Virus record (IMG/VR): IMGVR_UViG_3300025138_000110
Coordinates: 1-38,503 of that record
Source: a virus
Length of the DNA: 38,503 bases
Strand: one strand, 5' to 3'
The translations under genes and the position numbers were made by a program. The notes under the pieces were generated by a model that was not told the origin of the DNA, made no database searches, and saw only the letters and a list, made by a program, of their open reading frames with translations. Shown here piece after piece: positions 1-38,503 of this stretch. Each line of letters begins with the position of its first letter. Position 1 is the stretch's first letter.

Positions 1-1450
1 CTCCTGATGTTGCACCTGTTAATGCACCACTGCCATTTAATGAAGCAGTACCGTCTGTTAATGATCCACCGCTTACAGTTCCTGATGCTGTAACTGATGT
101 TACGCCTGTTAATGCACCTGAACTCATTGTAGCAGTTCCGTCACTAACTCCTGAACTACCTGTTAATAAAGTAGTAAATGTCTTAGCACCTGCAATTGAA
201 GCCTGTGTTCCTGTTGTTCTTACAACGTTAGTTGAACTAACTGCTGATGCAATTTCTGTATCTACATACGTCTTATTAGTAATATGTGTTCCTGCACTTG
301 GTGTTGTACTAACTATTGCAGTTCCACTTAATGTTGCGTTTAAGGCAAATAAGTTTTCTACTGGTGCAACTGATGTACCAAAGTTTTGAGTACCTGCACC
401 AAAAGTCATGTCTCCGCTTACGTCTACGTTTACAAAATAAGCATCTTGGAATCTGTTACTTGATGTTCCAATATCAACTGCTGAGCCATTTGCAAAAATA
501 CCACTACCTGTTGAGCCACCTGGGCCAACGTTTAATGCATCTAAATATGCATAACTAAATCTTGTTCCTGTTAAACCTACTGTATAAGCACCGTCGGTAT
601 CTGGAACAACATTTGTATTGTTTCTAAATAAATCTTTACCTGCTATTCTACCTGCCGCTGTGGCTACTGGAGACGGATCAGTTAAATCAACTGCATAAGC
701 AATATTGGCCAATGATGCTGTATCTGATCTTGCATTTGGATTGTTTGTATATTCACTTCTAAGTGTTATACCTGATTTAATTGTTGTGCCAAGTCCACTT
801 GCACCGTTAAGTTCTGCATAATGAGGATCTGATGAATCTACAGCAAATTCGGCATGGTCACTGAACATAGCCATAATAGATGAATTGCCATCACCGTAAT
901 CATTATGTCCTGGGTTGTCACTACCGTTACTATAATATTTTACAGCAACAACAGGAACAATTTTAGATCCTGAAGTCTTTAAAAATAGTGTATCTAACTT
1001 AGCACCATATATACTTGAACTACCAGTCATAACATTACCAGTATAAATGTCTGTTATTGTACCACCTGGTATGACTGCTGACTTAAATGATGAGTTAGCA
1101 TAAACTTTTAGTTCATCATCTTTTGTATCAAAGTACATAGTACCTTCTGTGAGGTTTGTACTAATTGCTGTGCTTTTAACTTCTACTGCACTACTTCTTT
1201 CCCAATCAGAACCATTATAAATTCTTAGTGTGCTATCAGTCTTATTGAACCAAACTTGCCCGGTAAGTGGCGTTGAAGGAGCAGTAGTATGAGCAAAATT
1301 CTCTAAATGCTTGATTGTGTTTTCTGCAATGAATTCGCCGTAATTTGTAGTATTACGTCCTATTAATGTTAGACTTGACGTCGAGTCAATTGCACCGTCT
1401 GCCACGGATGCAAATACTGTACCGTCTGTCTTATTTACTGTATATGCCAC
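1..1450 (-). CDS. Tail fibre-like structural protein, 3' end cut by window edge
   Basis: The minus-strand frame is open from a GTG at 1448-1450 to the window edge, giving 483 visible codons. A good ribosome site (GGAG, 1458-1461) lies 7 bases before the GTG, which decides the start. The N-terminal part contains a segment near residues 55-80 (TGQVWFNKTDSTLRIYNGSDW-like) of the kind seen in marine T4-like phage virion proteins, where it often precedes fibre shafts. After about residue 350 the protein turns Gly/Ser/Thr/Ala-rich and contains near-repeats (DGTA..SGALTG.TS), as expected for a trimeric fibre shaft. A conserved-looking TNKTYVD segment precedes these. It is the last visible gene of the minus-strand tail block and follows the 1462-2055 gene by 11 bases, so it is probably co-transcribed with it. 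The receptor-binding end is not in the window. Role inferred from composition and position. Confidence 0.65.
   Translation of the reverse strand, partial: MAYTVNKTDGTVFASVADGAIDSTSSLTLIGRNTTNYGEFIAENTIKHLENFAHTTAPSTPLTGQVWFNKTDSTLRIYNGSDWERSSAVEVKSTAISTNLTEGTMYFDTKDDELKVYANSSFKSAVIPGGTITDIYTGNVMTGSSSIYGAKLDTLFLKTSGSKIVPVVAVKYYSNGSDNPGHNDYGDGNSSIMAMFSDHAEFAVDSSDPHYAELNGASGLGTTIKSGITLRSEYTNNPNARSDTASLANIAYAVDLTDPSPVATAAGRIAGKDLFRNNTNVVPDTDGAYTVGLTGTRFSYAYLDALNVGPGGSTGSGIFANGSAVDIGTSSNRFQDAYFVNVDVSGDMTFGAGTQNFGTSVAPVENLFALNATLSGTAIVSTTPSAGTHITNKTYVDTEIASAVSSTNVVRTTGTQASIAGAKTFTTLLTGSSGVSDGTATMSSGALTGVTSVTASGTVSGGSLTDGTASLNGSGALTGATSG
2..185 (-). repeat. Imperfect coding repeats in the fibre shaft
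   Basis: Within the fibre-like gene the translated unit DGTA-[T/S]-[M/L]-x-(G)SGALTG-[V/A]-TS occurs twice, about 30 residues apart, with intervening TASGTVSGGSLT-type sequence. The DNA shows the same repetition (acctgttaatgcacc-like blocks at about 15 and 107). This is a beta-rich shaft pattern; the array probably continues beyond the window. Confidence 0.6.
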
Positions 1451-1461
1451 TTGTTATCTCC

Positions 1462-2055
1462 TTAACTTAATTGTATTCTTACCGTATATACAATTTCTAT
1501 AATTCTGTTTTGACTCTTTTGCACTGGGTGGAAAATGACGTGTGTCAACATTGTTGCATCGTCTATATCTGTTGCGTTAGTAAATAATCCTAACTCATCA
1601 AAAACGTAATCTCCCTCGTTGTCTGTGCTAGTGTCGAATAATTCTTGCCCACTGGGTTCGTTGTAAGCAAGAGTTGATGTAATTTTTAAATCACTGTAAG
1701 ATGCACCTTGAATAACTTCTATTTTATTACTGTCATCTTGTGTTGTAAAACTTTTTTGGTATGTTCTATTGTAAAGCGATCCTGACGCATCATACGATTC
1801 ACTTACTCTAGGATTTTTATATATTACTTTTCCTGAAGTATCAACAGTAGAACCACCACTACCATATGCAATAAAGTTTATGTATTCGTTATCTGCATTC
1901 TTTAAAGCAAGAGCAACTACTCTAGCCATGTTACCATAGTGGATAGCATTCCTTTTATTAACAAGTTCCTCACCGGATTCCTTGTCTGTAATTAGGATAT
2001 GTCCGCTGACGTTTAAACCAGCCTCATCGACTATTCCATCATTGTCTTTTTTCAT
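1462..2055 (-). CDS. Small virion structural protein, probable tail/fibre attachment
   Basis: The frame encodes 197 residues from the ATG at 2053-2055. Longer in-frame starts exist (GTG at 2091, ATG at 2073), but the AAGAAGAG ribosome site sits about 7 bases before the 2055 ATG, and the upstream GTG overlaps a late promoter octamer, so 2055 is preferred. The N-terminus has a GHILITDKESGEELVNKRNAIHYGN stretch (residues about 17-40) resembling a family found next to tail fibre genes in marine T4-like phages; the C-terminus ends in beta-strand-like hydrophobic/polar alternation (IIEIVYTVRIQLS). No enzymatic motif, signal peptide or membrane segment is visible. It lies between the giant structural protein and the fibre-like gene and has its own late promoter, so a role in connecting fibre to baseplate is a reasonable inference, not shown directly. 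Confidence 0.6.
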   Translation of the reverse strand: MKKDNDGIVDEAGLNVSGHILITDKESGEELVNKRNAIHYGNMARVVALALKNADNEYINFIAYGSGGSTVDTSGKVIYKNPRVSESYDASGSLYNRTYQKSFTTQDDSNKIEVIQGASYSDLKITSTLAYNEPSGQELFDTSTDNEGDYVFDELGLFTNATDIDDATMLTHVIFHPVQKSQNRIIEIVYTVRIQLS

Positions 2056-2081
2056 ATCATTCTCTTCTTGCATATTGTAAC

Positions 2082-2089
2082 TATTTATC
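2082..2089 (-). promoter_or_regulatory. T4-like late promoter octamer GATAAATA
   Basis: The minus strand reads GATAAATA here, one base different from the T4 late consensus TATAAATA recognised by gp55. Transcription would start near 2076, giving a leader of about 20 bases that contains the AAGAAGAG ribosome site of the 1462-2055 gene. It lies in the 65-base gap after the giant gene. Confidence 0.6.
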
Positions 2090-2120
2090 ACTTTTCATTA
2101 TAAGATGTTTTAAACTTCGC

Positions 2121-5100
2121 TTATACACCATCCCATGGATCAGCATCAAAGCCTCTTACGTCAAATCCTACTGCGGATGATGAATCACCTTGTAAGAATG
2201 CACCAATAGTAACTGTTGTTGACCTATTTGTAATATCAGTAAGTCCTTGCGTGGTGCCGTCTTCTTTTAACCATACCTGGCTTCTTGGATCTCTATCTCC
2301 AAATCCTGCTGTTCCTGGATCGTCAAACACCTCTGTTTTTGCTCCTGAAACAACTGCAACACCCTGTATATGTGTTTGTATGGTTGTTCCTCTTGTTCCT
2401 CTTGTTAAAGACTTAATAGTATTGCCTACAATTAACCTGTATTCAACTCTTTCTGTGCCATCTACCCATGCAACTCCTACTTTACCTGGAGCAGGTTTAG
2501 GAAGTTTACTTGCATCTGCAACATGTATTTCATCATCAAATATATTAAACTTCTCAGTGGTTGTTGTTGCTTTGGAACCGTCTCTTAATACTCTTAAATA
2601 TTCTTCTCCACCGAACATATCATGATGCACAATGTATTCAACTTCTGTAGAGTTTGGTCCTTTTTGGAACGTAACATTTGCCGCTGTTGTTAAATTAGTT
2701 GCTGTTAGTCCTGGTATAGTAATTGTAAATGATGTTGAAGAAGCATTTGCAACTGTAAAGTTACCAACTATTTTTGTATCGCTACCGCTGTTTGTGATAG
2801 CAACTGTTTCACCGTTATTTAATAAGTTTATACCAACTTCATTGTTGATTGTTAATGTTGTTGTATTGCTTCTAGTAAAGTTTGCTGTAGTATACGGGCC
2901 AACTGTAATAGCACTAACAATTTGATTGTTGGCATCATAGGCATATGGAGATGTAGTAATATCAAATACTAAGTTTTCTAATGGTGATAACAATACCAAT
3001 TCTTCTGGTCTTTCTTCACCATATAGCACTCTCTGGAATGTTACACCATCAAATCCTTCTACAGTTTCATTATTTTTTCTATAAGTTACATTACCTGTAA
3101 ATGTTCCTATATAATTGTTTACTTCGATGCTACTATCAAAAGCACCACCTATATTATTAATATCGTCGAAGCCTGCTGAATCCCAACCAAATGCTGTTTC
3201 ATACATGTCCTTACCAAAACTACTACCTGAAGTTTTTGTAAATACGTTTGCATCTAATTCTGTGCCTCTGAATCCGCCGCCTACTTTTGTTTTTACTAGT
3301 CCTAATGTTTTAACTAATGCTCCACTATTAACTGCCGCAAACATATTTGTAGCATCTTGTGTGTAACTTACATTTGAACTTGCACCTGCACCAAAATAAG
3401 TATTAATATCTTTTACAAATTGTGTTCTAACTTCTTGATCATACTTAAATATTCTTGCTGATGATGTAAAGTTTGCAGTTGATTGAACCGTTGCATTTGA
3501 TGTTATGTTGAGTAATACAATATTATCTGCTATTAGTTTACTGTAACTATGCAATGCTATATTACTATTAGTACCTAGCAATCTCCAATCAACTCTATCA
3601 AATACTAATTTAACTTTTCCTGATCTAACAATAGTATTAGACAATGCATAATTATTATACCAATTCATATAATCAGTATCTGTAGACATTATTGTTTGGT
3701 CATTAGCATTACCTGGATCAAGTATTCTAACTTTACCTACAACTGGATCTGGATAAGGAGGTTTATCAAAGTCATTAATCATTTGACCAGTAATATATTC
3801 TATTGGTGTTTTCTTACCGTCTTTGTATTCTCTAATTTTTGCAGTATAGCCTTTTGCTTCTTCCATGTAGTCTAATACAGGACTAAAGTTATCCGGACTA
3901 AAGTCTATTCTTGTGTTTAAATCTTCTTCTTCCTTTTCAACATACAAGTAACTTGTTTTGAATGCCCAATCTAATTGTTTTTGTTCACCATAAGCATACT
4001 TTAACATATCAAAGAAGAACGTATTCCAATACTCTGTTCCTGCAAATATTGTATCTCTTAATAATACAAGGAATGCTCTTAGTTCTACTTGTAATGTTTC
4101 ATTATTAGTATCTGTATAAATTTCTTTTTTAATTCTTACAGTTTCATTTTCTATTGCAATTTTTGTAAATTTAACATTTTTAGCATTCCATTTCCAAAGT
4201 TGGAATCTATCTGTTGCTGAACCTCTTACCATTACAACTGCACCGTCTGGTAATCCGCTTTGTTTTAATGACTCTAGTTCTTTCTCACTTTGAACATTCA
4301 TTATTGCTTTTTCTTGTGAGGTGTATCTAATTTTCTTATTATTAGAATTGTCTATTCGATCAACTGCATACCAATTAGTATCTATAACATAAGTTCTAGT
4401 TGGCATAGAAGTTGCCCAGTTAGGACTTAAAGATTTAATTTTTTCATTTGCAAGTATTTCATTTAATACTTCTCTCATTACCCTTCTTGCTTCTGCAGGA
4501 TATTTAAATAATGTTTGTCTTGGTCTAAATTTAGTACCGTATTTTTCTGCTTCACTTAGTTTGCTATTAGGAACTTCTTCGCTTAATGCATTAACTTCGC
4601 ATAAACTATCAATAAGTTTGTTACTAATGTCGCCTGGTACTGTGCTGTTATTATCGCCTTCGCGTAATAGTTTCCAAGAGTTGTGTTTTAATCCTAAAGG
4701 ATTAAGATTTCTACTAATATTAATTTGTAGTATGTCATCTTCTTCTCTTAAAGAACTTCCTAAGTTACCTGCAACAACTGATGTGTTACTTACAAATGAT
4801 AAAGTATGTAGACCTTGTCCTATAGGATCTGACAAGTATCTAGCAAGTTCTACTGTTGTAAACTTCCTATTATTTTGTATTCCTGCATACCCTGTAATTT
4901 CTTCTTTGTTTTGTATCCAGTAATAGTAATAAGTTTTAAAATCACCTGAGTATGAATCGTATTTTACATCTGTAATGTAATGTGATCCGTTTCTAGGAGT
5001 TCCTGTTCCTGTATACTCTATTGGTAATTGCTGTGACTCACACCATTCGTAAAGTGTAATACCACTGCCCGGCATTGCTTTACCCCAATCTAGCCATCGT

Positions 5101-8100
5101 TGTCTGTTTGACCCTTGCTCGTACCACTTGTATCTAACTGTTGATGTATCCCACCAAACTTGTCCTACATTGTCTTTACCAAAACTTGACCTTGCAATAT
5201 TGTATGCAACTGGATCATTTTCGCCTACGTATTCTATTTCTGCTTCTATAAATGCTGGAATAACTCCTTTGAAAGGATCCCATAAATGATAATCCATTTC
5301 TTTTGTACCTGTATCATCATCATACAGTAATGCATTCTTAACAAATTTAGAATCTACTAAGTTTGTTTGTGCATTGATTAATGTTCCGTTTTCATAGTAT
5401 GACCATTTGCCACCAACATCATCAATCCAAACATTTGCAAAATCATTTTTACTTGTTGTGCTAATGCCAGCAAATTCTACTGCCGCATTTGCAATATCTG
5501 TTTCTTTATTATATCTTAAACTTTCTAATACAGCAACTCTTGAACTTTGGCTTATGCCTCTATTAAGTCTTACTGGTCCGCCATTTTGTGCAGAACGTAA
5601 TTCGTATTGGTACAAGTCATCTGTAAATGTAACTGTTGCATTACCAAACATACTGTTAAAGTCTGCTGTAAGTGTATCAACACAAACAATTGATATTTCT
5701 TCGTCTATCTCACCTGTCTGCAATTTATATCCTTCTGCATCTACATAGTCTGAACCAGTACCTTTTACAGGATTACTTTCAGTGATTGATGTCTCATCAG
5801 TCATATACATACATAATAAATCATTATTGTATTCTCCTGCTGGTAGACCTAAGTTCTGTAGCATACCTGGAGTTACTTCGTCTAATTCTATACCATCGTA
5901 TATTGGTGATTCTATTCCTATAAATCCTATTCCGCCGTTACCATCACCGCCACCATAGCCGCCTCCGCCACTACCTGGACTGTATGTAATTGAAAGATCT
6001 TTAGGATCGTAGCCTGAGCCTATTAAACCTTGGTTCATATCGTTTGCTAAACTGAATGGAATATCCGTATCAGTAATCATATCAGGCAAACCTAATGAAC
6101 GTTTTGCGTCTCCTCTTTCAGAACAGTCAGGTATCTCTCTTGATGTTAAGAATACTCTTGCTCCTGTTCCGCCACCAAATTCTCCTCTTATAGGATCGTA
6201 CCCACCTGGGGAGTCTAGTTTTGCATTCTTTCTTAATGGATCATATTGCCCTAAACCTGAGCCTGTACCTGTGCCGTCGTCTTCATCACCAAAGTTTATA
6301 TTATCGTATTCTAATGGAATACCGTTTGTTAAATCACTTGGGAATATTTTATATACTCCTCTATCAATAACTCTTACACTTATAATTTCACCTACTGGTC
6401 TACCTTCGTTTAAATGTAATAATGAGTTACTTGCTACAACACTAATAACTTCAAACTTAGCAACTCTTTCTGGGAAGCCTTTTCCTGAACCTATTTTTGC
6501 TGTGCATGTAGCCGGTGTTGCTGTTGAAGTAGGATCTAAATCTATAACTCTAACTTTAGGTGGGTTTTCCATAGAATAACCGCTACCTCTATTTGACAAG
6601 TTGACTGAAGTTATTTGTCCGTCTTGGTTAAGATTGACTCCGCTAACTGTTGCACCTGAACCTGGAGTTGTGCCATCTCCTATATAAATTTTAACATTTG
6701 CCGCGGAACTGTAGCCTAAACCTTGTATACCTATACAAACTTCTGTAATGCCACCATGTGGACTAGGTACTGGTGTTCCGCCTACTGCTCTTAATCTGTC
6801 GCCTACTGCATACCCGTCTCCGCCTGATGTCTGTTGCTTACTAACATTAAAGAATGTTGCACCTGTAGTTGATGTACTTGATTGTGTAAAGGAAGCATTT
6901 GAACCGTCTTCTAAATATCTTGTATAATTTGCAGTAACACTACTAACACTTGAACCTGTTGGTATTCCGTTAGCATTATATGTAGTTGCTGAAACTCCGC
7001 CTGTTGGTGGAACAATAATTGCATCATTAGTTCTTGTTTCACCTGATGCAAAACTTCTAACAATATGGAAATCTAATACTTCTTTGTATGCTCCGCCTCT
7101 ACATCCATCTCTAAATGTTAGTGGTGCATTAGTACAACTTGTAATTCTAACTGCTGGTTGTTTATCTTTTGCACTCTTAGATGCTTTATATCCATTTCCT
7201 GCTTGACATAATATAGCATTCATTGTTGCGTCTACACCGCCACCTGGTATAGTAATTCTTGTTCCGTTAATAATTAATTCATCACCTGGAGTAAGATTAC
7301 CTAGGTCGCTTGTAGGTAAACAACATTGTGGTGTAGGATATGACAATGGCATATAAATTGGTTTCGATGCTCTTAACTGTCCACCTATTCTTTTCTTAGG
7401 AATAAGTTTTAATACTGGATTATTATTAAAGTCAGCATCGTCTGAATTAAATGCTCTACCGTCTACTTCTACTGGTGGTGCCATTTGGTCTACACCATCT
7501 GCAAAACCTGTTCCTGGAATATAACCTGGTAGTCCTGGGTACTGAACTAAACTAACAACATTGCCTGAACCTATGCCAGACATACTATCTAACTTATTAA
7601 TATCAAATTTGCTTGTAAATCTTTGTGTACTAGGATTCCACAGCAAGTCTAAGTTGCCCTGCATACTAGAATAAAAGTCATAACTTCTACCTCTAATAGG
7701 TCTTGGTGCTATTTCTATTGGTGCTGGTACCGGAGCACTTAGAGGAATAATTATTCCACCTGATATTCTTTGGAAACTTGTATTAACATACTTGTCTGCA
7801 CCTAATGGTGTATTGTCTGGAGTCGAAGGTTGCCATGTTTGTTTAACTTTCTTTCTGTAAACACTTGGCAAGTAATTAAAGCCACTTCCTGAAGGATTAC
7901 CAAATCCTCCAAAGTTATGCTGGAATGCATACTTGTTCCAAATGTGTGACTTAGATATACCGCCGCCATGTGTTACTTTGGTTACTGGTGCACCTGCTGG
8001 TTGAACAAATGGACTTTGATAACCTTTACCACCTGGAGTACCAGGATTACCTGAACCGTAATTTGTTTGTCCGTTGTTTGCTGGTAAGTTTGCACCACCT

Positions 8101-11100
8101 GGTGTTACACCGCTTGTTGATGCTAAACCTGTATCAGTATCACTTGGATACTCTATATAATATCTATAAACACTACTATTCTTATCAACATTTAATCTAA
8201 CAAATTCTCCCATTGTAGGATCAAAGTCAAATTCTAATACTCCACAATGCTTAACTCTACCTGAACTGCCATTTGTGAAATCTGTTAAACTGCCTACTGC
8301 GCCTGACCTTCTAGTTTGTCCATACGGGTTACCTGCCGGTCCTGCCTGATAAGAACTTGCATGGCCACTGGAACCTGTTCCGCCTGCTCTTGAGCCATAC
8401 GCATTATATCCACCTCTGCCAGGCGACGTTGTCCCAACTGCTGAACTAATTGCAGGTGCTAGTAATTCTTGCTTCTCTACGTTTGTTGCTTTTCTTATTG
8501 ATGTAAACGAAGCAGTAGTTGATAACAATCTACCACCTGTAGTTGTTTTTGTTGTTGTTTGATAAAAGTCAAATTTATCTGCCGCACTATACATATCAAA
8601 TACAACTTTAACTCTGCCTTTACATTTAAATCTGTAATGCCATGTATCGTTTACTTTCCATGTTGATGTGGACTGCTGATTCTTTTCTCTCTGTATAAAC
8701 GAACATGGTATTGGATTTGAAACTATTACGTTTGCATTACCTGGTACTGTAACATTAGCATTACCTCCACCGCCACCGGGTGGAACTGATACATTTGAAT
8801 TTGATGTTGGCGGAACTGGATCTACATAAACTGGAGGTAGGTCTGTTCCACAAGGTGTTTTAGCAGTATGTGTAACTAAAGCAGAAGGATTAATAACCAC
8901 TGCACCTGTATTAGTACCTGGTCCTTGTGCTACTGTTGATGTTGCTGGTGGAGGTGTAGTGCCTGTGCTTCCTGCAGGACCACTTCCTGTTGGTGTTAGC
9001 AAATTAGGTATCTTAACAAAAGTGTTAATGTTTGGACCTTGTGTTGCTGTAGCACCCATATTAATTAAGAAGTTTTCAGGTATAAAATGTTTTTGTCCGT
9101 TAAGATCTACTTCTCTTGCACCGCCTACCATGCCGCCAAATGTTGCTCCTGAGAACGTATTTTTAATTCCGTTTAAGAAGTAACCAGGGTGTATTGCAAC
9201 TTTACTACCTTTGGAAATACCTGTTTTCCAAGTGCTTGTTTGATTGTCTACCTTACGAGCACTATTATTATTTGTTGCATTTACTTGTTTTACAAATTGT
9301 GCTCTTGTTCTTACCCAATTTTGTTTGAGTCTATTTTTTCTAAAGTTTTGCTGTTTACCAAAATAGTTTCCTATGCCGGCAATATATGCTTTACCATATT
9401 GACCAAAGTCTACTAGTGCATTTGAACCTTTAAGAGCATCTGCATAGTTTACAATATTAAGTTCATTAGAACCAATATATGCTTTAGGGTTAGTAATAAT
9501 GTTTGGAATAACTGCTGATGGTATTCCACCAATCGCTGGTATAGTTATCGCAGGACTAAACTTATTAGGCGTTGTATTTTTCCAACCAGTTGTTAATGCT
9601 GTTCCAAGATTGTAATTAATTTTTCCTATAACTGGTGGCATTACATGACTGTGAATCTTACCAATTGGTTTATTAAGAGGCTTGAGGCCATGACCTATAC
9701 CTGGACGTGTTGGATTGATCATTAAGTTATGTTGTATATTTGTTAAGTACGGTAACTTACCAATAACTTGTTTTGGATTTATGTTGAGTCCTGGTATTGC
9801 TAAATTATTAAGCATTGGTATGGATAATGCAAAACTTCCTTCATGTACCATAAAGCCACGTTTAATTTCTTGTTGGAAATTAAAGTCTTGCACCATTGCA
9901 TCAATACTGTTTGTGTTATTAAACTTAATAGCATTATTGTTTAAGTGAACTACATCATGGTCTAATGTTGTAACAACTGGATTGTTATCTGCATTTTGAG
10001 ATATTGTTTGATGATCATATGGGAATACACCACTTGTTATAATAGTATTAGCATCTGGAATGCTTTTAACTTTATAAACAACATTATAATATCTAGGATC
10101 TATATTATGAACTGCAATTTTTTTACCTGCATATCCACTAGTGATACCATGTGCTGTTGACGTAATTTTTATTTCTGGTAATAAAACATTTCCTGTAGTA
10201 GTGGATGATGTTGCAATATGCTTTCTAGTAATTACAAAACTATTATGATTGACTGCTTCTGTTGTGTAGTATCCACTATATTCTTTTGCATTAAGTTTTA
10301 CTACTTCGTTAGAACCAATATCAATATTACTGCTACATGTTATTCTTGTTTTGCCAAAATAAGTATATGATAAACTTGCTGATGTATTTTCACTATCTGA
10401 AAGTGTAGTATTTGCCGCCATATCCTTGACTGCTTGTATACTTGTTCCGCTTTGATCTGTTTCTTTAATTTTAAATGATGTTGCTGTAAGATCACTAATA
10501 ATAAATGCATTTGCATGTAAGGCACAATTTGCATTACCTTCTGCATGTCCAAAGGAAACTGTTTCACCATTTTCTAATGTAAATGGAATAGTGTTAATTA
10601 AAATAACGTTAGCACCTGCTACTAGTGTTGTTATTGCTTCTGCTGTTGCAAATCCACTCGCCGCTGGTGTTATACTTGAAATTGGTAATAATGCTGTTGC
10701 GGTAGGGCCAATAGCACTAATTGTTTTTTCTACCATTACTGGCGGATACAAGTTTCTTAATCTAACTTGTTTGTTTTCTATTAATTCTTCGTTTGTCCAA
10801 ACAACAAATTTATCACTAAGTTCACCGTCTTTAATAATTAAATGGTAATCTAAATAGCGACCTGTGTCTGTACCTTGAATAAAGTTAGTGTCTATATAAT
10901 TAAATAAACTGTCTCCATTTTTATATAGGTATGTTGTAACATCTCCTTGCTCTTGTTCTACAAAACTAACTGTTGTATTTGCAACTTGCTTAACTTTGTA
11001 AACATTAAAGTCTCTGTTCTCTGCTATACCAACGTGTATAGTTTCATTCATATCAGGCTGGAAACGTTGTCCATCGTTAAATAAACCGCTGATGTCTGGA

Positions 11101-14100
11101 ACACTAAATGTTTGATAATCTACTGATCTTTCGTCTACATAACCTGCATTAGGTATGTCTAAATATTTAGAATCAGTAACACCAGTGAAATCAACTTTTC
11201 CTGTTGTTGGCCATAAGTTACTTTCTCTTACGCCAATTGGCTTTCTTAAGAATCTAGTTTGATCATCAATATCGATCAATATAGTTTCATCGCCTTTGAT
11301 ATCTGGAGTAATCTCGAATGTTTGAATGCTCTTAGTTCTAATTGCAATCTTATCTTTTGTAGTAGTTTTAATGCTAATCTTAGCACCTGCTATATCAGTT
11401 TTTACTGCATTTGTGAACTCAATAGTTCCTGACTCTACTAGTAAAATTATAGCACCGTTCTTAAGCGAACCTCCAGGTAATTCATTAACATTATGTATTG
11501 TTAATTGTGTTGTGGTAGATGTAAACTGTCGTTTAAAATTCGTATTAAGTAATTTACTTCCATCAACAAAAACATCTAAATGTGGATATGACACATCAAA
11601 CAATTCAATATTTTCTGATGCTAATGTTGTAGGTAATGCAATATTTACATCGCCTGTAAAAACTGTATCGGTACTTACTGTACCTGTAGAATCAGCAGGG
11701 TCAACTCTTTGTATATCTGCTGGTACTGTTGATGCACTAACAACAAAACTTATTTCGTTTCTTGAACCTGCATCATATGTATAATGCGTTGTAGGTGTTA
11801 ATGTTGTTGAATCTATTTTAGCAACTATATCATTAATTGTTGTTGCGCCTGTACCTAATGTTGCTTCGTTGCCTACTGTTGCTACACTATGTCTTTGTCT
11901 TGTTTCGTATACACCTTTAGTAATATTTAAGTTTGCCCAACTGCCGTCGCTATCACTTATTCTAAATTCTTTACCTGTTATTACAAGTTTGTATCTATTA
12001 ATAATACTACCACCGGATACTTCTTCACTCTTTACTGTGGTTGCTGTAACATTCGGTAAACTTGCATGAGCAGTAATTGTTGATGCAACTGCTACAATAT
12101 TTGATGCTGTTGAGAAGTTAAAACTAACTGTATTTGCAGGAGTTGTAAAGTTATCTGTAATAGTAACAGTTCCTAAAAGTCCTGTAACATTTGAACTGCT
12201 TAGTCTACTACCTTCTGCTGTTGGAGTTCTAAATTTTAATGTACTATCTGATAAAACAACATTACCTGCCACCACTGTAGCCGTCACAGGCTCCGTATAA
12301 CCTTTACCTTGATTAGTTATAGTAAATGTACTAAGTGACCCGTTACCTGCTAGTACGGCTGTTGCTGTTGCTTGTGAGCCGCCTTGTGCAAGTGTAATTG
12401 ATGTTGGTGTACTTATTTCTATAGTAGGTGCATTAAAATATTTGTGTTCTGGTGTTAATACATCAATCTTTTCTATAGCACCCGTTGTATCTTGCGGGAA
12501 TGCTAAAGTAATTAACTGTGGATTTTGTTTAACATCGACTTTATCTATTTTAAGTTCTATAGGCTGATCGTTTTCTAAATCTCCAAACTCACCTGTTTTA
12601 ATTGCCCATTCAGAGAATAAATTAATATTACCTTGAACAATGCTATTACTCTTAGCAAGTTTTACAATGCTGTTTGCTGTTCCTTTGCCTTGCAAGAAAC
12701 CAGTATAGAATTCAAATTGTGTATCGTCATCTATATCTAAATTATTTAAGTAGTCTCTTTCTTGATATCCAAATAACTTTCTGGAAGTATCATAAATTTG
12801 TTTCTCTACTGGTATGAATCCTAATTCATAGTATCTGCCCATTGTTTGAGCCATGTTATCTAAGTTAGGTTTTAATTCATCACCTTGTATAATATAACCT
12901 TCTGATAACAGTTTACCTTGCCAGTTTGCAGTTTTCTTACCTTTAACTTTTAATCTATTTTGTCTTTGTCCCATGACAGGATCAAAAATTGTATCATTAA
13001 ATTCTGTTTTGTTATCTAATATAAGTATGTGTTCCATTTGTTGTGTAAACAACATGCAACCATAAATTTGAGTACCTTCTGGTGCTTCAATTTGTATTTT
13101 ATTATCTGTTCTTAATATTGCACAATCTTGTGGAGTAATTGCTTTGCCAAACTGATCTAGCAATGCAAATTGATTTCTATCTACCCTGTTTATTTTTGAA
13201 ATAAACTCTTTGTCTTTTTCAAAAACAATTTTTGTAGCAAGTGGTGATAATTCTAAAACATTATTTGTTTCCCAGCCGCCTGCAACAAAAAATAAGAATT
13301 GCTTACATGCATATATCCAACCACGTTGTTCGTTTATACTTGAATCGTAATTGCTAAAATCAAAACCTTGATGTTCTTGATAATTTCCTAAGTCTATTAA
13401 AAATTGAAAAACTTCTTGATAAGTTGTAAATTCTGTGTTATAATTAACTCGTTTAACTTCGCCTGTGGTATCTAAATACCCTGTGGCTTTTATTCCACCT
13501 TCTTGTGGTAAACTAGCCAACGAGGACCATAGTGTAGACATAAATGATTCTGCACTTGGAACTAATGTAGGTGCTTGATAGAACCTATCTAAGTATTTTA
13601 CAATTACTCCTGTTGAGTAACTTATATTTGGTTGCCAGTCAGTAAAGTTAGCAGGAGTACCTGCAACTTCTTCTTGTATTGTTCTTTTAGTAAGATCAGG
13701 TGCTAATGTATCAAAGTAGCCAAAGTTTTTATCGTAGCCTTTTACTTTATATCCATCTGCTGTTTTTTCTATAATTACACCACTATAAAAGTTTCTGCTC
13801 TTATAAGGAGAATTATGTATTAGCAGATCTATATTTTCTGCTGGAATAATTAAACTGCCTGATGTTCCGGTAGGACTAAATTGGTCTGTTCTTAATATTA
13901 ATGTATCTTTATCTGTATAACCTGCAATCCTATGTCCTAATTTTATATTTAAAGTTTGAAGTTTTTTAACAAAGCCAGTTGAAATATCTAAGCCTTGGAA
14001 CTTTAACCAACTGTAAATAAATTGTGTATAACCTATATTTGTTTGCAAATCATCTGAATCTTCTGTACTAACACCATGAACTTTGAAATCTGTATTTGCT

Positions 14101-17100
14101 TTAAAGTCAAAGTGTTCTCTTGTATCTTTATCTACAAGTTTAAATGATTCTGCTTTTGGTACTACAACATCTAATGGCTCTGCAAACACACTAGCAAATT
14201 TTCCAGGCTTTTGTAAAAGCATTGCTTCTACAACTGCAAAAGGATAATCCTCAGAATATTTCCACGCATTTTCTACTGGTGCGCCGTCTCCTAGTTGCCA
14301 TGGGTTATTAATTAATGTTACATCTTTATCAACTGATTCAGTAAGTGTACTTGTTATTGCACTTGATGTTCCGGACGGTATAGTTACAGTTGCATTTGTA
14401 TTATTGGTAATATCTGTTGAACCTAAATAATATTTTCCTTTATAAGTTAAATCTGATCCTTCACTAACAACTCCACCTATAACAAATGGGAAGTTATCGT
14501 TTGCAACATAGTGCCAAATTTTTGTTGTAGGACTATCTACTGTATATGCATAACGTAAGTTGTATACATTTGTTACATGGCCATCGGTACCTGCTAATGC
14601 AGTATTGGCTTGGAAATCTTCTACAAAGTGTCCTGTATGTGCGCCACCTGGGCCTGATGCCCTTGTGCCTGTTTTAAGTTCAAAAATACTGCTTATTGCA
14701 ACAACGTTACTTGAAACATTACTTGCATCACTGTATCCATATGGTCCATAAATTGGTAAGCCATCAAATGCCCAACCTACTTTGGGTGAAGCCTCTGTTG
14801 TGCTCCAAGCACCTAAGCCGGCACTTGCTGGTGTAATTTGGTAAACTCCTTCTGTAAGAGTTTCGTTATTTTTTACTGCATTGTAATTCCAAGTACCCTC
14901 AGACTTCCAACTACCTTTAGCAGGATTTACAATTGGTACGCCTGTGACTGTGACACCAATAAAGTTACTTGGTATATTTTCAGTTGCTTTAGTTACTGTA
15001 TTGTAACTTGCAAGTACAGGTATAGAATAAGTGTTGTCTAGACTGCCACTTGTTATATAAGTGTTGTTGCTGTCGTAACTGCTTGTTAATTGGTCAGTAA
15101 GTACAATACTATTTGTAATTGCATTTGTATTTGATGTTCTAGCATTATTATATGTAGATACTAATGTTGACGAACCTGTTGCAACAATCTCTCCTGGTGA
15201 TTTTAATGTACCACTACTGTTAATTGGATAGTAATCACTTAATCCGGATCTTGCATAAGGATTATTTGTTTTATATCTGTCGTCTATTACATTTTCACTA
15301 TTGCCTAACCTAATAATACCTAACTCTAAATCACTCCACATAGCAGTATTGCTAAGGGCGTATGTTGTTCCGTATTGTGTTTCCCACCAAGTTGGCTTGT
15401 CATAGAACCCAAGCATTTCCCATGGATGAGTGTGAGGTCTTACTGTATCGTAATAATATTCGTACCAGCCTCTCCAATGCCCAGGAACATCAGTTGTTCC
15501 TTTGTAGTTCCATGTCCATTTATCTGTTTCATCATAAAATTCATTAACAACATGGTCTGCTTTATTACTGCCTGTCCAATTTGTGAAACTGTTACGCAAC
15601 GTGTCATTGTATTCGCTAACTTTGACATATGATCTAAATGCACCAGGTCTAATATTATGCACACTAAGTTTTGCATGTTGATCTGCATCACGTAATGATT
15701 TAAGTGCGGAATTATATAACCTAATTTCAAATTCTAATAATACGTTATCTCTTTTATCTCCGTTAAGGGTAGTTCTACTTCCGTCATGACCTATAAGTGT
15801 TTGGATTGGTGTTTGAAAACTATTATCAGTTTCTATCTTAGGATGGAATAAAGGATACAATCCCATTGTACTTGGTGTCGGTGGACACTCAGCACTATCT
15901 CTATCCTTGTCATAAAACTTTGCAATAATATTATCATTTAGTATAAAGTCAGCAAGTGTTGTTGCAGTAAATGTAATTTTAATTGGATTTGTATTTACAA
16001 TAGTATAATCTTCATCTACAAGTAATAAATTATTCTTAGTGCTACTTCTAGTATGATATATTAATAAACTGTTTTCTAATGTGTTTAAGTCTGCATAACT
16101 TGTTAATGTATATTCTGCTGTGGCAACATCATTTATAATAATAGTTTCTTTTGTAAAGTTATCGCCAAAAGGTAAAACATATGAAGTATCAAATACTCCT
16201 TTACCTACACTGAATGATTTTAAATTTCTTAAAACTGTTTCTAAAGCAGATTCTATAGACAGGCCTGCTTTGTTTAAATCAAAGTCGTTATTATACTTGT
16301 CAATTTCTTTAATTAAACGTTTCTTATATTTGGTATACTCTCTGCCTACAAATCTAAATGAATCTACTAAGTTGTGTGGCTGGTCATCTAATAAAAACGC
16401 ACCATGTATTAAATCATCGTTTGTTCTTACAATTAAATCTGCTTTTGAAATATCTTGTTCAATGTTATTAAAATTATTTTTACCTAATGCAGAGCCAGTA
16501 AAATCGTCTTGCATTTCTAAATACTTTTTAAAGTGCGGTAAGTATTCAGGTTCTGCAATATTAATAATAGAATCATTTAAAGGATTTGAATTCCAACTTA
16601 AAGGAATATCATATCTACTGTTGTTAATAAAGTTAATGCCATCAGTAGTATTTGCTTCTATCTCAACTATGTCTCCTTTCTTAAGACTAAATGTTGTAAA
16701 TTGTAATGCTCTATTATTATATGTGTATGCTGTTTGGATAGCATTGTTTACTCTTACAATTATGTCTCTACCACTAGGAGCACTTGTCTTTACAACAGGA
16801 ACACACCCTACATCATAAATTGTTCTTTTGTCGTCGACATCAGTTGTGCTAATTGTATGTTTTGTTTTTACATTCTGTCTTGAAGGAGCAGTAGCACTTT
16901 TAAAGTTACTACTATATTTGTTTGTTCCATTTTTAAAGTAATAATCACCTTTAATAACTGTTGCTGTTGAACTACCAAATGACGTATAAGTGTATTGATC
17001 GTTCTTTAAATAGTCTGTAAAAGTAATTTCACTTACAGTTTTATAATTGCTATAAGAAAGAGGAAAGCCTAATTCAGTATCGTTGGCTCCTGTTCCTGCT

Positions 17101-18374
17101 TTGTAACCAAATATTTTTCCACCTTTAAAACTTGCTTGAGGATATGTACCTGCATTATCTAATGCAACTTTGTTATCGTCATAAAGATTAAATAGTGGAT
17201 CTTGGTTTACTCTTGCTTTACGTTGAACTTCTTCAAGGTCTCCGTCTTTTAAAATTAATTCTTTACCAAATTGGTTAAAGCCTTTGTCTATATTATAAAC
17301 ATCATTTTCTGCTATAGTAACTGAACTTGTTAATGTAATAGCACTACCTACGCCTGCTACTGTCCAAATTTTAGTTCTATCTGTTGCACTTTCATTTGGA
17401 AATACTATAGTATCTCCGTTAACAAGTTCTCTAGTATCTACTGTTACGGTTGGTTGTCCTATAATAGCATTCTTATTAAAACTTGTACTTGATACTGTTA
17501 CTGTACCTTTATATGTTCCGCCATGATTAAAAAGTTCTAAGTCTTTGCTAAATTCTAATATTGGTCTTTTTGCTCTATATTTTTTAGCAGGTAAACTATC
17601 GCCTGCATCTAAGAAGTTGTCTTCATGGAACCAATGATTTACTCTACTCCATGCTGTTCCTGAATCTGCACCATGCTCTATTAGAATATAATCTTTTTTA
17701 GTTAATTTAGAACCGCCATATGCTGTTGCTATACTTTGCTCGTAATCAACTAGTCTTATAGATGTGCCTACGCCTTGTACTATATATTTTCTATCTATTA
17801 CAACTGCATCTCCTGGAATAACATTTACTCCAGTAAACTTAACAATCATTCCGCTTCTAAATGCTTTGCCACCTGTAGGTGTATATGTTTTCTTACCTAT
17901 GATATCTTTATCAATTGCAATAGCAGTTGAAATACCTGTAGGCTGAATTGTGATTTCTGTTGGTCCTGTTATACTCCAAAAGTATTCTTGGTAGTTTAAA
18001 AACTTATCAATATTGATAGGTGGTAAAAATGTTTGGTATTCACTTGCAAATAAATGGTTGTGATCTCTAACTGGTGCACCATAGTTCTTTAATGTGTCAA
18101 CAAACTCATCATAAAATATAACACTATCACTATTACCTGACACTATGTCAAGTGTGTTTATTACTGGACTTAATGCATACTGTTGTCTGTCTGCATTGTA
18201 CTCACTAATAAAAGATCCTGCTAAACCAGACTCTTCTCCGGTTTGGTTGCCTATATATCCTGCAAGTGGTATAGTATTTGCTTTACTGAATAACTGCTCG
18301 ACTGTGCCTTCAAAGAAGTTCTTTAAAGCAGGCGTCTGCAGAAGTGCTGGTAAAGTTTCTATAATTTTGGCCAT
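2121..18374 (-). CDS. Giant virion structural protein (5417 aa), baseplate-associated
   Basis: One uninterrupted 16.25-kb frame, starting 3 bases after gp6. The N-terminal 300 residues and blocks near 1690-1980, 2350-2550, 4400 (GQVWWDTSTVRYKWYEQG) and 4650-4850 (EYWNTFFFDMLKYAYGEQ) resemble the very large virion proteins that follow gp6 in marine T4-like phages, sometimes annotated VrlC or gp7-like. T4 gp7, the wedge protein expected here, has about 1030 residues. A YHYH-like module lies at about 1195-1300. Beta-rich modules with the pattern I..v...G.GY..p.v recur near residues 2020, 3890 and 3930. Residues about 2900-3950 are Gly/Pro/Asn/Ser-rich with scattered Cys, suggesting extended or knotted fibrous structure. 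No signal peptide or clear membrane segment is seen. It probably forms a peripheral wedge or fibre-like part of the baseplate. The ribosome site is weak, so translation may be coupled to gp6. Family assignment is from memory of similar proteins; exact fold unknown. Confidence 0.75.
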   Translation of the reverse strand: MAKIIETLPALLQTPALKNFFEGTVEQLFSKANTIPLAGYIGNQTGEESGLAGSFISEYNADRQQYALSPVINTLDIVSGNSDSVIFYDEFVDTLKNYGAPVRDHNHLFASEYQTFLPPINIDKFLNYQEYFWSITGPTEITIQPTGISTAIAIDKDIIGKKTYTPTGGKAFRSGMIVKFTGVNVIPGDAVVIDRKYIVQGVGTSIRLVDYEQSIATAYGGSKLTKKDYILIEHGADSGTAWSRVNHWFHEDNFLDAGDSLPAKKYRAKRPILEFSKDLELFNHGGTYKGTVTVSSTSFNKNAIIGQPTVTVDTRELVNGDTIVFPNESATDRTKIWTVAGVGSAITLTSSVTIAENDVYNIDKGFNQFGKELILKDGDLEEVQRKARVNQDPLFNLYDDNKVALDNAGTYPQASFKGGKIFGYKAGTGANDTELGFPLSYSNYKTVSEITFTDYLKNDQYTYTSFGSSTATVIKGDYYFKNGTNKYSSNFKSATAPSRQNVKTKHTISTTDVDDKRTIYDVGCVPVVKTSAPSGRDIIVRVNNAIQTAYTYNNRALQFTTFSLKKGDIVEIEANTTDGINFINNSRYDIPLSWNSNPLNDSIINIAEPEYLPHFKKYLEMQDDFTGSALGKNNFNNIEQDISKADLIVRTNDDLIHGAFLLDDQPHNLVDSFRFVGREYTKYKKRLIKEIDKYNNDFDLNKAGLSIESALETVLRNLKSFSVGKGVFDTSYVLPFGDNFTKETIIINDVATAEYTLTSYADLNTLENSLLIYHTRSSTKNNLLLVDEDYTIVNTNPIKITFTATTLADFILNDNIIAKFYDKDRDSAECPPTPSTMGLYPLFHPKIETDNSFQTPIQTLIGHDGSRTTLNGDKRDNVLLEFEIRLYNSALKSLRDADQHAKLSVHNIRPGAFRSYVKVSEYNDTLRNSFTNWTGSNKADHVVNEFYDETDKWTWNYKGTTDVPGHWRGWYEYYYDTVRPHTHPWEMLGFYDKPTWWETQYGTTYALSNTAMWSDLELGIIRLGNSENVIDDRYKTNNPYARSGLSDYYPINSSGTLKSPGEIVATGSSTLVSTYNNARTSNTNAITNSIVLTDQLTSSYDSNNTYITSGSLDNTYSIPVLASYNTVTKATENIPSNFIGVTVTGVPIVNPAKGSWKSEGTWNYNAVKNNETLTEGVYQITPASAGLGAWSTTEASPKVGWAFDGLPIYGPYGYSDASNVSSNVVAISSIFELKTGTRASGPGGAHTGHFVEDFQANTALAGTDGHVTNVYNLRYAYTVDSPTTKIWHYVANDNFPFVIGGVVSEGSDLTYKGKYYLGSTDITNNTNATVTIPSGTSSAITSTLTESVDKDVTLINNPWQLGDGAPVENAWKYSEDYPFAVVEAMLLQKPGKFASVFAEPLDVVVPKAESFKLVDKDTREHFDFKANTDFKVHGVSTEDSDDLQTNIGYTQFIYSWLKFQGLDISTGFVKKLQTLNIKLGHRIAGYTDKDTLILRTDQFSPTGTSGSLIIPAENIDLLIHNSPYKSRNFYSGVIIEKTADGYKVKGYDKNFGYFDTLAPDLTKRTIQEEVAGTPANFTDWQPNISYSTGVIVKYLDRFYQAPTLVPSAESFMSTLWSSLASLPQEGGIKATGYLDTTGEVKRVNYNTEFTTYQEVFQFLIDLGNYQEHQGFDFSNYDSSINEQRGWIYACKQFLFFVAGGWETNNVLELSPLATKIVFEKDKEFISKINRVDRNQFALLDQFGKAITPQDCAILRTDNKIQIEAPEGTQIYGCMLFTQQMEHILILDNKTEFNDTIFDPVMGQRQNRLKVKGKKTANWQGKLLSEGYIIQGDELKPNLDNMAQTMGRYYELGFIPVEKQIYDTSRKLFGYQERDYLNNLDIDDDTQFEFYTGFLQGKGTANSIVKLAKSNSIVQGNINLFSEWAIKTGEFGDLENDQPIELKIDKVDVKQNPQLITLAFPQDTTGAIEKIDVLTPEHKYFNAPTIEISTPTSITLAQGGSQATATAVLAGNGSLSTFTITNQGKGYTEPVTATVVAGNVVLSDSTLKFRTPTAEGSRLSSSNVTGLLGTVTITDNFTTPANTVSFNFSTASNIVAVASTITAHASLPNVTATTVKSEEVSGGSIINRYKLVITGKEFRISDSDGSWANLNITKGVYETRQRHSVATVGNEATLGTGATTINDIVAKIDSTTLTPTTHYTYDAGSRNEISFVVSASTVPADIQRVDPADSTGTVSTDTVFTGDVNIALPTTLASENIELFDVSYPHLDVFVDGSKLLNTNFKRQFTSTTTQLTIHNVNELPGGSLKNGAIILLVESGTIEFTNAVKTDIAGAKISIKTTTKDKIAIRTKSIQTFEITPDIKGDETILIDIDDQTRFLRKPIGVRESNLWPTTGKVDFTGVTDSKYLDIPNAGYVDERSVDYQTFSVPDISGLFNDGQRFQPDMNETIHVGIAENRDFNVYKVKQVANTTVSFVEQEQGDVTTYLYKNGDSLFNYIDTNFIQGTDTGRYLDYHLIIKDGELSDKFVVWTNEELIENKQVRLRNLYPPVMVEKTISAIGPTATALLPISSITPAASGFATAEAITTLVAGANVILINTIPFTLENGETVSFGHAEGNANCALHANAFIISDLTATSFKIKETDQSGTSIQAVKDMAANTTLSDSENTSASLSYTYFGKTRITCSSNIDIGSNEVVKLNAKEYSGYYTTEAVNHNSFVITRKHIATSSTTTGNVLLPEIKITSTAHGITSGYAGKKIAVHNIDPRYYNVVYKVKSIPDANTIITSGVFPYDHQTISQNADNNPVVTTLDHDVVHLNNNAIKFNNTNSIDAMVQDFNFQQEIKRGFMVHEGSFALSIPMLNNLAIPGLNINPKQVIGKLPYLTNIQHNLMINPTRPGIGHGLKPLNKPIGKIHSHVMPPVIGKINYNLGTALTTGWKNTTPNKFSPAITIPAIGGIPSAVIPNIITNPKAYIGSNELNIVNYADALKGSNALVDFGQYGKAYIAGIGNYFGKQQNFRKNRLKQNWVRTRAQFVKQVNATNNNSARKVDNQTSTWKTGISKGSKVAIHPGYFLNGIKNTFSGATFGGMVGGAREVDLNGQKHFIPENFLINMGATATQGPNINTFVKIPNLLTPTGSGPAGSTGTTPPPATSTVAQGPGTNTGAVVINPSALVTHTAKTPCGTDLPPVYVDPVPPTSNSNVSVPPGGGGGNANVTVPGNANVIVSNPIPCSFIQREKNQQSTSTWKVNDTWHYRFKCKGRVKVVFDMYSAADKFDFYQTTTKTTTGGRLLSTTASFTSIRKATNVEKQELLAPAISSAVGTTSPGRGGYNAYGSRAGGTGSSGHASSYQAGPAGNPYGQTRRSGAVGSLTDFTNGSSGRVKHCGVLEFDFDPTMGEFVRLNVDKNSSVYRYYIEYPSDTDTGLASTSGVTPGGANLPANNGQTNYGSGNPGTPGGKGYQSPFVQPAGAPVTKVTHGGGISKSHIWNKYAFQHNFGGFGNPSGSGFNYLPSVYRKKVKQTWQPSTPDNTPLGADKYVNTSFQRISGGIIIPLSAPVPAPIEIAPRPIRGRSYDFYSSMQGNLDLLWNPSTQRFTSKFDINKLDSMSGIGSGNVVSLVQYPGLPGYIPGTGFADGVDQMAPPVEVDGRAFNSDDADFNNNPVLKLIPKKRIGGQLRASKPIYMPLSYPTPQCCLPTSDLGNLTPGDELIINGTRITIPGGGVDATMNAILCQAGNGYKASKSAKDKQPAVRITSCTNAPLTFRDGCRGGAYKEVLDFHIVRSFASGETRTNDAIIVPPTGGVSATTYNANGIPTGSSVSSVTANYTRYLEDGSNASFTQSSTSTTGATFFNVSKQQTSGGDGYAVGDRLRAVGGTPVPSPHGGITEVCIGIQGLGYSSAANVKIYIGDGTTPGSGATVSGVNLNQDGQITSVNLSNRGSGYSMENPPKVRVIDLDPTSTATPATCTAKIGSGKGFPERVAKFEVISVVASNSLLHLNEGRPVGEIISVRVIDRGVYKIFPSDLTNGIPLEYDNINFGDEDDGTGTGSGLGQYDPLRKNAKLDSPGGYDPIRGEFGGGTGARVFLTSREIPDCSERGDAKRSLGLPDMITDTDIPFSLANDMNQGLIGSGYDPKDLSITYSPGSGGGGYGGGDGNGGIGFIGIESPIYDGIELDEVTPGMLQNLGLPAGEYNNDLLCMYMTDETSITESNPVKGTGSDYVDAEGYKLQTGEIDEEISIVCVDTLTADFNSMFGNATVTFTDDLYQYELRSAQNGGPVRLNRGISQSSRVAVLESLRYNKETDIANAAVEFAGISTTSKNDFANVWIDDVGGKWSYYENGTLINAQTNLVDSKFVKNALLYDDDTGTKEMDYHLWDPFKGVIPAFIEAEIEYVGENDPVAYNIARSSFGKDNVGQVWWDTSTVRYKWYEQGSNRQRWLDWGKAMPGSGITLYEWCESQQLPIEYTGTGTPRNGSHYITDVKYDSYSGDFKTYYYYWIQNKEEITGYAGIQNNRKFTTVELARYLSDPIGQGLHTLSFVSNTSVVAGNLGSSLREEDDILQINISRNLNPLGLKHNSWKLLREGDNNSTVPGDISNKLIDSLCEVNALSEEVPNSKLSEAEKYGTKFRPRQTLFKYPAEARRVMREVLNEILANEKIKSLSPNWATSMPTRTYVIDTNWYAVDRIDNSNNKKIRYTSQEKAIMNVQSEKELESLKQSGLPDGAVVMVRGSATDRFQLWKWNAKNVKFTKIAIENETVRIKKEIYTDTNNETLQVELRAFLVLLRDTIFAGTEYWNTFFFDMLKYAYGEQKQLDWAFKTSYLYVEKEEEDLNTRIDFSPDNFSPVLDYMEEAKGYTAKIREYKDGKKTPIEYITGQMINDFDKPPYPDPVVGKVRILDPGNANDQTIMSTDTDYMNWYNNYALSNTIVRSGKVKLVFDRVDWRLLGTNSNIALHSYSKLIADNIVLLNITSNATVQSTANFTSSARIFKYDQEVRTQFVKDINTYFGAGASSNVSYTQDATNMFAAVNSGALVKTLGLVKTKVGGGFRGTELDANVFTKTSGSSFGKDMYETAFGWDSAGFDDINNIGGAFDSSIEVNNYIGTFTGNVTYRKNNETVEGFDGVTFQRVLYGEERPEELVLLSPLENLVFDITTSPYAYDANNQIVSAITVGPYTTANFTRSNTTTLTINNEVGINLLNNGETVAITNSGSDTKIVGNFTVANASSTSFTITIPGLTATNLTTAANVTFQKGPNSTEVEYIVHHDMFGGEEYLRVLRDGSKATTTTEKFNIFDDEIHVADASKLPKPAPGKVGVAWVDGTERVEYRLIVGNTIKSLTRGTRGTTIQTHIQGVAVVSGAKTEVFDDPGTAGFGDRDPRSQVWLKEDGTTQGLTDITNRSTTVTIGAFLQGDSSSAVGFDVRGFDADPWDGV
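14465..14790 (-). other. YHYH-like module inside the giant protein
   Basis: Residues about 1195-1300 of the giant protein read GWAFDGLPIYGPYGY, then a Gly/His-rich stretch (GPGGAHTGHF), then WHYVANDNFPFVIGG. The order GWAFDG.PIYGPYG ... [Y/W]HY.....FP[Y/F].IG is that of YHYH-domain proteins, in which the second block is usually YHYH followed by a PY.IGC-like end. Here the motif is WHYV and the terminal Cys is absent, so any metal or ligand site may be altered. Confidence 0.5.
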
Positions 18375-18377
18375 TTA

Positions 18378-21300
18378 TTATCTGTCCGCTCTTAATACTT
18401 GTTGGTTAATTTTATCTACTATTTCTATATCGTTTACTGAAGCCGTGCTTAAGAATAATTGATATGGTTCTGCCTTAACTTGGAATAAGTCTCCAAATGC
18501 TCCGGAAGTATTTTTTGGAAGTATTACTATACTACCTATGTTACTGCCTAATCTTTGATGTACAAAACTTGATAATTCTGTAAAGTAAAAAGTCTCACCG
18601 TAGTCCCAATTCTTAACATCAAAGTAAGTGTTGAATGCACTAATAATCTTAGACTTAATCTCATTATCACTCATTGTTGTTCCTGGTAGTTTAACTACTT
18701 TAAACTTCGCTTGGTTTGTTGCATCTGCATCTGTTCCAAATAATAATTTAAATTCTGCACTCTTATAAACAATAGCATCACTGGCATTCTTAAACTCATC
18801 TAATTTTTTAAACTCTGTTGCCAATTCTGTACTTGTTGGTGGTAAAGGATATGTTGTTCCTGGAACGTTTTTATATTTTTTAATTTCAGTGTTGTATGAC
18901 TCTGTTAAAACAAGCATTTCAACTATGTTACTAATACTAGGATCAATTCTTACATCGTTAGGTGCAACATGTTTCCATTTTAAAACAACTTCATCATCGC
19001 CTTGAAGTGCTGTATTTTGTCCTGATGCTCTACCGTTTCTAACAAAGTAATCTTTTGATTCGTATGCGGCAATAACATTTGTATTTGTACTACTTTTAAC
19101 TAGTTCATATACTTTTTCATTTGCTGTGTCGTACAATATTATTCCTGAGAATAAACCTGATACATTATTAAAACTATCTATATATGTTGCATCTTTAAGT
19201 ATAATTACTTTTTGCTCTGATATTTTAACTGGATCTGAAAAACTTGTAGGCCCTACTGTGTCTGAGCCTATATCAACTTTTATAACTGTTTCTTTTCTTA
19301 AATCTACAATAGCACCTGTTAGCGGTCTATCATAAGTATACCCATCAAAGTCTTTGTAGTATTCGAAGAATATTAAATCATCTTTACTAACAAAGTCTTC
19401 AAACTGTAATGGCTCATTAGGTACTTTGTCGCCGTCTGAGTCTACTGGTGATACTATAACTTTTCTAGCATCAGTATATCCGTCATCATATTTGCAAACA
19501 TCTGTTATTTGCCAAACTATATCCTTATCAAGTTTTCTTCTATCTTGCTTGTATATAATATCAAATTTATCTTGGCTAATAAAACCAGTTCTATCTGTTA
19601 CAAAAGTATGTCTCATTACTGTTGGTTTTAAATTACCATCCCAGTTAGTTACAGAAAGTGTTCCTTGGCCTGCGGCAATCTGTGTTGCATTAGCAGTATT
19701 TTTTATTCTACCTTGAACTGATCCTGTTGCTTTATCTAATGTTGTTCCATTGGATTGTGCAATAAACACTTTTTCAGTTCCGTCTGTCATTTGGTCTCTG
19801 TATAAAACATTACCACCTGCATTATAAATGTTACTGTTAAACGTTGCAGTAGTAAATGATATGTTTACATTGTTTGGCCAAAAGTTTAAAATGCCTGAAC
19901 TATTGTTAAGTGTTGCTTTTTGGTAATTTGAATTTACTGTAAAAATTCCTGATTGCAACTTATCGTATGGTGCTGTTTGAATTGAGACTGCCTGTGCATC
20001 AACAAATAAATTACCTGTTGTTGCATCGTCATTGCCACTTCTATAAATTCCTAAATTTGTTCTCCACTGTATTTCTACGTCATGGTATTTTGTATCTCTA
20101 GTTCTTAGAGGTATCTGAGGATTACCATTTAACGGATCATAATACTGTCCTGTTTCGCTACTGATGTAAACATTGCCTTTACCGTCTTGGAAATCAGGAT
20201 GCATACTCCAAGTAAATGTTTCTCTGCCACCTGGTTTAAAGTTTACTTTAGTTAAAATAATTTCATCTTTGCCTGCTGAGTTTGTTGTGTCAGTTACTTT
20301 AATATTTGTAATATTATAAAATTTAAGATCCTTTTTACTTTGAATAATATATTTTTGTCCTCTGATTGTAACAGTATAACTATAGTCTGCGCCAACTCCT
20401 GGATTATATACAAACAGTAATAACCAACTAGCATCTAATCCTGTTTCTGAAGTATCTTGATTATATTGTGCATCCCAGGTTGATGTTTTATCTAAATTGT
20501 TGTTAGTAACTACATACCAGTTATCTAATTCAGCATCATAACCTAAACCAAATGTTCTTCTGTTTTCTAATTCGTTTACAACTGCTGTTATTTCACCTTT
20601 ACTTTGGTCAAATGTTCTTCTGATTGTTGCTACAAATTCGTCTGCTCTCCAACCATGCTGTACTCTTGCACTTAGTTTGATAGGACCAACGGATGTTGAT
20701 GCTCCACTTGATAAGGTGCCGTTATTATCTATACTAACAATTCTAACCCACTTGTATTGTGATACATTTGATGGGTTTACAAACTTAAGGTAGTTATTTG
20801 GTGCAAACATTTTAAATGCAAGGCTCTCAGTTGATAATATGCTGTCTATTGAAGTTTTATCTTCTAGGAAATAACCTGTTACACTATCGCTTACTACTGT
20901 AGGCAATGTCATCCATCTGATGTTTGCTCCAGTTAGTTCCCATTTTGTTTCGTCTTCGGTCTTCCATGACTTTCTAAATTTATCATAACCAAAGTTTATA
21001 AGTTCTTGTTCTTTAAGCATCACAGGTATTTGAACTGCTGTTGCTTCTAAAGGTGTAATACTATTACTAAGTTGTAATGTTTTGCCTAAGTTTTTAATTT
21101 CTGAATACAATGCTCCGTCATTAGCAAATGTATCTACATTTTGATATGTTCCTGTTGGATCATTAATATCAATATATCTGCTGTGACCTGCATGTGTTTT
21201 ATTAATTGCTTTAAGTTTCGTAATGTTTGCACTTTGACTAAATGGAAATACATTATAGTCTTGAGCACTTACCATTCTGTTTTGAGTATAATAAGTCTGT

Positions 21301-22565
21301 GGTGCTCTTTCTTTAATTGCTTCTAGGTCTTCTGCTCCTACACTATTGCCTACTGGTTCTCTTAATGAGAATGTAACTGATAATGTATGGTTTTCGCCTG
21401 TTTGTGCAACGTAAGGTATACTTACTGTTTGTAGTCTTGCATCGTCTGGGTAAATTGTGTATGCTTCTGCATCACTGACTCTGTAGTAAAATCTAAAGTT
21501 ACCAAAAGGTATGTTACCAAAATTACTGTCTGGGAATCTAAGTCTTATTCCGTCGTTGTCTAAGTTTTCAATTGAATAAAGATTTCTTTGATCAAATGCA
21601 AGATTATTATAATATAATGTTTGCCCAACAGTATTTGGAATTTTTTTCCATTCGTTAATTACAACACCAGTGCTGTCAACTTCTTGCAAGAAACAATCTG
21701 TTTCATTAATGCCTGCAACTTCTATATCTACTGTTCTGTTTTCAACTGGTGCATCAAAGTTAAAATTAGCAACTTTAAAATCACCTTGCTTAAACATTAA
21801 GAAAAAGCCTGTTGAATTACTGCTAACACCTAATCCATCATTTTGATAAATTAAGTTAAAATTGTTTACAGGATTAGGATGTCTTTCAAAATACACATCA
21901 TTATCTAAAAAGTCTGGATTAATTACCTCAAAGTTTCTATTGACGCCTGATGTACTTAAATCAAAATCAAATGCTAATGCATTTGTTACAGGTGTATTAA
22001 TTTCATATAGTTCTGTATTAATACCTGCTACTTTACCTGCCTTTGCAGGTTGTGAAAATCTATTGTAAGAAGCCATTGCAGAATTTAATATTGTTATAAA
22101 CTGCTCGTATGCTTCTGGATTATTTGCATCGTCCCAGAAAACGTTTACATTATTAATGTCATTGCCTAAACTATCTTGTATAGGCTCAGTTGTGGATACT
22201 GCATCAACTTTCATTAATCCACTTGCTGGTAAGTTACGTTTAGGATTGTATCCTAACATTCTTGCAAGTTTAAATACTGAGTCTCTTCTTTCTGCAGTTT
22301 CTAAAAAGTTCTCTCTTGTATTAACATCCATTCTGAATGCAAGTGATTGAGAAAGAAATGATAGCATTTCTATAATTGCTATGAATTCTGAACTTTGTAT
22401 GTAATCGTTAAATGTTTCTGGAAAATTTGTTCTAATGTATTCTATGAGGGACGCTCTGACCGTATCAAAATCATAGGCTTGAAAATCTACTTCGCTAAAT
22501 GCCTTATAGGCTATTTTCCAATCTTCTGCGGCAAATAGATTATTTTGTCTCGATATCAGTGCCAT
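18378..22565 (-). CDS. gp6: Baseplate wedge protein gp6
   Basis: The 1395-residue product begins MALISRQNNLFAAEDWK and continues with an AYDFDTVRASLIEYIRTNFPE / FLSQSLAFRMDVNTRENFLETAERRDS / MLGYNPKRNLP block (residues about 28-110), typical of gp6 (a gpJ-like wedge protein) in T4-like marine phages. gp6 dimers join neighbouring wedges and form the inner ring of the baseplate that changes shape on contraction. T4 gp6 has 660 residues, so this one is about twice as long; the extra length lies in the middle and C-terminal two thirds, which look beta-rich. The start has GAGGAG about 10 bases upstream, inside the end of gp25 (the two genes are 1 base apart), which fits translational coupling. It is followed after 3 bases by the giant structural gene. 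Confidence 0.9.
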   Translation of the reverse strand: MALISRQNNLFAAEDWKIAYKAFSEVDFQAYDFDTVRASLIEYIRTNFPETFNDYIQSSEFIAIIEMLSFLSQSLAFRMDVNTRENFLETAERRDSVFKLARMLGYNPKRNLPASGLMKVDAVSTTEPIQDSLGNDINNVNVFWDDANNPEAYEQFITILNSAMASYNRFSQPAKAGKVAGINTELYEINTPVTNALAFDFDLSTSGVNRNFEVINPDFLDNDVYFERHPNPVNNFNLIYQNDGLGVSSNSTGFFLMFKQGDFKVANFNFDAPVENRTVDIEVAGINETDCFLQEVDSTGVVINEWKKIPNTVGQTLYYNNLAFDQRNLYSIENLDNDGIRLRFPDSNFGNIPFGNFRFYYRVSDAEAYTIYPDDARLQTVSIPYVAQTGENHTLSVTFSLREPVGNSVGAEDLEAIKERAPQTYYTQNRMVSAQDYNVFPFSQSANITKLKAINKTHAGHSRYIDINDPTGTYQNVDTFANDGALYSEIKNLGKTLQLSNSITPLEATAVQIPVMLKEQELINFGYDKFRKSWKTEDETKWELTGANIRWMTLPTVVSDSVTGYFLEDKTSIDSILSTESLAFKMFAPNNYLKFVNPSNVSQYKWVRIVSIDNNGTLSSGASTSVGPIKLSARVQHGWRADEFVATIRRTFDQSKGEITAVVNELENRRTFGLGYDAELDNWYVVTNNNLDKTSTWDAQYNQDTSETGLDASWLLLFVYNPGVGADYSYTVTIRGQKYIIQSKKDLKFYNITNIKVTDTTNSAGKDEIILTKVNFKPGGRETFTWSMHPDFQDGKGNVYISSETGQYYDPLNGNPQIPLRTRDTKYHDVEIQWRTNLGIYRSGNDDATTGNLFVDAQAVSIQTAPYDKLQSGIFTVNSNYQKATLNNSSGILNFWPNNVNISFTTATFNSNIYNAGGNVLYRDQMTDGTEKVFIAQSNGTTLDKATGSVQGRIKNTANATQIAAGQGTLSVTNWDGNLKPTVMRHTFVTDRTGFISQDKFDIIYKQDRRKLDKDIVWQITDVCKYDDGYTDARKVIVSPVDSDGDKVPNEPLQFEDFVSKDDLIFFEYYKDFDGYTYDRPLTGAIVDLRKETVIKVDIGSDTVGPTSFSDPVKISEQKVIILKDATYIDSFNNVSGLFSGIILYDTANEKVYELVKSSTNTNVIAAYESKDYFVRNGRASGQNTALQGDDEVVLKWKHVAPNDVRIDPSISNIVEMLVLTESYNTEIKKYKNVPGTTYPLPPTSTELATEFKKLDEFKNASDAIVYKSAEFKLLFGTDADATNQAKFKVVKLPGTTMSDNEIKSKIISAFNTYFDVKNWDYGETFYFTELSSFVHQRLGSNIGSIVILPKNTSGAFGDLFQVKAEPYQLFLSTASVNDIEIVDKINQQVLRADR

Positions 22566-22566
22566 A

Positions 22567-22935
22567 TTATACTAACTCCTCGTTTATAAATTCTAAGTAA
22601 AGTGTGTCTGAAGTCTTTAGTACATTAAATGAAATATCAACTTCACACCTTATAGTATGATCTTCTACTAACATTCTAATGTCATCAAGTCTAACTCTGC
22701 TGTCAGATTCTATTATTCTTTCTATATCTTCTCTGACGTCACTTTCTGTCATGGCATCTAATGGATTCATAATTATATCATGTATAATACTTCCGAAGTT
22801 AGGTCTCATTAATCGCTCACCACGTTTTGTATTAAAATGGTTAAGTAAATCTCTCTTGATTAACTCTTCATCACTTAGGGTGAACGGCGCCTTGTTTCTG
22901 CCGACTGTATTGAATCCTCTAAATATTGTTGCCAT
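22567..22935 (-). CDS. gp25: Baseplate wedge protein gp25
   Basis: The product (122 residues from the ATG at 22933-22935) begins MATIFRGFNTVG and carries the gp25/GpW-like core: RDLLNHFNTKRGERLMRPNFGS (residues about 25-46), IIMNPLD and a C-terminal beta hairpin. gp25 sits in the wedge core with gp6 and gp53 and helps nucleate the sheath. A longer in-frame start at 22954-22956 adds seven residues (MILINTS) but has no family support and overlaps a late promoter octamer. With the 22935 start no Shine-Dalgarno is visible, which is unusual here and is treated as a finding. It is first in the gp25-gp6-giant protein operon. Confidence 0.9.
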   Translation of the reverse strand: MATIFRGFNTVGRNKAPFTLSDEELIKRDLLNHFNTKRGERLMRPNFGSIIHDIIMNPLDAMTESDVREDIERIIESDSRVRLDDIRMLVEDHTIRCEVDISFNVLKTSDTLYLEFINEELV

Positions 22936-22940
22936 ACTAG

Positions 22941-22948
22941 TATTTATC
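22941..22948 (-). promoter_or_regulatory. Late promoter octamer GATAAATA before gp25
   Basis: GATAAATA on the minus strand ends five bases before the preferred gp25 ATG (spacer CTAGT). By T4 spacing (octamer at about -13 to -6) transcription would begin at or next to the ATG itself. Confidence 0.55.
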
Positions 22949-23051
22949 AAAATCATTAAAAGAAGTTTTAATAAAGATATATGCCAGAATTCTGTACTTT
23001 AAATGGCAAAAATAGTAAATATTATTTTTAATTAACAACATTGGGGATACA

Positions 23052-23306
23052 ATGTACAACATTCAAAAAGAGTTCGATAAAATTTGGTCAAGGGCCAGAG
23101 ATGCTAATAAAACAGCAGGTATGGAACGATTTCGTAAGATCGAAGAAGCAAAAGGTTCTAAATTTAAAACCTATGGCATATACGACGTTAAGTCGCATAG
23201 GTATGTAACCTTTGATAGTATTAACTTTGCTGGAAACTATAGGTATGATAAGAATACAAAGCCTAAAGAACTTTCAGAGATGGAGTCGCTTATAAGCAAT
23301 GCATAA
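23052..23306 (+). CDS. Hypothetical small protein (84 aa)
   Basis: I do not recognise this protein. It starts at an ATG preceded by GGGGA six bases upstream, a good ribosome site. The product is basic in its first half (KIWSRARDANKTAGMERFRKIEEAKGSKFKTYG) and rich in Tyr, Lys and Asp, with a predicted helix at residues about 1-30 followed by a short beta-like segment (YGIYDVKSHRYVTFD). There are no cysteines and no membrane segment. It opens a three-gene plus-strand cassette set in the minus-strand tail block and overlaps the next gene (alpha/beta hydrolase) by 8 bases, so the two are probably translated together. Confidence 0.6.
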   Translation: MYNIQKEFDKIWSRARDANKTAGMERFRKIEEAKGSKFKTYGIYDVKSHRYVTFDSINFAGNYRYDKNTKPKELSEMESLISNA

Positions 23307-23934
23307 TGTAATTTACATACATGGTGCTAATGCTGATTCAGATAACTTTAACTATTACAAACTAAAACTACCTGAGCATGAATCTATTGCTCCAAACTAC
23401 GATATGTCAGAAGATCCATTTGATCTTGTGATGGCATTTCAACGACAAAAAGAAAAAGCATTCGGAAACGAACCTGTAATTATTGTTGGTCATAGTTTTG
23501 GAGGAATACTTGGCTCTTGGTATGCAAGTGTAAACCCAGGCATAGTATCACATTTAGTTACTATTGCTACACCATGGGAGGGTACTCCTGTTGCAAGAAT
23601 ATTTGGATACTTTTGGCGTAATGCTGATGTATTTAAAAATAACATGCCAGGTGCTACTGTTCTAGCAATGTTGCAAGAAAAAAAGTTTGAGGGGTTGCAT
23701 ACTAATATTATTTGTACTCGAGGAGCAAATCCAGTTGCAGGTATAGGTGGTAAAGCAAACGATGGAATGATATCCTGTGATAGCCAAGGGGCTACTCCGG
23801 CAGGATTCAAAAACACTCAAACACACCATATAGAAGCAGGACACAGCGGTGTTTTGTTAAATAATAATGTAACAGAATTGTTACAAATGATAATGATAGG
23901 TGAGGCAGATGAACGATTGGTCGACACTGAATGA
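23299..23934 (+). CDS. Alpha/beta hydrolase, lipase/esterase-like
   Basis: This 211-residue protein has a minimal alpha/beta hydrolase core. Visible elements in order: an N-terminal beta strand ending in IHGA (His8-Gly9, oxyanion region), the nucleophile elbow GHSFGG with Ser66, a TIATPWEGTP block (residues about 88-97) typical of lipase/PGAP1-like enzymes, an acid in NDGMIS (Asp155), and His182 in EAGHSGVL. The Ser66-Asp155-His182 order and spacing are complete, so the enzyme is probably active on an ester, lipid or thioester; the substrate cannot be read from sequence. There is no signal peptide. It overlaps both neighbours (8 bases upstream, 26 downstream). Placement between gp25 and gp5 could mean a virion-associated envelope-attacking role, or simply an accessory gene inserted between late operons. 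Confidence 0.8.
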   Translation: MHNVIYIHGANADSDNFNYYKLKLPEHESIAPNYDMSEDPFDLVMAFQRQKEKAFGNEPVIIVGHSFGGILGSWYASVNPGIVSHLVTIATPWEGTPVARIFGYFWRNADVFKNNMPGATVLAMLQEKKFEGLHTNIICTRGANPVAGIGGKANDGMISCDSQGATPAGFKNTQTHHIEAGHSGVLLNNNVTELLQMIMIGEADERLVDTE

Positions 23935-24112
23935 CACTCTAGAAGAACAACTTCGACGAGAGTTAATAGAACAAAAACAACAAAATGATGGCCTAGTGGC
24001 TCGAGTAGAACTTTTGGAAAGTCTTGTCAGAGATGAACAAGAACAAAAGTATAATGCTTATAAAAGAATTAGTGAGTTAATTAAAAAGTCTAACCAAGAC
24101 GAGAATATTTAA
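23909..24112 (+). CDS. Small coiled-coil protein (67 aa)
   Basis: The frame begins at ATG 23909-23911, preceded by AGGTGAGG; an in-frame GTG at 23900 is less likely. The product is almost entirely helical and charged (Glu, Gln, Lys, Arg), with leucines spaced for a coiled coil over about residues 5-60 (LNDTLEEQLRRELIEQKQQ ... VELLESLVRDEQEQ). No function recognised. It overlaps the hydrolase by 26 bases, and its 3' end overlaps the convergent gp5 gene by 23 bases. Small coiled-coil proteins of this kind can be assembly factors, but this is inference only. Confidence 0.55.
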   Translation: MNDWSTLNDTLEEQLRRELIEQKQQNDGLVARVELLESLVRDEQEQKYNAYKRISELIKKSNQDENI

Positions 24113-26558
24113 TTGCTTTGGCCATTGCGCCAAAACTAGTACCGTCATCAAAACTTGGTAACGAGATACTATCCGGTGTCTGAAACAACTCTCCGTACAT
24201 TTGACCTCTTTCAATGTAATCACGTCTAGTAACAGGGCGTCTACTATATCCTACAGTTCCTTTGTTAAAGTCTAACATACTATTTGGAACTTTAGAATAC
24301 TCATTTGCTTTTACAAGTTGTAATGCTCTACTATTTTTAAAGTTGTCAACTCCTACGTGATCTGCAAGTAATGTTAAAGATGCTAATTGGTTATCTGACA
24401 ATTGGCTTTTGCCAGCATACTCACTTACAATGTTTCCTGTTCTTCTTAGATCTGATGCAGTCATAAGATTGTTTGCTATAGCACCTACTCCACCTCTAGT
24501 GTCTATAACAAAACTTCCATCCTTAGCAGTATAAATTTTACTTAATCCATCTCTCGAAACATCAATCCCTAATTTACTTAATAAAGGCCCTGTGTCAGAG
24601 CCTGACTTTTCTGCGGCTTGCAATAATGCTATACCTTTAGATAAGTCTGCCATTGATGTATCGTTTGTATTAACTCTTTCACCTGAGGCATTTACTGCCA
24701 CTGATTTAGTTATTGCTTCTATATCGCTAATCTTTCTACCTGAAGCAATGATTTTATAATTACCCGGAGTCTTGGTAGGTGCCTGTAAAGGTTTTACGCC
24801 TGCTGTTATAGCCGACACCGCTGTTGCCATAGCACCTGTTTCTTCTAATTTTTTATTAAATGCAGGAGTAAAGTTAGAGGTTACATCTTTTGATGGCTCG
24901 TTGTATAAAGGATTATTGCTATCATCGTATCCTGTAGAGGGTTGGAATCCTGCAGGTGAGTTACTATCTGCTGGAGTTTCTCCTTTAGGTCCCAATACAC
25001 CATTTGAATTAGGTGCCATTGCATCTGCTATACTCTCATCAGGAGCAATACTATCTTGATTTTCATTCTCTGGGTCTGCAGGAGTATGCCCTGCAAAAGG
25101 TTCTGCTGTTATTAAATTAGTAACAATAGACTTCATATTGTATTTTACTCTTTTACCACCATCCGGTAATAATGTATCGCCTTCACTATCATACTCAGGT
25201 TGCTTGTTCATGTAGTCTTCGTATTCGTTTGGCAAAATGTTTTCTAGAGTTCCTGCATCGTTTACTCCTGGCTCACTAGGACTTGATCCTCCGGAGTTCA
25301 TAAGAATTTGCTCACCTTTCTCAACAATATATTGGCCTTCCATTGTTACATCACCGCCGGATTTAATACTGTATTTTCCTCCGGACTTGCTTTTATATTC
25401 GTTTGCCGCTCGTAATTCCATATCACCACCAGCCGCTTCTTGTTTAATATTGCCGGAAGCATGTGTAGTTACATCTCCTGCAATAGATCTGTTTATTATA
25501 CTTGCACCTGCAACACTTTTTATTTCGCCTTCTGCATCAAAATGTATGTTTCCGCCTGCTCCGTTGCCTGCGCCTTTATACTCGTTACCTAGTGTATCCA
25601 TGGCCGCTTTAACATTAATGTCTTTACCTGCTTCTAGGTTTATGTTATAGTCTGCTCTTATATTAAAATTTTGTTTTGCTCTCATATTAATAGAGCCTTC
25701 ACCAAATACATGAATGTCTCCCAGAGAGTTCATTTCAATCCATGCTCTACCACTTTTGTTTATTAAGTAAATTATGCCTTCGTTATCATCTAGTAATACC
25801 TGATTGCCTTCTGCACTTCTAATTCTAATTTGTCTTGAATCTAAATTATCGTCCATTACAAATTGATGGCCGCCAAGTCTAATATCAAAGTCTTTCTCAG
25901 AACCTGTTATATCACTCTTACGTGGACCAGGTGTTAAAATACCAAATACCTCACTTGGAGATTCTCTTCTTGAACTACTGCTACCAGCACCTCTTGTTGC
26001 ATCATTAATTAAACCTTGTTTTACTATTGCTTCTGAAAGTGTATGTTGTACAGGCCTAAATGTATCGTTATGTTTTACGTCTTGTGTTCTTTTATTCTTT
26101 TCTACTGTGGGTAACAGTTTTGTAGGGTCTTGATAATTTTTTCCTGCTGGTAATCCCGGGACCATGTTTGCAAACATGTCTGGATATAAACAACTTATAA
26201 CAAATGGAAACTTAGTGTTACCATCACCAAATGCAACTAGAACCATATTGCCAATATCTGGAACTTGTCCCCACCAACCATATGATGACATAGATTGGTC
26301 TGGATTTTCAATTTCTTTTCCTACTGATCTAGGGTTTGTGCTACCTGCAAAAGGACTAGTCCATACAGCATCAAAGTATCCAGACTTGCCTGAGTCATCA
26401 ATAGTAAGTGCCGCAATAAAAACTTGTACTCTACCTGTTCTGCTAACATCGATATTGTTTATAATTTCTGCAACATAGATTCCGTTAAGATAAGTCTTTT
26501 GATTCCTTTCTTTCATGTTAGGATTCTTATTGCTAGATTTATGTATATTATATGCCAT
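24090..26558 (-). CDS. gp5: Baseplate hub spike protein gp5
   Basis: This 822-residue protein forms the central membrane-puncturing spike under the tail tube. Residues about 20-130 look like the gp5/VgrG OB-fold domain (GIYVAEIINNIDVSRTGRVQV ... YGWWGQVPDIGNMVLVAFGDG). Residues about 225-430 form the beta-helix part, with repeated alternating strands (RQIRIRSAEGNQVLLDD, GSINMRAKQNFNIRADYNI). A low-complexity Pro/Asp/Asn linker follows (about 430-590). In T4 gp5 a lysozyme domain lies between OB fold and helix; here that interval has no lysozyme motif. Instead residues about 715-790 resemble the C-terminal half of GH24 lysozymes (LSDNQLASLTLLADHVG, then TRRDYIERGQMYGELF), but the usual E...D...T active-site stretch is not visible. 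It follows the hub gene by 2 bases and converges with the plus-strand coiled-coil gene. Confidence 0.85.
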   Translation of the reverse strand: MAYNIHKSSNKNPNMKERNQKTYLNGIYVAEIINNIDVSRTGRVQVFIAALTIDDSGKSGYFDAVWTSPFAGSTNPRSVGKEIENPDQSMSSYGWWGQVPDIGNMVLVAFGDGNTKFPFVISCLYPDMFANMVPGLPAGKNYQDPTKLLPTVEKNKRTQDVKHNDTFRPVQHTLSEAIVKQGLINDATRGAGSSSSRRESPSEVFGILTPGPRKSDITGSEKDFDIRLGGHQFVMDDNLDSRQIRIRSAEGNQVLLDDNEGIIYLINKSGRAWIEMNSLGDIHVFGEGSINMRAKQNFNIRADYNINLEAGKDINVKAAMDTLGNEYKGAGNGAGGNIHFDAEGEIKSVAGASIINRSIAGDVTTHASGNIKQEAAGGDMELRAANEYKSKSGGKYSIKSGGDVTMEGQYIVEKGEQILMNSGGSSPSEPGVNDAGTLENILPNEYEDYMNKQPEYDSEGDTLLPDGGKRVKYNMKSIVTNLITAEPFAGHTPADPENENQDSIAPDESIADAMAPNSNGVLGPKGETPADSNSPAGFQPSTGYDDSNNPLYNEPSKDVTSNFTPAFNKKLEETGAMATAVSAITAGVKPLQAPTKTPGNYKIIASGRKISDIEAITKSVAVNASGERVNTNDTSMADLSKGIALLQAAEKSGSDTGPLLSKLGIDVSRDGLSKIYTAKDGSFVIDTRGGVGAIANNLMTASDLRRTGNIVSEYAGKSQLSDNQLASLTLLADHVGVDNFKNSRALQLVKANEYSKVPNSMLDFNKGTVGYSRRPVTRRDYIERGQMYGELFQTPDSISLPSFDDGTSFGAMAKAIKYSRLG

Positions 26559-26560
26559 TA

Positions 26561-29098
26561 TTAATTAGATCCGTAATTCTTTCTTTCATTGTGCTGATCA
26601 ACTGCTTGTGATTTTTTATCAAGTTTACTTGTTTGATATGATGTAAGTTTAACCATATTTAAATCTTGTTTAAATTCTCCATTTTCAAACTTACTTATTG
26701 CTTTAATTAACATATATACACCAGATATGAAATATGCTGTTCCGTCTGCAGACCAATATCCTTCGTTCATATCTTCATCATCTACATCAAAATCAAATAG
26801 CCTAGGTGACTGCATATCAAACAATATTATATTATCACGTTTTTCAAATACTACATATTCTTCATTCGATTCATCTGTTTTACTTCCCATATCTTCTACT
26901 ACAAGATTTGGTGTTTGCATAGGTGCACCCAAATACCATGGGTCTCCTTTTACTAGCATATCTAAATTTACTAAGAACGATGGTTCCATTTTTTGTTGCA
27001 TATAGTAACCCATTAAGTTCTGCCTTGTAGTTCCGTCAAAAGTTGCTTCACCTAATTCGTTTACGATATGAACTTGTTGGTAAGGTGGCTGAACAGAGTC
27101 TGTTGGGTCTTTTCCTTCTTTTAATTTTGCTGTTTTAGTTACTCCGGGAATAAGCAAACTATAATTACGTTCTTTATTTTCGTAATTATCGCCTATACCT
27201 CTTGCTTTGGCTTTGGCTTTGCCCCAAAGTGTATCTGCATTTATTACGCCTGCAATATCTCCTACTAAGTCTCCTGAATAAACATAGCCACTTGATCTAG
27301 GATTATACTGAGAACCATCTGTTAATTTTTGGTTGTCACTAAATGTTTTATTCTTAGAGGCTATTTCTGCTTGGGCAATTTGGTTAAGTAGGTTTCTATC
27401 CTCTAATACACTTTTAAGTTTTAGTGCAGACACACTAGATTTATTTTCTATAGCATCTTGAATTTCTTGATTGTTTAATCCTAATGCTGAGCCTAACCCT
27501 CGTATATCATCGTCTGATGCTTTCTTATATAACTTATCTACATTAGCCTTATCTTTTGCTTTTAAAACTGCTTCAGTTAAAGAGCCGCCTGTAATGTTTT
27601 CGTTGAGTGGAGTCTTATCAGTCATTAATGGTGCCGCTGTAACACTTACATCACCTACTGTTCCGCCCACAGGAGGCAATAAGAATGCTAAACCATTATC
27701 ATATTGTATGTTACATTCATAAATTTGGTCGTTCCTGCCGCTAAACAAATAATGATATGACTTATATATTGATGATTGTAACTCATTCATTCTTGATTGT
27801 GTTTCTTCTGCTGTTAATTCGTTTTCGTCTGGAGAGGCTTGAACTCTCTCATCTACACTCTTAAATAAGAATGGTTTGTATGTAATCTTTTTTGCATGGA
27901 CATTTCTAAAAGTATCAAAGGATAAGTATTCTGTGTCAGCATTTACTTTAATCCATTTTGTGTAAGCATCTTTCTTTTTCTTTGCATCTGCTTTTTCTGG
28001 ATCTTCTGCTTGAGTTGTTCTTGTGCATGATTCAAAAAATTCTACATTCATACTTAATAGTACACATAGGTAGTCATATAATGTAATTCCTTTCTTTACA
28101 TTAATAGTATCTTTAAATACAGCAATCTCTATGCCAGTGTCTTCATCCTTTTGAAAGTTTCGTATTTCTTTTCTCATTTGTCTAGGAGTCATCTCTTCCA
28201 TATTAGGATTAAACTGCCTATTAATAATTTGAGCGTTTTGAGAATTTCTTGATGTTACAAGTTTTTCGTCTTTGAGCCCAGAGTCGCCGCCAACTAATCC
28301 AGTTAAGTCTATTTCAAACTCATCTACAATCTGATATTTGTCGTTATTATTTTTATGGTAATCGTTTATGCCTTCGAACAAACCTTCTAAATGTTCTGTA
28401 ATTGTACTTCCAGTAGTTGTTAAATTCTTTGGCATTCTATAAAAGTTATCCTGGAATGGTATAATAGATGTAGGAACACATGATACATCATATGTTGATC
28501 CTGAGCCGTCAATGCTTAAACCAATTTGTGCCAAATGCATTCTATATCTAAACGGGCCATGTGTATACGGCATGCCACCGTCATCACTATCGTCTAATCC
28601 TTCATCGTATCCTTGAAACACTATCTCTAAAAATAATGGAGTGTCAGTAGCAAAGGCCGGAATACCTAATTGCTTTCGTGCTAATAAAATTTGGTCTATA
28701 AAATTTGCCGCGCCAGGTTGAGTAATGTTAAAATTAATATTCCTTGTAATCAAACCTGAATCAGTTTTAGAAATATTTTCTATAGTTATGTTGTCTATAT
28801 TATTTCCTGCTGTAACACCTGTCTGTGCAAGAACTACAGTTTCAGAAGGATCTGCAATATAAAAATTATTTAGAAATCCACCTGCTTGTTGAGGTTTCTT
28901 TGAGCCTCTATTTCCAAAAATCTTTTTCTTTTGTATTGCCCCGGGTGGAGCCGAACCAGTCTTTGGTGGTATCATGTATAACTTAGCACTATATGAATAC
29001 GATGCGTATTCGTCTAATACATTACCTGCAACTTCTCCGACAATCGGATCTGGTATTGCTGGTGCCTTTTTCTTCTTGTTCTTACTAAACAGACCCAT
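26561..29098 (-). CDS. Baseplate hub protein (gp27-like)
   Basis: The 845-residue product lies directly upstream of gp5, where a hub protein that binds gp5 is expected. It starts with a basic tail (GLFSKNKKKK). Visible hub-like signs are beta-rich segments with TFRNVHAKKITYKPF, and a C-terminal block (SGVYMLIKAISKFENGEFKQDLNMVKLTSYQ, residues about 795-825) that matches the general pattern at the end of gp27/gpD hub proteins. A helical, charged region near 520-600 looks like an insert relative to T4 gp27, which has about 390 residues. No catalytic motif is seen. It is 2 bases from gp5 and 2 from gp53, within the same minus-strand operon. The gp27-like call rests on position and the C-terminal pattern; it could instead be annotated simply as a virion structural protein. 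Confidence 0.6.
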   Translation of the reverse strand: MGLFSKNKKKKAPAIPDPIVGEVAGNVLDEYASYSYSAKLYMIPPKTGSAPPGAIQKKKIFGNRGSKKPQQAGGFLNNFYIADPSETVVLAQTGVTAGNNIDNITIENISKTDSGLITRNINFNITQPGAANFIDQILLARKQLGIPAFATDTPLFLEIVFQGYDEGLDDSDDGGMPYTHGPFRYRMHLAQIGLSIDGSGSTYDVSCVPTSIIPFQDNFYRMPKNLTTTGSTITEHLEGLFEGINDYHKNNNDKYQIVDEFEIDLTGLVGGDSGLKDEKLVTSRNSQNAQIINRQFNPNMEEMTPRQMRKEIRNFQKDEDTGIEIAVFKDTINVKKGITLYDYLCVLLSMNVEFFESCTRTTQAEDPEKADAKKKKDAYTKWIKVNADTEYLSFDTFRNVHAKKITYKPFLFKSVDERVQASPDENELTAEETQSRMNELQSSIYKSYHYLFSGRNDQIYECNIQYDNGLAFLLPPVGGTVGDVSVTAAPLMTDKTPLNENITGGSLTEAVLKAKDKANVDKLYKKASDDDIRGLGSALGLNNQEIQDAIENKSSVSALKLKSVLEDRNLLNQIAQAEIASKNKTFSDNQKLTDGSQYNPRSSGYVYSGDLVGDIAGVINADTLWGKAKAKARGIGDNYENKERNYSLLIPGVTKTAKLKEGKDPTDSVQPPYQQVHIVNELGEATFDGTTRQNLMGYYMQQKMEPSFLVNLDMLVKGDPWYLGAPMQTPNLVVEDMGSKTDESNEEYVVFEKRDNIILFDMQSPRLFDFDVDDEDMNEGYWSADGTAYFISGVYMLIKAISKFENGEFKQDLNMVKLTSYQTSKLDKKSQAVDQHNERKNYGSN

Positions 29099-29100
29099 TT

Positions 29101-29400
29101 TTAACCTATTATAGTTTCTAGTACACCCTTGTGAGGCATTCTGATTTGCATTCCGCTTTTAAAATCTCTTATTGGATCTTCAATAGAATCCGGATTTCTT
29201 AAAGCAAACACCCACCACAATCTACTAGAACCATAACGGTCATGAGCCAATAAGTCTGGTCTTTCATTATATCTTGCTTCTACAACATATATTTCATCAT
29301 CTAAGGACTTTGGTATTTTAGGCAAAGTGTTTACGTCAAGGAAGCCTTCAAACGTGTCTGAATTTCGTAAAAAACTATCTCTTCTATGAAAGTCAGCCAT
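29101..29400 (-). CDS. gp53: Baseplate wedge protein gp53
   Basis: This 99-residue protein contains the compact gp53 core: EARYNERPDLLAHDRYGSSRLWWVFALRNPD (residues about 42-72) followed by IEDPIRDFKSGMQIRMP. The pattern resembles a LysM-like fold with W-W-x-F-A near the middle, as in gp53 of T4-like marine phages. gp53 joins gp6, gp7 and gp25 in the wedge core. T4 gp53 has 196 residues, so this is a short version without the T4 N-terminal part. Its ATG overlaps the stop codon of the upstream tube-cap gene (TAATG), a sign of translational coupling. Confidence 0.8.
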   Translation of the reverse strand: MADFHRRDSFLRNSDTFEGFLDVNTLPKIPKSLDDEIYVVEARYNERPDLLAHDRYGSSRLWWVFALRNPDSIEDPIRDFKSGMQIRMPHKGVLETIIG

Positions 29401-30230
29401 TATACAAATCCTTTATCATAATTTTTACCAGTAGTAAATTCTCGTAAATCGAACCTCTTTCTGAGTTTGTGTGGTGCGTATTGAGGTTTAATTGTTATTG
29501 ATATCTCTGATTTTGTTGGAACATAAGTAACTTCTTCTTTTCCGCCACCGCCTACTGACGTAACTACAGGAATATAATCTACGTCTTGTTGTAAGTTGAT
29601 AGAGTATTGTGTAATTATCACAGGAACTTTATTAAATCCATGTTCTCCCAAATATTCAAATAGCAATACGGGAGGAGGTGTACCATACAATCCGTCTTTA
29701 ACTGCGGCGTCACCAAAGTAACTTTTTGTTGCTACTTTTACAAAATGCATAACACCTAGTAAATATCTTGCTTCATCAATTGTATTTGCTGTAAATTGAC
29801 TGATGATTGGATACTCTGGTGGTTGTGAATTAACATAAACATTTAATGGATAGTTACTTCCTTGAAATTCTTGTGATGAATAATTTACAGATGCACCATA
29901 AAATATGTTTGGAGTATATTGCCATACAAGTCCGCCTGTTTGGTATAACGGTCTAAGCAAGTAATCAATATTTGCCATGTCACCTCTACGGTTCTCATTA
30001 GTGCTTTCCATCTCTAAAGCACCCTGCCAAAACAAATCTCTACCACCAAACTTAGGTCTTAACCTTGCTCTCCAATCAACTGCTTTGGCTGTGCCACGTT
30101 GACTGCCCACTCTATCAAACATGTCCTGAGACTTAACATTCTTTGTTTGTTGCTGTCGCAAATCTTTAGATTGCATACTGCTTGGTGAACTTGCTCTGCT
30201 GGCTAATGGTCCTGGTTTACTAGTAAACAT
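29400..30230 (-). CDS. gp48: Baseplate tail-tube cap/initiator, gp48/gp54-like
   Basis: The 276-residue product has a Ser/Gln-rich N-terminus (about 1-45) and then RARLRPKFGG, GGLVWQYTPNIFYGASVNY, NTIDEARYLLGVMHFVKVATKSYFG, GTPPPVLLFEYLG and INLQQDVDYIPV. The order tube-front strand, EA-Y-L-GV-HF, F-G, GTPPPVL, DVDY is that of the T4 gp48/gp54 pair, which cap the hub and start tail-tube polymerisation and share a fold with the tube protein gp19. Only one member is present in the window, so choosing between 48 and 54 is uncertain; marine relatives are usually called gp48. GGAG lies 7 bases before the ATG, downstream of a late promoter octamer, so this is the first gene of the cap-gp53-hub-gp5 operon. 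Confidence 0.75.
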   Translation of the reverse strand: MFTSKPGPLASRASSPSSMQSKDLRQQQTKNVKSQDMFDRVGSQRGTAKAVDWRARLRPKFGGRDLFWQGALEMESTNENRRGDMANIDYLLRPLYQTGGLVWQYTPNIFYGASVNYSSQEFQGSNYPLNVYVNSQPPEYPIISQFTANTIDEARYLLGVMHFVKVATKSYFGDAAVKDGLYGTPPPVLLFEYLGEHGFNKVPVIITQYSINLQQDVDYIPVVTSVGGGGKEEVTYVPTKSEISITIKPQYAPHKLRKRFDLREFTTGKNYDKGFV

Positions 30231-30248
30231 ATATATCTCCTATAATAC

Positions 30249-30256
30249 TATTTATC
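30249..30256 (-). promoter_or_regulatory. Late promoter octamer GATAAATA before the tube-cap operon
   Basis: Minus-strand GATAAATA lies about 19 bases before the ATG of the 29400-30230 gene. Predicted start near 30242 leaves a short leader containing the GGAG ribosome site. Confidence 0.65.
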
Positions 30257-30291
30257 GTATTCATTAAAACATGTTATAATAAAAGATTCTG

Positions 30292-30299
30292 GATAAATA
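30292..30299 (+). promoter_or_regulatory. Late promoter octamer GATAAATA before gp55
   Basis: The plus strand reads GATAAATA, divergent from the copy at 30249-30256 and 57 bases before the gp55 ATG. It would let gp55 activate its own late transcription. Confidence 0.5.
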
Positions 30300-30303
30300 T
30301 TAC

Positions 30304-30331
30304 TTGACATATATATAATTCTGTGTATAAT
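30304..30331 (+). promoter_or_regulatory. Sigma70-type promoter for gp55
   Basis: TTGACA (30304-30309) and TATAAT (30326-30331) are both perfect consensus hexamers, separated by 16 bases. Transcription would begin near 30338, leaving a leader of about 18 bases with GGAG (30347-30350) in front of the gp55 ATG. This would give host-polymerase transcription of gp55, gp47, gp46 and the endonuclease before late expression. Confidence 0.8.
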
Positions 30332-30355
30332 GTTGTTAATATCATTGGAGATCAA

Positions 30356-31219
30356 ATGGCTAAGAAAGTAAATTATTTAAACAACAAAGACATCTTAAAG
30401 CAGATACATATTAGTAAACTAACATATTGCTATGTAAAAGACGAAAAATATGAATGGAATGACATTATTTTAGAAGATGTTAAAAAAATTAATCGCAATA
30501 GTTTAAAACTTGCAAGAGAAAACAGGGCATCTAAGATGCAGTCTGAGGCTTATCAAGCCGCAATGCTTTTGCATGACACAAAGGACTATAAAAACAAACC
30601 CAAGCAAAAAGAGTTTGCAGTAGATCCTAAAAGCATTGCTAAAGAAGACATTGTGTTTAGAGTAATGACTATGGAGCATATTCCAGACGAGCCAGGAAGA
30701 AAGAGAAATCCTAAGAATGAGGCTGAAACAAAAGCCAAGGTTAACTTTCCTTCTTTCAAACATTATGCTTATGTAAATGACGAAGTAGTAGAAGTTGCAA
30801 GAAGTCATTGGCAAGGCAGTATGAGTAATGGTAACTTTTGTGTTGACCATGGACAAATTTCTAATGAACTTGGAACTATGTATTTAAAACTAGTTGAAAG
30901 ATATTCACACAGAGCAAACTGGAGAGGTTACACTTATGTCGACGAAATGCGTGGACAAGCATTAGTGCAACTATCTCAAATTGGATTGCAGTTTAACGAA
31001 GCAAAATCGGATAACCCATTTGCATACTATACTGCGGCAGTGAATAACAGTTTTACAAGAGTATTAAACTTAGAGAAAAGAAATCAAACTATCAGAGATG
31101 ATATATTAATTGAACAAGGACATTTACCAAGTTACGGCAGACAGATTGCACACGAAGAACAAATTCGTCAAATGCGAGAAGCGGCCGAAGAACAAAGTAA
31201 TAACCCAGTAGCAGAATAA
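30356..31219 (+). CDS. gp55: Late transcription sigma factor gp55
   Basis: gp55 is the phage sigma factor that guides host RNA polymerase to late promoters. The 287-residue product contains a region-2-like core at residues about 188-245 (WRGYTYVDEMRGQALVQLSQ, then NPFAYYTAAVNNSFTRVLN) strongly resembling gp55 of marine T4-like phages and sigma region 2 generally. Residues 1-130 form a charged, Lys-rich extension; T4 gp55 has 185 residues, so this one is longer at the N-terminus. The ATG at 30356 is chosen because GGAG lies 5 bases before it; an upstream in-frame GTG at 30323 would fall within the sigma70 -10 region. It heads a plus-strand operon with gp47 and gp46 (3-base gap to gp47). Confidence 0.9.
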   Translation: MAKKVNYLNNKDILKQIHISKLTYCYVKDEKYEWNDIILEDVKKINRNSLKLARENRASKMQSEAYQAAMLLHDTKDYKNKPKQKEFAVDPKSIAKEDIVFRVMTMEHIPDEPGRKRNPKNEAETKAKVNFPSFKHYAYVNDEVVEVARSHWQGSMSNGNFCVDHGQISNELGTMYLKLVERYSHRANWRGYTYVDEMRGQALVQLSQIGLQFNEAKSDNPFAYYTAAVNNSFTRVLNLEKRNQTIRDDILIEQGHLPSYGRQIAHEEQIRQMREAAEEQSNNPVAE

Positions 31220-31222
31220 TTT

Positions 31223-32239
31223 ATGGCCCAACTGTTTAAGACAGCGGCTTGCTTTACGGATATACATTACGGATTAAAGCAAAACAGCCGTTTACATTTA
31301 GATGACTGTCGCAGATATATAGAATGGTTTATTGCAGAAGCAAAAGCCAGAGACGCAGAAACCTGTATATTCTTAGGCGACTGGATGCATCACCGATCAA
31401 GTGTTAATGTTGCAACAATGAATGCAACCATTAAAGACTTAAAATTACTGAATGATGCATTCGAAACCGTTTACTTTATAACTGGTAATCATGATCTCTA
31501 TTACAGAGATAAACGTGATTTGAACAGTATTGAGTATGCTCGTGACTTGTCTAACTTTGTTATGGTAGACGACATGTATGAGAAAGATAATGTTGCTATT
31601 GTTCCTTGGTTAGTAGGAGACGATTACAAAACTGTTTCTAAAATGAAGTGCAAGTATATGTTTGGGCACTTTGAATTACCTTACTTTAAAATGAATGCAA
31701 TGGTAGAGATGCCAGACCATGGAGGCATAAATGATAAAATGCTTAGTGGACCAGAATATGTATTCAGTGGTCATTTCCATAAAAGACAATACAAAAACAA
31801 CATACATTATCTAGGTAATGCATTTCCACATAACTATGCAGACGTAGGCGATGACGAACGTGGTGCAATGTTTTTAGAGTGGGGAGGTGAACCTCAATAT
31901 GTAAATTGGACAGAAGGTCCTAAGTATAGAAAGTTTACATTAAAACAATTACTAGATGATCATCAAAATTTATTAGACGAATACACATACGCAAGGGTAA
32001 TACTTGATGTAAGTATTAGTTACGAAGAAGCAAACTTTGTTAGAGAAAAATTTGCAGAACAATATGGAGTAAGAGAATTACAACTTATTCCAGTAAAAGA
32101 AGAAGAAGAGTTTGAAGGCGGAGATATAACATTTGAAAGTGTTGACCAAATTGTTGTTACACAATTAGACACTATTGAAAGTAACTTAGTCGACAAGCAA
32201 ACACTAATAGACATTTACCATAGTATAGAAATTGATTAA
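31223..32239 (+). CDS. gp47: Recombination nuclease subunit gp47 (SbcD/Mre11-like)
   Basis: This 338-residue protein is the phosphoesterase subunit of the gp46/gp47 complex, which resects DNA ends for recombination-dependent replication and helps degrade host DNA. The five Mre11/SbcD metal-binding motifs are visible: D13-x-H15 in TDIHYG, Asp53 in LGDWMHH, Asn89-His90-Asp91 in GNHD, His149 in FGHFE, and His184-x-His186 in SGHFHKR. Length matches T4 gp47 (339 residues). The last 80 residues form the acidic, helical capping/gp46-binding region. The stop codon overlaps the gp46 start (TAATG at 32237-32241), so the two subunits are translationally coupled. Confidence 0.95.
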   Translation: MAQLFKTAACFTDIHYGLKQNSRLHLDDCRRYIEWFIAEAKARDAETCIFLGDWMHHRSSVNVATMNATIKDLKLLNDAFETVYFITGNHDLYYRDKRDLNSIEYARDLSNFVMVDDMYEKDNVAIVPWLVGDDYKTVSKMKCKYMFGHFELPYFKMNAMVEMPDHGGINDKMLSGPEYVFSGHFHKRQYKNNIHYLGNAFPHNYADVGDDERGAMFLEWGGEPQYVNWTEGPKYRKFTLKQLLDDHQNLLDEYTYARVILDVSISYEEANFVREKFAEQYGVRELQLIPVKEEEEFEGGDITFESVDQIVVTQLDTIESNLVDKQTLIDIYHSIEID

Positions 32240-34008
32240 TGTTAAAGATTAAAAACGTATCAGCAAAAAACTTTATGAGTGTTGGGAACAACACACAGGC
32301 AGTTAATTTTGATAATTGCCAATTAACCCTTGTACTAGGACACAACTTAGACATGGGTGGTGACGGCAGTAGGAATGGCACAGGTAAGACTACTATTATT
32401 AATGCACTAAGTTATGCATTGTACGGAGAAGCACTTACTAACATTCGTCGCGACAATTTAATTAATAAGACAAACGGTAAAGGAATGATTACTACCGTTG
32501 AGTTTGAGATAGAAGGCAAGGCTTATCGTATAGAAAGAGGAAGGCGTCCTAATGTTTTAAGACTTTTTATAGATGGTACTGATGCTTTAGATAACGAACA
32601 GCAAGGCGACAGTCGAGAAACACAAAAAGAAATAGAAAAGATAATTGGCTTTCCGCATAATATGTTTAAGCATTTAATTGCATTAAACACATACACCGAG
32701 CCTTTTCTCAGTATGAAAAACAATGATCAACGAGACATGATTGAGCAGTTGTTAGGTATTACCGAGTTGTCCTCAAAAGCAGAAGTGTTAAAGTTAAGAC
32801 AAAAGGATACTAGAGATAGTATTAAAGAAGAAGAACTGCGAATACAAGCAGTACAAAATGCTAATGAAAACATAGAAAAAAGCATTAAAGAAATTGAAAG
32901 CAGAAGCAAAGCCTGGACAGCAAATAAAAATAACAAGTTACAAGAACTAGGCAATGCAATTATAAAATTAGAAACAATCGACATTAACGAAGAAGTTAAA
33001 AATCACAGCATTGTAGATGACATTAGTAAAAAAATGACTGACATTGATTCACTTAATGCTGAGGAAAAAAGATTACACAGCAGTATAAAAAGAAGTTCAA
33101 CAAAACTATCAGAACTAGAAAGTAATTTAGAAAGTGCTAAAGCAGGCGTTTGCCCAGCATGTGAACAACCTACTGCACACTTGGATACGCATGAGGCTTA
33201 TACACAAGAACTAGTAGAAAAAATTGATACTGAAGCAGAGTATCTTAAAGATTTAAATGCCCAACTTTTAAATGCACAGACGACAATAACAGAGTTAGGT
33301 GATATTCCTAACTTGCCGCAAACAGAATATTCTAAACTTGCTGATGCTTTACAGCACAAACATAATTTAGAAACAATGACTGAACAGTTAGGTGAGAAAG
33401 CAGGAGAGGACAATCCTTACACAGATCAAATAACAGGTTTAAGAGAATCAGGCATTCAAGAAATAAGTTTTGAAACTATGAACGAACTAACTTATTTGCA
33501 AGAACATCAAGAGTTTTTATATAAACTATTAACAAGTAAAGATAGTTTTATCCGTAAAAAGATAATAGATCAAAACATATCATACCTTAACCATAGGTTA
33601 GCATACTACTTAGAGAAGTTAGGCTTGCCACATGATGTAAAATTTGCAAGTGATTTAGGTGTAGAAATAACAGAGTATGGTCGTGACTTAGACTTTGATA
33701 ATCTAAGTAGAGGCGAACGTAACAGACTTATTTTAGGACTATCGTGGGCATTCAGAGACATGTACGAAAGTCTTAACAGGCCAATGAACTTAATGTGTAT
33801 TGATGAACTTATTGATAGTGGTATGGACTCTATGGGTGTAGAGAATGCATTAGGCGTTCTTAAAAAGATGCATAGAGAACAAGGTAAAAACATTATGCTC
33901 ATTTCTCACAAAGAAGAACTGGTCGGTCGTGTAAATAATGTATTGACAGTCGTTAAAGAAGGCGGCTTTACATTGTACAACACCGACACAGAGTATATTG
34001 ATGCCTAG
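32239..34008 (+). CDS. gp46: Recombination ATPase subunit gp46 (SbcC/Rad50-like)
   Basis: The 589-residue protein is the ATP-driven partner of gp47. Walker A is at residues 43-52 (GSRNGTGKTT, Lys50). Two long coiled-coil arms flank a zinc hook at CPAC (Cys305 and Cys308), which dimerises the arms. The ABC signature LSRGERNR starts at Leu489, Walker B is LMCIDE (Asp522, Glu523), and the switch His557 lies in ISHKEE. All ATPase motifs are intact, and length is close to T4 gp46 (560). It overlaps gp47 by 1 base and the following GIY-YIG gene by 8 bases. Confidence 0.95.
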   Translation: MLKIKNVSAKNFMSVGNNTQAVNFDNCQLTLVLGHNLDMGGDGSRNGTGKTTIINALSYALYGEALTNIRRDNLINKTNGKGMITTVEFEIEGKAYRIERGRRPNVLRLFIDGTDALDNEQQGDSRETQKEIEKIIGFPHNMFKHLIALNTYTEPFLSMKNNDQRDMIEQLLGITELSSKAEVLKLRQKDTRDSIKEEELRIQAVQNANENIEKSIKEIESRSKAWTANKNNKLQELGNAIIKLETIDINEEVKNHSIVDDISKKMTDIDSLNAEEKRLHSSIKRSSTKLSELESNLESAKAGVCPACEQPTAHLDTHEAYTQELVEKIDTEAEYLKDLNAQLLNAQTTITELGDIPNLPQTEYSKLADALQHKHNLETMTEQLGEKAGEDNPYTDQITGLRESGIQEISFETMNELTYLQEHQEFLYKLLTSKDSFIRKKIIDQNISYLNHRLAYYLEKLGLPHDVKFASDLGVEITEYGRDLDFDNLSRGERNRLILGLSWAFRDMYESLNRPMNLMCIDELIDSGMDSMGVENALGVLKKMHREQGKNIMLISHKEELVGRVNNVLTVVKEGGFTLYNTDTEYIDA

Positions 34009-34429
34009 TCCATGGAAATTTAATAATAAAACAGTAGACACGTTACCAGAAGATTGCGAAGCATTTGTATATCTAATTACAAATAAAGACAATGGCAAGA
34101 TGTATGTTGGTAAGAAACTTGCTAAATTCAAAACAACCAAGCCTCCCTTAAAAGGAAAAAAGAACAAACGTCGTGGTACTAAAGAAAGCGACTGGAAAAC
34201 CTATTGGGGTAGTTCAGATCATCTTAATGCAGATGTAGAATTACTAGGCGAAGACACCTTTACCAGAGAAATTTTACATTTTTGCCCTACCAGAGGCATA
34301 GCAAGTTACCTAGAAGCAAGGGAACAATTCGAAAGAAAAGTCTTGCTATCAGACGATTATTATAACGGAATCATCAATGTTAGAGTGGGTGGTTCACAAA
34401 TACTCAAAGAGCACTTCAAGAAGATATAA
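34001..34429 (+). CDS. GIY-YIG endonuclease, Seg-like
   Basis: The 142-residue protein has the GIY-YIG nuclease pattern near its N-terminus: YLITNKDNGKMYVGKK (residues about 24-39), where YLI and YVG replace GIY and YIG, followed by a basic stretch (KGKKNKRRGTKESDWKTYWGSSDHL) and a Glu-containing helix (EAREQFERKVLLSDDYYNGIINVRVGG). This combination occurs in small stand-alone proteins of marine T4-like phages related to Seg homing endonucleases, which cut DNA and can spread their own gene; whether this one is mobile or has been recruited to DNA processing is unknown. The ATG at 34001 lies inside the end of gp46; a TTG three bases earlier is less likely. It is the last gene of the gp55-gp47-gp46 operon. 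Confidence 0.75.
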   Translation: MPSPWKFNNKTVDTLPEDCEAFVYLITNKDNGKMYVGKKLAKFKTTKPPLKGKKNKRRGTKESDWKTYWGSSDHLNADVELLGEDTFTREILHFCPTRGIASYLEAREQFERKVLLSDDYYNGIINVRVGGSQILKEHFKKI

Positions 34430-34439
34430 CTATATATTG

Positions 34440-34830
34440 ATTAAGGCACATCAGACGTAAAGTCAAAGCAAGGCACACACAGGACTATACACCGGCCCCA
34501 ACAGAGGCATTGAATATCTGGCTCCTCGACAATCCGGCAATGGAAACACCCGGTGCGAGAATTGGAGATGTATAGCGGCAAAGATACAAACACACGACAA
34601 ACAGTATTAAAAGAATGTAGGCAATGAGAAAAAGCAACCTACAAGTTTGTGTAACCAAACTCTACCAGGTTACATAAATTTCCGTGAGACACGAGACGGT
34701 AGTGTATGGGGACAGAAGGCTCACTGGTTCCTAATAGCACCCGAGTTAGAGATGGTAATGGTTCACTTGATGAGACCTTTCATTGTTCTCCTTGCTTAAG
34801 GAGAATTATGGCTCAAGTTACTTGATAAGT
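34440..34830. ncRNA. Candidate structured noncoding RNA (strand not certain)
   Basis: No long frame is open here. The left part is clearly richer in G+C than its surroundings: 59 of 110 bases at 34471-34580 by hand count, against about 30% in a sample line of gp46. Several pairings are visible: CTATACA (34485-34491) with TGTATAG (34569-34575), enclosing CCGG (34492-34495) with CCGG (34550-34553); TGTAGG (34616-34621) with CCTACA (34638-34643); TGTAACC (34650-34656) with GGTTACA (34668-34674); CGTG/CACG (34683-34693); and a perfect 8-base stem at 34786-34805. I found no tRNA or tmRNA ends. This could be a phage structured RNA, a processed leader or a decayed gene. Pairings are symmetric, so the strand cannot be fixed; plus is slightly favoured as a continuation of the gp46 operon. 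Confidence 0.35.
34786..34805 (+). other. Perfect hairpin hiding a Shine-Dalgarno-like sequence
   Basis: TTCTCCTT (34786-34793), loop GCTT, AAGGAGAA (34798-34805). The right arm is a strong ribosome site followed 4 bases later by ATG, but that frame ends after five codons (MAQVT). There is no T-run, so it is not an obvious intrinsic terminator. Confidence 0.5.
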
Positions 34831-35097
34831 AAAACAAAAGAAAAACTTTCAAACAAAAGAATATGTGAATGAAATGAACATATGAATGTAGTTTGGAAAG
34901 ACACGAAGTGTCTATTAAAGTGCTTAACTATTGCAATTGAACTAATATAAACTGTTTAACATTATATTGCATTGTTCTATAATAGTATAGAGTTGTTGCT
35001 TATGTGTTAGGTATATTAAATGATGATATCAAATACTCTAGACTGTGTTTTGACCTAGTGAACTTCTTATTAAAACGTTGTCTTAGACTCGTAAAAG
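34831..35097. other. AT-rich intergenic stretch between convergent genes
   Basis: Only minor signals are visible: a hairpin AGACAC-GAA-GTGTCT (34899-34913), a short palindrome CTATA-ATAG-TATAG near 34977-34990, and an unsupported 22-codon frame at 34882-34950 with no good ribosome site. No convincing promoter or terminator is seen. Confidence 0.5.
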
Positions 35098-36248
35098 TTA
35101 TATAGCATCAAAGCCATGATCACCTTCAACAGTATTACTGCTGAAATCACCACCACCTTTATCGCCGGACTTTAACTTATTGAATTTGTTTAGGGTTTTG
35201 ACTATTAGTGAACGATCTAGATATCCCATACCCCATGCATCGTTCCATGATATAGAACCCTCAGAGAATATTACTAGTTCTGCAATAGATTCTTCTAGGG
35301 CCGTGGATTCGTCTTTTAGCCTCCTTAGGTAACCTGATATATCTTCAGGTTCGGCCTGTGCTAGGAAGCCGTGAAAAAATTTACAGGATCAAAGTTTACC
35401 TTTGTTGTGAATGAGTAATAGTCTTCTGCATTCTCTATTCCTATATTTTCAGTGCATTCTGGATTTGGACATTGCAACGCCATTTCTTGTGCAATACCAA
35501 TTGTGTTAATCTCTGTGATCTTTTCTTCGATTGCTTTACCGACACTACTGTCTACATTATTTAAAAATTCGGCAATTTGTATTTTGTCGTCTACTACAAA
35601 CTCCCCATCTTCGTTTGTGCCTGAAATATTATTAATACTATCTAAGATTAAATCAAAGTTTAATTCAGCAACCTTAACAAAGTTTTCATTGAACAGTTTA
35701 AGTCTTGCATCATCATCTTCAATTTCACCTAAGTTCTGTAAACTTCTAGTGCTTTGAAAGTTTGTTATACCTGCTTTGATTGTGCTGGAATAACTAAATG
35801 GTTTAACTAAAATTACTAAACCTGAATGTGCTACTTCGTATTCTTCTTCTAAAACTTGCATAGTTTCAAGTGCTCTTTCAACACTTGCAATACCTCTTGC
35901 TTCGCTAGAACACTTATCACATGTTCCAGTAACTTCTAAGTCATCTCCAAATGTAGCACCTTGAATTGCTACTAATAATGTATCTATATCTGCACTTAGC
36001 ATTTTACTTGCATCTTTTACATTGGGAACACAACTTTTAATTACTTGAACAACTGCTTCACCATTAAGTAATGCATCTGGGTTCTTCATTAAAAGTTCGT
36101 CTTTTGCCGTCATGGCAAAAATTGGTAGTTCGCCATTCTCAGGCATTTCTACAACCTCTGCAGAGTAGTATTGTCCTAAACTTGGTAGTTTAGCATATAG
36201 TTTTGGCGCTCTATAAAAAGAGGTCAACGGATTGTGTTGTTGTGCCAT
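35098..36248 (-). CDS. gp26-like tail assembly protein, -1 frameshift fusion (383 aa)
   Basis: Reading the gp26-like gene to the slippery run AAATTTTTTC (35382-35373) and slipping back one base joins its first 292 residues to a further 91, ending at TAA 35098-35100. The extension begins HGFLAQAEPEDISGYLRRL and contains ISWNDAWGMGYLDRSLI. It cannot start on its own: its frame has a TGA at 35389-35391 just before the slip site and no ATG, GTG or TTG until an ATG at extension residue 49. The codon content is clearly coding. A short protein plus a C-terminally extended -1 product, next to the tape measure gene, is the arrangement of tail tape-measure chaperones (lambda G/GT, P2 E/E+E'). I infer the same role: the short form coats and the long form links tape measure to tube protein. 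T4 gp51 is a possible counterpart of the extension; I cannot verify this. Confidence 0.75.
35331..35351 (-). promoter_or_regulatory. Hairpin downstream of the slippery site
   Basis: On the minus strand AACCTGA (35351-35345) pairs perfectly with TCAGGTT (35337-35331) around a 7-base loop. It begins 21 bases after the slip site, somewhat farther than the usual 5-9 bases for a stimulatory structure, so its role is uncertain; it may be part of a larger fold. Confidence 0.4.
35361..36248 (-). CDS. gp26: gp26-like tail/baseplate assembly protein, unshifted product (295 aa)
   Basis: The zero-frame product starts at ATG 36246-36248 with AAGGAG 7 bases upstream and ends at TAG 35361-35363 after NFFTAS. 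Features match the T4 base plate protein family (gp26) of marine phages: FYRAPKLYAKLPSLGQYY (residues 11-28), AMTAKDELLMKNPDALLNGEAV (45-66), CVPNVKDASKML and IDTLLVAIQGATFGD. Two cysteine pairs, Cys110/Cys113 (CDKC) and Cys260/Cys265 (CPNPEC), could bind one zinc ion. T4 gp26 has 208 residues and is required for hub assembly. The gene is divergent from the tape measure gene, separated by 115 bases that hold two late promoter octamers. This form is one of two expected products; see the frameshift entry. Confidence 0.85.
   Translation of the reverse strand: MAQQHNPLTSFYRAPKLYAKLPSLGQYYSAEVVEMPENGELPIFAMTAKDELLMKNPDALLNGEAVVQVIKSCVPNVKDASKMLSADIDTLLVAIQGATFGDDLEVTGTCDKCSSEARGIASVERALETMQVLEEEYEVAHSGLVILVKPFSYSSTIKAGITNFQSTRSLQNLGEIEDDDARLKLFNENFVKVAELNFDLILDSINNISGTNEDGEFVVDDKIQIAEFLNNVDSSVGKAIEEKITEINTIGIAQEMALQCPNPECTENIGIENAEDYYSFTTKVNFDPVNFFTAS
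35373..35382 (-). promoter_or_regulatory. -1 ribosomal frameshift slippery site
   Basis: Minus strand AAATTTTTTC, read in the zero frame as (GT)A AAT TTT TTC. It contains two overlapping X XXY YYZ heptamers: A AAT TTT (35382-35376) and T TTT TTC (35379-35373). Both allow full re-pairing one base back and lie 9-12 bases before the zero-frame stop. Confidence 0.75.
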
Positions 36249-36272
36249 ATTAAAACTCCTTATAATAAATTC

Positions 36273-36280
36273 GATAAATA
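36273..36280 (+). promoter_or_regulatory. Late promoter octamer GATAAATA for the tape measure gene
   Basis: Plus-strand GATAAATA 84 bases before the tape measure ATG; predicted start near 36287. Confidence 0.6.
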
Positions 36281-36317
36281 GTAATAACTGAACTATCTAA
36301 CTATGTTTATACTTACT

Positions 36318-36325
36318 TATTTATC
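36318..36325 (-). promoter_or_regulatory. Late promoter octamer GATAAATA for the gp26-like gene
   Basis: Minus-strand GATAAATA 70 bases before the gp26-like ATG; predicted start near 36311, so it faces the plus-strand octamer at 36273-36280. Confidence 0.6.
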
Positions 36326-36363
36326 GTAGTTAAAAGATGTTTTAATAAAAAAGAGAACAGTTA

Positions 36364-38503
36364 ATGGCACGAGTAAACGTAACCAATGCAGACGGCGTAG
36401 ATTTCCAGGTAGACCTACCAGAATTTGCTATGGACTCCACTGCCGGAGATATTGTTAGCATTCTCAAAAATATATATGACAGTTCGCCAACTAAAAAAGA
36501 CCAAGAAAAAAGTAATGCAGAAAAAGAAGCGGCCGCCAAGAAAGCAGTAGAAACTGCTAAAAATGTAGGTGAAGGAAATAAAGAAGCACTTAAAGAATTA
36601 GGCGATGCATTTAACAACTTCAAAAAGCAACAAGACAGTGAACCTGATGCAAAAGCACAAGAAGAATATAATAGAAAAGTTGCAAGAACAAATACATTTT
36701 TAGAAAAATCGGCTGATAGGTTGGCTGGATTTGGATTTGGTCTTGTTTCAATAACCAGTCTTATAGCAGTTGGTCTTTTTAATGCTGTAACAAATGCAGG
36801 TGAATCACTTAACGAACTTACTAAAGCAGGTGTAGGTTTTGGCGATGCACAAGGCTCGACTATTGATGCCCTAACAGAATTAAGCATGGTAGGTATTGAT
36901 GCTACACAATTTTTAACAGACTTTAGTAGAGCGGCAGGAGTTTTAGGTGTTAATAGTATTGCTTCTATGTCACGTGAGTTTGATACTTTAAATGCATCAG
37001 GCATAAACTTAGGTATGACTCTAGAAGAAAGTGCAGAGCGATATGGTGAAGAATTAGATCAAAGAGCACGATTAGGTATAGTAAATGGTATTCAATCCAT
37101 GCAGATAATAAAAGAAACTCAGCAAACAATGAGGACACAACAAAAGTATGCTCAGGCATTAGGTATAAGCACTGGTGAACTTAGAACGTTCACAGACGGT
37201 CTTATAACTGGTACTAATATATTATCAGGTTCGTTGTTACGATTCAATGCAAGTACACAGTCTGCAATATTTGCCGGTGTTAAAGAATTTGGTACAATAA
37301 TGGCAGGCTTGGGTGGCGAAGGTGGTAAAGATATTGCAACTGCAATGACAGAAGCCGCGGCCGGGGGTGCATTAGGCTTTAGCAGTAGTTTAGTGGCCAT
37401 GACCGCAGTATTGCCAAGACTACAAAAAACAACTGTAGCATTATCTACAGCAATGCAAAACGGAACACTTACGCAAGAGCAGTCGCAAAAAATGGCAAGT
37501 GAGTTTGCACAAGAATTAGGTAACCTAAGTCAAGGTGAAAGAGAAAGAATATTTGCTATGGAAAGAGCAGGTGTAGAAGGTGCAACTGAAATGGCTAATG
37601 CAGTCAGAAACTTTACAGCAAGTGCTAAACGTATTGAAGACTTAAAATTAGATCCTTCAGCAGTACAAAAAGGCACTAATGCATTAAGCAATGTGATTAG
37701 TAAAGTAATGGGCATGTTTGAAGCATTGAGATATTCATTCTTAGAAGGAGTTGGCTCAGTAGGTGATTTAGGTAAAGCATTTGAAGAAGCACAAAAAATT
37801 ATATTTGAGTCCCTAGGGATATCATTTGACAAAGCAGGTGACGGACTTAAAGCATTTGGTAAACAAATAGGTGAGAAATTACCTAAGTATATAGAAAAAG
37901 CCGCAGAACTGTTTGCTAGTTTGATAAAAACACTACCTACAATAATAGACGGGTTTATCACAGTATCTAAAGGCGTAATTAGTTTCTTTAGTTTCATGGC
38001 CAATAACATTTATCTACTTGGTGGATTAGCGGCGGCTATACTTGCAACTACACTTGCAGTAAAAGCCTTTGGTGCTATTAAGATGTTTGGAGGTTTTGCT
38101 GGAGGCTTAGGCAGTAAGGGTCCAGGAGCAGGTGCAGGTGCCCAAAAACAAATTATGGACGGAGCAGGTAGTTCCGGAAAAGCCGCAGGTGGCATGAAAG
38201 CATTTGGCGGCGGTTTTGCAATGATGATGAAAGGCATTGTTACAGGACTTAAAATATTAGGTAAAGCGGCCATGAACCCAATGGTATGGGCAGGCTTAGG
38301 ATTGATCACTGTGGCTGTTATTGCATTGGCAACAGCATTGAGAATTGCGGCACCGGCTATAGAAGCAATGGGTAAAGTAATACTAAATGTAATGCAAGGC
38401 GTAGGAGCAGTAATAGAGTCAGTAGGAAAAGGCATAGCGGCGATTGTAACAGCAATAGGCTCAGTGGTTTTAAAAATCTTTGAAGGAATAGGTGCAGTAG
38501 TAG
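36364..38503 (+). CDS. Tail tape measure protein, 3' end cut by window edge
   Basis: The frame is open from ATG 36364-36366 to the window end (713 codons). A weak ribosome site (AAGAGA) lies about 8 bases upstream. The product has the tape measure pattern: a charged, helical N-terminus with an Ala/Lys/Glu-rich stretch (residues about 45-100, coiled coil), then long Ala/Gly/Leu/Ile-rich helices with hydrophobic segments at about 120-142 (LAGFGFGLVSITSLIAVGLF), 550-574 (LLGGLAAAILATTLAVKAF) and 640-659 (MVWAGLGLITVAVIALATAL). Such proteins set tail length, fill the tube and may enter the host membrane. T4 gp29 has 590 residues; this one exceeds 713. It is divergent from its likely chaperone gene, whereas lambda-type phages have the two in tandem. 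Confidence 0.85.
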   Translation, partial: MARVNVTNADGVDFQVDLPEFAMDSTAGDIVSILKNIYDSSPTKKDQEKSNAEKEAAAKKAVETAKNVGEGNKEALKELGDAFNNFKKQQDSEPDAKAQEEYNRKVARTNTFLEKSADRLAGFGFGLVSITSLIAVGLFNAVTNAGESLNELTKAGVGFGDAQGSTIDALTELSMVGIDATQFLTDFSRAAGVLGVNSIASMSREFDTLNASGINLGMTLEESAERYGEELDQRARLGIVNGIQSMQIIKETQQTMRTQQKYAQALGISTGELRTFTDGLITGTNILSGSLLRFNASTQSAIFAGVKEFGTIMAGLGGEGGKDIATAMTEAAAGGALGFSSSLVAMTAVLPRLQKTTVALSTAMQNGTLTQEQSQKMASEFAQELGNLSQGERERIFAMERAGVEGATEMANAVRNFTASAKRIEDLKLDPSAVQKGTNALSNVISKVMGMFEALRYSFLEGVGSVGDLGKAFEEAQKIIFESLGISFDKAGDGLKAFGKQIGEKLPKYIEKAAELFASLIKTLPTIIDGFITVSKGVISFFSFMANNIYLLGGLAAAILATTLAVKAFGAIKMFGGFAGGLGSKGPGAGAGAQKQIMDGAGSSGKAAGGMKAFGGGFAMMMKGIVTGLKILGKAAMNPMVWAGLGLITVAVIALATALRIAAPAIEAMGKVILNVMQGVGAVIESVGKGIAAIVTAIGSVVLKIFEGIGAVV

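Follow-up and report, generated by a model that had tools for sequence, protein, structure and literature searches.

The gp26-like gene on the minus strand of the window (the whole stretch of viral DNA that was analysed, 38,503 nt) raises the question of whether its translation always ends at the TAG codon or continues, in a minority of ribosomes, into the -1 frame to give a longer fusion protein. The sequence-only reading had proposed a programmed -1 frameshift here, by analogy with the tail chaperones (TACs) of other phages, and both the frameshift and the analogy are supported by the homology of the gene and by the conservation of slip site and extension among its relatives. The features concerned are listed in Table 1.

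Table 1. Features of the gp26-like locus, in positions of the window.
Feature	Position	Strand	Details
gp26-like gene, short form (TAC-N), 295 aa	35361..36248	-	PF12322 E 1.5e-15; PHROG_150 'baseplate hub' E 3.8e-18
Slippery heptamer 1, A_AAT_TTT	35376..35382	-	In X_XXY_YYZ phase, 12 nt 5' of TAG
Slippery heptamer 2, T_TTT_TTC	35373..35379	-	In X_XXY_YYZ phase, 9 nt 5' of TAG
Short-form stop TAG	35361..35363	-	
-1 frame extension, FF + 91 codons + stop (putative TAC-C domain, gp51-like)	35098..35379	-	
Predicted fusion gp26-extension, 383 aa (TAC-NC)	35098..36248	-	Translation across slip
Candidate stimulatory stem region	35318..35370	-	GCUUCCU pairing with AGGAGGC, and the bases between; starts about 3 nt after the heptamer
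Tape-measure-like divergent ORF, runs off window end	36364..38503	+	PHROG_1272 tape measure E 0.004, weak

The gene scores 57.9 bits against the PF12322 (T4_baseplate) profile, for which the curated cut-off is 24.5, and it is a divergent, previously unannotated member of the TAC group. It ends with the codons GTA AAT TTT TTC ACG GCT TCC TAG. There are two overlapping in-phase heptamers in this run, A_AAT_TTT and T_TTT_TTC, at the two distances from the stop that had been claimed for them, and a tandem -1 slip at either one would give the identical peptide, VNFF-HGFLA. The description of the -1 frame was also correct: it stays open for 91 codons up to a stop at 35100-35098, the preceding -1 stop is a TGA (35391-35389), and in the extension neither GTG nor TTG occurs ahead of the first ATG, which is codon 49 (35229). 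The extension on its own gave no match in Pfam or PHROG. The short form and the extension were modelled separately, and a structure search with the modelled extension against viral models gave no convincing match.

The surroundings of the locus were searched as well. No Rfam family, tRNA or tmRNA was found in the window. The roughly 670 bp between the extension and the nearest gene on that side (34430-35097) hold no convincing ORF or match to Rfam, tRNA or tmRNA models. That neighbouring gene, at 33998-34429 on the plus strand, encodes a SegE-type GIY-YIG endonuclease (PF19835 E 4e-34); its best PHROG is labelled 'NAD synthetase', which is probably a mislabel. The baseplate region of the 38.5-kb contig contains a single ORF of 5417 aa (2121-18374, minus strand).

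Conservation of the arrangement was assessed in metagenomic and cultured relatives. Two alignments were used for pattern scans of IMG/VR and found 542 and at least 592 relatives; the 80 loci kept from each reduced to 55 distinct sequences from the window's clade (the window included) and 77 of cyanophage type. None of the 132 lacks the in-phase heptamer or the homologous -1 extension that follows it; the heptamer is T_TTT_TTC in 124, A_AAT_TTT only in seven and T_TTT_TTT in one. A tblastn search with the gp26-like gene matched 64 phage records, for the most part jumbo phages. Of these we examined 16 cultured jumbo phages (Phosso, PA5oct, XaC1, BF, PBECO4, Munch, XbC2, Atu_ph07, Kaldavass, CBB, GAP32, RaK2, Vibrio 2.275.O, Hallingskeid, SCTP-2 and RAS14), and in each there is an in-phase heptamer at the same FF codons and then a homologous -1 extension. 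The heptamer is T_TTT_TTC throughout except in RAS14 (T_TTT_TTT), and the zero-frame stop drifts, so that the heptamer starts 10 to 40 nt upstream of it. At 60% protein identity the 132 sequences and the 16 jumbo phages form about 33 clusters. The same arrangement is also present in S-PM2, P-SSM2 and KVP40, with T_TTT_TTC, and in HTVC008M, with T_TTT_TTT immediately 5' of TAA. In two loci, L027 (HTVC008M) and L172, the zero-frame stop codon abuts the T_TTT_TTT heptamer.

Loss of the slippery run with the extension retained had been named as evidence that would count against a frameshift. Seven relatives (L061, L069, L084, L094, L099, L102 and L106) do lack T_TTT_TTC: they read AAT TTT TCC, and the zero-frame Phe has become Ser through a TTC to TCC change. 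All seven nevertheless keep A_AAT_TTT, and the product predicted for a -1 fusion is unchanged. Judged from their codons, these relatives represent a natural swap between the two overlapping slip sites.

The extension can be related to the genes of T4 itself. S-PM2, P-SSM2, HTVC008M and KVP40 each have a single PF12322 gene, overlapped in the -1 frame by a match to PHROG_634, which is labelled 'baseplate hub assembly catalyst'. T4 has two PF12322 genes on opposite strands, 26 (208 aa) and 51 (249 aa), and neither has a heptamer at the corresponding place. The sequence-only reading had guessed at a link between the extension and T4 gp51, and profile alignment with hhalign bears this out: the cyanophage fusion aligns with T4-type gp51 over nearly its full length (99.0%, E 4e-18), and the window extension, which matches the jumbo-phage extensions at 99.2%, matches T4-type gp51 C-termini at a modest 77% probability that exceeds 100 of 100 shuffles. 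The cyanophage-type extension belongs to the 'gp51' family. The alignment of gp51 with gp26 is also at 99.0%, and by the same evidence the two T4 proteins are paralogues, with gp51 as the in-frame long form. Since gp51 aligns both with the cyanophage fusion and with gp26, T4 has its long form encoded in frame by a gene of its own, and this natural fusion of the two parts is evidence that the fusion is functional.

We then considered selection on the two frames. In the window clade the Val codon of the slip site is GTA in 55/55 sequences and the Asn codon is always AAT; the same-codon fraction is 1.00 for GTA, AAT, TTT and TTC, against a mean of 0.51 (SD 0.16) across 281 columns. For the two Phe codons of the cyanophage group the fractions are 1.00 and 0.97, against a gene mean of 0.53. 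Synonymous constraint on the slip codons is complete. In the window clade the extension has an overall pN/pS of 0.49, or 0.53 with the overlap left out; in the cyanophage group the value with the overlap left out is 0.31. Purifying selection acts on the extension. Taken together, the comparison makes a programmed -1 frameshift in the gp26-like gene close to certain, and the arrangement and its conservation predict that the fusion protein is actually made.

The alternative that survives best, although we consider it very improbable, is that ribosomes re-initiate, in a coupled manner, close to the gp26 stop and translate the extension as a small gene of its own that is never fused to gp26. The database annotation of many phages does have a separate gene there ('gp51' or hypothetical), there are TAATG overlaps in BF, PBECO4 and XbC2, and in 32 of the 77 cyanophage-type loci the fourth codon past the slip is ATG. 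However, ATG, GTG and TTG are absent from the first 12 extension codons in 55/55 members of the window clade, most of which have no ATG before codon 49, and it is at the slip itself that the conserved residues of the extension (FFHGFLA, FFR..LL) start. The frozen synonymous choice in the slip codons and the in-frame fusion in T4 gp51 also argue for a frameshift over re-initiation.

A stimulatory RNA structure downstream of the heptamer was assessed by a register scan with pair counts; RNAalifold returned no structure on gapless alignments. In the cyanophage group a predicted hairpin of 9 bp opens 7 nt after the heptamer, and it covaries: there are 20 two-sided cells where 8.4 are expected, a number reached in 0 of 500 shuffles. 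In the window clade 79% of cells are paired in a conserved register (52 distinct sequences). Covariation there is weak, and the possible stem in the window's own clade is therefore suggestive only.

These data bear on a second alternative, slippage of the polymerase on the T6 run, which would insert one U into the transcript. The resulting protein would be the same and the poly-T runs are conserved, but six consecutive T, or five in the seven relatives with TCC, make a short run for a polymerase to slip on. Moreover, conservation tracks the X_XXY_YYZ phase, the A of the Val codon included, and in the relatives there is a covarying hairpin at a spacing suited to ribosomes. We consider this explanation slightly less probable still than re-initiation. 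The 6-nt homopolymer at the point of the frame change might also suggest a sequencing or assembly error in one continuous gene, but the frame changes at the same codon in cultured genomes of independent origin and in a further 131 metagenomic loci, and this recurrence refutes an error. Finally, chance origin of the heptamer and extension was ruled out by a control scan of ORF ends in the fetched loci: about 318 non-gp26 ORFs of at least 150 aa gave no case of a T6N heptamer in phase together with at least 60 codons of -1 extension, and among the matches listed by the scan 13/13 were gp26 homologues of other phages.

We therefore favour programmed ribosomal frameshifting, and give a probability of about 0.93 to the reading that the gene is the TAC of a T4-related, jumbo-phage-like and probably marine myovirus, with a short form and a minor frameshifted long form. 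In the proposed mechanism the majority of ribosomes would terminate at TAG and release the short form, which is gp26-like. A minority would re-pair after a tandem -1 slip on AAATTTTTTC, at A_AAT_TTT or at T_TTT_TTC, and would continue into the extension, so that the long form would carry a helical, gp51-like C-terminal domain. We infer both the slippage itself and its efficiency. By analogy with lambda G/GT, both forms may act as chaperones of the tape-measure and hub proteins and bring in the tube protein.

Neither the fold nor the tape-measure neighbour adds much support. Structure searches of the PDB with the AlphaFold2 model of the short form gave no convincing match to a solved TAC; the HK97 TAC (2ob9) was found with a middling Z of 5.8 over 89/107 residues, at rank 49 among generic helical matches. 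A sequence search of the PDB returned matches to haemoglobin alone, which were dismissed as chance. The gp26-like gene had been placed beside the tape measure gene; there is an ORF adjoining it, but this is transcribed divergently and its identification as a tape measure is weak. BLASTP of this ORF against the corresponding ORFs of RaK2 and Phosso showed no similarity.

The locus resembles lambda G/GT in that a putative -1 slip, located towards the 3' end of the chaperone gene, would give a minor long form. In contrast with lambda, the protein family is different as far as can be judged from sequence, the heptamer is different, and so is the layout: the tape-measure candidate of the window is divergent and weakly identified, whereas the tape-measure gene of lambda lies downstream. 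Neither product of lambda G/GT is found in the virion (PMC5009743). In T4, gp26 and gp51 are listed as hub assembly chaperones, and gp51 is not in the particle and is described as 'of unknown function' (PMC3004832).

The TAC of Vandenendeviridae and Andersonviridae, as in phage Adele (PMC12846349), likewise has a conserved -1 frameshift at a poly-T site and is usually annotated as two genes. Those phages are of another lineage, however, and the motif is GTTTTT.

The nearest precedent is among the T4-like phages themselves. Work by Vladimirov, Gautam & Davidson (Virology 2022, 566:9-15, doi 10.1016/j.virol.2021.11.003) reportedly found conserved frameshifting in several groups of T4-like phages, with genes 26 and 51 serving in the T4 group. 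The identification of T4-like TAC genes in 2022 is credited to these authors in passages of PMC10885494 and PMC12846349, so that the arrangement, which the sequence-only reading did not know as a standard annotation for T4-like gp26, is not without precedent in T4-like phages. The same passages state that TAC-N genes of T4-like phages are known to contain poly-T slip sites (PMC12846349) and that some T4-like phages carry instead a short gene and a separate long fusion gene (PMC10885494). The window's gene resembles the T4-like TACs as described there in its predicted short and long forms and in the poly-T run for a -1 slip close to its 3' end; set beside them, it has a double heptamer, of which certain relatives keep A_AAT_TTT alone. 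The T4-like TAC frameshift was published in 2022, and therefore the gene is not new in kind and the surprise is limited. Rather more tentatively, and at somewhat below even odds, the frameshift may date back to the ancestor of the entire T4 and jumbo-phage superfamily, which would take in groups for which it is unreported. On this reading the double slip site of the window clade would be redundant, since one heptamer can disappear and the fusion protein stay the same, and the downstream stems would be specific to lineages.

In summary, the comparison strongly supports a frameshifted tail chaperone in jumbo phages and in abundant marine phages, at loci where the databases give a 'baseplate hub' gene and an unrelated small gene, or nothing. 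T4 gp51, long described as essential but without a known function, would thereby gain a testable role, that of the long partner in a pair of chaperones.
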